Origin: Halococcus agarilyticus
Lineage (GTDB): Archaea > Halobacteriota > Halobacteria > Halobacteriales > Halococcaceae
Direction of reading: 5' to 3'
Length of the DNA stretch: 64,000 bases
Assembly: GCF_000334895.1 (NCBI RefSeq)
Contig: NZ_BAFM01000004.1
Location: forward strand, 124,001-188,000
The translations under genes were made by a program, and so were the position numbers. A model generated the notes under the pieces. The model had not been told where the DNA came from, did no database searches, and worked only from the letters and a program-made list of their open reading frames with translations. Every line of letters starts with the position of its first letter. The first letter of the stretch is position 1. Of this stretch, positions 1 through 64,000 are shown piece by piece.

Positions 1-140
1 TCGGCGCGGCCGCGTGGCTCCTACCGGCGGTCGCCGCGGGACTCGTCGTCTGGGTCCTCCTCGTCTCGATCGGGATCGGCGGGCCGACGCGGGAGTGGAT
101 CCACGCCTCCAGGACACCTGCCACCGAAACCGACGCCTGA
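1..140 (+). CDS. C-terminal end of a membrane protein (partial)
   Basis: The frame starting at base 3 is open from the window edge to a TGA at 138-140 and gives 45 residues. About 22 of them form one hydrophobic stretch rich in Ala, Leu, Val and Trp. A short polar tail ending in Thr-Asp-Ala follows. This looks like the last transmembrane helix and cytoplasmic tail of an integral membrane protein whose start lies outside the window. The family cannot be named from this fragment. Confidence 0.5.
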   Translation, partial: GAAAWLLPAVAAGLVVWVLLVSIGIGGPTREWIHASRTPATETDA

Positions 141-240
141 GAACACTCCCCCTTGACGGCAGATGGGGATGGGCACGGGAACCGACCATGGCAAGTTGAC
201 ACGTACCAACGTTCATGTCCGTCGACGACCGTGTGTTCAC

Positions 241-492
241 ATGGAACACATCGTCTCGGAAGACGTAGCGGTCGTAGTCTGGGTTGCGGTCCCGGGACAG
301 GCCACGTGGCTGGTGACGATCGGTGCGTCGCTCGTGTTGATTCTCATGCTGGTCGGGTTCGGCGGCTTCGTCTATCAGAGCATGACCGGCGACGGCATCA
401 CGTGGCCCGACGAGCGGAGCGACGACCCGGACAACGCGGACGACGAGGGGGTCGAGCGAAGTCGTGGGGACGACGAGTGGGAGTACTACTGA
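241..492 (+). CDS. small single-span membrane protein, acidic tail
   Basis: Eighty-three residues from the ATG at 241. An in-frame ATG at 163 exists, but it would add an Arg/His-rich stretch that looks non-coding. Residues of roughly 15-45 form one hydrophobic helix preceded by a short amphipathic N-terminus. The last 35 residues are strongly acidic (Asp, Glu) and end in Glu-Tyr-Tyr, typical of a cytoplasmic haloarchaeal tail. I do not recognise the family. No clear TATA element lies 27 nt upstream, so the start is less secure than for most genes here. Confidence 0.5.
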   Translation: MEHIVSEDVAVVVWVAVPGQATWLVTIGASLVLILMLVGFGGFVYQSMTGDGITWPDERSDDPDNADDEGVERSRGDDEWEYY

Positions 493-631
493 GGAGTGCT
501 GTACGGGGCGCTCGCTGGGCAGTTCGCGGATCACGAACCGTGAACCGTCTCGGTGAGGGAACGTCGAAAAGCGCGAAGCGGCGGAAGATCGATCGGTGAA
601 CGAGCGCGGCCGGGTCGAACCGGGTAGTCGG

Positions 632-2425
632 TCAGTCGTTGGAGGTGTCCCTCCCGTCCGCAACCCCGGTTACCACGTCCCCACCCGTGCGATCCACGGC
701 CACGTCGTCGCTGTCACTGATCTGATCGATCTGCTCGCGGAACGCCTCGGATTCGAGGATGGTGTACTCGTTGTCGAGCCCCAAGTACACCGTATAGCAC
801 ATCACGAGGAGGATCACCGCGAACGGGAGGCCGGTCGAGATCGCCGCCGCCTGGAGGCCGTTGAGGCCGCCGCCCCAGAGCAACACCGCCGCGACGATCC
901 CCTCGGTGGTCGCCCAGAAGACGCGCTGGGCGCGCGGCACGTCGTGCTTGCCGCCCGAGGTCAGGTGATCGATGACCAGCGATCCCGAGTCAGAGGACGT
1001 GACGAAGAAGGTGATCACGAGCAGCGTGGCGAGAATACCCGAGATGGCACCGAGCGGGTACTGCTCGAGCATGATGAACATCCCGAGCGTCTCGAACGTG
1101 CTGTACTCCATCGAGCTGTACGCGCTCATGATCGGCCCGCTCCCGCTCCCCTGCAGCGCCGTCGCCAGGGCGCTCCCGCCGAACGTCGAGAGCCAGACGA
1201 CCGAGAACAGCGTCGGCAGGACCAGCACGCCGAGTACGAACTCACGGACCGTGCGACCCTTCGAGATGCGCGCGATGAACATCCCGACGAAGGGCGACCA
1301 CGCGATCCACCAGCCCCAGTAGAAGACGGTCCACGCCGAGACGGTCCCATCGAGCGCAGCGCCCCCCGCACCGAGCGTCCCGGTGAAGAAGCTCAGCGCG
1401 AGGAAGTTGCCGAGATACGCGCCGAGCCCTTCCGCCATCGTCCCGAGGACGAAGAGCGTCGGCCCGACGATGAACAGGAACCCGAGCAGGATGAGCATCA
1501 AGTAGAGGTTGACCGTGCTCAGGCGCTTGACACCGCCGTCGAGGCCGGCCGCGACCGACAGCACCGCGATGAAGGTGATGCCCGCGATGAGCACGACCTG
1601 TACTGACGTGTTGATCGAGAGGTCGATGATCCCGAGCATATCGCCGCCCACGTAGGAGAAGCCGGAGTTCACCTGCGCGACGCCGAGGCCGAGCGAGGTA
1701 CACAGGCCAAAGAGCGTGGCGAACACCGACACGAGGTCGATGATGTGGCCGGGCCAACCGTAGATGCGGTCGCCGAGCAACGGCCAGAAGATCGAGCGGA
1801 ACGTCAACGGTAGCCCGCGGTTGAAGGAGAAGAAGGCCAGCCCGAGTCCGACGAGCCCGTAGATGGCCCACGGGGAGAGCCCCCAGTGGAAGAACGTCTG
1901 AGCCATCGCCGCCGTTCCCGCCGCCGCCGTCCCGGCCTCGGCACCGAAGAAGGCCGGTGGACTGTTGAAGTACACCACCGGTTCGGTCACGCTGAAGAAC
2001 ATGAGACCGATCCCCATGCCGGCGCTGAACAGCATCGCCATCCACGAGAACGTGCTGAACTCCTTTTCCGCCTCCACGCCGCCGATCCTGATCGACCCGT
2101 ACTTGCTGATCGCGAAGTACACGATCGTGATCAGGAAGACGTTCACCGCCAGCAGGTAAAACCAGCCGAACGTCGACTCGATGAACGTCTTGGTGCCGTC
2201 GAAGACCGCTGTGGCCTGTTCTTGGCCCAGAATGAGGGTGATGGCGATGAACAGTACGATCAACAACAGCGCACCCGGGAAAACGACGGGGTGGATGTCG
2301 AAGTTCCCCCCAAGGAGTTGCTTGTTCGTGTCTCCCGGTGATCGATCGGAGTCGGGGTGGAACAGCTCCACTTGCAGCCCGTCGGACATCTCGCCCGTCG
2401 CCTGGTCGGATTCGTCGCTAGCCAT
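632..2425 (-). CDS. BCCT-family betaine/choline/carnitine-type transporter
   Basis: A 597-residue secondary transporter of the betaine-carnitine-choline family, which takes up quaternary-ammonium or sulfonium osmolytes with Na+ or H+. About twelve hydrophobic segments follow a polar N-terminal tail of some 45 residues. The family signature GMGIGLMFFSVTEP lies near residue 135, FFHWGLSPWAIYG near 180, and the Trp-rich substrate segment FYWGWWIAWSPFVG near 370. The polar C-terminal tail is Asp-rich. The nearest neighbours are dimethylglycine-oxidase-like genes, so betaine, dimethylglycine or DMSP are the likely substrates; this is inferred from context. No TATA box sits close to the ATG, so a leadered transcript starting near the palindrome at 2569-2587 is possible. 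Confidence 0.93.
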   Translation of the reverse strand: MASDESDQATGEMSDGLQVELFHPDSDRSPGDTNKQLLGGNFDIHPVVFPGALLLIVLFIAITLILGQEQATAVFDGTKTFIESTFGWFYLLAVNVFLITIVYFAISKYGSIRIGGVEAEKEFSTFSWMAMLFSAGMGIGLMFFSVTEPVVYFNSPPAFFGAEAGTAAAGTAAMAQTFFHWGLSPWAIYGLVGLGLAFFSFNRGLPLTFRSIFWPLLGDRIYGWPGHIIDLVSVFATLFGLCTSLGLGVAQVNSGFSYVGGDMLGIIDLSINTSVQVVLIAGITFIAVLSVAAGLDGGVKRLSTVNLYLMLILLGFLFIVGPTLFVLGTMAEGLGAYLGNFLALSFFTGTLGAGGAALDGTVSAWTVFYWGWWIAWSPFVGMFIARISKGRTVREFVLGVLVLPTLFSVVWLSTFGGSALATALQGSGSGPIMSAYSSMEYSTFETLGMFIMLEQYPLGAISGILATLLVITFFVTSSDSGSLVIDHLTSGGKHDVPRAQRVFWATTEGIVAAVLLWGGGLNGLQAAAISTGLPFAVILLVMCYTVYLGLDNEYTILESEAFREQIDQISDSDDVAVDRTGGDVVTGVADGRDTSND

Positions 2426-2568
2426 GTGCTATCTCCGTTCTCAACCCGTTCTCGCTGCCGTGTGATACGCTCATGAGTGAGTGGATCGTGATTCGGCTGT
2501 GGTCCGCGCCGCCGTTCGCTTTCCGTGTCTGTCCGTCTCTACACCGCCAGCCGCGTCGTGCGTAACCA

Positions 2569-2587
2569 TGACACGAATGCCGTGTCA
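2569..2587. promoter_or_regulatory. 19-bp perfect palindrome upstream of the BCCT gene
   Basis: TGACACG and CGTGTCA form 7-bp perfect arms around a 5-bp centre, 144 bp upstream of the transporter start. On the minus strand a TATA-like CTTAATCC lies about 25 bp before it. The palindrome would therefore sit near the transcription start, where an archaeal repressor operator is expected. No binding protein is known. Confidence 0.4.
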
Positions 2588-2708
2588 ACCGATACCATTT
2601 GTAAGGATTAAGCGTTCGCGTTGAATCGCGCAGGTCTTTTTAAGTACTCTGGGCCAGAGATCCCTCGTTGGCGGCCACGAGCCGGAAATCGAGTACCGGC
2701 CGAGCGCA

Positions 2709-3947
2709 TCAGGCATTGACGTGTCTGACCTCGTATCCGTGATCGCGGATCGACCGGATGATGGTGCGAGCGTGGCTCGCGCCGGTGGTCTCGACCTCGA
2801 AGACGAGGTAGGCCTCGCCGACGTCGAGTTCGGGGGCCGAACGGTCGTGGCGGACGGTTCGAATGTTGGCGTCGTGGTCGGCGATCACTCCCGACACCTC
2901 CCGCATCTTGCCGGCCTGGTCGTCGATCCGCACCCGGAGCCGGAGGAGCTGCTCGCGGTCGGTGAGCGCGTGGATCAGCACGGTTTGCAGCATCGTCATG
3001 TCGAGGTTCCCGCCGCACAGTAGCGCGAGGACACGCTCGTTTTCGACATCGAGATCATCGCTGAGGATCGCGGCGACCGACGCCGCACCCGCACCCTCGA
3101 CGACCTGTTTCGCGCGTTCGAGGAGGAGGAGGATCGCGCGGGCGATCTCGCCGTCGGTGACGGTCACGATCTCGTCGACGTGTTCCTCGATGAGCGAGAG
3201 CGTGAGATCCGAGATCCCGCCGGTCGCGATCCCGTCGGCGATCGTGTCGACGGAATCGAGCGTCTGTGGGAGCCCCTTGTCGAGGCTGTCCGGGACGGTT
3301 GCGGCCCCCTCGGCCTGGACGCCGACGACGCGCGTCTCGGGCGAGAGCTCGCTGTACGCCGTCGCGATCCCCGAGATCAGGCCGCCGCCGCCGATCGGCA
3401 CCACGACAGTATCGACGTCGGGACAGTCCTCGACCATCTCGACGCCGAGGGTGCCCTGGCCCGCGACGATCGCGGGGTCGTCGTAGGCGTGGACGAACGC
3501 GGTCGCGTCGTCCGCGACGAGCTCTTGAGCATGGTTCATCGCCGCCTGGAAGTCCTGGCCGACGAGTTCGACCGTCGCGCCGTACTCGCGGGTCGCGTCG
3601 ACCTTCGCCTGCGGGGCCCCGTTCGGCATCACGATCGTGGCGTCCATCCCGAGTTTCGTCGCGGCGAGCGCCACGCCCTGCGCATGATTACCGGCGCTCG
3701 CCGCGACGACTCCTTCTGTACGGCCCTCGGCGACGAGCCGGGCGATCTTGTTGTACGCGCCGCGGGGCTTGAACGAGCCGGTCCACTGGAGGTGTTCCAT
3801 CTTCAGGTGAACCTCACCACCAGTAACGTCGTCGAGCGAGGTGCTCCGCTCGACCGGCGTGGGCTTCACTACCGACTCGTCGTCGAGCCGGTCGCGGGCC
3901 GCCTCGATATCCGCGAACGTCACTGGAGGGGCGGCGTCCTGGCTCAT
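2709..3947 (-). CDS. ilvA: threonine/serine ammonia-lyase with ACT domain
   Basis: A PLP enzyme of 412 residues that deaminates threonine to 2-oxobutanoate or serine to pyruvate. The PLP lysine lies in SFKPRGA (Lys60), and the phosphate-binding glycine loop VVPIGGGGLISG near residue 185. Residues of about 325-412 form a C-terminal ACT domain, the layout of the catabolic or shorter threonine dehydratases. The gene begins 1 nt after the stop of the dimethylglycine-oxidase-like gene on the same strand, so the two are almost certainly co-transcribed. That context favours a role in removing serine made from glycine plus methylene-THF, although isoleucine synthesis cannot be excluded. Confidence 0.88.
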   Translation of the reverse strand: MSQDAAPPVTFADIEAARDRLDDESVVKPTPVERSTSLDDVTGGEVHLKMEHLQWTGSFKPRGAYNKIARLVAEGRTEGVVAASAGNHAQGVALAATKLGMDATIVMPNGAPQAKVDATREYGATVELVGQDFQAAMNHAQELVADDATAFVHAYDDPAIVAGQGTLGVEMVEDCPDVDTVVVPIGGGGLISGIATAYSELSPETRVVGVQAEGAATVPDSLDKGLPQTLDSVDTIADGIATGGISDLTLSLIEEHVDEIVTVTDGEIARAILLLLERAKQVVEGAGAASVAAILSDDLDVENERVLALLCGGNLDMTMLQTVLIHALTDREQLLRLRVRIDDQAGKMREVSGVIADHDANIRTVRHDRSAPELDVGEAYLVFEVETTGASHARTIIRSIRDHGYEVRHVNA

Positions 3948-3948
3948 G

Positions 3949-6456
3949 TCAACGGAGAATTCGGTCCATGTCGGGATCGAACAGCGGTTCCTCGCGCACG
4001 GTTGCGGAGTGACGTTCGCCCTCGTAGCTGATATGAACGTCGGTCCCCGGCTCGGCGTGGCTTGCCGGGAGGTAGGCGTAGACGATCCCCGCGTCGATCG
4101 TGTAGCCGTAGTCGGCGCGGCAGCCGTAGCCGATCACGTCGTCGCCATCGAGAACCGGATGCCCCGAATCGACGATCATCCCTGTGTCATCGAGCGTGAT
4201 CGGCACGAGCTTCTCGTCGATCCCGTCCTCGCGGGCCGCTACGAGCGCGTCCTTCCCGATAAAGTCGGTGTCGAGGTCGACCGCGAACTCGATCCCCGCC
4301 TCGTAGGGGTTGTACTCCGGCGTGACGTCGGTTCCCCACAGCCGGTAGCCCTTTTCTAAACTGGTGGAGTCGAGCGCCTCCCACCCCATCGGCACGACGC
4401 CGTACTCCTGGCCCGCCTCCCAGATCGTATCCCAGAGCTGCGCGCCGTACTCGGTGGGTGTGTAGAGCTCCCAGCCGAGTTCGCCGGCGTAGGACAGCCG
4501 AAGCATCGTCACCGGCAGGCTCCCCAGGTAGGTCTCCTCGACGGAGTAGAAGGGGAAGGCGTCGTTCGAGAGGTCGGCCTCGACCAGTGGCTGAAGAACG
4601 TTCCGCGACTCGGGACCGAACACCCCGATCCCCGACCGGCTCGAATCGTGGACGGTGATCGACACCGAGTCGGGCGCGTGCTCGCTGATCCACCGCGAGT
4701 GCAGCGTCGCGGAGTTGCCACCGCCGGTCGTCAGCAGATACCGATCCTCCCCGAGCCGCGCGACGGTCAGATCCGCGAGAATACCGCCATCCTCGTTCAA
4801 CATCGTGGCGTAGCGCATCCGCCCCACCGAGCAGTCCATGTCGTTCGTCAGCAGATGCTGGAGGAATTCCTGGGTTCCCTCGCCTTCGACCTCGATCCCG
4901 GTGAAGGTGGTCATGTCGAACATCGCTACCCGGTCGCGGACCGCCTGGTGTTCGACGCCCTGTGCTTTCGACCAGTTGCGCGTGAGCCAGTCGGGGCGAT
5001 CGGGAACCTTGTACTCGGAGAGGAGGGATTCGTTCGTCTCGTACCACTGGGGGACCTCCCAGCCGTCGGTGTCGTAGAACTCCGCGCCGAGGTCCGTCTG
5101 CCGGTCGTAAAACGGACTTCGTCGGAGCGCGCGCTGGTTCTGCGGTTGTTCGCGCGGGTGGATGAGCTGGTAGACCTCCTGGTACTGCTGGGCCCCGCGG
5201 CCGTAGGTGTACTCCCGACTGCCGGCGTGGGACTGGAACCGACTGATGTGGGCCGGATCGGCGTTCACGCGCTCGCCGTCGAGTCGGGGAGTCCCATCCT
5301 CCATCCATGCGGCGACGATGTCGCCGGCACCGCCCGACTGGGTGACCCAGATCGCGAGCGACCACCACAGCCCGTCGGTGTCCTCATCGGGACCAAGAAT
5401 CGGCATCCCATCGGGCGTGAAACAGAACATCCCGTTCATCTCGGTCTCCCACGAATCCTCGTCGAAGGCCGGGACGAGTTCGCGGGCGGCGTCGTAGGCG
5501 CTCTTGTCGTGGTCGGGGTGGGTGTTCTCGTAGAAGTGGGTGGCGGTGAACTCGCGGAGGGAGGGGTATTCCAGCCCGAGATCGTCGAGTTTCTCGGGGC
5601 CGTAAATGTCCTCGGGGTCGACGAGCAGCGGTTCGTGGTTGTACGACCCCACGCCGTAGGAGTCGCCGTGCTGGCGGAAGTACAGCGAGTAATCCTGATG
5701 GCGGAGCATCGGCTGTTCGATCTCCCGCTCCGCGCCAGCGAGCTCGTCGATCGGATCGCTCACGAGGTACTGGTGTGAGCACGGCACGAGCGGAATATCC
5801 CTGTCGACCATCTCCCCAAAGAGTGGGCCCCAGATGTTGGTCGCGACGAGGAGATCGTCACACGCGATCCGCCCTTGGTCGGTGACGACCGCCTGCACCG
5901 CGCCGTCGGCCGTTTCGATGTCGGTGACGAGGGTGTTGCCATAGAACTCGTGGCCGGCGAGTTCGCTCGCGCGCTCGGCCATCGCCCGCGAGGCGTCGAC
6001 GGCGTGGGCCTTCCCGTCGGTTGGCAGATAGTACCCGCCGTGGATCACAGTCGAATCGATCTGGGGAACGCGCTCGGCGACCCTCTCCGGCGAGAGGAGT
6101 TCGCCGCCCTCCAGGCCGTAGGACTGGCCCCACTCGCGCTTTCGTTTCAGGAACTCCCATCGGTCCTCGGTGTACGCGACCTCGATCCCGCCGGACATCC
6201 GGTAGCTGTCGAGATCGGTGTAGAGGTCGCGGGTGTACGCCGCCATCTCGGTCATCATCTTCCCGCCGGCAGTCTGGAACACCAGTCCGGGGGCGTGCGA
6301 CGTGGAGCCGCCGGTCTCGAACAGCGGTCCACGATCGAGAACGACGACGTCCTCGCGACCCCGTTCGGCGAGATGATACGCCGCCGAGCAGCCGACACAG
6401 CCCGCACCCACGACGACGATCCCGGCGCTCTCCGGCAGTGTGCTCTCCGTGCTCAT
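3949..6456 (-). CDS. dimethylglycine oxidase-like FAD/GcvT fusion protein 1
   Basis: An 835-residue protein matching Arthrobacter dimethylglycine oxidase in length and order: N-terminal FAD/DAO domain (about 1-430), linker, then GcvT folate domain and GcvT C-terminal barrel. The Rossmann motif VVVGAGCVGCSAA starts near residue 14. His54 in GGSTSHAPGLVFQ is the position of covalent FAD attachment in the family. The His of CSHQYL and the Tyr of SLYFRQHGDSYG match active-site residues of the oxidase. Asp562 in GGILADLTVARL is the folate-site aspartate. It should oxidise a methylamine such as dimethylglycine or sarcosine and pass the carbon to THF as 5,10-methylene-THF. It heads an operon with the ammonia-lyase gene and is divergent from folD. 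Confidence 0.88.
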   Translation of the reverse strand: MSTESTLPESAGIVVVGAGCVGCSAAYHLAERGREDVVVLDRGPLFETGGSTSHAPGLVFQTAGGKMMTEMAAYTRDLYTDLDSYRMSGGIEVAYTEDRWEFLKRKREWGQSYGLEGGELLSPERVAERVPQIDSTVIHGGYYLPTDGKAHAVDASRAMAERASELAGHEFYGNTLVTDIETADGAVQAVVTDQGRIACDDLLVATNIWGPLFGEMVDRDIPLVPCSHQYLVSDPIDELAGAEREIEQPMLRHQDYSLYFRQHGDSYGVGSYNHEPLLVDPEDIYGPEKLDDLGLEYPSLREFTATHFYENTHPDHDKSAYDAARELVPAFDEDSWETEMNGMFCFTPDGMPILGPDEDTDGLWWSLAIWVTQSGGAGDIVAAWMEDGTPRLDGERVNADPAHISRFQSHAGSREYTYGRGAQQYQEVYQLIHPREQPQNQRALRRSPFYDRQTDLGAEFYDTDGWEVPQWYETNESLLSEYKVPDRPDWLTRNWSKAQGVEHQAVRDRVAMFDMTTFTGIEVEGEGTQEFLQHLLTNDMDCSVGRMRYATMLNEDGGILADLTVARLGEDRYLLTTGGGNSATLHSRWISEHAPDSVSITVHDSSRSGIGVFGPESRNVLQPLVEADLSNDAFPFYSVEETYLGSLPVTMLRLSYAGELGWELYTPTEYGAQLWDTIWEAGQEYGVVPMGWEALDSTSLEKGYRLWGTDVTPEYNPYEAGIEFAVDLDTDFIGKDALVAAREDGIDEKLVPITLDDTGMIVDSGHPVLDGDDVIGYGCRADYGYTIDAGIVYAYLPASHAEPGTDVHISYEGERHSATVREEPLFDPDMDRILR

Positions 6457-6480
6457 GATGCTATTCGCCGTTCCCGTCGG

Positions 6481-6487
6481 ATTAAAC
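6481..6487 (-). promoter_or_regulatory. TATA-like element of the dimethylglycine oxidase 1 / ilvA operon
   Basis: On the minus strand this reads GTTTAAT and lies about 27 nt upstream of the ATG at 6456, the spacing of a leaderless haloarchaeal promoter. A second AT-rich element (GATAGTATAAAC) lies at about 6507-6519 and could drive an alternative start. Confidence 0.5.
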
Positions 6488-6682
6488 GGCGGGGTGGACT
6501 ACCACACCCGTTTATACTATCGAACGGACGATCGTGAAATTCGTCGCTGTATCGAGGCTCCCTCTGGCGATTTTCGAGCGTTCATCCATCGAAATACCGC
6601 TCCGAGAGGACGCCACGCCGATCGGTTGGGGTCCGGCCGATGGAGCGATCGCACTTAGTGGGCGCAACTACCGATCCCGAAC

Positions 6683-6692
6683 CCTTTTTGCG
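6683..6692 (+). promoter_or_regulatory. TATA-like element of folD 1
   Basis: CCTTTTTGCG lies with its T-run about 26 nt before the ATG at 6713, consistent with a leaderless transcript. Confidence 0.45.
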
Positions 6693-6712
6693 TGACTCGC
6701 CGACCTCGACGC

Positions 6713-7603
6713 ATGACCGAAATCATCGACGGTGAGGCGGTCGCGAGCGAGATCAGGGACGGCGTCGCCGAGTGCGTCGACACCCTCGGCGGCGCGGGCG
6801 TCACGCCGGGGCTCGCCACCGTCCTGATGAGCGACGACGACGCCAGCGAGACGTACGTCTCGATGAAACAGCAGGACTGCGAGGAGGTCGGGATCGCAGC
6901 CCACGACATCGAGATCGATCCCGACGCGCCCGCCGAAGAGCTGTACGACACCGTCGACGAGCTGAACGCGGACGACGCGATCGACGGCATCCTCGTCCAG
7001 ATGCCGGTGCCCGACCACGTCGACGACCGCGAGGTCCTTCGGCGGACTCGTCCCGCGAAGGACGTCGACGGGTTCCACCCTGAGAACGTCGGCCGTCTGG
7101 TCGCCGGCGACGCCCGATTCAAACCCTGCACGCCTCACGGCATCCAGAAACTCCTCGAAGCCTACGACATCGAGACCGAGGGGGCTGACGCGGTGGTGGT
7201 CGGTCGCTCGGACATCGTGGGCAAGCCGATGGCGAACCTCCTGATCCAGAAAGCGCCCTTCGGGAACGCGACGACGACCGTCTGTCACTCCCGGACGACC
7301 GACCTCGACGCGAAGCTCGGCAACGCCGACATCGTGGTCGCCGCGATCGGCGTGCCGGAGTTCGTCGACGGCTCGCTGCTCAAAGAGGACGCGACCGTGA
7401 TCGATGTCGGGGTCAACCGTGTCGAGACCGACGACGGCGACTCCGAACTCGTCGGCGATGTCGACTTCGAGAGCGCACAGGAGGTCGCGGGGGCGATCAC
7501 GCCCGTTCCGGGTGGCGTGGGTCCGATGACCCGCGCAATGTTGCTGTACAACACCGTCAAGGCGGCGAGTCAACAGCACGGCGTCGAGGTCGAACTGCCC
7601 TGA
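6713..7603 (+). CDS. folD: FolD: methylene-THF dehydrogenase / methenyl-THF cyclohydrolase
   Basis: A 296-residue bifunctional folate enzyme that interconverts 5,10-methylene-THF and 10-formyl-THF with NADP. The catalytic pair is present in TYVSMKQQD (Tyr48, Lys52). KDVDGFHPENVGRL is intact, as is the dinucleotide-site motif VVGRSDIVGKPMANLL and the C-terminal PVPGGVGPMTRAML. The ATG at 6713 is preferred over an upstream in-frame ATG because it gives the family N-terminus and has a TATA-like element 27 nt upstream. It is divergent from the dimethylglycine-oxidase-like gene, whose product it would use. A second, diverged copy lies at 16418-17308. Confidence 0.93.
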   Translation: MTEIIDGEAVASEIRDGVAECVDTLGGAGVTPGLATVLMSDDDASETYVSMKQQDCEEVGIAAHDIEIDPDAPAEELYDTVDELNADDAIDGILVQMPVPDHVDDREVLRRTRPAKDVDGFHPENVGRLVAGDARFKPCTPHGIQKLLEAYDIETEGADAVVVGRSDIVGKPMANLLIQKAPFGNATTTVCHSRTTDLDAKLGNADIVVAAIGVPEFVDGSLLKEDATVIDVGVNRVETDDGDSELVGDVDFESAQEVAGAITPVPGGVGPMTRAMLLYNTVKAASQQHGVEVELP

Positions 7604-7691
7604 GACAGGCCTGAAGCGCGGGGAGCGATCCGATCCACGAACCGCGTGGGTTTGCCAGGCAACGTGTAGGCCGGCGAGCGCCCGGCAATCG

Positions 7692-7699
7692 CTTATATT
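7692..7699 (+). promoter_or_regulatory. TATA box of the small membrane protein gene
   Basis: CTTATATT is centred about 28 nt upstream of the ATG at 7724, the usual place for a leaderless promoter. Confidence 0.55.
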
Positions 7700-7723
7700 G
7701 CTCGGCAACGTAGATCTGCGTAG

Positions 7724-7987
7724 ATGGTCGCGCCGAAGCATTCCCCCGGGCCAGCCGCCGAGCACGCCTTCAGAACGGGCATCATAGCTGCGGCGCTGGT
7801 CGGGCTCGCCGCGATCGGGATTTCCTACTGGACGGGGACGATCGCGCTGCTGTTGGCGGGTTACTCGTTGGTGCTGCTGTTCCCGCTGTATCTCGTGGCC
7901 GCGGCGATGGTGCTCAGCGTGTGGCTCGGCTACAACACGGACGCGAGCGATCTGCGCCCGGTGTACCGGAACGACCGGCGATCGTAG
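7724..7987 (+). CDS. small two-span membrane protein
   Basis: Eighty-seven residues with a short polar N-terminus. Two to three hydrophobic segments (about 18-38 and 40-66) end in a Trp-Leu-Gly-Tyr border. A polar C-terminus with several Arg and Asp follows. It has its own TATA box and sits alone between folD and the convergent second dimethylglycine-oxidase-like gene. The family is not recognised. Its position in the island makes a membrane role in osmolyte handling conceivable, but nothing in the sequence shows this. Confidence 0.6.
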   Translation: MVAPKHSPGPAAEHAFRTGIIAAALVGLAAIGISYWTGTIALLLAGYSLVLLFPLYLVAAAMVLSVWLGYNTDASDLRPVYRNDRRS

Positions 7988-8061
7988 GCGAGCGGCGACG
8001 CCGGAGCCGTTCGGAGTGTTGGTTTCGATCGAGAGCCGCACGGCGCGACGTCCGCCCGGGC

Positions 8062-10635
8062 TCAGAGCAGCGGTTCTTCCTGAACTGTCGCCGCGTAGCG
8101 CTCGCCCTCGTAGCGGACGTCGACCCCGGTGCCTGGCTCGGCGTACTCGGGCGGGAGGTAGGTGTAGATCACGCAGGCCCCCACGCTGTAGCCGTACTCG
8201 GCGGCGTGGACGTATCCGAGGACTTCGTCGCCATCGGTCGGGAGGACCGGTCGATCGGCGAGCACCATCTGGTCGGGGTCGTCGAGCGTGAGACAGGCCA
8301 CTTCGTGGTCGATATCGCCGTTCGCGGCGGCTTCGATTGCCTCCTTCCCGAGGAAGTCGGTGTCGAAATCGACCGCGAAGCCGAGGCCGGCCTCGTAGGG
8401 GTCGTGCTCGGTGTGGAGGTCCTCGCCCCACAGCCGGAACCCCTTCTCGATCCGGAGTGCGTCGAGCGCGCCGTTGCCGTAGGGGCGGATGTCGTACTCC
8501 GCACCCGCGTCCATGACGTGCTCCCAGAGGCGTTCGCCGTACTCAGAGGGTGTGTACAGCTCCCAGCCGAGTTCGCCGGCGTAGGACAGCCGGAGCGCGG
8601 TCACCGGGATGTTCTCCACGAACGTGCGCTGGCTCGAATAGAAGGGGAACGCCTCGTCCGAGAGATCGGCGTCCATGACCTTCGAGAGGGTCTTTCTGGC
8701 GTCGGGACCGGTGCAGACCATCGCCGCGAGGTTGGAGGTAACGTCGTTGACCACCACGTCCTCGGGGGCCTGACTCCGGACCCACGCGAGGTGGTTGCTG
8801 CCGACCTCCCGCCCGGTCGTCAGGAGGAGGTAGCGATCCTCGTCGACCCTGGTGACGGTGACGTCGGCGCGAACGCCGCCGCCCTCGTTGCACATGAGTG
8901 TATAGCGAATCTGTCCCACGTCGAGATCCATGTCGTTGGTGCAGAGCCACTGGAGGAACCGCCCGGCGTTGCTTCCGACGAGTTCCATCTTGTTGAACGA
9001 CGTCATGTCGTGGAGCCCGACGCCGTTCCGGACGTTCAGCGCCTCCGCCCCCTCGATCGGCGACCAGTACTTCCCTTCCCAGCCTTCTCGATCCGGGATG
9101 CTATCGCCGTACTCCGCGAGGAGATCGGCGTTCGAGTCGAACCAGTGTGGCTCCTCCCAGCCTGCCTCGGCCCAGAGTTCGGCATCGCGTTCCTTGTGAC
9201 TGTGGTACATCGGCGTCCGCCGGATATCGCGCTGGTGTTCGGTCCAGACCCACTTGGGATGGATGATGGAGTAGAGGTTGCGGTACTCCTCGCCGCCGAG
9301 GTCCTTCGCGAAGTCCCAGCTCCCCTCGTGGGGCGCGAATCGGTTGACATTACAATTCCGGAGGTCGATCGGGCCGTCGGGGAGGCAGGGAACGCCGGTC
9401 TCCATCCACTCGGCGAGCGCCTTGCCCGCACCGCCCGCGTGGGTGATCCAGACCGCCGCGGCGGTCCAGAGGCCCGGACACTCCTGGACCGGGCCCAGAA
9501 CTGGAAGTCCGTTCGGCGACGCGGAGTACATCCCGTTGTACTTGTAATCGAGGCGCTTGCCCTTCGTGGCGGGGAGGAGTTCGTCGCTCGCCGTTCGCGG
9601 CGCTTTCTCCTGGCGATCGGGATGGGTCGCGTTGTTCAGGTGGTACTCGGTGAAGTCGTGGACCGACGCCTGGTTGCCATCCTCCTCGTTGCCACCCAGC
9701 TTCGCGGGATCGGGGACGATGGATTCGTGGTTGTACGATCCGATCCCGTACCGATCACCGTGCGTCCGGAAGTACATCGCGTTGTCCTGATCCCGGAGGA
9801 TCGGTCGGTCGGGATCCTGGAGGAGAACCTCACTCTTGTCGCCGGAGACTGACTTGTAGTTCTCGTATACGGGATCGTCGGTGACGTCCTGCCTCGCCCC
9901 TTCGAGTTCGGCGAGCGGCTCCGTGATGGTGTACTGGTGTTCGACCGGCGCGATCGGGAGGTGGATGTCGAGTTTCTCGCTCAGCTGGCGCGCCCAGATG
10001 TTGGTCGCCACCACGACCTCGTCGCACTCGACCCGGCCGTTCTCGGTCACGATCGCCCGAACGCCGTCGCCGTCGGTCTCGATGTCCTCGACCGCGGTGT
10101 GGCCGACGAACTCCGCACCCATCGACTCGGCTGCCTCGGCGAGCGCCGCACACGCCCGGACGCCCGAGGCCTGGCCGTCGGTCGGCGAGTAGTACCCGCC
10201 CTCGATGGCGTCGGGATCGACCAGCGGGAGCTTTTCCGCGACTTCGTCGGGACTCAGAAGCTGTGGCTCCGGCACACCCCACGCCTCGGCCCACTCGACC
10301 CGTCGCTGGAGGTAATCCATCCGCTCGTCGCTCCGCGCGACCTCGATCCCGCCCGTCTCGTTGTAGACCGGTTCGTCCTCGTCGCGTTCGAGCGAGGAGT
10401 AGAGCCGACGGCTGTACGTCGCGAACTTCGAGAGCACCTTCGGCTCGTCGGTCTGAAACATGATTCCCGGTGCGTGGGTCGACGAGCCACCCGTGGTGGG
10501 GAGCGGTCCCCGGTCGACCACGAGCACGTCTTCCCGACCGAGGTCGGCGAGGTGATACGCCGTGTTGCAGCCGACGATACCCGCGCCGATGACGACGGTT
10601 CCTGCCTCGCTCGGCATCGTGTTCGCATTGCCCAT
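8062..10635 (-). CDS. dimethylglycine oxidase-like FAD/GcvT fusion protein 2
   Basis: An 857-residue paralogue of the protein at 3949-6456 with the same FAD/DAO plus GcvT layout. VVIGAGIVGCNTA is the Rossmann motif, and His54 in GGSSTHAPGIMFQ is the flavin-linking position. VEHQYTITEP and MYFRTHGDRYGIG hold the active-site His and Tyr, and Asp591 in GGVRADVTVTRV is the folate-site aspartate. It carries an insertion of roughly 25-30 residues after the HQY segment that copy 1 lacks. The best guess is that the pair divides successive demethylations (dimethylglycine and sarcosine) or uses different methylamines. A weak TATA-like element (minus-strand GAATAC) lies about 27 nt upstream of the ATG at 10635. 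Confidence 0.87.
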   Translation of the reverse strand: MGNANTMPSEAGTVVIGAGIVGCNTAYHLADLGREDVLVVDRGPLPTTGGSSTHAPGIMFQTDEPKVLSKFATYSRRLYSSLERDEDEPVYNETGGIEVARSDERMDYLQRRVEWAEAWGVPEPQLLSPDEVAEKLPLVDPDAIEGGYYSPTDGQASGVRACAALAEAAESMGAEFVGHTAVEDIETDGDGVRAIVTENGRVECDEVVVATNIWARQLSEKLDIHLPIAPVEHQYTITEPLAELEGARQDVTDDPVYENYKSVSGDKSEVLLQDPDRPILRDQDNAMYFRTHGDRYGIGSYNHESIVPDPAKLGGNEEDGNQASVHDFTEYHLNNATHPDRQEKAPRTASDELLPATKGKRLDYKYNGMYSASPNGLPVLGPVQECPGLWTAAAVWITHAGGAGKALAEWMETGVPCLPDGPIDLRNCNVNRFAPHEGSWDFAKDLGGEEYRNLYSIIHPKWVWTEHQRDIRRTPMYHSHKERDAELWAEAGWEEPHWFDSNADLLAEYGDSIPDREGWEGKYWSPIEGAEALNVRNGVGLHDMTSFNKMELVGSNAGRFLQWLCTNDMDLDVGQIRYTLMCNEGGGVRADVTVTRVDEDRYLLLTTGREVGSNHLAWVRSQAPEDVVVNDVTSNLAAMVCTGPDARKTLSKVMDADLSDEAFPFYSSQRTFVENIPVTALRLSYAGELGWELYTPSEYGERLWEHVMDAGAEYDIRPYGNGALDALRIEKGFRLWGEDLHTEHDPYEAGLGFAVDFDTDFLGKEAIEAAANGDIDHEVACLTLDDPDQMVLADRPVLPTDGDEVLGYVHAAEYGYSVGACVIYTYLPPEYAEPGTGVDVRYEGERYAATVQEEPLL

Positions 10636-10828
10636 GAACGCTACGCCAATGTTGCGCTTCGGTATTCACTTTTCGCCCCCAGTATCGGCTACGTTTATCA
10701 CAGAAACCGATGTCGAGACTGTCACCACCTGGAATCGTTCGTCCACGGACCCTCCCGAACGAGCCTCGGTGATCCCACTGCTGTCCCCGGATACGCGACG
10801 CTCGATCCTTACGGCGCTCCCCTGGCGG

Positions 10829-10835
10829 TATATAC
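10829..10835 (+). promoter_or_regulatory. TATA-like element in the 328-bp gap before metF
   Basis: TATATAC is the clearest promoter-like element in the gap between the divergent dimethylglycine-oxidase 2 and metF genes. It predicts transcription from about 10860 and a leader of roughly 100 nt before the ATG at 10964. An in-frame ATG at 10882 would be closer but adds an Arg-rich stretch unlike the family. I see no other structure in this gap. Confidence 0.35.
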
Positions 10836-10963
10836 GTGTTAGGCTGTGCCGGCCAAGACCTAAGTCCGCAGTGTCGACAACTATGTGCAATGTTCGCGTT
10901 CGAGCCGGGACGACAGCCGTGCGGAACGAGCGCCGCCGAAATCGGTGGGGAGCCGAACGAACC

Positions 10964-11821
10964 ATGTCGGTAGCGCGTTCGGCCGCCGCCTCGGACGGGG
11001 CCACCGATCTGCTCACCGACCTCCGGTTCGAGCTGATGCCGTTCGACAGCTTCGAGGGTCAGATGGGCCACCTGCCGGACGGGGCGACGATCGCCATCAC
11101 GACCTCCCCACAACTGGGACTCGACGCGACGATCGAGTGGGCCGAGAAAGCCGCCGAGCAGGGGTTCGCGGTCAGCCCTCACATCGCCGCACGCTACGTC
11201 CGCGACGAAAAGCATCTCGAAGAGATCGCGCGCCGGCTCACCGACGCCGGCATCACGGACATCTTCGTGCCAGGCGGCGACCGCGAGGAACCGATCGGCG
11301 AGTTCGAGTCGGCCTACGACCTCCTTACCACGCTCGACGATCTCGACTACGCGTTCGAGGAGGTGGGGATCACCGGCTATCCCGAGGGCCACGAGTTTCT
11401 CGACGACGCGACGCTCGCCGAGGCCATGAAGAAGAAAGCGCCCTACGCGACCTACATCGTGACCCAGCTCTGCTACGATCCCGACGCCGTCGTCGAGTGG
11501 ATCGAAGCGGTTCGGGAGCGGGGCGTCGATCTCCCAGTAGAAATCGGGATCCCTGGCGTGATGAAGTACCAGCGGCTGCTGAAGATCTCCCAGAAGGTCG
11601 GTGTGGGCGACTCGGTCCGCTTTCTGAAGAAGACGACCGGCGTTCTGGGATTCGTGCGCCAGCTCGTCGGCTCGCGCGGGAAGTACACCCCCGACGATCT
11701 CATCGACGGGCTCGCACCCTACGCCGACGATCCCCACTACGACATCCGGGGCCTCCACATCTACACGTTCAACCAGACCTCCGACATCGAGTCGTGGCGG
11801 TACGGCCGGCTGGAAGAATAG
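10964..11821 (+). CDS. metF: methylenetetrahydrofolate reductase-family protein
   Basis: A 285-residue TIM-barrel protein of the MetF family, which interconverts 5,10-methylene-THF and 5-methyl-THF with a flavin. Conserved stretches include FELMPFDSFEG near the N-terminus, the segment IFVPGGDREEPIGEFESAYD, and VTQLCYDPDAVVEWIE, which corresponds to the TQFxFD region. The C-terminus fits a catalytic domain without a regulatory extension. In this island it would either make methyl-THF for methionine synthase (30338-32427) or, run as an oxidase, reclaim methyl-THF made by the DmdA-like protein. It is convergent with the cupin gene, separated by 2 nt. Confidence 0.85.
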   Translation: MSVARSAAASDGATDLLTDLRFELMPFDSFEGQMGHLPDGATIAITTSPQLGLDATIEWAEKAAEQGFAVSPHIAARYVRDEKHLEEIARRLTDAGITDIFVPGGDREEPIGEFESAYDLLTTLDDLDYAFEEVGITGYPEGHEFLDDATLAEAMKKKAPYATYIVTQLCYDPDAVVEWIEAVRERGVDLPVEIGIPGVMKYQRLLKISQKVGVGDSVRFLKKTTGVLGFVRQLVGSRGKYTPDDLIDGLAPYADDPHYDIRGLHIYTFNQTSDIESWRYGRLEE

Positions 11822-11823
11822 GA

Positions 11824-12222
11824 CTACCGATACCGATCCGACTCGTCGGGCATCACGTACTCGCCGAAATCCTCGACCGTGCCGACTGGTGGCGCACCGA
11901 ACAGGATCCAGACGTGGGTCTCGTCGGTGTGGTTGCAGAGCCCCCGGATCGGATCGGGACCGAACCGGACGACGCCGCCTTCGGGCACGTCGTGGACCTC
12001 GTCCTCGATGCCGACCTGACCGTCGGTCACCGCGACGTAGATCTCCTCTTGGCGCTCATGGGCGTGCGGGTCGAGCACCTCACCGGGATCGAGTTCGACG
12101 GCGTTGACCCGCATTTCGGTCGCGCCGAGGTGGTCGGTCAGCTTCCGGTGTTCGACCGCCGACTCGTTGAACGGCTCGGCCTCGACGTCCGTGTAGTCCA
12201 CGATGGCGAAGTCGTCGCTCAT
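11824..12222 (-). CDS. single-domain cupin protein
   Basis: A 132-residue protein with one cupin barrel. The first cupin motif is visible as DPHAHERQEEIYVAV (two His, Glu, then Tyr). The second motif is degenerate: GPDPIRGLCNH has Arg where the third metal-binding His is usually found, with a His four residues later. The start lies 15 nt after the stop of the formate-THF ligase gene on the same strand, so they probably form an operon. A role with formate, formyl-THF or methylated substrates is suggested by context only. Small cupins include DMSP lyases, isomerases and sensors, and the sequence alone does not choose among them. Confidence 0.75.
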   Translation of the reverse strand: MSDDFAIVDYTDVEAEPFNESAVEHRKLTDHLGATEMRVNAVELDPGEVLDPHAHERQEEIYVAVTDGQVGIEDEVHDVPEGGVVRFGPDPIRGLCNHTDETHVWILFGAPPVGTVEDFGEYVMPDESDRYR

Positions 12223-12237
12223 GGGAAGAGGTCGGGC

Positions 12238-13956
12238 TTAGAACAGCCCGGAGACCGTGCCATCGGGATCGATGTCCATCTCGGCGGCAGCGGGGTCGGC
12301 CGGGAGGCCAGGCAGCGTCAGCACATCGCTAGTGAGCGCGACGAGGAAGCCCGCGCCGGCGGAGGGGTAGATCTCCTGAATTTCGAGCTCCCACCCTGTC
12401 GGCGCGCCCTTCCACTCGGCGGTGTCGCTGAGCGAGTGGAAGGTTTTGGACATCACCACTGGCACGTCGTCGAACCCCAGCGACTCCATCCGCTCGATGT
12501 CGTCCTGCGCGCTGCTCTGGAACGTGACCGACTCTGCGCCGTAAATTTCGGTCGCGATCGTCTCGATTTTCTCCTCGATCGAGTCGTCGACGTCGTAGAG
12601 GTACTCGAACTCTTCGTCGTCCTCGTCGATCGCGGTCATGAGCTTCCGGGCGAGGTCCGCACCGCCCTCGCCGCCCTCGCCGAACACCGTCGATTCGGCG
12701 GCCTCGACCCCGAGATCGTCGCGGCAGTGATCGAGAACGGCCTGCACCTCCTCGTCGGCGTCGCCCGGGAATCGGTTGAGCGCCACCACGACCGGCACGC
12801 CGAACTTCCGGAGGTTCCTGACGTGGGCGTCGAGGTTCTCGAACCCGCCCCGAACGGCCTCGACGTCGGTTTCTTCGAGCGCGTCGAGGTCAGCGGGCCA
12901 CATGTCCTTGCCGTGGTACTTCAGCGCGCGGATCGAGGCGACGAGCGTCACTGCGGCGGGTTCCATCTCGCCGAACCGACAGACCACGTTCATGAACTTC
13001 TCGGCCCCCAGATCGGAGCCGAAGCCCGCCTCGGTGATAAGGTAATCCGAGAGCTTCCGCGCGACGTCGTCGGCGATCAGCGAGTTGGTTCCGTGGGCGA
13101 TGTTGGCGAACGGACCGCCGTGAACGAACGCGGGCGTGCCCTCGATGGTCTGGACGATGTTCGGCTTCAGGGCGTCCTTCAGCAGGATGGTGACTGCGCC
13201 CGTCGCCTCGATGTCGTCGGCGGTCACGGGGTCGCCGTCCTCGTCGTAGGCGACGATGATCCGTGCGACGCGCTCCTTGAGATCGGCGAGATCGTCGGCG
13301 AGACAGAGGACGGCCATCAGTTCGGAGGCTGCCGTCAGGATGAACCCGTCCTCGCGGGGCACGCCGGTGACGTCGCCGCCGAGGCCGACCACGGTCTCGC
13401 GGAGCACCCGATCGTTCATGTCCATCGCACGGGGCCACTCGACCCAGTTGACCGCGATGTCGAGCTCGTTGCCCTGCTTGATGTGGTTGTCGAGCATCGT
13501 CGAGATGAGGTTGTGCGCCGACGTGAGCGCGTGGAGATCGCCCGTGAAGTGGAGGTTGATGTCCTCCATCGGCAGTACCTGAGAGTAGCCGCCGCCGGCC
13601 GCGCCGCCCTTCACCCCGAAGACGGGGCCGAGCGAGGGCTCGCGGATGGCGGCGAGGGCGTCCTCGCCGATGTGGTTGAACGCCTGGCTCAGCCCCACAG
13701 TAGTGACGGTTTTGCCCTCGCCCATCGGGGTGGGTGTCATTCCTGTCACGAGAATCATCTCGCCGTTATCGCGATCGGATTCCCGGACGCGCTCGATCGC
13801 GTCGAACGTGAGCTTCGCGGTGTCGTCGCCGTAGAGGTCGAGGTCGTCGGCCGCGAGCCCGAGCGGTTCGACCACCTCGGTGATCGGATCGGTGTCCACG
13901 CTCTGGGCGATCTCGTAATCCGTCGGGAACCCGTCATCTTCGTCCGAGGATGCCAT
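12238..13956 (-). CDS. fhs: formate-tetrahydrofolate ligase
   Basis: A 572-residue enzyme joining formate and THF with ATP to 10-formyl-THF; the reverse reaction yields formate and ATP. The ATP-binding loop TPMGEGKTVTTVGLSQA and the downstream PSLGPVFGVKGGAAGGG are diagnostic. FTGDLHALTSAHN and a glycine-rich C-terminal segment are also present. The ATG at 13956 removes ten extra upstream residues and has a TATA-like GAAAAG 27 nt before it. In a setting where FolD and two dimethylglycine oxidases feed the C1 pool, running in reverse to excrete formate and gain ATP is plausible. The cupin gene follows in the same operon. Confidence 0.93.
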   Translation of the reverse strand: MASSDEDDGFPTDYEIAQSVDTDPITEVVEPLGLAADDLDLYGDDTAKLTFDAIERVRESDRDNGEMILVTGMTPTPMGEGKTVTTVGLSQAFNHIGEDALAAIREPSLGPVFGVKGGAAGGGYSQVLPMEDINLHFTGDLHALTSAHNLISTMLDNHIKQGNELDIAVNWVEWPRAMDMNDRVLRETVVGLGGDVTGVPREDGFILTAASELMAVLCLADDLADLKERVARIIVAYDEDGDPVTADDIEATGAVTILLKDALKPNIVQTIEGTPAFVHGGPFANIAHGTNSLIADDVARKLSDYLITEAGFGSDLGAEKFMNVVCRFGEMEPAAVTLVASIRALKYHGKDMWPADLDALEETDVEAVRGGFENLDAHVRNLRKFGVPVVVALNRFPGDADEEVQAVLDHCRDDLGVEAAESTVFGEGGEGGADLARKLMTAIDEDDEEFEYLYDVDDSIEEKIETIATEIYGAESVTFQSSAQDDIERMESLGFDDVPVVMSKTFHSLSDTAEWKGAPTGWELEIQEIYPSAGAGFLVALTSDVLTLPGLPADPAAAEMDIDPDGTVSGLF

Positions 13957-13977
13957 GTGCCATCGTTCTCCGGAGTG

Positions 13978-13985
13978 CCTTTTCA
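13978..13985 (-). promoter_or_regulatory. TATA-like element of fhs
   Basis: On the minus strand this reads GAAAAGGC, centred 26 nt upstream of the ATG at 13956. A stronger GCATAAAAAGGC lies further upstream at about 14008-14019. Confidence 0.4.
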
Positions 13986-14195
13986 ACGTTCGTGTGAAGC
14001 ACGTCCAGCCTTTTTATGCGATGAACGACGACGATCGCTGCTCGGCGATCACAAAACCGTCGTACAGCGCCCCGGTACCGCGTCGGCCGCGGCTCCTTGG
14101 CGACGCTGAACGAACGATCCTCGCGAAATCCTTTAGGCGTCCTCCACCGGAGAGAGTGTCGACCGGTTCGCCGGAACGAACCGATCGGCCCCTCG

Positions 14196-15755
14196 ATGAA
14201 CGAACCACGCGTCGTCACGACCCGCTCCGCGTTCGCCGGAACCGCCCGCGAGGCTCCACGAGCAGCGCGCGTGCCGGTCGAAGTTCGAGTGACTGTCGAC
14301 GATCCGTTCCTCGCTTATCGGCGCGCACGCGGTCGTGAGCAGACGGAACGAGCCGATGGAGTGTACCTCGAAACCACTGGTGGTCAGGCGGGCTGGGGGT
14401 ACTTCGCCATCGACCCAGTGTTCCGACTGCAAGTCGGTGACACCTTCGAACCCGCCGACGACGCCGAACCGTCACCCTCGCTTGCGGAACTCGCCGGGCT
14501 GCTCGATCGCGAGACGCTCGTCCGCGGCGACTGCGACGTGCCCTACCCCTGCGGGGCGTTCGGCTGGCTCTCCTACGACATCGCCCGCGAGCTGGAGGAT
14601 CTTCCCGATACCACCGTCGACGATCGCGGCCTACCCCGACTCCAGCTCGGGGTCTTCGATCGGGTGGCCGCATGGGAGACGGGATCGGCGGACGAGACGA
14701 CGCTTCGTGTGACGGCCTGTCCCCGGATCGGCGACGACCCCGCCGCGGCGTACGAGCGGGGTCGCGAGCGTGCGCTCGATCTCGCTCGCGCCGCCATCAC
14801 GGGCGACCCGTCGATCGGTGACGCACCGATCGAGGCCGACGACGCCACGTTCGAGAGCGACTGCACTCCCGAGGAATTCGCCGAGCGGGTGCGGCGGGTC
14901 AAACAGTACGTCCGCGACGGCGACACGTTTCAGGCGAACGTCTCCCAGCGGCTGCGCGCGCCGGCCGCTGTCCATCCCGTCGCGGCCTTTGCTGCGCTCC
15001 GGCGGGTGAACCCCGCCCCCTACTCGGCGCTGCTGGAGTTCCCCGGCGTAGATCTCGTGAGTGCCTCGCCGGAACTCCTTCTGGATGTGAACGAGGACGA
15101 ACTGCTGACCGAACCGATCGCCGGCACCAGGCCACGCGGTGACACCCCCGAGGAAGACGCCGAGCTGGAACGCGATCTTCTCACGGACGAGAAGGAACGC
15201 GCCGAACACGCGATGTTGGTCGATCTCGAACGCAACGATCTCGGGAAGGTGAGCGAGTACGGCAGCGTCGAGGTTTCGGAGTATCGCCGGGTCGACCGCT
15301 ACTCCGAGGTGATGCATCTCGTCTCGCTGGTCGAGGGACGTCTCCGCGCGGATCGGGACCTCGTGGATGCCGTCGCCGCGACCTTCCCCGGCGGGACGAT
15401 CACCGGTGCGCCCAAACCCCGAACGATGGAGATCATCGACGAGGTCGAGACGACCCGGCGCGGGCCCTACACCGGCTCGATCGGGGTTTTCGGCTTCGAC
15501 GGCCGCGCCACGCTGAACATGACGATCCGGACGCTGGTGCGCCGCGACGAGGAGTACTTCCTCCGAGTGGGTGCGGGGATCGTCCACGACTCCGAGCCCG
15601 AGAGCGAGTACGCCGAGACCATGGACAAGGGCCGCGCGCTGATTACGGCGATCGACGACGCGCTCGGCGACCGTGGCGAGCTGGCGGTCGAGCGCGCGAC
15701 CGCGGCGGACGGCGGTGCAGCCGCGGCCGACGACGGGGAGGTCGGCGAACGATGA
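14196..15755 (+). CDS. pabB: aminodeoxychorismate/anthranilate synthase component I
   Basis: A 519-residue chorismate-binding enzyme. The catalytic half carries [11 protein letters not shown], the loop [25 protein letters not shown] and [20 protein letters not shown]. The loop has Ala (PIAGT), the form typical of anthranilate synthase TrpE; many aminodeoxychorismate synthases have PIKGT. The folate setting and the partner gene argue for PabB, so the choice stays open. The ATG at 14196 was chosen over one 99 nt upstream, because the extra residues are Arg-rich and look non-coding. It overlaps the amidotransferase gene by 4 nt (ATGA) and forms a two-gene operon. Confidence 0.8.
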
Positions 15756-16387
15756 CCCGGATCCTCGTGATCGACAACTACGACTCCTTTGCCTACAATC
15801 TCGTCCAGTACGCCGGTACGGCGGTCGACGCCCCCGAGAACGGCGAGGTCGTGGTGCGGCGCAACGACGCGATCGACGTCGCGGGGGTTCGAGAGCTGGA
15901 TCCCGACGGGATCGTCGTTTCCCCAGGACCGGGCACGCCCGCCGAGGCCGGCGTGTCGATCCCGGTGTTCCGCGAGCTCGACTACCCGACTCTCGGGGTG
16001 TGTCTCGGTCATCAGGCGCTCTGTGCGGCCCACGGCGCGCCCGTCGGCCACGCGCCCAGCGTGGTCCACGGCAAACCCTCGACGGTCCGTCACGACGATC
16101 GAGGGGTCTTCGCAGGGCTGCCCGAGACGTTCGCCGCCGGTCGGTATCACTCCCTCGCGATCGAGCGCGACGACCTCCCCGATCCTCTCGTCGAAACGGC
16201 GCGATCCGAGGACGCCGAGACGACGGACGAGGATTCGCCAGCCCACACCGACGGCGTCGTGATGGGCGTGCGCCACCGCGAACTCCCCCACGAGGGCGTC
16301 CAGTTCCACCCCGAAAGCATCCTGACCGACGTCGGGATGGAAATGATGAAAAACTTCGAGCGGCGGTGTCGCCCGAACGATCGGTAG
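15752..16387 (+). CDS. pabA: glutamine amidotransferase subunit (PabA/TrpG type)
   Basis: A 211-residue class I amidotransferase that supplies ammonia to the chorismate enzyme encoded just upstream. [14 protein letters not shown] at the N-terminus, [11 protein letters not shown], the nucleophile Cys in GVCLGHQAL, and the His/Glu pair in QFHPESILT are all present. Its start overlaps the stop of the component I gene (ATGA), so translation is probably coupled. The product, p-aminobenzoate (with a lyase encoded elsewhere) or anthranilate, depends on component I. It faces the second folD gene tail to tail. Confidence 0.87.
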
Positions 16388-16424
16388 CACCAGGGGCTGA
16401 GCGCCTGATACTGGTGCTCAGCCC
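16386..16424. terminator. double inverted repeat between convergent pabA and folD 2
   Basis: Two perfect inverted repeats interlock. AGCACCAG (16386-16393) pairs with CTGGTGCT (16411-16418). GGGCTGAGC (16394-16402) pairs with GCTCAGCCC (16416-16424). The order is X-Y-X'-Y', so the two stems can alternate or form a pseudoknot-like fold. The element overlaps the stop codons of both convergent genes and could act as a shared terminator or 3' end structure. It lacks the T-run typical of archaeal terminators. Confidence 0.4.
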
Positions 16425-17308
16425 TCGGCGTCCGCCTGGCGCTCGGCCGCGCGCGCCACGTTCGCAACGAGCATGGCGAGCGTAACTGGGCCGACGCCAC
16501 CGGGGACGGGCGTGATCGCCCCCGCGACCGACTCCGCACTCTCGAAGTCGACGTCGCCGACGACCTCGGTGCTTCCCTCGCTTCCCGATTCGACTCTGTT
16601 GGCGCTCACGTCGACGACCGTGACGCCAGGCGAGAGCATCGAGCCATCGACGAGCCCCGGCACACCGACGGCAGTCACGACGACGTCCGCGCGGCGGGTC
16701 ACGCTCCCGAGATCCGAGGTTCGAGAGTGACAGACCGTCACTGTGGCGTTGCCGTCCGGGCACTTCTGGAGCAGGAGGTTCGCGAGCGGCTTCCCGACGA
16801 TGGCCGAGCGGCCGACGATAGCGATGTCCTCGCCGGCGATCGGAATCTCGTGTGCTGTGAGCAGGCGGCGGACCGCGGCGGGCGTCGCCGGGAGATAACG
16901 GGGATCGTCCCGAACGAGCCGGCCGAGGTTCGCGAAGCTGAGACTGTCGACGTCTTTTGTTGGGTCGAGCCGTCGCCGCACGCCGGCGAGCGCGACGTGA
17001 TCCGGCAGCGGGATCTGGACGAACACGCCGTCGATTTCGGGGTCGGCGCACAGTCGGTCGACCGTATGATGGAGTCGCTCCGCGGGTGCACCGGGATCGA
17101 TTCGGACGTCCTGACTTGCGATGTCGAGGTCGCGACACGCCGCGTGTTTCAGTTCCACGAACCGCTCGTCGGCCGGATCGTCGCTCATCAGGACCGTGGC
17201 GAGCGTCGGCGTGACGCCCCGCTCGTCGAGTTCGCGGACGCGATCGTGCACGTCGGCCCGGATCTCGGCCGCGACCGGCTCGCCGCGCAGCCGTTCGGCG
17301 GACGGCAT
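16418..17308 (-). CDS. FolD paralogue 2 with altered active-site motifs
   Basis: A 296-residue FolD homologue, the same length as copy 1. The catalytic Lys is kept (RFVELKHAA, Lys54), but the usual preceding Tyr is Phe. KDVDGFHPENVGRL of copy 1 is KDVDSLSFANLGRL here. The nucleotide-site segment IVGRSAIVGKPLANLL and PVPGGVGPVTLAML are intact. The fold and NADP site thus look sound while the folate side has changed. It may have kept only one of the two activities or handle another pterin. It lies between the pabBA operon, which it faces, and the DmdA-like gene, from which it diverges. Confidence 0.85.
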   Translation of the reverse strand: MPSAERLRGEPVAAEIRADVHDRVRELDERGVTPTLATVLMSDDPADERFVELKHAACRDLDIASQDVRIDPGAPAERLHHTVDRLCADPEIDGVFVQIPLPDHVALAGVRRRLDPTKDVDSLSFANLGRLVRDDPRYLPATPAAVRRLLTAHEIPIAGEDIAIVGRSAIVGKPLANLLLQKCPDGNATVTVCHSRTSDLGSVTRRADVVVTAVGVPGLVDGSMLSPGVTVVDVSANRVESGSEGSTEVVGDVDFESAESVAGAITPVPGGVGPVTLAMLVANVARAAERQADAEG

Positions 17309-17509
17309 ATGCTCCGTCTGGACCGGCCCGGGTTTGAACCTATCCGTGTGAGCGGGCGCACTCGAAGTATGCTACCGGGGAGGAGATTTTGACTAGCATC
17401 GGCGTACAACCACAGGAAGGCGGCGACCGATCGGACCGATCCGCAGATGGCGTTCCTCCCAACAGCATGAGAGCATCGGGCAAGTCACGACTCGAATGAG
17501 AACCGCAGA

Positions 17510-17566
17510 CCACACGCCTCCCCAACCGATTCGCTCAGTCACTCCGTTCCTTCACTCATCCCTCGC
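17510..17566 (+). repeat. dispersed 57-bp element, copy A
   Basis: This 57-bp stretch matches, in reverse complement, 32609-32665 at 48 of 57 positions. It begins CCACACGCCTCCCCA and ends CTCATCCCTCGC. Both copies sit in gene-free DNA. Similar sequence is, to my memory, frequent between genes in haloarchaea. It lies in a 529-bp gap between folD 2 and the DmdA-like gene. Confidence 0.6.
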
Positions 17567-17594
17567 GCGAGTCGCGCGTCTCCGGCGTCTGCTC

Positions 17595-17643
17595 GCGGGT
17601 GCTTCGCACCCGCTCGCACGGCCAGCGGGACCTCCGGTCCCGC
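17595..17643. repeat. two tandem GC-rich hairpins after dispersed element A
   Basis: GCGGGTGC-TTC-GCACCCGC (17595-17613) and GCGGGACC-TCC-GGTCCCGC (17625-17643) are two perfect 8-bp stems with 3-nt loops, 11 bp apart. They follow the dispersed element in the same gap. Their role is unknown; terminator, processing site or repeat-element tail are possible. Confidence 0.5.
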
Positions 17644-17775
17644 TCGGCGCTCCCGCGCGCCACCGCTCCCCGGTGGTGAACCGATTTCCGCTGACAGTAC
17701 CGCGGCTCACGACACGGCCGGCTGCGCGATCGATGGATGAGTGGGCGCAGAGAGAACGCCGCCGATGACTCCCGA

Positions 17776-17811
17776 CATAAATGGGTGGTGCTGTTAACTC
17801 TTTCATTTATG
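17776..17811 (+). promoter_or_regulatory. promoter with flanking inverted repeat before the DmdA-like gene
   Basis: CATAAATG (17776-17783) and its exact inverse CATTTATG (17804-17811) are separated by 20 bp. The downstream arm coincides with the TATA position, about 27-34 nt before the ATG at 17838. A dimeric regulator bound to both arms would cover the TATA box, so this is a good operator candidate. The HTH_10 regulator encoded just downstream is the natural candidate to bind it. Confidence 0.5.
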
Positions 17812-17837
17812 ATCCGGAGGAACAGTGTTCGAAGGCG

Positions 17838-19232
17838 ATGGCAGAACCCGAACCACCGACCACCGAACGCGATTCGCACCCGAACCACCCGAACGTCGAC
17901 CAGTCCGACCGCGTGCTCCCGCGAAATCTGCGCCAGTCCGGCGACCCCGGAATCGAGATGCTGGTCTCGACCCGCGTCCGGAAATCGCCGTTCTTCCACA
18001 AGTCGTTCAACGAGGAGGGTGCATGGCGCGCGACGGTCTACAACCGGATCTACCACCCCCGGGGGCTGGTCGAACCCGAGGACGGCGGAGCGATGGCGGA
18101 GTACGAGGCACTGACCGAGGCCGTGACGCTGTGGGACGTCGCGGTCGAGCGCCAGATCCGCGTGAAAGGTCCCGATGCGGAGGCGCTCACCGACTACGTC
18201 ATCACCCGGGACGCGACCGAGATCGAGCCGATGCACGGCAAGTACGTCATCCTCTGCAACGAGGACGGCGGCGTGCTGAACGACCCCATTCTACTCCGCG
18301 TCGAGGACGACGAGTTCTGGTTCTCGATCTCCGATTCCACGCTCATGCAGTGGCTCGAAGGGGTGAACGTCGGCAAGGAGTTCGACGTCGCAATCGACGA
18401 GATCGACGTCGCCCCCATGCAGATTCAGGGTCCGCGCTCGGAGGACGTAATGGTCGAGGTCGTCGGCGAGGAGGTTTCCGAGATCCCCTACTACGGTCTG
18501 ATGGAGGCCGAAATCGACGGCTGTCCCGTGCTCGTGAGCCAGACCGGGTTCTCGGGCGAGAAGGGCTTCGAGATCTACGTGAAAGAGGCGATGGAGAACG
18601 CAGAGCGGGTGTGGGACCCCGTACTGGAGACCGTGAAAGACCACGGTGGGATGCAGATCGCGCCGGGCCACCACCGTCGGATCGCGGCGGGCATCCTCTC
18701 GTGGGGCCAGGACATGGATCACGAGACCTCGCCGTTTCAGGTCAACCTCGGCTATCAGGTCCCCGACGACAAAGCGGGCGACTACGTCGGCAAGGAGGCA
18801 CTCGAAGCCCAGCAGGAGCGGATCGAGAGCGGCGAGTATCCGTTCAACCTCAAGATGGTCGGGCTGAAGATGGCGGGCGAGCCGATCCGGGACTACGCGC
18901 CCGACTTCTGGCTCGTCTCCGATCCCGATACGGGCGAGGAGTGTGGGTACATGACGTCGCCGTGGCACAACCCCGAACTGGAGACCAACATCGGCCTCGG
19001 CTTCGTGCCGGCGGAGAAGCTCCAGCAGGAGACCGACGCGGCGCTCAACGACGAGATCTACGAGGAGGATCTCGACATCGAGTTTCAGGTGCATCTCCCC
19101 GACGAGTACGCCGAGGAGTCTGGCGAGTCGGTGTACGCCACGGTGGCCGAAGTGCCGTTCAAGGAGTCGGTCAACCCGAGCGCGCGCGAGCAGGCCAAGC
19201 TGAACGCGCGAAAGGACGCCGAATCCGAGTAA
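17838..19232 (+). CDS. DmdA-like GcvT-fold demethylase (putative DMSP:THF methyltransferase)
   Basis: A 464-residue protein of the GcvT/DmdA family. Its middle part (about 40-370) follows the marine DMSP demethylase closely as I recall it: RVRKSPFF near the start, TLWDVAVERQIRVKG, NEDGGVLNDPILLRVEDDEF with the folate-site Asp149, WFSISDS, APMQIQGPRSED and GFSGEKGFEIYV. It is longer than bacterial DmdA (about 365) through an N-terminal extension and a C-terminal tail. The predicted reaction is methyl transfer from DMSP (or a similar sulfonium or betaine) to THF, giving 5-methyl-THF. The ATG at 17838 has a TATA-like element 27 nt upstream. Substrate identity is inferred; other GcvT-type demethylases remain possible. 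Confidence 0.72.
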   Translation: MAEPEPPTTERDSHPNHPNVDQSDRVLPRNLRQSGDPGIEMLVSTRVRKSPFFHKSFNEEGAWRATVYNRIYHPRGLVEPEDGGAMAEYEALTEAVTLWDVAVERQIRVKGPDAEALTDYVITRDATEIEPMHGKYVILCNEDGGVLNDPILLRVEDDEFWFSISDSTLMQWLEGVNVGKEFDVAIDEIDVAPMQIQGPRSEDVMVEVVGEEVSEIPYYGLMEAEIDGCPVLVSQTGFSGEKGFEIYVKEAMENAERVWDPVLETVKDHGGMQIAPGHHRRIAAGILSWGQDMDHETSPFQVNLGYQVPDDKAGDYVGKEALEAQQERIESGEYPFNLKMVGLKMAGEPIRDYAPDFWLVSDPDTGEECGYMTSPWHNPELETNIGLGFVPAEKLQQETDAALNDEIYEEDLDIEFQVHLPDEYAEESGESVYATVAEVPFKESVNPSAREQAKLNARKDAESE

Positions 19233-19339
19233 GCCCCGCTCGCGTCACGTGATCGCCTTTCCGAGGGCGCTATGCGCGTCGATCGGCGCGTCATCCGAGC
19301 GAACGACGTTCCGGCGGTCGATGCGCGAACGCGGTCGTG

Positions 19340-19984
19340 TCACTCCTCCAAGAGCGCCGTCTCGACGAGTTTGGCCGTCCCACGACGGATGCGACCGCCG
19401 ATGGCGGTCGGTGAGAGATCGAGTTCGTCCGCGACGTCGGCGAGGCGGGCCTCGCGCGGCTCCTCGAAGTAGCCGTTCTCGTAGGCCGTCACGAGCGCGA
19501 CGCGCTGAGCCTCGGTCAGGCCCGTGGGTTCGCCACCGTTCCACTCGTCCTGGCGGAACATCTGCTGGAGGGTGAAGGAGATGTCCTCGTCGTCGCAGTA
19601 GTCGGCGAGCGCGGCGAGCGCTTCCCGGTCGGGGAACTGGAGTCGGACCGTCCAGCCGCGGGCGCTGGTGGTGGCCTCGCGCATCAGCCCGCTGAGTTCG
19701 CTCGTCTTCGGCGAGACGAGCTTCGTCTCGGGCGGGTGGCGGATCCGGTAGACGCGGGTCGCCGCCGAACCGGCCACCAACTGCCACTCCGCGACCGTGT
19801 GATCCTCGTCGAGTCTGGTCTCGAACTCCTCGCCGGGGTTCTCGACGAGGAAGAAGAAGATCCCCGTCTCGGGGTCGGTGCCGGACTGGGGCACGACTCG
19901 GATGGTCACGTCGGGACACTCGCGGATCGTGGGCGCGAGCGAGAGGTCCGGGTGGTCGATGTCGACGACGGCGATCAGGTTCAC
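19340..19984 (-). CDS. HTH_10 (bacterio-opsin-activator type) transcriptional regulator
   Basis: A 214-residue regulator if translation begins at the GTG at 19984, which gives the usual start VNLIAVVDIDHPDLSL; the frame continues upstream but becomes Arg-rich. An N-terminal sensor-like region of about 150 residues precedes the C-terminal HTH_10 domain, visible as LTEAQRVALVTAYENGYF, then ADVADELDLSPTAIGGRIR. This family includes Bat and DmsR. It is convergent with the DmdA-like gene and is the only regulator in the island, so control of neighbouring demethylation genes is a reasonable inference. Confidence 0.85.
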   Translation of the reverse strand: MNLIAVVDIDHPDLSLAPTIRECPDVTIRVVPQSGTDPETGIFFFLVENPGEEFETRLDEDHTVAEWQLVAGSAATRVYRIRHPPETKLVSPKTSELSGLMREATTSARGWTVRLQFPDREALAALADYCDDEDISFTLQQMFRQDEWNGGEPTGLTEAQRVALVTAYENGYFEEPREARLADVADELDLSPTAIGGRIRRGTAKLVETALLEE

Positions 19985-20385
19985 GACCGGCCACCCCGTC
20001 GTGCCTGGTTCGGCGTGCCGGCACGGCGATGCACCCGTCGCCAGGCGGTCGGCGAGGCGGCAGTCGGCACGGCCGGCCGCCGAACGCATCGGGCGGCCGA
20101 AACCGAGGGCCGAAACGGCGATTCACGCGTGGGCGATCGTCGATCGTCGTCGGTCCGAGGATCGATCACTGTTCTCGTGTCTCATGAACCGATTCGCCGA
20201 CAGTCGGTTAAACCGTTCGGATCGCCATGGCGCGTCGCGTGCCGATCGGACGGCGGACCGTCGAGCGTGGACGGCGGAGCCACGATCCCCGACGATCGGC
20301 CCCGTGTCCATCGCACGCTCGAAGCGAGGCTGGACCGAAACGGCGACGCGAACAGGGACGAATTTGGGTGTGAGTTCGGGGTATG

Positions 20386-20429
20386 TTTTTATGTGACCCG
20401 TATGTGGTGAGTATGTGGGTGAGCACCCA
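20386..20429 (+). promoter_or_regulatory. promoter and start-site palindrome of the ferritin-like gene
   Basis: TTTTTATG (20386-20393) is the TATA candidate and predicts initiation near 20417. There TGGGTG-AG-CACCCA (20416-20429) forms a perfect 14-bp palindrome ending 4 nt before the ATG at 20433. It could be an operator over the start site or a short leader hairpin. The rest of the 448-bp gap from 19985 shows nothing else. Confidence 0.45.
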
Positions 20430-20432
20430 ACT

Positions 20433-21203
20433 ATGTCAAACGACACCATCGCGGAACGCATCGAAGCGGGGGAGAGCTTCGTCGACCCCGACAACTTCGA
20501 GTTCGACAACGCCGACGACGACATCGATCGCGAGAACGAGAGCACGCGTGACCTGCTCGGCCGCGTCAGCGGCGCGCTGAACCGGCGCTCGTTCATGGGC
20601 AACGCTGCGAAGGCCGGAGCCGGGGCGGTCGCGCTCGGGACCCTCGCGTCGGGCTCGGCGGCGGCCTACCACGAGGCCAGCGACGTCGACATCCTGAACT
20701 TCGCGCTGACGCTCGAACATCTCGAGGCCGCGTACTACAACGAGTTCCTCGACGAGTACTCCGAGGGCGAGATCGAGAACGCGGACGCGATCGGCATGAA
20801 GTTCGCCGATCCGAAGCTCCGGTACTCGACCTGGCAGGAACTCGTGCGGATCCGCGACCACGAGGAGGCCCACGTCGAGGCGCTGACGAGCACGATCAAC
20901 GACCTCGGCGGCACGCCCGTCGAGGCCGCCGAGTACGAGTTCCCGTACGACTCGCTCGAATCGTTCGTCAAGTTCTCGAACCGCGTCGAGGCGGTCGGCA
21001 CGTCGGCGTACGCCGGTGCGGCACCGTTCCTCGACAACGAGGCCGTCGTGGAGGCGGGGCTGTCGATCCACTCGGTCGAGGCACGACACACCAGCTACTT
21101 CGGCGCGCTGCTGCCGAAGAGCTCGATGCCGAACGCGTTCGACCCGGCCCGCAGCATGGACCAGGTCGTCGGCATCGTCTCCCCGCTGATCGTCTCCGAG
21201 TAG
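20433..21203 (+). CDS. Tat-exported ferritin-like domain protein
   Basis: A 256-residue protein of the Ferritin_2-like group. An unusually long acidic N-region of about 45 residues precedes a Tat signal, NRRSFMGNAAKAGAGA, ending near ASGSAAA, so the folded protein is exported outside the membrane. The mature part is helical, with di-iron-type ligands suggested by EHLEAAYYNEFL, RDHEEAHVEAL and VEARHTSYFG. The function of these exported ferritin-like proteins is not established; iron or manganese storage and peroxide protection are candidates. The ATG at 20433 is chosen over one 18 nt upstream. Confidence 0.85.
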   Translation: MSNDTIAERIEAGESFVDPDNFEFDNADDDIDRENESTRDLLGRVSGALNRRSFMGNAAKAGAGAVALGTLASGSAAAYHEASDVDILNFALTLEHLEAAYYNEFLDEYSEGEIENADAIGMKFADPKLRYSTWQELVRIRDHEEAHVEALTSTINDLGGTPVEAAEYEFPYDSLESFVKFSNRVEAVGTSAYAGAAPFLDNEAVVEAGLSIHSVEARHTSYFGALLPKSSMPNAFDPARSMDQVVGIVSPLIVSE

Positions 21204-21223
21204 TCAGTTCGGCCCACTCTCGC

Positions 21224-21229
21224 TTTTTT
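21224..21229 (+). terminator. oligo-T terminator after the ferritin-like gene
   Basis: A run of six T follows CTCTCGC about 20 nt after the stop codon at 21203. Archaeal RNA polymerase can terminate at such T-runs without a strong hairpin. Confidence 0.4.
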
Positions 21230-21339
21230 GATCGTGTGCCGCCGTGAGTCGAGACTGCCGTCGAGCAGCCGGTCAGTCACTTGGCGAGAGCGTCGTAGTC
21301 GAACCAATTCGTTGCCGGCGCACGAGCGGGTTTCGACAA

Positions 21340-21347
21340 GATTTAAC
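21340..21347 (+). promoter_or_regulatory. TATA box of the zinc-ribbon / aEF-1beta operon
   Basis: GATTTAAC is centred about 27 nt upstream of the ATG at 21371, fitting a leaderless transcript. Confidence 0.55.
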
Positions 21348-21370
21348 CTCCGGGTCGTCTCCGAGCGGAC

Positions 21371-21556
21371 ATGAGCGAAAGCGAACAGCAGGCGAGTGCG
21401 ACCCGATCGTGTGTCTCGTGTGGGATCAACATCTCGGGCACCAACGCCGCCGCCTTCGACTGTCCCGAGTGTGGGACGCAGATCTACCGGTGTGCGACCT
21501 GTCGCAAGCAGAGCAACCTCTACGAGTGTCCCGACTGTGGGTTCACGGGGCCGTAA
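21371..21556 (+). CDS. small double zinc-ribbon protein (HVO_2753-like)
   Basis: Sixty-one residues with four Cys pairs: [21 protein letters not shown] and ECPDCGF. These form two treble-clef-like zinc sites. It matches the haloarchaeal short zinc-finger family represented by Haloferax HVO_2753, for which roles in swarming and biofilm formation were reported. As in Haloferax, it stands directly before the aEF-1beta gene with a 2-nt gap, so the two are co-transcribed. An RNA- or ribosome-related role would fit the context but is not shown. Confidence 0.88.
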
Positions 21557-21558
21557 TC

Positions 21559-21825
21559 ATGGGGAAGGTCGCCGCGAAGCTCAAGGTGATGCCGGAGAGC
21601 CCCGAGGTCGATCTCGACGAGCTCCAGCACGAGCTCGAGGACTCGCTGTCCGAGGGTGCGAAGATCAACGGGTTCGAGCGCGACGACGTCGCCTTCGGCC
21701 TCGTCGCGCTCCTGCCGACGGTGATCGTCCCCGACGACGCCGGCGGAACCGAGGCGGTCGAGGAGGCGTTCGCGGACGTCGAGACGGTCGAGAGCGTCGC
21801 GGTCGAGAACGTCGGCCGGATCTGA
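21559..21825 (+). CDS. ef1b: translation elongation factor aEF-1 beta
   Basis: An 88-residue archaeal exchange factor that reloads EF-1 alpha with GTP. It begins [20 protein letters not shown] and has the typical [16 protein letters not shown] core and a C-terminal beta strand ending VENVGRI. Length and pattern are those of archaeal aEF-1 beta, much shorter than the eukaryotic protein. It is the second gene of an operon with the zinc-ribbon protein. Confidence 0.95.
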
Positions 21826-21879
21826 ACCGCGGAGCGGCAGGTGGTACGGTCGGCCCGACGTGTCGACCCGGAACGGACG

Positions 21880-21886
21880 TTTTATG
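21880..21886 (+). promoter_or_regulatory. TATA box of the rpl21e-rpoF operon
   Basis: TTTTATG is centred 28 nt before the ATG at 21911, a leaderless promoter position. Confidence 0.55.
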
Positions 21887-21910
21887 ACGGTCGACGGGCA
21901 AGCGAGCCGT

Positions 21911-22201
21911 ATGCCTAACTCGAAAGGACCTCTCAAGAAGACCCGCAACAAGCTCTCGAACGATCCGCGCGAGCGCGGCACGTCCCCGCCCCAGCGCGCG
22001 ATCGAGGACTTCGACGAGGGCGATCACGTCCACCTCAGCCTCGATCCGAGCGTCACCGATGGACGGTTCCATCCCCGGTTCAACGGCCACACCGGCGAGG
22101 TGCTCGGGAGCCAGGGCCGGGCCTATCGGGTCGAGATCGTCGACGGCGACACCGCGAAGACCCTGATCGTCACCCCGGAGCATCTCCGCCGTCAGGAATG
22201 A
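21911..22201 (+). CDS. rpl21e: 50S ribosomal protein L21e
   Basis: A 96-residue ribosomal protein. The N-terminus [20 protein letters not shown] and the internal [20 protein letters not shown] with [18 protein letters not shown] are characteristic of L21e. The stop overlaps the start of rpoF (ATGA). Linkage of L21e, Rpb4 and a DUF655 protein is standard in archaea. Confidence 0.96.
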
Positions 22202-22554
22202 CGATCTTCAAGGAGCGCCTCGACGAGGAGTACCTCACGCTCGCCGAGACGAAGGAACTGCTCGCCGACGTCGAGGCCGAACACGCCGCCGACGAGGACC
22301 GCGAGATGCCCTACGAGCTCGCGCGCGCCATCGAGCACGTCAACCGGTTCGCGGAGCTCACCCCCGAGGAGTCCCGCGAGTTCGTGGCCGAACTCCGCGA
22401 GCACGAGAAGGTCGACGAGCCGACCGCCTACAAGATCGCGGACCTCAAACCAGCCAATCGCGACGAGCTCCGCGCGATCTACGCCCAGGAGCGGTTCTCG
22501 CTGTCGGGCGACGAGCTCGACGACGTGCTCGGGATCGTCGCGAAACACGTCTGA
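22198..22554 (+). CDS. rpoF: DNA-directed RNA polymerase subunit F (Rpb4)
   Basis: A 118-residue Rpb4 homologue that pairs with RpoE (Rpb7) to form the stalk of the polymerase. It is helical, with [16 protein letters not shown] near the start and the HRDC-like end [18 protein letters not shown]. It overlaps rpl21e by 4 nt, so translation is likely coupled. Confidence 0.94.
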
Positions 22555-22563
22555 TCGCCGCGA

Positions 22564-22570
22564 ATTTAAG
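22564..22570 (+). promoter_or_regulatory. TATA box of the DUF655 gene
   Basis: ATTTAAG lies 27 nt upstream of the ATG at 22594, just after the rpoF stop. Confidence 0.55.
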
Positions 22571-22593
22571 TACGTCCTCGGTGTACGGGAGGT

Positions 22594-23181
22594 ATGAATG
22601 ACGCCGAGAGCGGCGACGATGCGGGAGCACGCGAGCCACGAGCCGTCGTGCTCGATCTGCTGCCGAACGGCCGTCCCGACGACGACCGCCCGGCCCACCG
22701 GAAACCGCCGCTCGCCTACGCCCTCGGCGAGTCACAGTTCCGACTCCGGGAGCTGACGCTGGCCGAGGACGCCGACATCTCCATCGGCGATCGGATTCAG
22801 TTCGACGGCGAGGGGGTCGAGTCCTCCCGCGAGGTGGCGTACGAGGACCTGTCGAACGCCGCGCGATCGGAGCTCGAGTACGCGGCCGAGGAGATCATCG
22901 ACCGCGACGAGGCGCGGTTCGTCGACTTCTACAACGACGCCCAGCCGATCACGCTCCGGCTCCACCAGCTCAATTTGCTCCCGGGGATCGGCAAGAAGCT
23001 CCGCAACTCGATCCTCGACGAGCGAAAGCGCGAGCCATTCGACGGGTTCGACGATCTCGAAGAGCGCGTCGCGGGACTCCACCGACCGAAGGAGATCCTC
23101 GTCGAGCGCCTGATCGAGGAGCTCCGCGACGACGACCTCAAGTACCGCATCTTCGTCGGGCGCGACCCGAACGAGGGGTAG
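22594..23181 (+). CDS. DUF655 family protein, probable nucleic-acid binder
   Basis: A 195-residue archaeal protein of the DUF655 family. The N-terminal half is OB-like and includes DADISIGDRIQFDGEG. The C-terminal part has a helix-hairpin-helix segment, HQLNLLPGIGKKLRNSIL, and a second one around DLEERVAGLHRPKEI. HhH motifs bind DNA or RNA backbones, and constant linkage to L21e and Rpb4 points to transcription or translation. Its exact function is unknown. It has its own TATA box although it follows rpoF closely. Confidence 0.9.
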   Translation: MNDAESGDDAGAREPRAVVLDLLPNGRPDDDRPAHRKPPLAYALGESQFRLRELTLAEDADISIGDRIQFDGEGVESSREVAYEDLSNAARSELEYAAEEIIDRDEARFVDFYNDAQPITLRLHQLNLLPGIGKKLRNSILDERKREPFDGFDDLEERVAGLHRPKEILVERLIEELRDDDLKYRIFVGRDPNEG

Positions 23182-23255
23182 GTATCGTGACTCGATCGCG
23201 CGGTCCAGTGCGGACCTCGCATCTCGGGTGACGTCGGGAACCGCCCGAACCCGCG

Positions 23256-23909
23256 TCAGTCGTACAACCCGTACATGACCGCATCGGCCGACACGCCGAT
23301 CGGGGTGATGAGAAGTGTCGGGATCACAGCACCGATACGTAGCACCTCTCGTAGCGTGGCAACATCGCTGAACTCACTCGGAGCGCCCACTATCGCGAGG
23401 CCAACGGCTACCGTGGTCGCAAGTGAGACGACGCTGAGCAACAGCGCCACGCCGAAGACGGTCCACGTGTGCCCCTCTGTGAGATCGAAACTTCGACCGA
23501 GTGCTTCTATCGGTCCGCAGTCGTCCAACATGACGGCAGCCGTGACCAGCCGCAACCGCACACTGAGGTAGATCCCAGGAACGACCAGGAACAGCAATCC
23601 GAAGATGATGATCACGCCGGAGATCAGTCCGGCGACGAACACGATGACGAGACGGACACCGAACGACACTCGGTTCTCGGGACGGCCACCCAGCGTAGAG
23701 TACGCCATAGCCACCACGACTCCGCCGGCAACGAGCGACAGAACGTTGGAAAGCGACTGGGAAAGCAGCGAAGCCACTGCGACGAACAGGTACACGACGA
23801 AGATCATGGGGGCACGGCGAGCCGTCGAAACCCCTTCGGAGACGATACCGATGGTGCTGGCCGACGCTCCGCGGTCGATATCGAGAGAACTACCCGTTTC
23901 AGTACTCAT
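23256..23909 (-). CDS. integral membrane protein, GYF/DUF-type with multiple spans
   Basis: A 217-residue protein with five to six hydrophobic segments (for example MIFVVYLFVAVASLLSQSLS and VIIIFGLLFLVVPGIYLSVR). A conserved-looking loop, DDCGPIEALGRSFDLTEGHT, resembles the glycerophosphoryl-type membrane domain families common in haloarchaea. GC content is lower than its neighbours. No catalytic residues can be named. It stands alone, divergent from ksgA. Confidence 0.75.
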   Translation of the reverse strand: MSTETGSSLDIDRGASASTIGIVSEGVSTARRAPMIFVVYLFVAVASLLSQSLSNVLSLVAGGVVVAMAYSTLGGRPENRVSFGVRLVIVFVAGLISGVIIIFGLLFLVVPGIYLSVRLRLVTAAVMLDDCGPIEALGRSFDLTEGHTWTVFGVALLLSVVSLATTVAVGLAIVGAPSEFSDVATLREVLRIGAVIPTLLITPIGVSADAVMYGLYD

Positions 23910-24273
23910 CGTGATGTGGTATGTCGCCCGAATGGCTCAGTTAAACGCCTTCCGGCCCGACAGAGAACACGGCGACGGCCGTTGGCGAAGACAACTGGCC
24001 GCCTCTCGGTAGAGTGGGTTCCCCGACCTGATCCATCGTGCGCGAGCATCGGCTACGGCGCTCGCTACTCACGCCCCTTTGCGTTCTGCCCTGCGCAAGC
24101 GGGATGAGCAGAAACGCGATGTTTTCATCAACCGGTCGTTGTCAGTACGCCGACACCGAACGCTTTCAAGACAGCGAGGGGCTTTTCGTTCCGTACCGTC
24201 CGTTACCAGCGCTACGGATCCTGGGAGAGAGCAAACACGGCGTTTAACATGCGACGAACGGATACACCGAGTC
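23910..24273. other. gene-free 364-bp region between divergent genes
   Basis: I see no protein frame with haloarchaeal character and no tRNA here. The only recognisable element is the ksgA TATA box at 24242-24249. Confidence 0.5.
24242..24249 (+). promoter_or_regulatory. TATA box of ksgA
   Basis: GTTTAACA lies about 28 nt before the ATG at 24274. Confidence 0.5.
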
Positions 24274-25161
24274 ATGACCGGTCGGAACCGTTCGTCGACG
24301 GCGAGCCGCGATCCCGACGCGCTGCTGGCCCGCGCAGGGATCCAGCCCGACCGCGATCAGGACCAGCACTTCCTCGTCGACGACCGCGTGCTCGATCGCC
24401 TGCCGACGTATGTCGAGGGGGTCGACACCAATCACGTCCTCGAAATCGGGGCCGGGACGGGCGCGCTGACCGACCGCCTGCTCAACGTCGCCGATCGCGT
24501 CACGGCGGTCGAGCGCGACGCGCGTCTGGCCGAGTTCCTCCGCGAGGAGTTCGCCGACGCCCGCGGGGAGGGGCGGCTCGAAATCGCCGAGGGCGACGCG
24601 CTCTCGGTCGAGCTTCCCGAGTTCACCGCGTCGGTGTCGAACCTTCCGTATGGGGTGTCGAGCGAGGTGCTGTTTCGACTGCTGCCCGCGAAGCGACCGC
24701 TCGTGGTCACAGTACAAACGGAGTTCGCCGAGCGGATGGTCGCCGATCCGGGTACGGCGGAGTACGGCCGGCTGTCGGTGACTGCGGGCCACTACGCCGA
24801 ATGCGAGATCGTGGAGACCGTCCCGCCGGAGGCGTTCTCGCCGCCACCGGCCGTCGAGAGCGCCGTTGTGCGCACCGCGCCGCGCGAACCGAACTACGCA
24901 GTCGACGAAACGGCGTTTCTCGCGTTCGTCAGGGGGGTGTTCACCCAGCGACGCAAGACCGTCCGCAACGCGATCCGGAACACGACCCACATCTCGGGGA
25001 TCGAGCGGCCCGGGGCGGTGGTCGAGGCCGCCGACGAGGCGCTGCTGAGCCAGCGGGCGGGCGACCTCGCCCCGGCGGAGTTCGCCGAGCTGGCACGGCT
25101 CGGGTGCGAGGTCGGTGGTGTGTCGAGCGAGGGAGCCACGTCGGGAGAGGAGGCCGGATGA
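24274..25161 (+). CDS. ksgA: 16S rRNA (adenine-N6,N6) dimethyltransferase
   Basis: A 295-residue SAM-dependent enzyme that dimethylates two adjacent adenines near the 3' end of 16S rRNA. DQDQHFLVDDRVLDR near the start, the SAM motif VLEIGAGTGALTDRL, and the catalytic-loop motif VSNLPYGVSS are the family hallmarks. SPPPAVESAVVR follows in the C-terminal half. The ATG at 24274 is preferred to a far-upstream one because it fits the TATA box. Confidence 0.94.
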   Translation: MTGRNRSSTASRDPDALLARAGIQPDRDQDQHFLVDDRVLDRLPTYVEGVDTNHVLEIGAGTGALTDRLLNVADRVTAVERDARLAEFLREEFADARGEGRLEIAEGDALSVELPEFTASVSNLPYGVSSEVLFRLLPAKRPLVVTVQTEFAERMVADPGTAEYGRLSVTAGHYAECEIVETVPPEAFSPPPAVESAVVRTAPREPNYAVDETAFLAFVRGVFTQRRKTVRNAIRNTTHISGIERPGAVVEAADEALLSQRAGDLAPAEFAELARLGCEVGGVSSEGATSGEEAG

Positions 25162-25275
25162 ATCGCGAGCGTCGGCGGGCGATGATCGGCGATCCGTGTG
25201 GTGCGACCACCGTGCTCGCACGGTCCCGGCGATTTCATGCAACGGCGGAAAGTGAGCGGAAACACACGACCCGAT

Positions 25276-25425
25276 ATGGGCGTCGTAGAGGAAGTCCGGG
25301 ACTCGATCGTTCCCGGCGGCGACGGCGAAACGACGGCGTATCGCTGTATCGACTGTCTCGCGGAGTTCGACGAGCGCCGACAGCTCTGTCCGAAGTGTGG
25401 CGGCGAGCGATTCGAGACAGTCTGA
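25276..25425 (+). CDS. short single zinc-ribbon protein
   Basis: Forty-nine residues from the ATG at 25276; upstream in-frame codons would add an atypical basic stretch. Two Cys pairs, YRCIDCLAEF and LCPKCGGERF, form one rubredoxin-like zinc knuckle after an acidic N-terminus. Haloarchaea encode many such proteins below 70 residues, most uncharacterised. It lies between ksgA and the channel gene, in the same direction. Confidence 0.7.
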   Translation: MGVVEEVRDSIVPGGDGETTAYRCIDCLAEFDERRQLCPKCGGERFETV

Positions 25426-25552
25426 ATCGGGGACACGAGCCTCCCGAGGAGTTCCGAAGTAACATCACTTCGAGTCATCGGCCGACCGACCGACCACTGG
25501 AGTCGGCGGGAGGATGGTCGGCCATCACGGTCCGCGAGAAGGGAAAACGCCG

Positions 25553-26719
25553 ATGAACATCTTCCGGTACGCCTGGCAGCTACAGCGGGCGTACTTCGAC
25601 ACGCTCGGGGAGAAACTGCTCGGGACCGTCGTGCTGTTCGTGCTGCTGGCGGCGATCGGCGAAGCCATCAGACGCGCGGGCCGGCCGCTCAAGCGGCGCT
25701 ACAGCACGCGACTGACCGAGGCGACCCAGGCCGGCGCGGTGGCGGTGCTCACCGTGGGTGTCGTCCTCGCGCTCGCCGTCATCTGGGAAGTAACGGGCCG
25801 TCTCGGAACGCTCGTCTATCCCCTGTTGTCCGTCAAACCCTGGATCATCGTCCGGGGGCTGGTTTCGGTCGCGCTCGTCGTGGTCGCCTACCTCCTCATC
25901 CGACTGCTGAACCGATCGATCGACCGGCTCTCCGAGGAACACGACGCGATCACCGACCACCAGAGCGAGGTCGCGTACCACGTCGCCGACGTCGGGGTGT
26001 TCGTGTTCGCGTTCCTGGGCGTTCTCGTCACCTGGGGTATCGATCCGGGGCGGCTGTTCGTGGGTGCGGGCGTGCTCGGTGCGGTGCTCGGTTTCGCGGC
26101 GCGGGACACCCTCGGTGCGATCACGTCGGGGTTCGTGCTGCTGTTCTCGCGGCCGTTTCGCGTCGGTGATTGGATCGAGGTCGAGGAGTACGAGGGCGTG
26201 GTCCGCGACGTGACCATCGTCAACACCAAGATCAGGTCGTTCGACGACGAACACGTGCTGATCCCGAACGACGAGATCACCAGCAACCCCCTGGTCAACC
26301 GGTCGCGGAACGACCGGCTCCGGATCGACATCGAGGTGAGCGTGGACTACGACACCGACCTCGACCGGGCGATGGCGGTGGCCGCGAACGCGATGGACGA
26401 GTGTGACGACCGCGTCCGTGAAATCCCCTCGCCACGGGCAGTGCTGAAACGCTTTGCGGACTCGGGGATCGTGCTCGAACTCCGGTTCTGGGTCGACGAT
26501 CCGAGCGCGAGACGGGTCTGGGAGGCGAAGACCGTCGTGATCCGGACGGTGAAGGAGACGTTCGACCGCGAAGGGATCGTCATTCCGTTCCCCCAGCGCA
26601 CGCTCAACGCGAGGGACGAATCCGGGTTCGGCGTCGCCGGCCGCGGCGCGACGGAACGCGGCGGCTCGGGCGAGCGGGCACGGGGGTCGACCACGGCAGC
26701 CGACGGCGGCGAGGACTGA
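25553..26719 (+). CDS. MscS-family mechanosensitive channel
   Basis: A 388-residue small-conductance mechanosensitive channel. Four or five hydrophobic segments lead into the pore helix, read as FVGAGVLGAVLGFAARDTLG, rich in the Gly/Ala pairs of MscS TM3. The beta domain follows (FSRPFRVGDWIEVEEYEG, then VLIPNDEITSNPLVNRS). A C-terminal alpha/beta domain and an acidic Gly-rich tail complete it. It would release solutes upon hypo-osmotic shock. The stop overlaps the next start (TGATG). Confidence 0.92.
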   Translation: MNIFRYAWQLQRAYFDTLGEKLLGTVVLFVLLAAIGEAIRRAGRPLKRRYSTRLTEATQAGAVAVLTVGVVLALAVIWEVTGRLGTLVYPLLSVKPWIIVRGLVSVALVVVAYLLIRLLNRSIDRLSEEHDAITDHQSEVAYHVADVGVFVFAFLGVLVTWGIDPGRLFVGAGVLGAVLGFAARDTLGAITSGFVLLFSRPFRVGDWIEVEEYEGVVRDVTIVNTKIRSFDDEHVLIPNDEITSNPLVNRSRNDRLRIDIEVSVDYDTDLDRAMAVAANAMDECDDRVREIPSPRAVLKRFADSGIVLELRFWVDDPSARRVWEAKTVVIRTVKETFDREGIVIPFPQRTLNARDESGFGVAGRGATERGGSGERARGSTTAADGGED

Positions 26720-27288
26720 TGGGACTCGACGACCGCCGCGAGCGCGACGACGTGTACCAGGCCGCCGAGGATTCGGCCCTCCTCGCGACCGCGGCGGTTG
26801 CGGCGGCCGAGCCCACCGACCGCGTGCTCGACGTCGGCACCGGATCGGGCTACGTCGCGGCGCGAGTGAACGAGACCGGCGCGCGAGTGGTGGGAACTGA
26901 TCGGAACCCCCACGCCTGTCGCCAGGCCCGCGACGCGGGTATCGAGACCGTCAGAACGGACCTCACGACTGCCTTTGCCGCCGACGCGTTCGATCTCGTG
27001 ACGTTCAACCCACCCTATCTCCCGACCGAGCCCGACGAGGCGGTCGACGACTGGATGGGGATGGCGCTGTCGGGCGGTGAGACCGGCCGGGCGGTCATCG
27101 AGCCGTTCATCGCCGACGTCGGCCGCGTGCTCGCACCCGAAGGACGGGTTCTCCTGCTCGTGAGCACCCTCTCCGGGGTCGAGGCGGTCGTCGAGCGCGC
27201 CGCCGACGCGGGGTTCGCGAGCGAGACCGTCTCCGAGGAGTCGTTCCCGTTCGAGACGCTGTCGGTGCTCCGGCTATCGAAGGAGTGA
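26719..27288 (+). CDS. HemK2/Mtq2-like protein N5-glutamine methyltransferase
   Basis: A 189-residue SAM methyltransferase. VYQAAEDSALLATAA near the N-terminus, the SAM motif RVLDVGTGSGYVAARV and the catalytic tetrad NPPYLPTEPDE are visible. The short length and DVYQPAEDS-type start match the archaeal/eukaryotic HemK2 (Mtq2) group, which modifies the GGQ glutamine of release factor aRF1. It overlaps the channel gene by 1 nt. Confidence 0.88.
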   Translation: MGLDDRRERDDVYQAAEDSALLATAAVAAAEPTDRVLDVGTGSGYVAARVNETGARVVGTDRNPHACRQARDAGIETVRTDLTTAFAADAFDLVTFNPPYLPTEPDEAVDDWMGMALSGGETGRAVIEPFIADVGRVLAPEGRVLLLVSTLSGVEAVVERAADAGFASETVSEESFPFETLSVLRLSKE

Positions 27289-27435
27289 CGCCGTCGACGG
27301 CAGCGATGGATCGACGAACGAAACGAAAGGCGTCGAAATCGCCGACCTGACTTTCGAATCACAGGCTGGGATGGGGTCAGGACTAAGGGATCACAAGAGC
27401 AACCGCATTGAACGGGGAGCCCGTATCGGTACACA

Positions 27436-30063
27436 ATGAGCCACCGGAAGACACAGCTCGACATCCGGGGGATGAGCTGTGCGAACTGTTCGCAAACGAT
27501 AACCGAGGCGCTTCAGGGCCTCGACGGAGTGCGGACGGCGGACGTCAACTACGCCACCGACGAGGGAAGCGTCGAGTACGACCCGGACGAGACGACGCTC
27601 GCGGCGATCTACGCTACGATCGACGACGCCGGATACAGCGTGGCGAGCACGTCGATGTCGATCGCCATCACCGATATGACGTGTTCGAACTGCGCGGAGA
27701 CCAACGAGACGGCACTCGAAGCCGTTCCGGGGGTTATCTCGGCGGACGTCAACTACGCCACCGACGAGGCCAGCGTCAAGTACAATCCCGCCGAGACCGA
27801 TCGAGAACGACTCTACGCCGCGGTCGAGAGCGCCGGCTACTCGCCCGTGCGCGAGGACGACGACGGTGAGTCGGAAGCCGAACGCCGCGACGCCGCCCGT
27901 GACGACGAGATCCGCCGCCAGCTCCGGCTCACGCTGTTCGGCGCGGCGCTCTCGCTCCCGCTGATCGCCTTCATGATCGAGAAGCTCGTGCTCGGTGGCG
28001 GGGCGCTCCCCGAGACGATCCTCGGTGTGGAGTTCGGCTGGGTCGAGTTCCTGCTCGCGACCCCGGTCCAACTCGTGCTCGGGCGGCCGTTCTACAGGAA
28101 CTCGTACAACGCGCTGGTGAAGAACCGGACGGCCAACATGGACGTGCTGATCGCGCTCGGCTCCTCGACAGCCTACGTCTACTCGGTTGTCGTGCTCCTG
28201 GGGCTGCTCGCGGGTGGGCTGTACTTCGACACCGCCGCGTTGATCCTCGTGTTCATCACGCTCGGGAACTACCTCGAAGCGCGCTCGAAGGGCCAGGCGG
28301 GCGAGGCGCTCCAGCAGCTCCTCGAAATGGAGGCCGACACCGCGACCGTCATCAACGACGGAGGAAACGAGGAGGAGGTTCCCCTCGAAGAGGTCGACAT
28401 CGGCGACCGAATGAAGGTCCGGCCAGGCGAACAGATCCCGACCGACGGCACCGTGGTCGACGGGCAGAGTGCGGTCGACGAGTCGATGGTCACCGGCGAA
28501 TCGGTCCCCGTCGAAAAGGAGGAGGGTGACGAGGTCGTCGGCTCGACCATCAACGAGAACGGTGTGCTGGTCGTGGAAGCCACCAAGGTCGGTGCCGACA
28601 CCGCGCTCCAGCAGATCGTCCAAACTGTGAAGGAAGCGCAGTCGCGCCAGCCCGAGATCCAGAACCTCGCGGATCGGATCTCGTCGTACTTCGTGCCGAT
28701 CGTGATCGCGAACGCCCTGCTCTGGGGGATCGTCTGGTATCTGTTCCCGGCAGCGCTCGCCGGGTTCGTCGGCGTGCTGCCGGCGTGGGGGCTCGTCGCT
28801 GGCGGGCCGGCAGTCGCGGGTGGCACGGTTTCGGTGTTCGAGTTCGCGGTGGTCGTGTTCGCCTCCTCGGTCTTGATCGCGTGTCCGTGCGCGCTCGGGC
28901 TCGCAACCCCGGCGGCGACGATGGTCGGCACCTCCATCGGCGCGAAAAACGGCGTCCTGTTCAAGGGTGGCGACGTCCTCGAACGTGCGAAGGACGTCGA
29001 TACGGTGGTGTTCGACAAAACCGGGACGCTGACCGAGGGTGCGATGGAACTCACCGACGTCGTTGTCTTCAATGCTCGCACCGCTACCGGCGGCGACGAC
29101 CCCGAGACGGCGGCCGACGGGGGCGCGCAGGCGCTCGACGGACAGTCCAAGGCCGGGAGCGAGGCAGCAGTCGACGAGGGGACCGTCCTCCGAGCGGCGG
29201 CGAGCGCCGAATCCGGCAGCGAACACCCGCTCGCACGAGCGATCGTCACGGGTGCCGAAGAGCGAGGGATCGACCTCGCCGAGTCCACCGGGTTCGAGAA
29301 CGTGCCTGGTCACGGCGTCCGCACAGTAGTGGAGGACGACGAGGTGCTCGTCGGGAACCGCAAGCTCATGCGCGATAACGACATCGACCCATCGCCCGCC
29401 GAGGACGAACTCGAACGCCTCGAAAACGAGGGCAAGACCGCGATGCTCGTCGCGCGCGGCGGGAGCCTCCTCGGCCTCGTCGCCGACGCCGACACGGTGA
29501 AAGAGAGCGCGAAGGAGGCCGTTTCGGCGCTCCACGAACGCGGCCTCACGGTTCACATGATCACCGGCGACAACGAGCGTACAGCCAGAGCAGTCGCCGA
29601 GGACGTCGGCATCGATCCGGCGAACGTTCGCGCCGAGGTCCTGCCGGAGGACAAGGCCGACGCGGTCGACGAGATCCAGGCCGACGGTACGAAGGCGATG
29701 ATGGTCGGTGACGGCGTGAACGACGCGCCCGCGCTCGCAACCGCCTACGTGGGAACGGCGATCGGCTCGGGCACCGACGTCGCGATCGAGGCCGCGGACG
29801 TCACGCTGATGCGCGACGATCCGCTCGACGTGGTGAAGGCCATTCGGATCTCCGATGGGACGCTTCGGAAGATCAAGCAGAACCTCTTCTGGGCGCTCGG
29901 GTACAACACCGCGATGATCCCGCTCGCCTCGCTTGGCCTGCTCCAGCCCGTGCTCGCCGCGGCGGCGATGGCGTTCTCGTCGGTATCGGTGCTGTCGAAC
30001 AGCCTGCTGTTCCGGCGGTACACGCCCGACGAGGACTACCGCCCGCTGTACGACTGGCGATAG
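27436..30063 (+). CDS. copA: copper-translocating P-type ATPase
   Basis: An 875-residue PIB-1 ATPase that exports Cu(I). Two N-terminal heavy-metal domains have GMSCANCSQ and DMTCSNCAE. Eight membrane helices are expected; the ion-site helix carries [14 protein letters not shown] near residue 485. The phosphorylated Asp is in [11 protein letters not shown] (about 528), the nucleotide domain has [10 protein letters not shown], and the hinge is [13 protein letters not shown]. The last two helices show [11 protein letters not shown] and [10 protein letters not shown], typical of Cu(I) pumps. Copper handling fits the presence of methanethiol oxidase, a copper enzyme, in the window. Confidence 0.94.
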
Positions 30064-30103
30064 GCCGTGGGGCGTGGGTTCTGCCTGGCGAACCGAGCGA
30101 GGC

Positions 30104-30157
30104 AGGCTCCGGTACACGCCGGATCACGACGACGAACTGTTCGGGCTCTATCGGTAA
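30104..30157 (+). pseudogene. possible remnant of a second copA C-terminus
   Basis: Forty nucleotides after the copA stop, an open stretch encodes RLRYTPDHDDELFGLYR followed by TAA. The copA protein itself ends [16 protein letters not shown]. The shared RYTPDxD and the same distance to a stop suggest a duplicated or left-over C-terminal tail. It is very short, so chance cannot be excluded. Confidence 0.3.
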
Positions 30158-30303
30158 CTCCGTTCAGCACGGCCCTCTTCCTCCGCTTCGCTGCCTCGTG
30201 TTCGAGGGGGCTGCGCCGTCCAGCCGTCCACGAGGGGGACACTGCAAGTCGCCTGGCCAGCTGGTCTCGCTGTACGATTACCGCTGAGCATCAAACGGAG
30301 TAG

Positions 30304-30313
30304 TAAATATTAA
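30304..30313 (+). promoter_or_regulatory. TATA box of the metE operon
   Basis: TAAATATTAA is centred 29 nt upstream of the ATG at 30338, one of the clearest promoters in the window. Confidence 0.6.
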
Positions 30314-30337
30314 GCCGCGTCATTCCGTTGGGCGGGT

Positions 30338-31360
30338 ATGACCGAACTCGTGGCGACGACGCCAGGCGTCTTTCCGCTGCCCGACTGGGCGAAGGATCGG
30401 CTGGGAAGCCTGAAGGGCCACCAGAAGGAGGACCTGATCGACGGCGGGGAGACCGGCGAGATCGCCGACGCCTACGACGAGGCGCGCGCGGAGGTCGCCG
30501 ACTGGCAGGCGACCGCCGGCCTCGATCGCGTGGTGGAGGGCCAGCTCCGGTGGGACGACATGCTCGCGCACCCGCTCTGTGTCCACGATGCCGTCGAGAC
30601 CCGCGGGATCGTCCGGTACTACGACAACAACAACTTCTATCGCGAGCCGGCGGTCACAGGAGAACTGACGTTCGACGGCGACCTCGCGGACGACCTCGAC
30701 CACCTCGCGGCGCTCGACGGCGTGACCGAGTCGCGCCAGGCGGTCGTTCCGGGACCGTACACCCTCGCGGACCTCGCGACCGACGAGTTCTACGGCGACC
30801 GGGTGGAATTCCTCGATGCGATCGCTGAGTTCCTCACGGGCGAGATCCGAGCGTTCCCCGACTGTGAAACCGTCTTTGTGCTCGAACCGTCGCTCGTCAC
30901 GAACCCGCCCGAAGATGGGTTCGACGAGCGTGCGAGCGACGCGATCGATCGGGTGGCGGACGCGACCGACGCCGACGTGGTGGTGCACACCTACTGGGGC
31001 GCGCTGGAGGAGAAGGTCCACGCCCACCTGCTCGACGCCGACGTCGACGCCGTGGGCTACGACTTCGTGACCAACCACGAGGAGAACCTCTACAACATCA
31101 ACGAGTACGGCACGAAGGAGTCGATCGCGCTCGGCCTCGCCGACGGCCAGAACACCAAAGTCGAGGACGGCGAGACGATCGCCGAGCGGATCGAGTGGGT
31201 CACCGAGAGCGTTCCTGCGGCGGAGTTCGAGACGATCTACGCCACCACGAACACCGAGCTGTTCTACCTGCCGGTGAACAGGACGAAGGAGAAACTCGGA
31301 TCGCTCGCCGAGGGAGTCAAGCTTGCTGACGTGGATGCAGGCGAGGAGGTGAACGCATGA
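30338..31360 (+). CDS. split methionine synthase, MetE-like first subunit
   Basis: A 340-residue TIM-barrel protein of the cobalamin-independent methionine synthase family. It begins TELVATTPGVFPLPDWAKD and resembles MetE in VPGPYTLADLATDEFYG. The zinc ligands (His-x-Cys and Cys) of the catalytic half are missing: the equivalent strand reads VVVHTYWGAL and the later loop TNTELFYLP. It is therefore probably a partner or folate-binding half that works with the next gene, which overlaps it by 4 nt (ATGA). Confidence 0.85.
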   Translation: MTELVATTPGVFPLPDWAKDRLGSLKGHQKEDLIDGGETGEIADAYDEARAEVADWQATAGLDRVVEGQLRWDDMLAHPLCVHDAVETRGIVRYYDNNNFYREPAVTGELTFDGDLADDLDHLAALDGVTESRQAVVPGPYTLADLATDEFYGDRVEFLDAIAEFLTGEIRAFPDCETVFVLEPSLVTNPPEDGFDERASDAIDRVADATDADVVVHTYWGALEEKVHAHLLDADVDAVGYDFVTNHEENLYNINEYGTKESIALGLADGQNTKVEDGETIAERIEWVTESVPAAEFETIYATTNTELFYLPVNRTKEKLGSLAEGVKLADVDAGEEVNA

Positions 31361-32427
31361 CTCGCGAGCAGTTCCGGCCGGACGATCACCCGAACGAGCA
31401 GTTCATCCTCTCGACCGTGGTCGGCAGCTATCCCAAGCCGAAGTGGCTCGACCGCGTTCGCGAGCGCTACGAGGAGGCAGACGACTTCGACGACGCGAAC
31501 TGGGCGGAGGCGACCGACGACGCTTCGCGACTCATCACCCACGAGCACGAGCGCGCCGGCCTCGACGTGGTGGTCGACGGCGAGATGCGCCGAAACGAGA
31601 TGGTCGAGTACTTCGCCGAGCGGATCGATGGCTACGAGTTCAATGGCCCGGTCAAGGTCTGGGGCCACAACTACTTCGACAAACCGTCGGTCGTCGAGGA
31701 CGTCGTGTACGACGACTCGTGGCTGGTCGACGAGTTCGCGTTCACCGACGACGTGGCCGCCCGGCCCGTGAAGGTCCCGATCACCGGACCGTACACGCTC
31801 GCGAGCTGGAGCTTCAACGAGAGCTACGACGACGATCGCGCGCTCGCGCTCGATCTCGCTGACCTCGTGAACGAGGAGATCGGCAAGCTGGTCGAGGCCG
31901 GCGCACGCTACATCCAGATCGACGAGCCAGCACTCGCCACCACGCCCGACGACCACGCGATCGTCGGCGACTGCCTCGATCGGATCGTCGCCGGCCTGCC
32001 CGAGGACGTCCGGATCGGGCTGCACGTCTGCTACGGGGACTACTCCCGGATCTACCCCGAGATCCTCGAGTTCCCGATCGACGAGTTCGACGTCGAACTC
32101 GCGAACGGCGACTACGAACAGCTCGACGTGTTCAAGCAGCCCGAATTCGACCTCGATCTCGCGCTCGGCGTGACCGACGTCCACGTCGCCGAGGTCGAAT
32201 CCGTCGAGGCGATCGAGGCGAACATCGAGAAGGGTCTGGAGATCGTCCCGCCGGAGCGCCTGACCGTGAGCCCCGACTGCGGCGTGAAGCTCCTCCCACG
32301 CGAAGTCGCCTACGGCAAGATGGCGAACATGGTCGAGGCCACCCGGAACGTCGAGCGCAAACTCGACACCGGCGAGATCGACGCGCGGGCGCTCCGCGAG
32401 GGGGCGGCCGTGAGCGCCGACGACTGA
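31357..32427 (+). CDS. metE: split methionine synthase, MetE-like catalytic subunit
   Basis: A 356-residue TIM-barrel protein matching the C-terminal catalytic half of MetE. It transfers a methyl group to homocysteine. Substrate residues are seen in STVVGSYPKPKWL and DGEMRRNEMVEYF. The zinc ligands are in GLHVCYGD (His and Cys, about residue 223) and LTVSPDCGVKLL (Cys, about 308). It overlaps the first subunit gene and is the last gene of the operon. Methyl-THF from the MetF-like or DmdA-like proteins is a natural methyl source, though the true donor of archaeal core MetE proteins is debated. Confidence 0.88.
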   Translation: MTREQFRPDDHPNEQFILSTVVGSYPKPKWLDRVRERYEEADDFDDANWAEATDDASRLITHEHERAGLDVVVDGEMRRNEMVEYFAERIDGYEFNGPVKVWGHNYFDKPSVVEDVVYDDSWLVDEFAFTDDVAARPVKVPITGPYTLASWSFNESYDDDRALALDLADLVNEEIGKLVEAGARYIQIDEPALATTPDDHAIVGDCLDRIVAGLPEDVRIGLHVCYGDYSRIYPEILEFPIDEFDVELANGDYEQLDVFKQPEFDLDLALGVTDVHVAEVESVEAIEANIEKGLEIVPPERLTVSPDCGVKLLPREVAYGKMANMVEATRNVERKLDTGEIDARALREGAAVSADD

Positions 32428-32436
32428 CGATCGACG

Positions 32437-32544
32437 AGTCCTGCCCACGGTAGACTCCTCGCCAGTCCTGCCCACGGTAGACTCCTCGCCAGTCCTGCCC
32501 ACGGTAGACTCCTCGCCAGTCCTGCCCACGGTAGACTCCTCGCC
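32437..32544. repeat. four perfect 27-bp tandem repeats
   Basis: The unit begins AGTCCTGCCCACGG and ends CTCCTCGCC. It occurs four times without a mismatch at 32437, 32464, 32491 and 32518, starting 9 nt after the metE stop. No spacers separate the units, so it is not a CRISPR. It looks like a minisatellite made by slippage, possibly structured in the 3' end of the metE mRNA. Confidence 0.9.
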
Positions 32545-32608
32545 CTGTGATTGGCGCGCGCTCGCGCTCGTGTGTGAGCGATAGCGAACACCGAGCGCGG
32601 ATCGGCGT

Positions 32609-32665
32609 GCGAGGGATGAGCGAGTGAGGGAAGTGAACGAGCGAATCGGCTGGGGAGGCGTGTGG
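32609..32665 (-). repeat. dispersed 57-bp element, copy B
   Basis: This stretch is the inverted copy of 17510-17566 with 48 of 57 matching positions. It ends GGGGAGGCGTGTGG on the plus strand. It lies in the 591-bp gap between metE and the S9 peptidase gene. Further downstream an imperfect inverted pair, CTGGCTCAGG (32781) and CCCTGAACCAG (32863), may mark another end of the same mobile or repeat unit. Confidence 0.6.
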
Positions 32666-32985
32666 ACGGTTGCGGTGCTGTGCTGTTTCCCCATTGGTGT
32701 CGGCATCGCAGCGGTCACGACGACAGCGACAACTACCGAAACAACCGCAACGGCGACCGCAACCGTCTCGAAAGCCCCGACTGGCTCAGGTCCCGGGACT
32801 CGCTGTGCGCCTCGCCTCGCTCACTTCGTTCGCTCGGCTGCGGTGCTTACTTCGTCCGGGTTCCCTGAACCAGTCGCCCCTTTCAGTCCCACCCGACGTG
32901 GTTTCCCCGGTCAGTCGTGATGTATCGCCGCCTCCCAAACACCGAGCGAAAATGGCAGGGTTGTTACTGAACCAATGTTCGGGAA

Positions 32986-32994
32986 GGTTTTACC
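32986..32994 (+). promoter_or_regulatory. TATA box of the S9 peptidase gene
   Basis: GGTTTTACC is centred about 28 nt before the ATG at 33019 and selects that ATG as a leaderless start. Confidence 0.5.
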
Positions 32995-33018
32995 ACGGCG
33001 TAGACCCACGAATGGCTG

Positions 33019-34959
33019 ATGTCCGATCCCGACGACGTGCTCGAAGCCCTCGCCAGCCTCCCGAGCTTCCACCACCCGACCGCCACCGAGGACGGCGATC
33101 GGGTCGCGTTCTACTACGACGAATCGGGCCGCAACGAGCTCCACGTGCTCGACGTCGAGTCCGGCGAACACCGCCAAGTCAGCCACGGCGAAGTCCCCCG
33201 AAACGCCCGGTGGGGCGTCGAGTGGAGCGCCGACGGCGACCGGGTGTTCTTCCACGTAGACGAGGACGGCAACGAGCAAAACGACGTTCACGCCATCGGC
33301 GTGGATGGACCCACCGCGGGCGAAACCGAACCCGTCGTCGAGATGAATGGTCAAGTATCCCTCGCCGATGTCGGCGACGACGGCGACACGCTCCTCTTGG
33401 GGTCGACCCGTGACGGCCAGATGAATCTCTATCGTCACGATCTCGCGACCGACGAAACCGAGAAGATCACCGACTACGAGCGCGCGGCCGTCGGCGGCGT
33501 GCTCTCGCCCGACTGCGAGCGGATCGCCTACGCGACCAACGAATCCGACGACTTCGACAACATGGACGCCTACGTCGCCGAGGCCGACGGGTCGAACCCC
33601 CGAAATCTGGAAATCGGCGAGACGGGCGCGGAGTCCGCCCCCGCCGACTGGGGCCCCGACGGCGAACGTCTGCTCGTCTCCGACAACACCGAGGACGTGG
33701 GTCGGTGTGGCGTGTACCACGTTGCGAACGACAACGTGACCTGGTACGGCGATCTCGACGCGGAGGAGTCGCCGGTCGGCTTCCTGCCCGACGGCGAGCG
33801 TTTCCTCGCGCTCCGAACGCACGAAGCGGCGATCATGCCCCTCGTGTACGACTGCGAGACCGGCGAGGCGCGCGAACTCGATCTCCCCGAGGGCGTCGCG
33901 ACGTTCCCCGGCGAGGCGGTGCTCGACGACGATCGGGTGCTCGTGAGCCACACCACACCCGACCGGCGGCCCGAGCTGCTCGCGTACGACCTCGCGACCG
34001 ACGAGCACGAGACGCTCCTCGACGCGGAGTACGGTGGGTTCGATCCCGGGAGCTTCGCCGACGCCGAGTACTTCACGTTCGAGAGCGACGGTGCGGCCGA
34101 GAGCGGCCCCGCGACGGCGTGGACCGACGACAACGAAACCCTGGAGATCGGCGCGCTGCTGTACGACTCGGGCGAACGTCCGTCACCACCGTCGGACCAC
34201 AGGTCCGACGAGGATCGCAGTGCTTCGCACGGCTCACCACTGATCGTCAACCCCCACGGCGGGCCGCGCGCGGCGGATTACCGGTTGTTCGATCTCTACA
34301 CCCAGTTCCTCGTCCGGCGGGGTTACAGCGTGTTGAAGGTCAACTATCGCGGGTCGACCGGCCACGGCCGCGCGTTCGTCCGCGAGCTCTACGACGACTG
34401 GGGCGGTGGCGAACAGGCCGACATCGCGAAAGCGGTACGCCTGGTCTCCGAGTACGACTGGATCGACGACGACCGAATCGGGGTCTTCGGTGGCTCCTAC
34501 GGCGGCTACAGCGCGTACTGCCAGATGACGCTGTACGCCGACCTCTACGACGCGGGCATCGCGTGGATCGGACTCACCGATCTGGCGGACATGTACGAGA
34601 ACACGATGCCGCACTTCCGGACCGAGCTGATGGAGAAGAACCTCGGCACGCCCGAAGAGAGTCCCGATCTCTACGACGAGCGCAGCCCCGTCAACTACGT
34701 CGACGAGGTCTCGGCCCCGCTCCTCATGGTCCACGGCGTCAACGACCGTCGTGTGCCGGTCTCCCAGGCCCGCATCTTCCGCGACGCACTCGACGACCAC
34801 GGCTACGCCGAGGGCGAGGACGGCGACTACGAGTACGTCGAGCTCGGCGAGGAGGGCCACGCTTCCTCGGACATCGACCAGAAGATCCGCTTCTTCCACG
34901 TGCTCGACGACTTCCTCGATCGACGGCTCGGTGGGGGCGACGAGGGAACGGCCGACTGA
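33019..34959 (+). CDS. S9-family prolyl oligopeptidase / acylaminoacyl-peptidase
   Basis: A 646-residue serine peptidase. The first 380 residues form a beta-propeller with repeated WD-like segments such as RWGVEWSADGDRVFF. The C-terminal alpha/beta hydrolase carries the nucleophile Ser493 in FGGSYGGYSAY, Asp576 in HGVNDRRVP and His614 in EEGHASS, preceded by NPHGGPRAADYR. There is no signal peptide, so it cleaves peptides in the cytoplasm. A Pro/Ser-rich insertion (about 390-408) between propeller and hydrolase looks variable. Confidence 0.92.
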   Translation: MSDPDDVLEALASLPSFHHPTATEDGDRVAFYYDESGRNELHVLDVESGEHRQVSHGEVPRNARWGVEWSADGDRVFFHVDEDGNEQNDVHAIGVDGPTAGETEPVVEMNGQVSLADVGDDGDTLLLGSTRDGQMNLYRHDLATDETEKITDYERAAVGGVLSPDCERIAYATNESDDFDNMDAYVAEADGSNPRNLEIGETGAESAPADWGPDGERLLVSDNTEDVGRCGVYHVANDNVTWYGDLDAEESPVGFLPDGERFLALRTHEAAIMPLVYDCETGEARELDLPEGVATFPGEAVLDDDRVLVSHTTPDRRPELLAYDLATDEHETLLDAEYGGFDPGSFADAEYFTFESDGAAESGPATAWTDDNETLEIGALLYDSGERPSPPSDHRSDEDRSASHGSPLIVNPHGGPRAADYRLFDLYTQFLVRRGYSVLKVNYRGSTGHGRAFVRELYDDWGGGEQADIAKAVRLVSEYDWIDDDRIGVFGGSYGGYSAYCQMTLYADLYDAGIAWIGLTDLADMYENTMPHFRTELMEKNLGTPEESPDLYDERSPVNYVDEVSAPLLMVHGVNDRRVPVSQARIFRDALDDHGYAEGEDGDYEYVELGEEGHASSDIDQKIRFFHVLDDFLDRRLGGGDEGTAD

Positions 34960-35087
34960 CGCCCGTCGATTTCGGAGCGAGTCAGTCGGACCGCGAGCCG
35001 GGCGGTCGACGCTCGGGACGATGTTTCGCGGTGGTGTGTCGTGCGCGGGAGCGGTACGTTCAATCGGCTGCCGGCCGAGTCGATCCC

Positions 35088-36068
35088 ATGAGCGACGAAC
35101 CGATCGGGGACGCCGCCGCGCGCCGTGGCCTCGCCCTCGGTGCGTTCGGCGTCGACGCCCACGACCTCCGGACGGACTACCAGTACCGCGAGACGCTGCG
35201 CCGCGAGTTCAGGACCATCACCCCGGGGAACGCGCTGAAGATGGGCCCGCTCCGCCCGTCACCGCACGCGTTCGACTTCGCGGACGCCGACGCCATCGTC
35301 TCGTTCGGCCGCGAACACGACATGCGGGTTCGCGGCCACACGCTGGCGTGGCACGAGGCGGTTCCCGAGTGGTTCCAGCCGTGGGAGTACGACGACGAGC
35401 AAGTGCGAAACCTGCTCCGTGATCACGTCAGGACCGTGGTGAGCCGCTACCGCGGTCGCATCGACACGTGGGACGTGGTGAACGAAGCGGTCGCCGACGA
35501 CGGGTCACTCCGCCGGACGGCGTGGTACGACGCGCTCGGCGAGGCGTACGTCGACCGGGCGTTCGAGTGGGCGCACGAGGCCGACCCCGACGCCGCGCTC
35601 TACTACAACGACTACGGGGCCGAAGCGCCCGGCGCGAAGGCCGACGGCGTCTACGACCTCGTCGCGGGGCTCGTCGACCGGGGCGTGCCGATCGACGGCG
35701 TGGGACTCCAGCTCCACGCGCTCGACGCCTGGCCCGATCCCGACGACGTGGCGACCACGATCGAGCGGTTCCACGATCTCGGGCTCGCGGTCCAGATCAC
35801 CGAGATGGACGTCGCCTTCCCCCGCGACGCGGTGCCGGACGACCCCCTCGCGGTCCAGGCCGAGTACTACCGCGACGTGGTCGAGGTCTGCCTGGCGACC
35901 GGCGTCGACGCGCTCCTCACGTGTGGCGTCCACGACGACAGCTCGTGGCTCCGCTTTTTCGAGGACTTCCCCGAGCGGTTCACCGGCGATCCGTTGCTGT
36001 TCGACGACTGGTATCAGCCCAAACCGGCCTACCACGCGGTCCACGAAGCACTCTCCATCGACGACTGA
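35088..36068 (+). CDS. GH10 family endo-1,4-beta-xylanase, cytoplasmic
   Basis: A 326-residue glycoside hydrolase of family 10. RGHTLAWHEAVPEW, the acid/base Glu133 in TWDVVNEAV and the nucleophile Glu239 in QITEMDVAF are the hallmarks. Near the start TITPGNALKMGPL replaces the usual TxENxMKW. No Sec or Tat signal is present and no carbohydrate-binding module follows, so it should act inside the cell on imported xylo-oligosaccharides or a related substrate. No sugar transporter or other xylan gene is next to it. Confidence 0.9.
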   Translation: MSDEPIGDAAARRGLALGAFGVDAHDLRTDYQYRETLRREFRTITPGNALKMGPLRPSPHAFDFADADAIVSFGREHDMRVRGHTLAWHEAVPEWFQPWEYDDEQVRNLLRDHVRTVVSRYRGRIDTWDVVNEAVADDGSLRRTAWYDALGEAYVDRAFEWAHEADPDAALYYNDYGAEAPGAKADGVYDLVAGLVDRGVPIDGVGLQLHALDAWPDPDDVATTIERFHDLGLAVQITEMDVAFPRDAVPDDPLAVQAEYYRDVVEVCLATGVDALLTCGVHDDSSWLRFFEDFPERFTGDPLLFDDWYQPKPAYHAVHEALSIDD

Positions 36069-36145
36069 TCGGTGACGGCGACTGCCGAACGCTCGACTCT
36101 CTCGTGGAATCGGGAGCCTCGCTCGCGAGCGTGGGGGACTGACCG

Positions 36146-36979
36146 CTACCCCCGACCGGTCGTCCGCTTCGTCGCCTGCAGCGAGAACGTCAGCGGTAGC
36201 TCCACGGATACGTCGTCGGGGAGCCACCACCGCCCCTCGTCGTCCTCGCTCATCCCCTCGTACATCCGCCACGTCGCCCACGGGAACTCGTGGAGGGACT
36301 CGATCCGGAGGCCACGCTCCGCGAGTGCAGTCACGATCTCGCCAAGCGAGTGGGCGAACTCGTACTGTTCGGTGTGCTCGAACTCGGCATCGAGGTCGGC
36401 GTAGCTTCCCTGAGCGTCGAACATCATCGGTTCGTCGGCGAAGTACGGATGGGCGAGCTCGGCGGTATCGTCGCCGACGTTCTCGAAGACACCGGCGACG
36501 GGGTGGTTCTCGACGATGTAGAACGTCCCGCCCTCACGGAGATGGCGAGCCACGGTGGCCGCCCACGCGTCGGGATCCGAGAGCCAGGCGAGCACGCCGT
36601 AGGAGGTGTAGACGACGTCGAACGAGCGGTCGAGGTCCAGATCGAGCACGTCCGCTTCGACGAACGCCGCCGTGTCGCCGAGCCCCGCCTCCGCCGCGAG
36701 ATCGCGGGCCTGCTCGATCGCCACCGACGAGAAATCGACGCCGACCACCTCGTTCGCACCCGCACGGGCGAGCGAGAGCGTATCCAGCCCGAAGTGACAC
36801 TGGAGGTGGAGGATCGTTGGAGATTCGCGCTCCACGAACGGGGCGAACTCCTCGCGTTCGAGGGGGTAGAGACTCGATTCCCCGGCCAGAAACCCCTCGA
36901 CGTCGTAGAAATCGGTGTCGGGGTGGCGGGCCGCGCGCTCGTCCCAGTTCCGACGATTCGTCGCGACGTACTCGTCCAT
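36146..36979 (-). CDS. class I SAM-dependent methyltransferase
   Basis: A 277-residue methyltransferase. ILHLQCHFGLDTLSLARAG is a variant motif I in which His/Cys replace the usual Gly-rich opening, followed by VVGVDFSSVAIEQAR and the acidic DVVYTSYGVLAWL. The C-terminal part has an unusual aromatic-rich segment (EFPWATWRMYEGM). The substrate is unknown. Such proteins are often annotated as methyltransferase type 11. Confidence 0.8.
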   Translation of the reverse strand: MDEYVATNRRNWDERAARHPDTDFYDVEGFLAGESSLYPLEREEFAPFVERESPTILHLQCHFGLDTLSLARAGANEVVGVDFSSVAIEQARDLAAEAGLGDTAAFVEADVLDLDLDRSFDVVYTSYGVLAWLSDPDAWAATVARHLREGGTFYIVENHPVAGVFENVGDDTAELAHPYFADEPMMFDAQGSYADLDAEFEHTEQYEFAHSLGEIVTALAERGLRIESLHEFPWATWRMYEGMSEDDEGRWWLPDDVSVELPLTFSLQATKRTTGRG

Positions 36980-37161
36980 ATGGTGTCATTGTTTGTCCGT
37001 TCAAAATCGGTTACGGCCCGCTACAACAGAGATGGCCAGATTCGGCGTGGAGAGTAAGCCTCGAGACTGCTTCGGTACGCCACAACGGGTTCTGCAGTCG
37101 TTCGTCCGATCGACGATCACCTGGCCGGAGTTACTAACTCGACCAGCGATTATGCGCAAAG

Positions 37162-37168
37162 TTATTAT
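37162..37168 (+). promoter_or_regulatory. TATA box of the cbiMNQO operon
   Basis: TTATTAT lies 27-33 nt upstream of the ATG at 37195. I found no cobalamin-riboswitch-like fold or nickel-operator palindrome in the 215-bp gap before it. Confidence 0.5.
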
Positions 37169-37194
37169 CCTAGCATTCCAGATTAACATCCTGT

Positions 37195-37875
37195 ATGGCA
37201 CACATCCATCTCGGCGAAGGCTCGTTCCCCCTGTGGGCGCTCGTCCTCTGGACCGTCCTCGGAATCGCGTTGCTGGGGACCGTCACGTACCGCGTCCGCA
37301 AGGGCGGCATCAAGACCAACCAGATCGCGCTCGCCGGCATCGGTGCGGCGGCGAGTTTCGCGGTCTTCCAGCTCAACATCCCGGTGTGGGGCGGCGTCCA
37401 CATGAACCTCACCGGCCTCGTCGGCATCCTTGCCGGGCCACTGCTGGGCACACTCATCGCGCTCGTGGTCAACATCTTCTCGGCGGCGCTCGGCCACGGC
37501 GCAGTCGGTTTGCTCGGCGCGAACGTTCTCGTCAACGCCAGCGAAGCCATCGTCGCCTACTACGCCTTCCGAACCCTGCTGCGCATGGACTGGGACGTCT
37601 TCCCCGCGAGCGCGAGCGCAGCTACCATCGGACTTTCGACGGGCGCGATCCTCATGGGTGCGATCATCGTGATCAGCGGCGTCAACGGCAGCGCACTGCC
37701 CCGCTCCGATCTCACCATCGCCGTCGCCGGCATGGTCGGGATCAACCTCGGCGTCGCCGTCGTCGAAGGTCTCCTGACGGGGTTCATCGTCCAGTTCCTC
37801 GCGTCGGTTCGCCCCGATCTCGTTCCGGGCGCGACCCGCGACGGGCGCGAAACCCCCGCGAGGGTGGGTGCCTGA
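37195..37875 (+). CDS. cbiM: CbiM/NikM substrate-binding membrane subunit of an ECF metal importer
   Basis: A 226-residue protein with six to seven membrane helices. The N-terminus MAHIHLGEGSFP supplies the His near the amino terminus that in CbiM/NikM folds into the membrane to bind Co(II) or Ni(II). PVWGGVHMNLTGLVGILAGP is the second conserved segment with a metal-binding His. It is first in a four-gene operon (M, N, Q, O) with overlapping or near-touching starts. Cobalt and nickel cannot be told apart by eye. Confidence 0.9.
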   Translation: MAHIHLGEGSFPLWALVLWTVLGIALLGTVTYRVRKGGIKTNQIALAGIGAAASFAVFQLNIPVWGGVHMNLTGLVGILAGPLLGTLIALVVNIFSAALGHGAVGLLGANVLVNASEAIVAYYAFRTLLRMDWDVFPASASAATIGLSTGAILMGAIIVISGVNGSALPRSDLTIAVAGMVGINLGVAVVEGLLTGFIVQFLASVRPDLVPGATRDGRETPARVGA

Positions 37876-38204
37876 TGCAGCGCTGGAAGCAGTACGGCGG
37901 GCTCGCGGGACTGCTCGCGGTCTGCCTGGCCGCGGGTCTCTACGGGTTCACCGCCACCGGCGGCGCGCTCCCCTACGCCAAGCGGTTCGCGACCGCACTC
38001 CAGCAGGGCGCACGCGAGGGCAGCGGTCCGCTCGTCGACCTCGGACGGGGCATCGTTATCGCCGGCCCCATTCGCAAGGGTGGGCTCGTCATGGAGTATG
38101 CCGCGCTCGTGATGTTGTTCGCCGGTGTCGGGATCGGTTTGTACGTCTACGCCACACGCCGCACCGACGAAAACGATCAGGACACCGATCGGGATATCCT
38201 CTGA
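37875..38204 (+). CDS. cbiN: CbiN-like small membrane subunit
   Basis: A 109-residue protein with two membrane helices (about 9-28 and 72-93) and an external loop of some 40 residues between them, the topology of CbiN/NikN. Its start overlaps the cbiM stop by one base (TGATG). Sequence similarity to bacterial CbiN is weak by eye, so the name rests on topology and position. It should help CbiM load metal. Confidence 0.75.
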   Translation: MQRWKQYGGLAGLLAVCLAAGLYGFTATGGALPYAKRFATALQQGAREGSGPLVDLGRGIVIAGPIRKGGLVMEYAALVMLFAGVGIGLYVYATRRTDENDQDTDRDIL

Positions 38205-38211
38205 TCCCGGA

Positions 38212-39027
38212 ATGACGACGCTCTCGAACCACGTTCCGGACCCGCGGCTCATCACCGCCTACGCCGAGCACCGCGACGGGCCGCTCCACCGCGTGAACCC
38301 CTGGACGAAGCTCGGCGTCGTCGGCACCCTCGTCCTCGCGGTTACCGTCGTCGACGCGCTCGCGGTTCTCGCGGGACTGTACGCCGCGACACTCGCCGTC
38401 TACGGCATCGCCGGACTTCCGTATCGTCGACTGATCTCCTGGTACTCGCTGCCGATGCTGTTCCTCGTCTCGGTCGCCGGGCCGCTCGCCTTCCTCGAAC
38501 CAGGGACGCCGATCCTCGGCGCGCTCGCAACGCCGGTTGGAGAGGTGTCGATCACGTGGCAGGGTGCGGCGGTGTTCGCCGAGCTGGCCTGCCGGTCGCT
38601 CACGGTCGTCACGTTCGCGCTCACGGCCTCGATGACCACGAAGTACAACGACATCGCGTACCTGCTCGGGCGAGTCTTCCCAGCGCCGATCGATCAGGTC
38701 GCGCTGTTGACCTACCGGTTCACGTTCGTCATGCTCGAAACCCTCGAAGACCTCGTGAAGAGCTCGCTCGCACGCGGAGCGAACCTGAACGAGTTCTGGG
38801 CCAACAGGCGACTGTACGCACGGATCCTCGGTATGACGATGCTGACCGCGATCGAGCGGTCCGAGCGACTCGTCACATCGATGGAGGCGCGCGGGTACGA
38901 CGGCGACATCACCGTCTACGGCGATGTCCACCGGCCGCCAGCACACGAGACGGCGGCGGTCGTCGTCATGCTCGCTGTCGTCGTCGCGTACGCGCTCGTG
39001 ATCGCCTACGGGGTGACGCCGATATGA
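38212..39027 (+). CDS. cbiQ: CbiQ/EcfT energy-coupling membrane subunit
   Basis: A 271-residue protein of the EcfT/CbiQ family. Hydrophobic segments at the start and end flank a cytoplasmic helical region with the coupling motif ERSERLVTSMEARGYDG, the Ala-Arg-Gly signature of T components. LHRVNPWTKLGVVG is the typical N-terminal segment. It links the metal-binding M/N part to the ATPase. It starts 7 nt after cbiN and overlaps cbiO by 4 nt. Confidence 0.92.
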   Translation: MTTLSNHVPDPRLITAYAEHRDGPLHRVNPWTKLGVVGTLVLAVTVVDALAVLAGLYAATLAVYGIAGLPYRRLISWYSLPMLFLVSVAGPLAFLEPGTPILGALATPVGEVSITWQGAAVFAELACRSLTVVTFALTASMTTKYNDIAYLLGRVFPAPIDQVALLTYRFTFVMLETLEDLVKSSLARGANLNEFWANRRLYARILGMTMLTAIERSERLVTSMEARGYDGDITVYGDVHRPPAHETAAVVVMLAVVVAYALVIAYGVTPI

Positions 39028-39902
39028 TCGACGGGGATGGCCCTGGAGGGAGCGACGGCGCGACCGAGCCACTCGTCTCCCTCCGTTGTGACTCACATAC
39101 CTATCCCGACGGCACTGTCGGGATGCACGACGTCGCGTTCAGCGTTCACGCCGACGAGGTCGTCGCGTTGATCGGCGGGAACGGTGCGGGAAAGTCCACG
39201 CTGCTCGAACACCTCAATGCGACGCTCACCCCCGACGAGGGCGAACTCCATGTGACCGGCCGGCGCGTCACCGACGAGAACAGGGCTCACGCTCGCCGGG
39301 AGGTCGGGTTCGTCTTCCAGGACGCCGACACGCAACTGGTCGCGCCCACGGTCGTGGACGACGTGATGTTCGGGCTCCGGAACGACGGTGTGCCGGCCGA
39401 GGAGGCCCGCGAACGCGCCGAAGCCGCGCTCGAAACCGTCGACGCGCTCCACTTGCGGGATCGGATTCCGCACTATCTGAGCGGGGGAGAAAAGCGCCTC
39501 GTCGGCCTCGCAGGCGTGCTGGTGCTCGAACCGAGTGTGATCGTGCTCGACGAGCCGCTGGCCGGGCTCGATCCCCAGCGATCCCGCCTGGTCGCCGACC
39601 GGATCGAGCGCATCCACGAGGCGGGGATCAGCGTCGTGCTCTCGACGCACGATCTCGACTTCGCGGCGGAGATCGCCGACCGGATCTGCGTGATGTGTGA
39701 GGGAAACGTCGTCGGACGCGGGCCGCCGCGCGAGGTGTTCTACGACGACGAGCTCCTCGCACGCTCGAACCTGCACCCGCCGACGGCCGTCCGCGTCGCT
39801 CGGGAGACGCACCTTCCCACCGGTTCACACCCAGTGACCAGAAACGAACTCGCCCATCTCATCGACGCCCGCGCGGCCGATACGCCGCGCTCGTCCGGAT
39901 GA
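39024..39902 (+). CDS. cbiO: CbiO/EcfA ATPase subunit
   Basis: A 292-residue ABC ATPase powering the metal importer. The Walker A loop is LIGGNGAGKSTLLEHL, the signature YLSGGEKRLVGLAG, Walker B SVIVLDEPLAGLD, and the switch His is in VLSTHDLDFA. VGFVFQDADTQLVAPTV is the Q-loop region typical of ECF ATPases. About 50 residues at the C-terminus after the ATPase core are variable. It overlaps cbiQ (ATGA) and ends the operon. Confidence 0.94.
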   Translation: MIDGDGPGGSDGATEPLVSLRCDSHTYPDGTVGMHDVAFSVHADEVVALIGGNGAGKSTLLEHLNATLTPDEGELHVTGRRVTDENRAHARREVGFVFQDADTQLVAPTVVDDVMFGLRNDGVPAEEARERAEAALETVDALHLRDRIPHYLSGGEKRLVGLAGVLVLEPSVIVLDEPLAGLDPQRSRLVADRIERIHEAGISVVLSTHDLDFAAEIADRICVMCEGNVVGRGPPREVFYDDELLARSNLHPPTAVRVARETHLPTGSHPVTRNELAHLIDARAADTPRSSG

Positions 39903-40098
39903 GATGTGGCCCAGTGGGAAGACGGTCAGCGTGTAATGATCTACCTGCACCAGCGAACGTGTCGTCACTGATGTCCGAGGGCAACCGACAACTTTCGTGG
40001 GCACTCCTTTCGATACCATCCGACCGTCGCCCACAACAATAGGAGTATGTTGCTGGTTTCGGGCGGGTGATACCGCTGCCCACGAGTGTTGTATGGGG

Positions 40099-41547
40099 AT
40101 GAGTGACGCACAACAGCCGGACGACACGACGGCTCACACGGAGCACGAACACCACGACACCGAGGGGCCGGGCTACGCGACGCCCCAGGCCGCGATCGAG
40201 GAGTCCGAGCCCGAGGAGGTCGCCTACGTGATGGGGCTCTATGTGGGAACGGACGTCGACGCGCCCGACTTCCTCGGGGTGGTCGATGTCGATCCCGATT
40301 CGGACACCTACACCGAGATCGTCGACCGGGTCGAGATGCCGAACCGGGGCGACGAGCTGCATCACTTCGGCTGGAACGCCTGCTCGTCGTCGTGCCACAT
40401 GGACGGCCTCGAACGACGCCATCTCGTGATTCCCGGCCAGCGCTCCTCGCGCATCCACGTCGTCGACACGAAAGACCGGCGCAACCCCGAACTCGAATCG
40501 GTGATCGAACCCGAGGAGGTGTTCGAGCACGATCTCTCCGCACCGCACACTACCCACTGCATCCCCGACGGCCAGATCCTCATCTCGATGCTCGGGGATG
40601 CCGACGGGGACCTTCCTGGGGGGTTCCTCGCGCTCGACGAGAATTTCGAGGTCGACGGCCGGTGGGAGCCACCGGGCGAGATCGAGATGAACTACGACTA
40701 CTGGTATCAGCCCCGGCACAACGTGATGGTCTCCTCGGAGTGGGCCGCGCCGAAGACCTACTATCCGGGGTTCGACTTCGAGGACGTCGAGGCCGGCAAC
40801 TACGGCCAGCGACTCCACGTCTGGGACTGGGAGAACAAGACTGTGGAGCAGACGATCGATCTCGGCGAAGAGGGGCTGATCCCGCTCGAAGTCCGCTTCC
40901 TCCACAGCCCCGAGGCGACCCACGGCTACGTCGGCGCGGCGCTGTCCTCGAACGTGTTCCACTTCCACGAGGCCAGCGAGGCGCGAAGCGCCTCGGAACA
41001 GTCGAGCGGCGATAAGCCGCGAGACGGCGACGAGTGGCGTGCCGAGAGCGTCATCGACGTCGAGGCGCGCGAGCACGACGGCTGGGACATGCCCGTCCCT
41101 GGTCTCGTCACCGATCTCCTCGTGTCGATGGACGACCGCTACCTCTTTTTCTCGAACTGGCTCCACGGCGACGTCCGGATGTACGACATCTCGGACCCGG
41201 CGAACCCCCGGCTCGCCGATCGGATCTGGGCGGGTGGTCACTTCGGCGACCCAGCCCCGGTGCAGGATCGTGAGCTCGCGGGCGGGCCACAGATGCTCCA
41301 GCTCTCACTCGACGGTGAACGCCTCTACTGGACCACCTCGCTGTTTTCGAGCTGGGATAACCAGTTCTACCCCGAGGAGGCAGAACGGGGATCGGTGATG
41401 CTCAAGGCCGACGTCGATCCGCGAAACGGCTCCATGAGCCTCGACGAGGAGTTCCTCGTGGACTTCGGCGACCTTCCCGGTGGTCCAGCGCGCGCCCACG
41501 AGATCCGGTGGCCCGACGGCGACTGCACGAGTGACGTCTGGCAGTAG
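40099..41547 (+). CDS. methanethiol oxidase / selenium-binding protein SBP56 family
   Basis: A 482-residue protein of the SBP56 family, which includes bacterial MtoX and human SELENBP1. These copper-dependent enzymes turn methanethiol and O2 into formaldehyde, H2S and H2O2. Diagnostic segments are LHHFGWNACSSSC, RRHLVIPGQRSSRIHVVD, HTTHCIPDG, YLFFSNWLHGDVRMYD and the C-terminus RAHEIRWPDGDCTSDVW. Several of the conserved His are copper-ligand candidates. There is no signal peptide, unlike the periplasmic Hyphomicrobium enzyme. ATG codons at 40093 and 40099 are both possible. It overlaps the next gene, a ferredoxin, by 17 nt. Confidence 0.87.
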   Translation: MSDAQQPDDTTAHTEHEHHDTEGPGYATPQAAIEESEPEEVAYVMGLYVGTDVDAPDFLGVVDVDPDSDTYTEIVDRVEMPNRGDELHHFGWNACSSSCHMDGLERRHLVIPGQRSSRIHVVDTKDRRNPELESVIEPEEVFEHDLSAPHTTHCIPDGQILISMLGDADGDLPGGFLALDENFEVDGRWEPPGEIEMNYDYWYQPRHNVMVSSEWAAPKTYYPGFDFEDVEAGNYGQRLHVWDWENKTVEQTIDLGEEGLIPLEVRFLHSPEATHGYVGAALSSNVFHFHEASEARSASEQSSGDKPRDGDEWRAESVIDVEAREHDGWDMPVPGLVTDLLVSMDDRYLFFSNWLHGDVRMYDISDPANPRLADRIWAGGHFGDPAPVQDRELAGGPQMLQLSLDGERLYWTTSLFSSWDNQFYPEEAERGSVMLKADVDPRNGSMSLDEEFLVDFGDLPGGPARAHEIRWPDGDCTSDVWQ

Positions 41548-41863
41548 CGCACACGACGTCGCTCTCGAATGGCCCGACGGCCACGAAGAACGGGTGTCGG
41601 TCGCTGAGGACGAGCCGATTTTGTCGGCAGCCGAACACGCGGGCGTCGCGCTCCCCTTCGGCTGTCGAACCGGTGCGTGTGCGACCTGCACCGGGAAACT
41701 CCTCGACGGGCGGATCGAACACACCCGTCCACCACGGGCGCTGAAACAGCGCCATCGCGATGCGGGCTACGTCCTGCTCTGTATCGCCGAACCCCGGTCG
41801 GACTGCCGGATCGCGGTCGGGGCCGACATCCAGGCCGAGCTGGTCTCGAACCCGTGGCGGTGA
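41531..41863 (+). CDS. 2Fe-2S plant-type ferredoxin
   Basis: A 110-residue ferredoxin from the GTG at 41531. The cluster motif is PFGCRTGACATCTGKLL with the fourth Cys in YVLLCIAEP, the C-x4-C-x2-C...C pattern of plant-type [2Fe-2S] proteins. It lacks the long insert of the major halobacterial ferredoxin. The GTG start lies inside the methanethiol-oxidase gene (17-nt overlap), which implies translational coupling and a functional link, perhaps electron transfer linked to sulfur or C1 oxidation. An ATG at 41480 would give a longer, atypical start. Confidence 0.87.
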   Translation: MTSGSSAHDVALEWPDGHEERVSVAEDEPILSAAEHAGVALPFGCRTGACATCTGKLLDGRIEHTRPPRALKQRHRDAGYVLLCIAEPRSDCRIAVGADIQAELVSNPWR

Positions 41864-41879
41864 ATCGCGGCCGTCCGGT

Positions 41880-42305
41880 TCAGCCGCGAGTGCCGACGTA
41901 CGCGACCGCCGCGCGCCACGGCACCAGCAGCGCGAGCCCGACGCCGAGCGAGACGAGGACGAACGGGATCGGGGACTCGCCGGGGAAGACCGACGTCGTG
42001 CGGAGCGCCTGACCGACCAGCGCCGCCCCGATCCACGCGACCGCGGTCCGGCCGGCTGCGGTCCCGATCGATCGATGGACGACCGGTGTGTACGCACCGA
42101 CGAGGACCGAGACGAGCGCCCAGCCGAGAAAGAACGGGAGCGCGGTGCCGAGCACGCGCGGCGCGTCGGCCACGATATCGTAGCCGTGCTGGAGTTCGCC
42201 GAGGACGACGAACAGGCTGATGAGGAGGAGATCACCGAGTGCCACGCCGAGCGTCCGTGGCGAGAGGGTGATGCGCGCGCGGAGCGACGCGACGGCGCTG
42301 CTCAT
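41880..42305 (-). CDS. DUF3054 membrane protein
   Basis: A 141-residue protein with four hydrophobic helices, including GVALGDLLLISLFVVLGELQ and IPFVLVSLGVGLALLVPWRA, and a conserved-looking PRVLGTALPFFLGWALVS. This is the DUF3054 pattern found in actinobacteria and haloarchaea; no function is known. The ATG at 42305 is preferred over one 45 nt upstream. The stop lies 16 nt from the convergent ferredoxin stop. Confidence 0.8.
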   Translation of the reverse strand: MSSAVASLRARITLSPRTLGVALGDLLLISLFVVLGELQHGYDIVADAPRVLGTALPFFLGWALVSVLVGAYTPVVHRSIGTAAGRTAVAWIGAALVGQALRTTSVFPGESPIPFVLVSLGVGLALLVPWRAAVAYVGTRG

Positions 42306-42353
42306 GCACTCGATTCGAAGTCCGGCAGAATGTATCCGTCGATCAGCCATCGG

Positions 42354-42926
42354 TCAGCGCTTGACGCCGGCGACCGTGTAGCCGAACCCGCGGGAGGGGA
42401 CTGCGGCGTCGAGTCCCGCGTTCTCGACCCCTGCGGCGAGCTCTTCGGGCGTGAAGAACTCCGAGTCGAAGCCGGCGAGGTGTTCGGCCGCGACGAGGGC
42501 GCGCCCGCGCAGCGTCGCGCGATCGAACTCCCGGCAGACGAGCACGCCGCCTGGCCGGAGGACGCGGGTCGCCTCGGCGAGCGCCCCCGCCCTGTCGGCG
42601 ACGTGGTGGAGCGCGTCGACGATGAGCACCGCGTCGAGGCTCTCGTCGGCGAACGGGAGCGACGCGCCGTCCGCGCGGACGCCGTCGAGTCCGACCCTGT
42701 GTGCCTCGCGCAACATCCCGTGGGCGGCGTCGACCACGATCCGCACGGGGACGTCGATCGTTCGCACCGCCCGGCCGGTGCCACCGCCGACGTCGACGAC
42801 GCGCTCGATGTCGCGTTCGGCGAGCGCGAGCCCCGCCCGGAGCGCGCGCTCGTCGGTGGAGGGCATGAGCCGCTCGTACTGGCGCGCGAATCGCTCGAAG
42901 TACGCGACGTCGCCGGGCGTGTGCAT
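42354..42926 (-). CDS. class I SAM-dependent methyltransferase (type 11)
   Basis: A 190-residue methyltransferase with motif I RVVDVGGGTGRAVRTI, the post-I acidic residue in VRIVVDAAHGMLR, and DAVLIVDALHHVADRAGAL. The His-His segment and short length match the UbiE-like type 11 group. The substrate is unknown. A minus-strand TATA-like element lies 27 nt upstream. The DUF3054 gene follows 48 nt downstream. Confidence 0.85.
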   Translation of the reverse strand: MHTPGDVAYFERFARQYERLMPSTDERALRAGLALAERDIERVVDVGGGTGRAVRTIDVPVRIVVDAAHGMLREAHRVGLDGVRADGASLPFADESLDAVLIVDALHHVADRAGALAEATRVLRPGGVLVCREFDRATLRGRALVAAEHLAGFDSEFFTPEELAAGVENAGLDAAVPSRGFGYTVAGVKR

Positions 42927-42948
42927 GCTCCCCTGTGGATCGGCCAGC

Positions 42949-42958
42949 GGTTAAAACT
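42949..42958 (-). promoter_or_regulatory. TATA box of the methyltransferase gene
   Basis: Read on the minus strand as GTTTTAACCG, it lies about 27 nt before the ATG at 42926. Confidence 0.5.
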
Positions 42959-42999
42959 CTCCCCGGAGGACATATCCCGCGCGCACGTCCACGGGGACC

Positions 43000-43581
43000 G
43001 TGGAGTACGTCGTGTGTGGCTGGCCGGAGGACGGGCCGACGCTCCGGCTCGACTACCGCGAGTTCGGCTACGCTGGGAAGTTCGTGATGTCACAGACTGG
43101 GAAGGCCGTCGCGCGCGAGTGCGACGCGGCCACCAGGGACGCCGACGATGAGAGCGAGTTCGAGGAGGGTGTCGTCGCGGCGGTCGCGTTCAACGAGGAC
43201 CGCACCGACCCCGACACGCTCTGGCTCCGGTACATCACCGTCCGCAACGACCGCCGCGGCGAGGGGATCGGCGCGCGCCTCGCGGCGTTCGCCACAGAGC
43301 GGGCCGCGGCGCGCGGCTACGATCGGCTCCGGATCGCGGTCAACAACCCCTTCGCCTACGAGGCACTCTACAAAGTCGGGTTCGGCTACACCGGCCGGGA
43401 GACCGGGCTCGCAGAACTCGTGCTCGAACGCCCCGCCGACCGGCCGACCGAGCGCTCGCGCGCGAGCTATCACGCGGGCCTCGATGTCTACCGCGAGCGC
43501 GACCTCTCGGATGGCGAGCAGCGGTTCCTGGCATCGCGGAGCGACGCCGAGCCGCCGGCGGTGATCGGTTCGCCGACGTAG
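43000..43581 (+). CDS. GNAT-family N-acetyltransferase
   Basis: A 193-residue acetyltransferase starting at a GTG. The acetyl-CoA pyrophosphate loop is VRNDRRGEGIGARLAAF, preceded by the beta-4 strand TLWLRYITV; the C-terminal half carries AYEALYKVGFGYTGRETG. About 50 residues after the core are less conserved. The acceptor is unknown. Confidence 0.82.
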   Translation: MEYVVCGWPEDGPTLRLDYREFGYAGKFVMSQTGKAVARECDAATRDADDESEFEEGVVAAVAFNEDRTDPDTLWLRYITVRNDRRGEGIGARLAAFATERAAARGYDRLRIAVNNPFAYEALYKVGFGYTGRETGLAELVLERPADRPTERSRASYHAGLDVYRERDLSDGEQRFLASRSDAEPPAVIGSPT

Positions 43582-43597
43582 CTGATCGGTACTGCCC

Positions 43598-44278
43598 TCA
43601 CCCGAGATCGAACCGCTCGACGGTTTCGAACGCGGGGAACCGTTCGGCGAGATCGATCGCCACGAGTTCGATAGCCGAGACATCGAGCGGCCCGGCCCGG
43701 ACGGCACGGTTCGTTTCGAGATAGTCGAGCAGTCGTCCGTACCCGTCGGTGTCGATGAACTGTCCGAGCGTCGCGTGCGGAACGAACCCCTCACCGTCCC
43801 GGTCCCAGGTCTCGACGTCCGGTACGTCGCAGACACGACGGTTCAGCTCCGCGAAACGACCATCATCGTCGACCTCGGCGTAGACCACGCCCGGAAAGAG
43901 GTTGTATCGCGGGAACGCGACGGTGAACGGTTCGAAGCCGTCGAAGGCCGAGCGTGTGTCCTCAATGATCTGGTCTTCGTTTTCCTCAGTGAACGCGGCG
44001 TCGCTCTGTGGGTTCTCGACGACGTTGCCCACGACTTTCACTGTCACGTGGAGGTAGCTCGGAGGAACGGCGGCGATGCAGTCGAACCGTTCGAGCGCGG
44101 TCAACGCGGGTTCGAACTGCGACACCACCGTTTCGTCGGTGACATCGGCCACGAGCACCAGATGCCGACCGCCGTTCGTCGCCCGGTTTTCGATGTCGGC
44201 GGTGGTCGTGGTCCGTGGCGTCAGGTCGTACCGGCGCTCCCAGAACTCGGCCGGATCGTTCACCACCGATTCGTCCAT
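43598..44278 (-). CDS. 2'-5' RNA ligase / 2H phosphoesterase family protein
   Basis: A 226-residue protein with the two His-x-Thr motifs of the 2H phosphoesterase fold: [10 protein letters not shown] and [11 protein letters not shown]. This fold covers 2'-5' RNA ligases and cyclic phosphodiesterases acting on RNA ends. The ATG at 44278 was chosen because the 15 upstream residues look non-coding. It is convergent with the acetyltransferase gene and divergent from fen1. Confidence 0.82.
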
Positions 44279-44382
44279 GTGTGGTCTCCCGTCGCGGTTC
44301 CGATGGACAGTTGATAAATCCACGCATCAGGTCGTGTGGAGATTGCAGTAGAGTCAAGCGACCGACGCGCGTACGATGGCCA

Positions 44383-45363
44383 ATGGGAAACGCAGACCTC
44401 CGCCAGCTCGCCGCGATCGAGCCGATCGCCTTCGCGGAGCTTTCGGGTGCGACGGTGGCGATCGATGCCCACAACTGGCTCTACCGGTATCTCACCACGA
44501 CCGTGAAGTGGACGAGCGACGCGATCTACACCACGACGGCCGGCGAGGAGGTCGCGAATTTGGTGGGAGTTATTCAGGGTCTCCCGAAGTTCTTCGAGCA
44601 CGACATCACACCGATATTCGTCTTCGACGGCGGTGTCACCGACCTCAAGACCGACGAGGTCGAACGCCGACGCGAACAGCGCGAGCAGGCCGAGGAACGC
44701 GCCGCCGCAGCGCGCGAGGCGGGCGAGGCGATCGAGGCCGCCAGACTGGAGGCGCGCACTCAGCGACTCACCGACACGATCCACGAGACCACGCGCGAAC
44801 TCCTCAACCTGCTCGACGTGCCGGTCGTGGAGGCCCCCGCCGAGGGCGAGGCCCAGGCCGCCCACATGGCCCGGACAGGAACAGTGGACTACGCCGGCAG
44901 CGAGGACTACGACACCCTGCTGTTCGGCGCGCCTCACACTCTCCGCGGGCTCACGAGCAAGGGCGACCCCGAGTGCATGGCGTTCGAGGCCACCCTCGAA
45001 GAGCACGACCTCACGTGGGAGCAGCTCGTCGACGTGGGAATCCTGTGTGGCACGGACTTCAACGAGGGCATCTCCGGTGTCGGGCCGAAAACGGCAGTGA
45101 AGCTCGTCCGCGAGCACGGCGACCTCTGGGCCGCGCTCGACGCCGAGGGCGCGTACGTCGAGAACGGTGATCTGATCCGGGAGCTGTTCTTGGATCCCGA
45201 CGTGACCGACGATTCGGGGTTCGACACCGACATCGAACCCGACCTCGCCGCGGCCCGCGAGTACGTCATCGATGAGTGGGAGATCCCCGAAGGCGAGGTC
45301 GAGCGCGGCTTCGAGCGGATCGAGGAGTCGGTGGTGCAGTCGGGACTCGACCGCTGGACCTGA
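44383..45363 (+). CDS. fen: flap endonuclease 1
   Basis: A 326-residue FEN1/XPG nuclease that removes 5' flaps during Okazaki fragment maturation. [10 protein letters not shown] provides the amino terminus that reaches the active site. Acidic metal ligands are seen in [35 protein letters not shown] and [13 protein letters not shown]. The helix-hairpin-helix segment is [19 protein letters not shown]. The C-terminal end shows a PIP-like QSGLDRW (usually Q-x-x-L-x-x-W/F-F) for PCNA binding. Confidence 0.94.
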
Positions 45364-45365
45364 AG

Positions 45366-45373
45366 GGTTTTGA
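45366..45373 (+). promoter_or_regulatory. TATA box of the bolA gene
   Basis: GGTTTTGA begins 3 nt after the fen1 stop and is centred about 27 nt before the ATG at 45397. Confidence 0.45.
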
Positions 45374-45396
45374 TCCTGGCTCACGCCTGTCCCGAC

Positions 45397-45648
45397 ATGG
45401 ACACCACTAAGGTCGAACGACTCATCGAATCCGGGATCGAGGATGCGGACGCGACCGTCACCCAACCACGCGGCGAGGACGACGACCACCTCGCCGCCGT
45501 CGTCGTCACGCCGGCCTTCGAGGACGAGACGCTCGTCGCCCAACACGAGCAGGTCTACGACGCGCTCGGCGAGCACATGACGACCGACATCCACGCCCTC
45601 GAACTCAAGACGTACACTCCCGAGGAGTACGACGAACGCGGCGGGTAG
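45397..45648 (+). CDS. BolA/IbaG family protein
   Basis: An 83-residue BolA-fold protein. TTKVERLIESGIEDADATV opens the domain, and EQVYDALGEHMTTDIHALEL is the conserved helix and strand that in BolA reads as the class II KH-like core. ATG at 45397 is chosen on the TATA spacing. BolA proteins work with monothiol glutaredoxins in iron-sulfur trafficking; the usual His ligand region is present in HALEL. Its target here is unknown. Confidence 0.85.
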   Translation: MDTTKVERLIESGIEDADATVTQPRGEDDDHLAAVVVTPAFEDETLVAQHEQVYDALGEHMTTDIHALELKTYTPEEYDERGG

Positions 45649-45725
45649 ACCGAGTCGAGCGGTGCCAAGTGGTGCCGAACGGGGTCGGGACGGATGGACG
45701 GTCGGGTGGTGACCGGTTCCCGTGG

Positions 45726-45733
45726 GTTTTACG
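45726..45733 (+). promoter_or_regulatory. TATA box of fumC
   Basis: GTTTTACG lies 25-32 nt before the ATG at 45758, fitting a leaderless transcript. Confidence 0.5.
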
Positions 45734-45757
45734 CCCCCCACCGCAAAGCGGGGGTGT

Positions 45758-47170
45758 ATGAGCGATCAGGACACTCGTACCGAGTCCGACAGCCTCGGCG
45801 AGATGGAGGTTCCCGCCACCGCCTACTGGGGCGCACAGACCCAGCGCGCGGTCGAGAACTTCCCGATCTCCGGAACGACGTTCGACCGCCGGTTCGTCCG
45901 CGCGCTCGGGATCGTGAAGAAGGCCGCCGCACGCGCCAACCGCGACCTCGAACTGCTCGACGACGAGACCGCCGAGGCGATCATCGGAGCCGCCGAGGAG
46001 GTCATCGCCGGCGAGCACGACGCCCAGTTCCCGGTCGACGTCTTTCAGACCGGCTCCGGTACTTCGACGAACATGAACGCGAACGAGGTGATCGCGAACC
46101 GCGCGAGCGAGCTCGCCGGCGAGGACGTCGGCTCCGACGCCGTCCACCCGAACGACGACGTCAACTTCGGTCAGTCCTCGAACGACGTGATCCCGACCGC
46201 GATGCACGTCGCTACCCTGGAGGCCATCGAGCGCGACCTCGTGCCCGCCCTCGAAACCCTCAGAACGGCCCTCGGCGAGAAGGAAGCCGAGTTCGATACG
46301 GTGGTGAAGACGGGCCGAACGCACCTCCAGGACGCCACTCCCGTGAGACTGGGCCAGGAGTTCGGCGGCTACCGCGCCCAGGTCGACAAGGGCATCTCGC
46401 GGGTGAGTCGCACCACCCGGAACCTCTCGGAGCTCGCCCTCGGGGGGACGGCGGTCGGCACGGGACTCAACACCCATCCCGAGTTCCCCGCACTCGCCGC
46501 CGAGCACATCTCCGGGGAGACAGGATTGCCGTTCGAGGAGGCCACGGATCACTTCGAGGCCCAGGCCGCCCACGACGCGATGGCGGAGGCCCACGGTGCG
46601 CTCCGCACGGTCTCGGGGTCGCTCGACAAGATCGCTCACGATCTCCGGCTGCTGGCGTCCGGTCCGAGAAACGGGATCGGCGAGCTCGACCAGCCCGAGA
46701 ACCAGCCCGGCTCGTCGATCATGCCTGGCAAGGTCAACCCCGTCGTCGCGGAGGCGGTGAACCAGGTCCACGTCCAGGTCGTCGGCAACGACGCCGCGGT
46801 CTCCACGGGGGCGGCGGGCGGCCAGCTCGACCTGAATCTCTACAAGCCCGTGATCGCGCACAACACCCTCGAATCGATCGCGCTGCTCGCGAACGCGAGC
46901 GAGACGTTCGCCGAGCGGTTCGTCGACAACCTCGAAGCCAATCGCGAACGGTGTGAGGAGCAAGTCGAGCAGAGCATGGCGCTCGCGACTGCGCTGAACG
47001 CCCACATCGGGTACGACAAGGCGAGCGAGGTGGCGAAGACGGCACTGAAGGAGGACAAAACCGTTCGCGAGGTCGTGATCGAGAAGGGATATCTCGACGA
47101 GGCGGAAGCCGACGAGGTGCTCGACGCACGCGCGATGACCGAACGCGGGATCCCTGGTCGCGAGGAGTAA
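45758..47170 (+). CDS. fumC: fumarate hydratase, class II
   Basis: A 470-residue iron-free fumarase of the citric acid cycle. FQTGSGTSTNMNANEVIANR, NFGQSSNDVIPTAMHV, KTGRTHLQDATPVRLGQEF and the signature GSSIMPGKVNPV (catalytic Ser loop) are all intact. Length matches the family. It stands alone and is convergent with the giant secreted protein gene, only 20 bp away. Confidence 0.96.
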   Translation: MSDQDTRTESDSLGEMEVPATAYWGAQTQRAVENFPISGTTFDRRFVRALGIVKKAAARANRDLELLDDETAEAIIGAAEEVIAGEHDAQFPVDVFQTGSGTSTNMNANEVIANRASELAGEDVGSDAVHPNDDVNFGQSSNDVIPTAMHVATLEAIERDLVPALETLRTALGEKEAEFDTVVKTGRTHLQDATPVRLGQEFGGYRAQVDKGISRVSRTTRNLSELALGGTAVGTGLNTHPEFPALAAEHISGETGLPFEEATDHFEAQAAHDAMAEAHGALRTVSGSLDKIAHDLRLLASGPRNGIGELDQPENQPGSSIMPGKVNPVVAEAVNQVHVQVVGNDAAVSTGAAGGQLDLNLYKPVIAHNTLESIALLANASETFAERFVDNLEANRERCEEQVEQSMALATALNAHIGYDKASEVAKTALKEDKTVREVVIEKGYLDEAEADEVLDARAMTERGIPGREE

Positions 47171-47184
47171 GGAGCGAGGGTTCG

Positions 47185-47202
47185 AGCTCGCTACTGCGAG
47201 CT
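47185..47202. terminator. hairpin between convergent fumC and giant gene
   Basis: AGCTCGC-TACT-GCGAGCT is a perfect 7-bp stem with a 4-nt loop that contains the end of the stop codon of the giant gene. It could serve as a shared 3' end structure. There is no T-run beside it. Confidence 0.35.
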
Positions 47203-50200
47203 GCCGTCCGTCTCGACGATCTCGATGGCTCTGACCTCGGGATTCTCGATCGCACCCTTCTCGAAGGCGATCGTGACGGTGCCGTCGCCGTCCTCAGTGA
47301 CGGTGAACGTTTTCACCGTCCCGGTAGCGTGCCCGACATCTGCCACCGGGTCGTACTGCGTGAGGGCCTGGTCGCCCTCGATCGAGACGTTGAACTGCCG
47401 GTCCCCGGGCTCGCTCGCGCCGGGGAAGGAGTTGGCGAAGTACAGGCGCACCTCGACGTCCTGACCGGCGTCCGCCGAGAACTCCCACGTCATGTTCCCG
47501 TAGCGCTCACAGTCGAACACCGCGTCGGGGGTGGACGCAGGAACCGTGCTGTCGGCCGTGATGTCGTCACCGCCGCAGTAGGTCCCACCGTTGTCGGTGT
47601 CGGCCGAAGCGAGGTACTGCGAGCTGGTATCCGCGACGCCGGTCCAGTCAGGACCGTCGTCGGTGGCCGAAACGGTCGTACTCTCACCGACGTTCACGCG
47701 GTGCAGGACCTGCGGATTCGACGAGCCGCTCGACTCGTCGAGCTTCAGCACGACCACGTTCGAGGTCGCGCCGGTGTCGCCGTCACCGTCCGCCACGGTG
47801 GCGATGAAGTGGTTGAACCCACCCTCCGCGCCGCTGCTCGACGTGTTGGTGAGGGTCACGTCGACCGTGGCTTCGCCGTTCGAGCCGAGATCGACGGTCT
47901 GGTAGCTGACCTGCTCGGCCGTGTTCGCCTCGTAGTCTTCGAGGTTGTAGCCGTCAGCCTGGTTCGCGAGTTCGAGCTGGCCCTCCACGTGGAGGAGCTC
48001 CACGGTCGCGTCGGCCGGGCCGGAGACCGTGATGGTCTGGCTCGCCGAGGAGACCGTCGCCGCGCTGTGCTGGGGGTCGGGCGCGCTCGCATCGAGCGAG
48101 ACGTCCTGCGCACCCAGCGTCGGAGCCCCCGCGACGTCGGGCTTCGCGGTGGCCTGCGAGCCGCCGTCGCTGCCGTCGCCGTACAGGTTCGTCGTCTGGG
48201 TCGACCCGTCGGCGTACTCGACCGTGACGGTCGCTCCGGACATCTCCAGCCCGGAGACCGAGCCCGCCGCGCCCGTACCCTGGGCGTTCTTGATGCTGGT
48301 GGGGTCGATGTCGACCGAGAAGGCGAACGACTCGCCGTTCTCGAAGTCGTCGAACGACGCCGTCAGCTCGTCGTAGCCGTCGTCGCCGTTCTGTCCGTTG
48401 TGCGGCGTGGCGAACGACCCCTCCTGAAGACCAGTCGCACTCGAACCGCTGTCGGGCGTGAAGCCCTTCGCACCCGAGTCGCCGGCGGTCCCCTGGGGAT
48501 CGAACACCACGTCGGGGAGCGTCGCCGAACTCAGATCGTAGGTGACCGACGTGATCTGCTTGTCGCCGGTGTTCGTGATCTCGAACGAGCCGCCGCTGAA
48601 GGTGCTCGCGTCGATGCCCCCGTTCGCGTTGACCGCGAACTCGGCGGAGCCGGCACCGCCGGCGGACGGTTCCTCGACGGTGAGCTGGAACGACTCGGTC
48701 GTCGTGGTCGTGCCGTCGTCGGCGACGACCTCAACCGTGTACGGCGAGTCAGCAGCAGCGCCGGATTCCGGAGCGATCGTGAGTTCGCCGTTCGAGAGAC
48801 TCACGAAGCCGGGCCCGTTCACCGACAGCGACACCGAATCTCCATCGTCATCCGAAGCCGTGACCGGAACGGTCGCCGAGTCACCCTCAACGACCGTCTG
48901 GTCGGAGATGGCGTCGATCGTCGGTGCCGTGTTCGAGCCACCGGAGCCGCCGTCGACTGCCGTGACCTCGATCGCCGACACCTTCGCGTTGTCCACCACC
49001 GTGCTGAACTCGATGTTCAGTTCGCCGTCGGTGACCTCCGTCGTGAAGCTCTCCGAAACCGCCGAGTGGGGACCGCCCGCGGTCGCGTAGATGTCGTAGT
49101 CGGTGAGGACCTGCTCGCCCTCGATCGAGGCGTCGAACACGCGATCACCCTCGCCGCCGTCGTTCGCGACGCCCTGGTAGATCTCGGCGAACTGCAGCGT
49201 GACCTCGTACTCGCCGTTGTCCACGGGAACGTCGTAGCTGAAGTCGCCGTACCGCTCGGTCCAGTACAGCTGGTCGTTCTCCGTGTTCGCGATCTCCGGC
49301 TCCGACGGCGTGCCGGCGCTACCGGAGGTGAACGTCGACCCGCCGTCGAAGTTCGTGTCGGCCTGATACACCGTTCCGTCCGCGGCGGTGTACTCCGAGC
49401 CGCCGGCGTTCACCGCGAACACCGTCTCGCCGCTGCCGGTGTCACCACCGCCGTCGCCGGCGCTCTCGTCGTACTCCAGGACGACCACGTTCGAGGCGAG
49501 CCCCATGTCGCCGGAAGTCTCGCCCTGTGCGGCCACGAAGTAGTTGTAGCCCGCGGCGTCGTCGTCGTCAGGACTGTCGGTTAGCGTGACCGGCACCGTC
49601 GCCTCGCCGTTCGAGTCGAGGGTGGCGGTGTAGTACTCGACGTTCACCGCGTTGTTCGCTTCCAGATCTTCGAGGTTGTAGCCGCCGTTCGGGACGTTGC
49701 TCAGCGCGAGTTCGCCCTCGACACGCACGAGCGTGACTGTCTCGCCAGGCTCGCCGGAGACCGTGACGGTCTGGCTCGCCTCGGAGACCGTCGCACCGCT
49801 GTGGTAGCCATCGAGGACGCTACCGTCGAGCGAGACGCCCTGCGCACCGATCGATGGTGCGGGTGCCTCGTCGCCGTTGACGACGGCGGTCGAGCCGCCG
49901 TCGCTGCCGTCACCCATCAGCTGGGTGGTCTGGGTCGTCCCGTCCGCGTATTCGATGGTCACCGTCGAGCGGGCGAGTTCGAGTCCGGAGACCGGCCCGG
50001 CCTCCTGGGAGCCGACCGTCGCGCCCTTGATGCTGGTGGGGTCGTTGTCGGCCCAGAACGTCGCCGTCTCGCCGTTCTGGAAGTCGTCGAACTCGACGGT
50101 CATCACGTCGTACCCGTCCTCGCCATCGTTGCCGTTGTGTGGCTGGCTGAACGCTTCGCCCGTGCCGGGTTCGGTGACGATGCCGGTGCCACCCTCGCTG

Positions 50201-53200
50201 GCGATGTTGAGGCCCTCACCGGTCGGGTCACCCGCAGTGCCCTGCGGGTCGAACACCATGTCGGGGAGGGTCGCCGTGTCGAGATCGAACGACACCGACA
50301 CGATCTCCTTCTCGCCGGTGTTCGTCACCTGGTAGGAGCCGCTGCCGTAGGTGCTGGTTTCGAGCCCCGAGTCGGGCGTGATCTCGACGAGAGCCGAGCC
50401 GACGGCATCGGGAGTCTCGACGACAGAGACGGTCTGGCTCGCGGCGTTCTCGGCACCGTCGTCGTCGGTGACGGTGAGCGTCACCGTCTGATCACCGGCC
50501 GAGTCGAAGGTGGCCGTCGCCGTCTCGCCGGTGGCGTCCTCTTGACCGTCACCGTCGAAGTCCCACGAGTAGCTCGCGATCGAGCCGTCCGCGTCGCTCG
50601 ACTCACTCGCGTCGAACGACACTTCTTCGCCCGCGGCCGGGTTCTGCGGCGAGTAACTGAACGCCGCCGTCGGGTTCTGGTTGGCGTCACCGTAATCAGC
50701 GGGGTCGATCTCCTCGCCGTTGAGGTAGACGGTAGCGTCGCCGTCCACCGCGAGATCGCCGAGTTCGCCCGTGAAGACGTACTTGTCGGTCCCGGAGACG
50801 ACTCCGCCCGTCGCGCTCTTGCCGTCGGCGGCGATCGAGTCCGCGCCACCGAGCGACGAACTCGCATCTTCGTCGATCGTCCCGCTGACGCTGAACTCGT
50901 AGGTCGTCCACGTCCCCGATCCCACGATCCGTAGCGTGTTCTGTTCCTGTCCGACACCGCCGACAGGGATGGTCTTGCTCGTGGTACTGGTCGCACCGCC
51001 ACTGTCGGTCACCGTCAAGCTGACTTCATAGTCGCCGGCCGCGTCGAAGGTGGCCGTCGCCGTCTCGCCGGTGGCGTCCTCTTGACCGTCACCGTCGAAG
51101 TCCCACGAGTAGCTCGCGATCGAGCCGTCCGCGTCGCTCGACTTACTCGCGTCGAACGACACTTCTTCGCCCGCGGCCGGGTTCTGCGGCGAGTAACTGA
51201 ACGCCGCCGTCGGGTTCTGGTTGGCGTCACCGTAATCAGCGGGGTCGATCTCCTCACCGTTGAGGTAGACGGTAGCGTCGCCGTCCACCGCGAGGTCGTC
51301 GAGTTCGCCCGTGAAGACGTACTTGTCGGTCCCGGAGACGACTCCGCCCGTCGCGCTCTTGCCGTCGGCGGCGATCGAGTCCGCGCCACCGAGCGACGAA
51401 CTCGCATCTTCGTCGATCGTCCCGCTGACGCTGAACTCGTAGGTCGTCCACGTCCCCGATCCCACGATCCGTAGCGTGTTCTGCTGGACGGGTTCCTCGG
51501 GGTAGATCCTCTCCCCGTTGAGGTAGACGGTAGCGTCGCCGTCCACCGCGAGATCGCCGAGTTCGCCCGTGAAGACGTACGTGTCGGTCCCGGATCCCAC
51601 TCCACCCGTCGCGCTCTTGCCGTCGTTGGCGATCGAGTCCGCGCTATCGATCGACGAACTCGCGCCCGCGTCGATCGTCCCGCCGACGTCGAACTCGTAG
51701 GTCGTCCACGTCCCCGATCCCACGATCCGCAACGTGTTCTGCGGGCCAGCTTCGCCGACAGAGACGGTCTGGCTCACGGAGTTCTCGGCACCGTCGTCGT
51801 CGGTGACGGTGAGCGTCACCGCCTGATCGCCGGCCGCGTCGAAGGTGGCCGTCGCCGTCTCGCCGGTGGCGTCCTCTTGACCGTCGCCGTCGAAGTCCCA
51901 CGAGTAGCTCGCGATCGAGCCGTCCGCGTCGCTCGACCCGCTCGCGTCGAAACTCACTTCTTCGCCCGCGGTCGGGCTCTGCGGCGTGTACTCGAACGTC
52001 GCCGTCGGCTCCGCGTTGGTCTCCCCGCCGTCGTCGACTTTCACGATCTCGATCGCTGAGATCTTCGGGTTCTCCTGCTCGTGCAGGAACTCGATGTCGA
52101 CGGTGCCGTCCGAGGGCGTCACCTCGAACGACTCCATCGCACCGACGTCGTGGCCGTACTGCTGGTAGATGTTGTAGTCGTCCAGTTCGAGGTCGTCGCC
52201 CTCGACGTTCACGTCGAAGACGCGCGGACCCTGGCTGTCGACGTTCGATTCCGTGAGGAAGATCTCGGCGAAGTAGAGCCGGACATCGTAGGTCGCGCCC
52301 TGCTCCGCGTCGAACGACCACTGCATCTCGGTGTCGTCGGCAGCCGAGCCGCTGGTGTTCACGTCGTACCGCTCGGTCTGGAACAGCGAACTCGGTGTGT
52401 CAGCCGGCACCGAATCGTCCAGCGTGATGGCGTCGCTCGTGCTGTACGTCTGAAGACCGTTGTCGCCGTCGACGTTCACGTACTGCGATGGACTGCTGCC
52501 CGTGTCCGCGCTCCACGCCGGGCCGTCGTCGGTCGCCGCGACCGACTGGCCACCGGCGTTCACGCGGTAGACGACCTCTCCCTCGCTGGGCGTGCCGCCG
52601 TCGGTGTCCTGCACCGTGACGTTCACCGTGTCCGTGTCGGACGCCTGGCCGTCGGAGACGCTCACCTGGAAGGTGAGCGTCGTCTCCGAGTCGACCTCGG
52701 GCGCGGTGAACGTGAGCGTCTCGCCGTCGTTCTGGCTCGGGCTCACGTCGGGACCCTCGGTCTGGGTCCACGTGTAGCCGAGCTGGTCACCGTCCGGGTC
52801 GTCGGAGGCGGACGCGTCGAGCGTGACCTGACTACCCTCGTCGACCGTCTGGTCCGCGCCCGCGTCGGCCGTCGGGGCCCCGTTCTCGGGCGGGGTCACG
52901 TAGTCGACCGAAATGTCGGTCCACGTTGCCGAGAACGGACTCGCGCCGTTCGACGTCGAGATGATGCCGACCGCGGGCGCGACGCCGTCGGAGGTGTCGA
53001 GCCAGCTCGACGGCATCGCGAGGGTTCCGACCTCGGTGGTCGTGCCGTCGACCTCGTACTCGGCGGTCACGGCGACCTCGTTAACGTCGTTGTCCGGTGC
53101 CGGGTCGGTCGTCGGATCGACGGTCATCCGGAGCGTAACTTCGTTACCTGTGACCGCGCTTTCGTCGGTCATCTGCCCGTCGAACGAGTCGTCTACCTCC

Positions 53201-56200
53201 TTCGCGAACTCGACACCGCCGTTGCCGCCGTTGGCTGCGGCGACGAGCTTGATGTAATTCGACTGGTCACCAGTGCCGATCTGGATCCCGGCGGACTGGA
53301 AGTTCTCCGGACTCTCCGGGAACGAGGCGACCGTCGATTCGATCACGAACGGCTCGTCCGGCGTGTTTACGCCAAACTGGAAGCCGTACTGCTGGGTGTT
53401 CGTGCCCGCGTGAGCGTCACCCTGTGGCACCTCCTCGACCGTCAGGACCTCCGCCGCGCCGCCGACGGTCATCTTCGAGGTGTCGTAGAGATCCTGGTAG
53501 TTCTCGCCGTTGGTCATCACGCCGGTCCAGCCCTGGCCGTTCTCGCCGAACAGGCTGAGTTCGGAGAGGTCGTGCTGGACGGGGAGCGTCGTGTCGACGC
53601 CGTTGTTCGGATCGACCGCGAACGGGTCCTCGGTGTCGTCGAGGTTGTCGTTGTCGTCGTTCGGGTCGTTGAGGTTCGACACGCCGTCGTCGTCGAAGTC
53701 CGGGGGCGTCGAGGCCGCCGAGCAGGGGTCGGAGCCCGCTTCGTCCTCGTCGATGTTGGTGTAGCCGTCGCCGTCGGCGTCACCCTCGGGGGCGTTCGCA
53801 ACCACGTCTTCTGGGTCGCACGTCTCTCCGCCGCCACCGGCGTCCCCACCGTAATCGACCGGTTCGAAGGCCGTGACGTCGTTCCCGCCGTGGTTCGACG
53901 TCCACACGGTGCCCGGGAACGGCCCGTCGTCGCCGACGGCGTCGATCCCGAGCGGACCGCCCGTGTTGAAGATAGTCTCCTGGTTCGTGACCGTGTCACC
54001 GGCCGCGTCCAGCTCGATGCGCTCGATGTCGCCACCGAGTTCGACCTGCAGAATGTCGCCCTGCATCGCGCCGCCGAAGTTCGAGGCGGTGTACTCCTCG
54101 GTCCCGCCGGTCGGACCGAACAGGACCTTCTGGCCGCCCGTCGTCTCCATCGTGTGCGCAGTACCCGCATCCGCACCCGGATCGGGCGAGCCGCTCGTCG
54201 GCGGGATGTAGTCCGCCTCGACCGGGTTTACCATCGACGACGGAACCGGGGAGTTCGACGACGTGATGTCGAACTTCACGTTGCCGTTCGCGTCGTAGAT
54301 GTCCGCCTGCGTCGGGTTCGCGCGGATCGGTGCCGCGTGCCCGGCGTAGTCGCCCTCCTGCACCGGTCCAACGAGCTGGTCGTTCGTCGAGTAGCTCCCG
54401 GCCTCGTTCGGGTGGTTCGTCACCGACGCGGCGTCGGACACGATGTTCCCGTTCGCATCGGCCGGCTGACCGCCCCAGCCGCCGTTCGGGCCGTGGTCGC
54501 TGACGTAGAGCTGGCCGTCCTCCGTGAGGACCAGGTCGTACGGGTTGCGGTAGCCGGGCGAGTAGACCTGCACCGGGCCACCTTCGATCAGCTTCGCCTG
54601 GTTTTCCCCGTCGTTCCCGCCGAACGGCAGTGCGCCGCCCTTGATCGTCGGGATCGAGTAGAGGTAATCGAGGTCTGGGTACGCACTGTTCTCGCTCTGG
54701 AGGCTCTTCGCCTCGTGGTTGTTTTCGATCTGTGCGAGATCGATCTCGAGGACTGCCGCCGAGAGCGCGTACTCGGGCGTGTGCCCGAAGTTGTCACCGG
54801 GCGCGCCCTTGTTGGTGTGACCGCCCTGTGCGACGTAGAGCGTGTCGCCGTCGGCGGTGAGGTCCAGACCGTTCGTGGCGTGGTTCTCCTCGGACCGGGG
54901 CAGCCCCAGAACCATCACGTCGTGGGTGACTTCGCTCGCCTGGAGCACACCATCGCTTCCCGGGTTGATCGTCAGCCGGGAGATCGCCCCGGAATTGGTG
55001 TCCGTGTCGTCGTCGTCCTGCCCGACGTCGATCTCGGGGTCGCTGGAACCGACGTAGACGACTGGCTGGTCGGCAGTGCCACCAACGGTCAGTCCGGTGA
55101 TCTGTCGGTTGCTCTCCGACTCAATGTTGCCGAGATCGTCGTGGTTCGGGATGTCCTTGACCGCGTCGATCTGGACCTCGTTGACGACCTGGTAACTGTT
55201 CTCGCCGTTGCGCTCAATGTCGAGCACGTAGACGCTCCCGCCCTGTGTTGAGACGTACAGACGGTCGTCGGGACCCCACTCTAGTGCCGTTGGGTTACCC
55301 GCACTGAATCCCTGGAGCTTGCTCTTTCCGAAATCCGGATCGACCGCGCTGGCACCCTCACCGGAGAGGTCGACCGTCAATGGACTGTTCGATCCGGTGT
55401 GACTGACCTCCAGCGTCGCGCTCTTCGGGTCCACGCTGGACGGCGAGAACGTCACCAGAATGTCCGCGGACTCGCCAGGCGCGAGCGTCGTCTGCGAGGC
55501 CGACCCCGCCGAGAACTCGCCCGCATCGGTGCCGGTGACGGAGACGCCCGAGATGTCGATACTCGGGTCGCCCGAGCCGCCGAGGTTCGTCACGGTGGCC
55601 GTCTCCGTCTGGCTGTTGTCGGTGACGACCTTGCCGAAGTCGACGCTCGACGGGCCGCCGAGCTCGTCCGCCTGAGGCTCGGCTGCGACGATCTCGATCG
55701 CCGAGAGCTTCGCGTTGTCCATCTGCGCCGACATCGAGACGTCGATCGTCCCGTCCGACGGCGTCGTGGTGAACGATTTCATCACGCCCGTGTCGTGGCC
55801 GACGTCCGCATAGATGTCGTAGCCGTCGAGCACCGTCTGCCCCTCGACGGAAACGTCGAATATCCGTTGGCTCTCCGCGGTCTGGAAGATCTCCGCGAAG
55901 TAGAGCCGGACCTCGTACTGCTGGCCGCTCTGGACGTTCTCCGAGAACGCCAGCTGGATGTCCTTGCCGTACGCTTCCGATGTGAACAGTTCAGACGGCG
56001 TTCCGTCCGGGACGGACGGCCCCAGTGTGATCGAATCGCCCGTACTGTACGTCGAGAGACTCGATGAGCTGTACTCTCCGAGGTTTCCGGACCAGTCGGG
56101 TCCGGAAGGGGCGGAGACTGTACTTCCACCCGCGTTCACGCGATACAGCGTCTGATCGCTGGTTTGGGCCGCCGCCCCGCCGGCGAACGCCATACTGCCG

Positions 56201-56298
56201 ACGAACATCGACGTGATCGTCAGCACCGAAACGACGACTGCGAGCGTCGATTTGGCTGTCACTCCGTCCCACGCTGGTTGGTCTCGTTGGAGACTCAT
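47191..56298 (-). CDS. giant secreted multidomain malectin/PKD protein
   Basis: About 3035 residues from the ATG at 56298, which has a TATA box 27 nt upstream. A Sec-type signal ends near SMAFAGGAAAQ, like that of halobacterial S-layer proteins. Approximate order: malectin-like 1 (50-205), choice-of-anchor/SPD-2-like (210-310), sorbosone-dehydrogenase-like propeller with GYRNPYDLVLTEDGQLYVSD (315-825), calcium-type DxDxD repeats (833-886), LamG-like (912-1132), REJ/PKD-like, malectin 2 (1240-1425), PKD 1, three NTLRIVGSGTWTTYEF repeats interleaved with PKD 2 and 3 (1521-1962), a B module (1964-2285), malectin 3, Ig-like, a second B module, malectin 4 to the end. No PGF-type anchor is seen. 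Carbohydrate binding at the cell surface or in the medium is likely. Confidence 0.88.
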   Translation of the reverse strand: MSLQRDQPAWDGVTAKSTLAVVVSVLTITSMFVGSMAFAGGAAAQTSDQTLYRVNAGGSTVSAPSGPDWSGNLGEYSSSSLSTYSTGDSITLGPSVPDGTPSELFTSEAYGKDIQLAFSENVQSGQQYEVRLYFAEIFQTAESQRIFDVSVEGQTVLDGYDIYADVGHDTGVMKSFTTTPSDGTIDVSMSAQMDNAKLSAIEIVAAEPQADELGGPSSVDFGKVVTDNSQTETATVTNLGGSGDPSIDISGVSVTGTDAGEFSAGSASQTTLAPGESADILVTFSPSSVDPKSATLEVSHTGSNSPLTVDLSGEGASAVDPDFGKSKLQGFSAGNPTALEWGPDDRLYVSTQGGSVYVLDIERNGENSYQVVNEVQIDAVKDIPNHDDLGNIESESNRQITGLTVGGTADQPVVYVGSSDPEIDVGQDDDDTDTNSGAISRLTINPGSDGVLQASEVTHDVMVLGLPRSEENHATNGLDLTADGDTLYVAQGGHTNKGAPGDNFGHTPEYALSAAVLEIDLAQIENNHEAKSLQSENSAYPDLDYLYSIPTIKGGALPFGGNDGENQAKLIEGGPVQVYSPGYRNPYDLVLTEDGQLYVSDHGPNGGWGGQPADANGNIVSDAASVTNHPNEAGSYSTNDQLVGPVQEGDYAGHAAPIRANPTQADIYDANGNVKFDITSSNSPVPSSMVNPVEADYIPPTSGSPDPGADAGTAHTMETTGGQKVLFGPTGGTEEYTASNFGGAMQGDILQVELGGDIERIELDAAGDTVTNQETIFNTGGPLGIDAVGDDGPFPGTVWTSNHGGNDVTAFEPVDYGGDAGGGGETCDPEDVVANAPEGDADGDGYTNIDEDEAGSDPCSAASTPPDFDDDGVSNLNDPNDDNDNLDDTEDPFAVDPNNGVDTTLPVQHDLSELSLFGENGQGWTGVMTNGENYQDLYDTSKMTVGGAAEVLTVEEVPQGDAHAGTNTQQYGFQFGVNTPDEPFVIESTVASFPESPENFQSAGIQIGTGDQSNYIKLVAAANGGNGGVEFAKEVDDSFDGQMTDESAVTGNEVTLRMTVDPTTDPAPDNDVNEVAVTAEYEVDGTTTEVGTLAMPSSWLDTSDGVAPAVGIISTSNGASPFSATWTDISVDYVTPPENGAPTADAGADQTVDEGSQVTLDASASDDPDGDQLGYTWTQTEGPDVSPSQNDGETLTFTAPEVDSETTLTFQVSVSDGQASDTDTVNVTVQDTDGGTPSEGEVVYRVNAGGQSVAATDDGPAWSADTGSSPSQYVNVDGDNGLQTYSTSDAITLDDSVPADTPSSLFQTERYDVNTSGSAADDTEMQWSFDAEQGATYDVRLYFAEIFLTESNVDSQGPRVFDVNVEGDDLELDDYNIYQQYGHDVGAMESFEVTPSDGTVDIEFLHEQENPKISAIEIVKVDDGGETNAEPTATFEYTPQSPTAGEEVSFDASGSSDADGSIASYSWDFDGDGQEDATGETATATFDAAGDQAVTLTVTDDDGAENSVSQTVSVGEAGPQNTLRIVGSGTWTTYEFDVGGTIDAGASSSIDSADSIANDGKSATGGVGSGTDTYVFTGELGDLAVDGDATVYLNGERIYPEEPVQQNTLRIVGSGTWTTYEFSVSGTIDEDASSSLGGADSIAADGKSATGGVVSGTDKYVFTGELDDLAVDGDATVYLNGEEIDPADYGDANQNPTAAFSYSPQNPAAGEEVSFDASKSSDADGSIASYSWDFDGDGQEDATGETATATFDAAGDYEVSLTVTDSGGATSTTSKTIPVGGVGQEQNTLRIVGSGTWTTYEFSVSGTIDEDASSSLGGADSIAADGKSATGGVVSGTDKYVFTGELGDLAVDGDATVYLNGEEIDPADYGDANQNPTAAFSYSPQNPAAGEEVSFDASESSDADGSIASYSWDFDGDGQEDATGETATATFDSAGDQTVTLTVTDDDGAENAASQTVSVVETPDAVGSALVEITPDSGLETSTYGSGSYQVTNTGEKEIVSVSFDLDTATLPDMVFDPQGTAGDPTGEGLNIASEGGTGIVTEPGTGEAFSQPHNGNDGEDGYDVMTVEFDDFQNGETATFWADNDPTSIKGATVGSQEAGPVSGLELARSTVTIEYADGTTQTTQLMGDGSDGGSTAVVNGDEAPAPSIGAQGVSLDGSVLDGYHSGATVSEASQTVTVSGEPGETVTLVRVEGELALSNVPNGGYNLEDLEANNAVNVEYYTATLDSNGEATVPVTLTDSPDDDDAAGYNYFVAAQGETSGDMGLASNVVVLEYDESAGDGGGDTGSGETVFAVNAGGSEYTAADGTVYQADTNFDGGSTFTSGSAGTPSEPEIANTENDQLYWTERYGDFSYDVPVDNGEYEVTLQFAEIYQGVANDGGEGDRVFDASIEGEQVLTDYDIYATAGGPHSAVSESFTTEVTDGELNIEFSTVVDNAKVSAIEVTAVDGGSGGSNTAPTIDAISDQTVVEGDSATVPVTASDDDGDSVSLSVNGPGFVSLSNGELTIAPESGAAADSPYTVEVVADDGTTTTTESFQLTVEEPSAGGAGSAEFAVNANGGIDASTFSGGSFEITNTGDKQITSVTYDLSSATLPDVVFDPQGTAGDSGAKGFTPDSGSSATGLQEGSFATPHNGQNGDDGYDELTASFDDFENGESFAFSVDIDPTSIKNAQGTGAAGSVSGLEMSGATVTVEYADGSTQTTNLYGDGSDGGSQATAKPDVAGAPTLGAQDVSLDASAPDPQHSAATVSSASQTITVSGPADATVELLHVEGQLELANQADGYNLEDYEANTAEQVSYQTVDLGSNGEATVDVTLTNTSSSGAEGGFNHFIATVADGDGDTGATSNVVVLKLDESSGSSNPQVLHRVNVGESTTVSATDDGPDWTGVADTSSQYLASADTDNGGTYCGGDDITADSTVPASTPDAVFDCERYGNMTWEFSADAGQDVEVRLYFANSFPGASEPGDRQFNVSIEGDQALTQYDPVADVGHATGTVKTFTVTEDGDGTVTIAFEKGAIENPEVRAIEIVETDGSSQ
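50496..50943 (-). repeat. 448-bp internal direct repeat, copy 1 (in the giant gene)
   Basis: This block matches 51036-51483 at an offset of exactly 540 bp with only about four mismatches by eye. It encodes one NTLRIVGSGTW repeat plus most of a PKD module. Third codon positions are conserved too, so the duplication is recent or kept uniform by gene conversion. Confidence 0.9.
51036..51483 (-). repeat. 448-bp internal direct repeat, copy 2 (in the giant gene)
   Basis: Partner of 50496-50943. A third, more diverged copy of the NTLRIVGSGTW part lies at about 51495-51735 and a further PKD copy at about 51740-52010. Confidence 0.9.
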
Positions 56299-56320
56299 GG
56301 GACGAAGCACACCGGTAGAT

Positions 56321-56328
56321 AGTATAAG
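56321..56328 (-). promoter_or_regulatory. TATA box of the giant gene
   Basis: On the minus strand CTTATACT lies about 27 nt before the ATG at 56298 and supports that start over a GTG 12 nt further up. The upstream stretch to 56345 is AT-rich. The rest of the 365-bp gap to 56663 shows nothing I can name. Confidence 0.6.
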
Positions 56329-56663
56329 TTTATTTACTAATTTTCACTCACAGCATGGGCGGTTCCTACGGTCTGAAAGTTCTTGCAGCGTGTGCAACAC
56401 CTCCCGCATGATGTCGTCGACGATCGGAGTGAGGTCGGGGACATCGACCCCGTTCGAGGGAAAACCGGCGAAACGTCGGCTGCTCGGCTTCGGAGTGGTC
56501 CGGCTTCGTAGCCGAGGGTCGACGACAACCCGTATCGGATTCGGTTCCACGAAGAGCGGCGCTCACCGAAAGCAGCCGACCGAACGGATCGTCTACCACG
56601 CCCCGTTCGGTCGTGAGATTTCGGGAAAATCGGTGGAACGACCGCTCGACTCCGCAGAGGAGA

Positions 56664-57458
56664 CTACACCGCGATTCGACCGGAACTGACCGGTTCTGCG
56701 TCCTGTCGGTACGAATCGTACACCGACTCGGCCCACGACACCGCGGTTTCGTTCTCGGTTTCGACCAGGGCACGCGGCAGCCGCCGATCGTCGGTGACGT
56801 CCATCACCAGGGTGCCATCGGCCACCGCCAGACTGTACGGCACGCTGTCGCCGGAGCAGAACACCGCGGCCCGATCGGCGTCGGCGACCGACCGGGCCTG
56901 TGCAGTCATCTCGGCGTCGTCGCGGACGGCGTCGAGGAGGTCCGGCGTGACGACGGCCTCGAACGTCTGGGTTCCCTCGACGACGGCCTTCTGAACCGCC
57001 GTGAGAACCTGCGGGATCGCCGCGTACGCGAGCATCCGCACCTCGTCCGCCTCGCCCAGCCGCGCCGCCATCCGGAGCGTCGGGCGGAACGGACTGCTCT
57101 GCGTCGCCGTGGTGATTTCGGCATCCTGGAGCGTGGTGACGTCGAAATCCATCTCCTCGGTCGGCAGCCAGTCGACGACCCCCTGGAGCTGTTCGACGGC
57201 CTCCATCGCGTCGAGCAGTCGAGCGAACTCGGTCCCGACGAGTCGCCCGGTTCGCGTCGCCTCGTACCGGTGGTTCGTCTGGGTGACCCATCCCTTGGTC
57301 TTGAGATCGTCGAGGACGCGACCGACGGTCGAGGAGGACGCATCGATCGACTCCCGCAGCTCCGCCCGGTCACGAGGCCCTTCGATCAACACCTCCAGCG
57401 CCGCGAAACGGTTGCTCGACCGGGCGAGGAATTCGACGTTGTCGAGGGTCGTACTCAT
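56664..57458 (-). CDS. HTH/FilR1-domain transcriptional regulator
   Basis: A 264-residue regulator. The N-terminal winged helix-turn-helix is read from SNRFAALEVLIEGPRDRAEL and DASSSTVGRVLDDLKTKGWV. A C-terminal ligand-type domain of the FilR1 (methanogenesis regulatory protein) family follows, with VRMLAYAAIPQVL and ARSVADADRAAVFCSGDSVP. Haloarchaea have many such paralogues controlling neighbouring genes. It lies upstream of, and in line with, the giant gene, and a palindrome sits 68 bp before its own start, so control of the giant gene or of itself is possible. Confidence 0.85.
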   Translation of the reverse strand: MSTTLDNVEFLARSSNRFAALEVLIEGPRDRAELRESIDASSSTVGRVLDDLKTKGWVTQTNHRYEATRTGRLVGTEFARLLDAMEAVEQLQGVVDWLPTEEMDFDVTTLQDAEITTATQSSPFRPTLRMAARLGEADEVRMLAYAAIPQVLTAVQKAVVEGTQTFEAVVTPDLLDAVRDDAEMTAQARSVADADRAAVFCSGDSVPYSLAVADGTLVMDVTDDRRLPRALVETENETAVSWAESVYDSYRQDAEPVSSGRIAV

Positions 57459-57525
57459 ACACTCATGCCACGACGTATGTCACCAAATCCGTCCGCACTA
57501 ATCGTCTAGATAGGAGATAACGTAC

Positions 57526-57539
57526 CTACCGTTCGGTAG
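57526..57539. promoter_or_regulatory. 14-bp palindrome upstream of the FilR1-type regulator
   Basis: CTACCG-TT-CGGTAG is a perfect palindrome in the 333-bp gap between the divergent regulator and the gene at 57792. AAAAATAGTTTTT follows 9 bp later, also symmetric. It is a candidate autoregulatory operator. Confidence 0.4.
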
Positions 57540-57629
57540 TGTAACGAAAAATAGTTTTTGACCAGACAGGTAATTCGATGGAATATGCTCACGAAGTGGG
57601 CGTCCTTTGGGGGGTGGGACGGTTTTCAC

Positions 57630-57646
57630 GGACGATATATACGTCC
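57630..57646 (+). promoter_or_regulatory. TATA box centred in an inverted repeat
   Basis: GGACG-ATATATA-CGTCC places a strong TATA element between 5-bp inverted arms. Transcription would begin near 57663 and read toward the hypothetical gene at 57792, leaving a leader of about 130 nt. ATG codons at 57655 and 57658 open another frame that looks non-coding. Confidence 0.4.
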
Positions 57647-57791
57647 ATAGAGGGATGATGACGGTAGATACCTCGAAAGCGAACGATGAACGAACGACAT
57701 GCCTCCTCAGCCACCTGAACCCGGAACAATGCACAGGACGAACGATCCGATCGCGTCCCGAACGATGTGAGGCGCTCGAACGAACCCGCCG

Positions 57792-58355
57792 ATGTTCTTC
57801 AGAGACAGCAACGGACGAGGGCGCTCGGACGGCAGCAGAGCTCTCGGTTCCCCCTTCGACAGGACGGGGCGATGCACCTACGAGATCGCCATGCGGGGGG
57901 AGGACGAAGGGCAGATGGACTGGACGGTGGCGACGGCGTCCGACGGCAAGCGGACGGTCACGTTTCACTACGAGCGGGGTGCGGAAGCGTTCGATACGAC
58001 CCTCACCGGCACACAGGAATCGATCGAAACGGAACTCATCACCACGCCTGCCCGTCCGTTTCTGTCGATCGTGCTGTTCCCCTCGGTGCAGCTCCTGATC
58101 GGAGACGGGGAGCCACGGGTTGGCGACCGACACACGTTTCCGGTCGCAGGGCGCGAGGGAACGCTCGAAATCACGGGTACCGGCACGCACCTCGGTATCG
58201 AGGGGTACACCTCGGTCTGGAAGGTCGACGGTGAACGACGGTACGAGGACTGTGTCGCACTCGATCTCGGACTCGTGCTGAGCGCGACTTACTACAGTTC
58301 TGGGGACACGGCGGCGTTTCTCCAGGCGGAACTCGTCAAGTACGAGCGTGACTGA
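57792..58355 (+). CDS. hypothetical beta-rich protein
   Basis: A 187-residue protein of unknown family. The first 25 residues are Arg/Ser/Gly-rich and the true start is uncertain; a stop in frame at 57768-57770 prevents a much longer form. The remainder alternates short hydrophobic strands and charged turns, for example MDWTVATASDGKRTVTFHYE and GTLEITGTGTHLGIEGYTSV. One hydrophobic stretch (PARPFLSIVLFPSVQLLIG) could be a buried strand pair or a helix. No motif points to a function. It is divergent from the FilR1-type regulator. Confidence 0.6.
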   Translation: MFFRDSNGRGRSDGSRALGSPFDRTGRCTYEIAMRGEDEGQMDWTVATASDGKRTVTFHYERGAEAFDTTLTGTQESIETELITTPARPFLSIVLFPSVQLLIGDGEPRVGDRHTFPVAGREGTLEITGTGTHLGIEGYTSVWKVDGERRYEDCVALDLGLVLSATYYSSGDTAAFLQAELVKYERD

Positions 58356-58470
58356 CTCCGTCCGGATCAACGCACTGCGATGGCAGCACTCACCGTGGCG
58401 TTCGCAGGATACGAGTACGCTGCGTGGGTCGTGAGAACGAGGCGGCCAGGCGAGCTCGACGGCCGCCGGA

Positions 58471-59616
58471 TCAGCGCTGGCGGTAGATCAGGTTGCGCTG
58501 GATCGCGTTCGCGCCCTCGTAGATCACCGGGATCCGGCAGTCGCGGTAGACCCGTGCGATCCGGTTCTCGCTCAGCACCGACCGACCGCCGTGAAGCTGC
58601 ATGCCGCGCTCGGCGCACTCGACGGCGGCCTCGGTGGAGTTCGCCTTGGCGAGTGCGGCCCAGTAGCCAGCGTTGTCCTGATCCGCCACTTTGCCGGCCG
58701 CCCGCCAGTTGAGCGCGCGGGCGCGCTCGAACTCGATGAGCATGTCCGAGAGATCGTGCTGGACGGCCTGAAACTCGCTCACGTCCCGACCGAAGGCTTC
58801 GCGGTCGTGGACGAACTCCCACGCTTCCTCGATGGCCGCCGCGGCGAGACCCAGCCCGTGACCGCCGACGACGACCCGGCCGTGGTTGAAGAACTCCGCG
58901 AGCATGTAGAAGCCGGTGCCCTCGTTGCCGACGAGGTTTGCCTCGGGGATCCGGCAGTCGTCGAATTCGATGTGGCCCTGTTTGGAGGCGCGAAAGCCCA
59001 TCTTCTCGGGGATGTGTTCGGCGTCGTAGCCGGGGGCGTCGGTCGGCACGATGAACATCGAGTAGTTCGAGTAGCGGTCGTCGGCATCCCCCGTCTTGGC
59101 GTAGACGGTGAGCCACTCGGCTTCGACCGCGTTGCCGACCCAGTACTTCTCGCCATTGAGCACCCACTCGTCGCCGTCCTTTTCGGCGCTCGTGGTCATC
59201 CCGGCGAGGTCGCTGCCGGTCTGCGGTTCCGAGACCGCGAGTCCGGTGATCTGGTCGCATTCGGCGACCGGCCGGAGGTACTCCTCGTGCTGGTCGTCGC
59301 TGCCGTACTTCTCGACGATCTCGGCCCCGAAGCTCGCGAGCTGGAGGGTAAGTGCGATGCCGCCGTCCGCCCGGTAGAACTCCTCGGCGATCGCGAGCAT
59401 CGCTTCGAGTCCGAGCCCGCGCCCGCCGAGGTCCTCGCCGATGTCCTGGGCAACGAGACCGGCGTCTTGGCCGGCTTCGAGGATCTCCCACGGGTACTCG
59501 CCCGTCCGGAAGTACTCCTCGGCGTTGGGGGCGATATGCTCGTCGGCGAACTCGCGGGCCTCGGCCTTGACCTCGCGTACGTGCTCGGGCACGATCGACT
59601 CGTCGAGTAGCTCCAT
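58471..59616 (-). CDS. acyl-CoA dehydrogenase
   Basis: A 381-residue flavoprotein that makes a trans-2,3 double bond in an acyl-CoA. LAVSEPQTGSDLAGMTT is the flavin and substrate segment, MGFRASKQGHIEFDDCRIPE the middle motif, and MQLHGGRSVLSENRIARVYRD the C-terminal one. The catalytic base is Glu367 in IYEGANAIQRN. Length and layout are those of short-chain or branched acyl-CoA dehydrogenases. It lies 1.2 kb from an acyl-CoA ligase gene in the same direction. A role on methylthiopropanoyl-CoA (as DmdC) is possible but would be inference only. Confidence 0.92.
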   Translation of the reverse strand: MELLDESIVPEHVREVKAEAREFADEHIAPNAEEYFRTGEYPWEILEAGQDAGLVAQDIGEDLGGRGLGLEAMLAIAEEFYRADGGIALTLQLASFGAEIVEKYGSDDQHEEYLRPVAECDQITGLAVSEPQTGSDLAGMTTSAEKDGDEWVLNGEKYWVGNAVEAEWLTVYAKTGDADDRYSNYSMFIVPTDAPGYDAEHIPEKMGFRASKQGHIEFDDCRIPEANLVGNEGTGFYMLAEFFNHGRVVVGGHGLGLAAAAIEEAWEFVHDREAFGRDVSEFQAVQHDLSDMLIEFERARALNWRAAGKVADQDNAGYWAALAKANSTEAAVECAERGMQLHGGRSVLSENRIARVYRDCRIPVIYEGANAIQRNLIYRQR

Positions 59617-59639
59617 ATTCTCGATGGGGGCGCGACGCC

Positions 59640-59647
59640 CAAATAGG
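59640..59647 (-). promoter_or_regulatory. TATA-like element of the acyl-CoA dehydrogenase gene
   Basis: On the minus strand CCTATTTG is centred about 27 nt before the ATG at 59616. Confidence 0.4.
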
Positions 59648-59720
59648 TCGCGTAAACCGGAAGCAGTAGGTCAGAGGTTGTCGGCTCTGTCCTCTGTGGA
59701 CTGTGCAGCGAGTCTTTCAA

Positions 59721-60188
59721 TTAGCGCGCGGTGATGGCGACTGTGTACTCGGTAACGGAATCCCATCCATCCGCTTCGAGATACGCTGCGTCGTACTCCC
59801 ACTGCGCGCCGCTCGGGAGGTTGTTCGTGTTGTCGAGTCCGTCCCCAACTTTCGTATCGTCTCTGTAGAAGCCGATTTCGACCTGCACATAGGAAGCTTC
59901 GTTCTCCGACCTGTTCTCGACAAGACCAGTAACACCACCAGAGAAATCGCTAGTGTAGGACTCGGAAGACAGTACCACTACACCGCTATCTTCGGCAACG
60001 ACATCCGATCGCTCGGTATCGTCATTCCCACTGGCGTCACTGTTGCCGACAGTACCACTGCCTTCATTCGAACCAGCGTCAGATTCCGAACAACCAGCGA
60101 GGACAACCGTACTGCCAGCTGCCAGGGTGGTGGTCGCTTGTGCAAGGTACCGTCGCCGCGTTTGATAGCTGTTCGAGTCGGGCTGCAC
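59721..60188 (-). CDS. Tat lipoprotein with FxLYD-like domain
   Basis: A 155-residue exported lipoprotein. The signal has twin Arg in QTRRRYLAQATTTLA and a lipobox LAGC, so Cys near residue 32 would be lipidated after Tat export. A Gly/Ser/Asp-rich linker follows, then a beta domain (VTGLVENRSENEASYVQVEI, FYRDDTKVGDGLDNTNNLP) of the FxLYD type common in haloarchaeal lipoproteins. It begins directly after the stop of the upstream membrane-protein gene, so the pair is one operon. Codon use is less GC-rich than the surroundings. Confidence 0.8.
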   Translation of the reverse strand: MQPDSNSYQTRRRYLAQATTTLAAGSTVVLAGCSESDAGSNEGSGTVGNSDASGNDDTERSDVVAEDSGVVVLSSESYTSDFSGGVTGLVENRSENEASYVQVEIGFYRDDTKVGDGLDNTNNLPSGAQWEYDAAYLEADGWDSVTEYTVAITAR

Positions 60189-60779
60189 TCAGACGCCCTC
60201 CGCAGCACCGCTTTGGTAGCGCCGATACATGTACGTGAGCTGTGGGAATGAGATCACGAGACCACCGATTATCGTGAGATAGAGGCCGATTGCCGCCGCA
60301 CTATTGAGCGCTAGCAGACCTATCATTACGACGAGGACTCCACACCCACCAACGAGACCGTTGTTCCACTTTCCAATAGCATCGGGTTCCATGACCGTGA
60401 CTACTGCGGCAATACCAGCGAGAATAAGGGTGAGGATGCCATCACCTTGGAGACCGCTAACATTTGTTCCGAGGACTGTCGCCCATGGAAGGACCGAACC
60501 GAAGCCAGCAACGACCGCCCCAGCGAGAGCGATTTTCTGGTCCGTTCGGAATTCCGATAGTGCGGCTATTACTGAATCGCCAGCCTGACTCGGTCCTGTA
60601 CCCGATCCATCACCCCCACCACTTTGATCACGCTGTTGGGTTTTGTCAGTCCTGCTCTGCTGTGTTGATTCCGTGGTTCCGGACCCGGGTGTAGAGTTTG
60701 CCTGGTTGGAGTCCGATGATAGTGACAACGGTAGTGGTTGTTTGAACGGTGCGTTCTTTATTCTATGATTTCCGGCCAT
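60189..60779 (-). CDS. membrane protein with disordered N-terminal region
   Basis: A 196-residue protein. Residues 1-75 are polar and low in complexity (Gln, Ser, Thr, Gly), then a short RTDQKIALAGAVVAGFGSVLP leads into four hydrophobic helices, the last ending in FPQLTYMYRRYQ. No family is recognised. It has a good TATA box and is followed without a gap by the lipoprotein gene. GC content is low for this window, which may point to later acquisition. Confidence 0.7.
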   Translation of the reverse strand: MAGNHRIKNAPFKQPLPLSLSSDSNQANSTPGSGTTESTQQSRTDKTQQRDQSGGGDGSGTGPSQAGDSVIAALSEFRTDQKIALAGAVVAGFGSVLPWATVLGTNVSGLQGDGILTLILAGIAAVVTVMEPDAIGKWNNGLVGGCGVLVVMIGLLALNSAAAIGLYLTIIGGLVISFPQLTYMYRRYQSGAAEGV

Positions 60780-60803
60780 ACGAGCTACCACAAAGGTTGT
60801 GAG

Positions 60804-60811
60804 ATATTAAA
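60804..60811 (-). promoter_or_regulatory. TATA box of the membrane protein/lipoprotein operon
   Basis: On the minus strand TTTAATAT lies 25-32 nt before the ATG at 60779. Confidence 0.55.
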
Positions 60812-60843
60812 TCCACATGCCGATCCGATGTCTCGGGCGCTGT

Positions 60844-62499
60844 CTACTCGTCTTCGGGAGCCGCCTCCGCAGGTGCCTCGCCCTCGACCAACGAGGCGTC
60901 GGCGTACTCCTCACGGAGGTCCTTCTTCGAGAACTTCCCGGTCGCGGTTTTGGGTACTTCGTCGATGTACTCCACGTCGTCGGGCACCCACCACTTCGGG
61001 TAGTCCGCGGCGATCATCTCCAGCAGTTCGTCAGACAGGGCATCCTGGTCGACATCGCTCGCGGACACGACGAACGCGACCGGGCGCTCCTGCCAGCGCT
61101 CGTGGGGGACACCGACTACTGTTGCCTCGGCCACGTCGTCGTGGGCCATCAGGGCGTTTTCGAGTTCGACGCTCGAAATCCACTCGCCGCCCGACTTGAT
61201 GACGTCCTTCGCGCGGTCGACGATCTGGATGTACCCGTCCTCGTCGACCGAGACCACGTCGCCGGTCTTGAGCCATCCGTTTTCAAAGTCCTCCTCGTTG
61301 GCCTCGGGACGCTCGAAGTACTCGGTAGTGACCCACGGACCGCGGACCCAGAGCTCGCCGAACTCCTCGCCGTCCCACGGTACCTCGTTGCCGTCCTCGT
61401 CGATGACTTTGAACTCGATGCCAGGCACCATCAGCCCCTGTTTGCCGCGTTTCGCGTGCCGATCGTCGGCGTCCCACTCGTCCATGCCCGGCTTGAGCCG
61501 CGCGACCGACCCGATCGGGCTCATCTCGGTCATCCCCCACGCGTGGAGGACGTCCACACCCAGCTCGTCGAACTGCCGGATGACGGCCTCGGGAGCGGCG
61601 CTCCCGCCGATGACGATCTCTTCGAGCGACGAGAGGTCGGCGTCGTTCTCTTCGAGGTATTCGAGCAGCCCGAGCCACACGGTGGGGACGCCCGCGGTGA
61701 TGGTGACGCCCTCTTCCTCGATGAGGTGGGCGATGTCGGCCGGATCGGGCGAGGGCCCGGGATAGACGTGTTTCGCGCCGGCGGCCGTCGTCGAGAACGG
61801 CATCCCCCACGCGTTGACGTGGAACATCGGGACGACCGGCATCACGACGTCCGTGTCCTCGATCCCGAGGCCCTGGGGCGTCACTGTCGCCATCGTGTGC
61901 GACCAGAGCATCCGCTGGGTGTACTCGACGCCCTTCGGCCGCCCGGTGGTGCCCGAGGTGTAGCACATCCCGGCCTCGCGGTCCTCCTCGATCGCGGGCC
62001 AGTCGTACTCGGACCCCTGTTCGGCGATGAACGACTCGTAGTCCGTGACGGGATCGAGGTCGATCTCCGGGACCTCGTCGGCCATCACGACGAACTGCTC
62101 GACGCTGTCGAACGAATCGGCGTCGTACGCGCCGGCGAGCTTCTCCGCGAGCGAGGGGTCGACGAACAGGAGCTCGTCGGTCGCGTTCTCGACGATGTAC
62201 TGGATGTGCTCGTCGGGCAGGAGGGGGTTGATGGTGTGGAGCTGGCGGCCCGAGTCGGGAACGCCGAAGTACGTCTCGAAGTGGCGGTGGTGGTTCCAGC
62301 AGAACGTACCGACGCGGGCCTCCTCGCCGATGCCGGCGGCGTCGATCGCGTTCGCGAGGCGGGCGACGCGGTCGCCGTACTCGGAGTAATCGTACCGCTC
62401 GATCCCGTCGGCGGTGCGCGAGACGATCTCGGTGTCGGGGTACATTCGCTCCGCGCGCCAGCGGAACGGTCGCAGGGTCTGTGGTGTGCCTCGTGGCAT
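60844..62499 (-). CDS. AMP-forming acyl-CoA ligase (AlkK/DmdB-type)
   Basis: A 551-residue ANL-family ligase that activates a carboxylic acid via an acyl-AMP. AGMCYTSGTTGRPKGVEYT is the ATP loop, HAWGMTEMSPIGSVARL the A5 region, WLKTGDVVSVDEDGYIQIVD the hinge, and RAKDVIKSGGEWISSVELE the C-terminal lid; the catalytic Lys is in PKTATGKFSKK. FCWNHHRHFETYFGVP near residue 70 is typical of the AlkK/DmdB medium-chain group, which includes methylthiopropanoate ligases. The C-terminus is a short Ala/Glu tail. Its substrate is not known. Confidence 0.92.
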   Translation of the reverse strand: MPRGTPQTLRPFRWRAERMYPDTEIVSRTADGIERYDYSEYGDRVARLANAIDAAGIGEEARVGTFCWNHHRHFETYFGVPDSGRQLHTINPLLPDEHIQYIVENATDELLFVDPSLAEKLAGAYDADSFDSVEQFVVMADEVPEIDLDPVTDYESFIAEQGSEYDWPAIEEDREAGMCYTSGTTGRPKGVEYTQRMLWSHTMATVTPQGLGIEDTDVVMPVVPMFHVNAWGMPFSTTAAGAKHVYPGPSPDPADIAHLIEEEGVTITAGVPTVWLGLLEYLEENDADLSSLEEIVIGGSAAPEAVIRQFDELGVDVLHAWGMTEMSPIGSVARLKPGMDEWDADDRHAKRGKQGLMVPGIEFKVIDEDGNEVPWDGEEFGELWVRGPWVTTEYFERPEANEEDFENGWLKTGDVVSVDEDGYIQIVDRAKDVIKSGGEWISSVELENALMAHDDVAEATVVGVPHERWQERPVAFVVSASDVDQDALSDELLEMIAADYPKWWVPDDVEYIDEVPKTATGKFSKKDLREEYADASLVEGEAPAEAAPEDE

Positions 62500-62600
62500 A
62501 CAATCTCACAATGGCCGGTCCGTAATGATTCTTCCCTCCGACGGCGATCGTTCACCGTGCCTCGTCGGCAGTCCGGCATCTCGTCGTGGTGGTTACAGCG

Positions 62601-63269
62601 TCACTCGGTACGGTGGCTCACGGTGATCCCCTCGCCGAGCGGGATCGCGGCGGTCTCGAAGTCGGGATCGGCGCGGACCCGCGCGAGGTACGCCGCGACG
62701 CCGCGGGTCGACTCGTTCGCGTCCGCGACCGTCTCGCCCTCGACGAGGCGGAGTACCGTCTCGAAGTCGACGGAGGTGCTCGTCATCGCGTTGTCGGCGA
62801 TCACCACGCCACCGGGCGCGACCTTCTCACGGATGGCGTCGAACGCCTCCTCGTACCGGTGCTTCTCGTTGTCGATCAGCACGACATCGAACGGCCCGTC
62901 GTACGATTCCGCGAAGTCGATCGCGTCGCCGTGTTCGAAGGACGCCCGGTCCGTGAGGTCGCCGCGATCGAAGTACTCACGCGCCCGATCGAGTTCGTCG
63001 GCGTCGATCTCGGTGAGGACGACTTCGCCCGCGGGCGGGAGCGCCCGCGCGAACCAGTACGCCGAGTAGCCGAAGCCAGAGCCGAACTCGAAGACCCGCT
63101 CCGCGTCGACGAGGCGTGCGAGCGTGGCGAGCCAGCCGCCGACCGCGGGGCCGACGGTCGGAAAGCCGATCTCTTCGCCGTGTTCGTTCATCTCGACCAG
63201 AATTTCGTCGGGCTGAGGACCGACCGCACGGGCGAAATCGGTGATGTCGTCGGCAACGAGTTCGGACAT
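62601..63269 (-). CDS. SAM-dependent O-methyltransferase
   Basis: A 222-residue methyltransferase of the catechol/caffeoyl-CoA O-methyltransferase group. RVFEFGSGFGYSAYWFARAL is motif I, VVLTEIDADELDRAREYF the post-I segment, and DVVLIDNEKHRYEEAF the metal-site region; ADNAMTS supplies the usual Asp-Asn. The ATG at 63269 is the family-like start. The substrate is unknown. Confidence 0.85.
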   Translation of the reverse strand: MSELVADDITDFARAVGPQPDEILVEMNEHGEEIGFPTVGPAVGGWLATLARLVDAERVFEFGSGFGYSAYWFARALPPAGEVVLTEIDADELDRAREYFDRGDLTDRASFEHGDAIDFAESYDGPFDVVLIDNEKHRYEEAFDAIREKVAPGGVVIADNAMTSTSVDFETVLRLVEGETVADANESTRGVAAYLARVRADPDFETAAIPLGEGITVSHRTE

Positions 63270-63455
63270 ACCAGCCGCCTCGCGCGGAGGCGGGTAAAGA
63301 CTTCCTCTCCGCTCGACCTGGCAGGTGGGAGCGGTCCGTGGTGGGGGTTGCGAGGTGGCTGCGGTTTGCGGTGCGGGGCGGTGGCGGGAGGAAGCCACGC
63401 GGCCGCGTTTATCGCGGCCGCACGGGGAGGGGTGGGGACTTCAGCGCGTGCCGAG

Positions 63456-63577
63456 CGTCCGCGAGCAACGCGAGCGGACGAAACGGGCGAACGGCGCAGC
63501 CGTGAGCCGGGCGACGCGCCCGGCGCGCGCAATGCGGTGCTGTGCGGCCTGGTGGTGCTGAAAAATCGGAGATTTTT
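63456..63577. repeat. three hairpins in a 380-bp gene-free stretch
   Basis: Perfect inverted repeats follow one another: CGTCCGC/GCGGACG (63456-63480), GCCGGGCG-ACG-CGCCCGGC (63506-63524) and AAAAATC-GGA-GATTTTT (63561-63577). A fourth lies at 63586-63610. The surrounding 63270-63649 has no convincing gene. Such GC-rich text built on GAGCG and GCGAGC words is common between haloarchaeal genes. Confidence 0.55.
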
Positions 63578-63585
63578 CGCATGCC

Positions 63586-63610
63586 AAAAACGCCGTTCCA
63601 CGGCGTTTTT
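63586..63610. terminator. symmetrical hairpin with A/T-run ends
   Basis: AAAAACGCCG-TTCCA-CGGCGTTTTT is a perfect 10-bp stem with a 5-nt loop and five T at the 3' side on either strand. It lies 39 nt beyond the stop of the minus-strand gene at 63650-63979 and is a good bidirectional intrinsic-type terminator for it. Confidence 0.65.
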
Positions 63611-63649
63611 GAGCAACATGAAAAGGGCGAGCGGCCGCGAGGGCTTTCG

Positions 63650-63979
63650 TTAGTATTGGTAGCGCTGGACGTCGTCCTGGGCCTGCTCGGAGAGCCCGAC
63701 GTCGCCAGTCATCTCGTCGTAGGTCATGCCCGAGAGGTACTCGTCGTAGGTGACGTCGTAGCCGCTCCGGAGATGGAAGTCGAGCCGACCGGTCTCGACG
63801 GTGGCCTGAAAGAACTGATGAACTGCCCGGCGGAGGAGTTCGTCTGGGTCGTCGGGGTCGAACGCGCTCCCGAGAAGGGCGAGCTCGTTGCGGGTCTCGC
63901 GGTCGAGGCCCACGGTCGTCTCCTCGCCGAGATCGTCGTAGCGCGATTCGATCTCCGCGGTGAGGTCGTCGAGACTCAT
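63650..63979 (-). CDS. conserved haloarchaeal hypothetical protein
   Basis: A 109-residue acidic, largely helical protein. It begins SLDDLTAEIESRYDDLGEET, followed by GLDRETRNELALLG and a helix pair DPDELLRRAVHQFFQATVE. The C-terminal part is Tyr- and Asp-rich (SGYDVTYDEYLSGMTYDEM). No motif is recognised; the middle helices could be a ribbon-helix-helix-like or dimerisation unit, which is speculation. It is complete within the window. Confidence 0.7.
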   Translation of the reverse strand: MSLDDLTAEIESRYDDLGEETTVGLDRETRNELALLGSAFDPDDPDELLRRAVHQFFQATVETGRLDFHLRSGYDVTYDEYLSGMTYDEMTGDVGLSEQAQDDVQRYQY

Positions 63980-64000
63980 GGACCGGCATGAGCGTCGGTT

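Follow-up and report, generated by a model that had tools for sequence, protein, structure and literature searches.

A haloarchaeal protein that resembles the DMSP demethylase DmdA is, in our best reading, probably a glycine betaine:THF methyltransferase that makes methyl-THF and whose step can be taken over by a Rieske oxygenase. The protein is encoded in Halococcus agarilyticus, within a 64,000-nucleotide stretch of one contig (hereafter the window):

17838..19232, + strand: DmdA-like THF methyltransferase gene, 464 aa; proposed glycine betaine:THF methyltransferase, SAR11_1265-type orthologue

Glycine betaine is a major osmolyte of hypersaline and marine water. To our knowledge, the betaine demethylases described so far require O2 (Rieske), homocysteine (BHMT) or cobalamin (MtgB). 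If the proposed function is correct, THF-dependent demethylation would be a further route, the gene beside metF in SAR11, among the commonest ocean bacteria, would gain a function, and the presence of MTHFR and formate–THF ligase alongside dimethylglycine oxidase in only some haloarchaea would be explained. In DmdA searches based on similarity, betaine enzymes may also be mistaken for DMSP enzymes. Searches limited to open-access papers turned up no account of a betaine:THF methyltransferase; the activity may be new.

The gene and its predicted fold

The reading frame is open over positions 17781–19232 of the + strand (483 aa), and position 17838 corresponds to Met20 of that frame. Homologues can be aligned only from about residue 28–33 onward, and a gene of the same genus with 96% identity (locus L007) has a stop codon upstream, its frame starting at residue 17; 17838 is therefore the likely true start. 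The ORF from this position and five sequence motifs had been named in a preliminary description of the DNA, and all five are present. Acidic residues make up 21% of the protein and basic residues 8%, a balance usual in haloarchaeal proteins.

The Pfam GCV_T domain was detected with E = 4e-44 (151 bits against a cut-off of 25.6), and the C-terminal barrel, GCV_T_C, fell slightly below its cut-off (21.2 vs 25.9). Among solved structures, the best match was DmdA of P. ubique (3tfh, E = 6.7e-43), followed by T-proteins. At the level of sequence, chance is excluded as the source of the similarity to DmdA and GCV_T. We also obtained a template-free AlphaFold model from 27 aligned sequences, structure prediction having been suggested in the preliminary description. 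The model has a core pLDDT of mostly 80–97 and a pTM of 0.78, with the first ~40 residues predicted to be disordered, and its closest match in the PDB is again DmdA 3tfh (E = 4e-36; TM 0.90 when normalised by target length), only slightly ahead of T-proteins. The above-threshold domain and the predicted three-domain fold together assign the protein to the GCV_T superfamily, as anticipated from the motifs. Relative to DmdA there are ~95 extra residues, distributed over tails at both ends (~40 residues at the N-terminus), a short insert near residue 84 and insertions around residues 330 and 400. The earlier estimate of about 100 additional residues was thus nearly right in size, but its attribution to the termini alone has to be revised to include the internal inserts.

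To compare the active sites, we aligned 24 members of the query family with 11 true DmdAs, using P. ubique numbering. The THF residues D108, S122, Y95 and E204 occur in all 24 query-family sequences and Y206 in 23 of them, and the THF site is therefore intact. Asp149, singled out earlier as the folate-site residue, aligns with the invariant Asp108. These observations agree with the methyl transfer to THF that had been proposed, and we infer that methyl-THF is very probably the product. Hernandez et al. (2020) named W171 as a DMSP-specific residue (PMC7487153); it corresponds to position 197 in P. ubique numbering. Every query-family sequence has Phe at this position (24/24), which is Phe238 in the H. 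agarilyticus protein of 464 aa, whereas the true DmdAs carry Tyr (7/11) or Trp (4/11). Because only four true DmdAs have Trp, position 197 is not decisive alone, and we dropped Trp197 as a marker for DMSP. At nineteen sites, DmdA and the query family are each fixed for a different residue.

Placement outside the DmdA family

The preliminary description had put the protein forward as a DmdA-like candidate for DMSP demethylation, but membership of DmdA did not survive comparisons of score and phylogeny. The NCBIfam DmdA model (PRK12486) is the best NCBIfam model for the protein (E = 2e-69), but the score of 234.1 bits compares with a curated cut-off of 410, and true DmdAs of SAR11 and Roseobacter genomes reach 442–692 bits. 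The cut-offs of the GcvT models were not reached either (TIGR00528, 134 vs 236 bits; PRK00389, 160 vs 300). In a maximum-likelihood tree of 62 proteins, the H. agarilyticus sequence and 17 other haloarchaeal sequences form one group (100/100), nested (99/87) among bacterial orthologues with 62% (Roseovarius), 61–63% (other bacterial genomes) and 54% (three SAR11 genomes) identity to it. This nesting suggests a bacterial origin, with haloarchaea having received the gene from bacteria. A long branch separates the joint haloarchaeal and bacterial clade (100/100) from the true DmdA clade (100/99), and a Marivivens-type group (sister to DmdA) and a large SAR11_1303-like group also stand apart from it. 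Forcing the query family and DmdA into a single clade was rejected (p-AU 0.0004). Membership of the DmdA family is ruled out by the score, the tree and this AU test.

The preliminary description had also stated that grouping outside the DmdA clade with proven non-DMSP enzymes would speak against DmdA function; the protein does group outside, but in a clade of its own that holds no proven enzyme. Two SAR11 genomes (G242, G243) and one Roseovarius genome (G246) carry a canonical DmdA above cut-off together with an orthologue of the DmdA-like gene, and the two are therefore paralogues with different roles. No canonical DmdA was found among 242 haloarchaeal genomes at the thresholds used. Sequence comparison thus points to a probable THF-dependent methyltransferase from a subfamily that neighbours DmdA and has no characterised member. 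With DmdA (P. ubique 3tfh/3tfi/3tfj; PRK12486) it shares the fold, the THF residues and probably a redox-neutral methyl transfer to THF; it differs in its separate clade, its ~31% core identity, a score of about half the curated value, the residue at 197, its greater length and its gene partners.

The gene island

The genes that surround the DmdA-like gene are predicted to act in betaine uptake, demethylation and C1-folate metabolism:

632..2425, − strand: BCCT transporter of the glycine betaine/DMSP class (NCBIfam betaine_BCCT, 500 bits; bcct above cut-off)
2709..3947, − strand: threonine/serine ammonia-lyase, proposed to convert serine to pyruvate (NCBIfam ilvA_1Cterm above cut-off; conserved island neighbour)
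3949..6456, − strand: second FAD + GcvT-domain enzyme, dimethylglycine/sarcosine dehydrogenase-like (soxA/GcvT models; ~46–50% to the dimethylglycine oxidase-like family)
6692..7603, + strand: FolD copy 1, methylene-THF dehydrogenase/cyclohydrolase (NCBIfam PRK14167, 536 bits, above cut-off)
8062..10635, − strand: FAD + GcvT-domain enzyme, dimethylglycine oxidase-like, proposed to demethylate dimethylglycine or sarcosine with formation of methylene-THF (full-length match to dimethylglycine oxidase 1pj5, E = 1.7e-168)
10964..11821, + strand: MTHFR, sole genomic copy, proposed to oxidise methyl-THF to methylene-THF (Pfam MTHFR, 7.7e-13)
11824..12222, − strand: small protein next to Fhs, cupin-like by sequence pattern alone (NCBIfam gave no match; 91% conserved and in the same place in genome G044)
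12238..13986, − strand: formate–THF ligase (Fhs), proposed to convert formyl-THF to formate and ATP (NCBIfam PRK13505, 809 bits, above cut-off)
14097..16387, + strand: PabB (14097–15755) and PabA-type glutaminase (15752–16387), p-aminobenzoate supply for folate (NCBIfam PabB-clade2 and trpG_papA above cut-off)
16418..17308, − strand: FolD copy 2, divergently oriented relative to the DmdA-like gene (NCBIfam PRK14167, 369 bits)
19340..20089, − strand: Bat/HTH_10-type regulator, candidate local regulator (Pfam HTH_10 and BAT)

Plasmids of Haladaptatus, Haloarcula marismortui, Halobellus and Halorientalis bear a similar island, to which GlyA, formate dehydrogenase, DHPS or DHFR is added in some cases. 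In Haloarcula hispanica, too, the DmdA-like gene is plasmid-borne. MTHFR lies within reach of the DmdA-like gene in 16 of the 26 haloarchaeal loci examined. Other genomes have HTH genes related to the candidate regulator next to the DmdA-like gene or next to its paralogue. A 2011 study already remarked that haloarchaeal dimethylglycine oxidase genes lie near BCCT genes, but gave no first demethylation step (PMC3102087). The H. agarilyticus genome has neither a BHMT-family gene nor a Rieske ring-hydroxylase family gene, which rules out both as an alternative first step there.

Several haloarchaeal betaine islands also contain creatininase-type and AstE/aspartoacylase-type genes (L046:23739-24470, L048:22669-23397, L179), suggesting that creatinine or N-acyl compounds are further sarcosine sources in those islands.

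Co-distribution and exchange with a Rieske oxygenase

As a broader comparison, we recorded gene presence in one fixed set of 242 haloarchaeal genomes; the p values treat genomes as independent although they share ancestry. The DmdA-like gene is present in 52 genomes and MTHFR in 54, namely all 52 and two others (Fisher 5e-51, kinship ignored), with the two genes at most 5 kb apart in 38 of the 52. Dimethylglycine oxidase-like enzymes occur in 78 genomes, including every genome with the DmdA-like gene. Among these oxidase-positive genomes, Fhs accompanies the DmdA-like gene in 51 of 52 cases vs 1 of the 26 that lack the gene (p = 4e-18, kinship ignored), and MTHFR is absent from all 26.

The genomes without the DmdA-like gene have a different candidate for the first step. 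A GbcA/CntA-type Rieske gene is present in 24 of the 26, vs 10 of the 52 with the DmdA-like gene (p = 4e-10, kinship ignored), and when genera are scored by majority, 15 have the DmdA-like gene only, nine the Rieske gene only, one both and one neither (p = 3e-5). In 32 of 34 genomes, no more than 10 kb separates the Rieske gene from a dimethylglycine oxidase gene. Its best NCBIfam model is GbcA, at 132 bits against a cut-off of 670, so we can only infer its substrate; the best solved structure is carnitine monooxygenase CntA. Ten genomes carry both genes, five or six of them in one cluster. The pattern looks like a non-homologous replacement of one step. The Rieske product is formaldehyde, and no MTHFR is therefore expected beside it, whereas a producer of methyl-THF needs MTHFR; the distribution of MTHFR fits this exactly. 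One of the Rieske genes (L040:23058-24194) represents a second candidate archaeal betaine demethylase.

About a dozen genomes have a second copy of the DmdA-like gene, with ~70% identity, outside the betaine island (L186-L195, L047). In roughly half of these genomes its neighbour is an HTH regulator gene, and it may act on a different substrate.

Orthologues in SAR11 and related groups

In all three SAR11 genomes, the orthologue of the DmdA-like gene has an MTHFR gene as its overlapping or immediate neighbour. We equate these orthologues with SAR11_1265 because of the metF adjacency and the relation to DmdA, and not on the basis of the HTCC1062 sequence. The arrangement of SAR11_1264 (metF) and SAR11_1265 has been reported (PMC3160333), and the two mRNAs shift together (PMC5069961). 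The SAR11_1265-type "aminomethyltransferase" of Pelagibacterales resembles the haloarchaeal protein in its clade, 54% identity, MTHFR partner and extended length (456 aa).

Haloarchaeal homologues were previously placed in a "non-DmdA" clade with F171 by Hernandez et al. (2020), in whose gene tree Halobacteriales served to calibrate a node (PMC7487153). That clade shares with our family the haloarchaeal homologues and the same Trp-to-Phe change; however, its structure was read there as dimethylglycine-dehydrogenase-like and no pathway was given, whereas our AlphaFold model is closest to DmdA. SAR11_1303-type proteins (Roseobacters, SAR11, Marinobacterium, Halomonas) also belong to the DmdA superfamily and keep the THF residues, but they form another clade, have Trp or Tyr at 197 and are often in an operon with OsmC, enoyl-CoA hydratase and acyl-CoA ligase. 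The SAR11_1303-like group is a large uncharacterised DmdA-sister group in which the order Lrp regulator, DmdA-like gene, OsmC, enoyl-CoA hydratase and acyl-CoA ligase is frequent (L036, L038, L049, L058, L074 and others).

Proposed betaine pathway

In the pathway we propose, betaine would enter via the BCCT transporter, and the DmdA-like protein would transfer one of its methyl groups to THF, giving 5-methyl-THF and dimethylglycine in a redox-neutral reaction like that of DmdA. MTHFR would oxidise the methyl-THF to methylene-THF, and the two FAD/GcvT fusion enzymes would take dimethylglycine and sarcosine to glycine, yielding methylene-THF. FolD and Fhs would then convert the C1 units to formate and ATP, and glycine would reach pyruvate through GlyA (where linked) and serine dehydratase. 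In other haloarchaea, the GbcA/CntA-type Rieske oxygenase would stand in for the DmdA-like protein at the first step. GbcA and BHMT share the proposed net step, betaine to dimethylglycine, but they are unrelated proteins that work without THF, one depending on O2 and releasing formaldehyde, the other depending on homocysteine.

Gene context and co-distribution point to glycine betaine as the probable main substrate. For the family as a whole we lean, a little less firmly, towards a DmdA-sister lineage of haloarchaea and Alphaproteobacteria, including SAR11, that acts as a direct betaine:THF methyltransferase without O2, cobalamin or homocysteine, that would achieve full folate-based oxidation of the three betaine methyls together with MTHFR, FolD and Fhs, and that is swapped with a Rieske betaine oxygenase in haloarchaea. 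Several observations count against the betaine reading: the growth of H. walsbyi was not improved by betaine (PMC3102087), BHMT is already available in SAR11 to take the first methyl of betaine (PMC3160333), ten haloarchaeal genomes bear both the DmdA-like and the Rieske gene, and the ~70% paralogue lies outside the island.

Alternative functions

The substrate named in the preliminary description was DMSP, as a source of carbon and sulfur. A functional archaeal DmdA would convert BCCT-imported DMSP to methylmercaptopropionate, and BCCT carriers are able to take DMSP. DmdA is the closest solved structure, and betaine and DMSP are close analogues, both accepted by the Phaeobacter enzyme Bmt (PMC12366255). 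The window also holds a DmdB-like ligase and an acyl-CoA dehydrogenase 39–43 kb from the DmdA-like gene and an SBP56 gene (methanethiol-oxidase family; 39997–41547) 21 kb away. Against this, the protein lies outside the DmdA clade with Phe at 197, bacteria with the orthologue also hold a true DmdA, and the 52/52 link with dimethylglycine oxidase is left unexplained. The ligase and dehydrogenase (58471–62499) are DmdC/DmdB-like but generic, the AMP-ligase having 3-(methylthio)propionyl-CoA ligase as its best NCBIfam model (596 vs 822 bits), and they have no match in the haloarchaeal neighbourhoods searched, where no DmdB/C/D-type link was found. SBP56 is commoner with the DmdA-like gene over all 242 genomes (p = 1e-7, kinship ignored), but the association is confounded, because within oxidase-positive genomes it disappears (32/52 with the gene vs 14/26 without, p = 0.63); SBP56 tracks betaine genomes in general and was set aside as support for this route. 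The linked and co-distributed genes belong to betaine demethylation and C1-folate oxidation, and DMSP is now an improbable main substrate, but it may be a side substrate.

The second DMSP methyl is a still weaker candidate. A methylmercaptopropionate demethylase would have to draw on a thioether, which gives up its methyl group far less readily than an onium compound, and the DMSP link is missing in haloarchaea, which lack canonical DmdA at the thresholds used. This role was speculated for SAR11_1265 in 2011 (PMC3160333), and SBP56 (L159:5014-6387) and enoyl-CoA hydratase genes lie near the SAR11 MTHFR–orthologue pair; we nevertheless regard it as extremely unlikely. Nearly as hard to sustain is a GcvT-like aminomethyltransferase that would form methylene-THF from the iminium product of the neighbouring FAD enzymes. 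The fold is the same and T-proteins are the next best structures, but those FAD enzymes have a GcvT domain of their own, and the strict MTHFR tie and the closer kinship to DmdA favour methyl-THF. Finally, the methyl donor could be another quaternary or sulfonium compound, for example carnitine, proline betaine, a choline-derived compound or an N-methylated amino acid, with a product that enters dimethylglycine/sarcosine or C1-folate metabolism. The MTHFR/Fhs link is substrate-neutral, creatininase and AstE-type genes stand beside some clusters, and a paralogue that has an HTH gene to itself hints at two or more substrates. However, the DmdA-like gene and the Rieske gene tend to replace each other, and dimethylglycine oxidases are always present; both indicate a dimethylglycine-yielding step, and we consider such a donor unlikely. 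Glycine betaine remains the reading we prefer.

Two further features of the window deserve mention. Methionine synthase is encoded near the C1-folate genes as two adjacent ORFs, with MetE N-like and C-type halves (30338–32427). A 3039-codon ORF occupies positions 47191–56310 of the − strand; its N-terminus looks secretion-like, and it may encode a giant surface protein.
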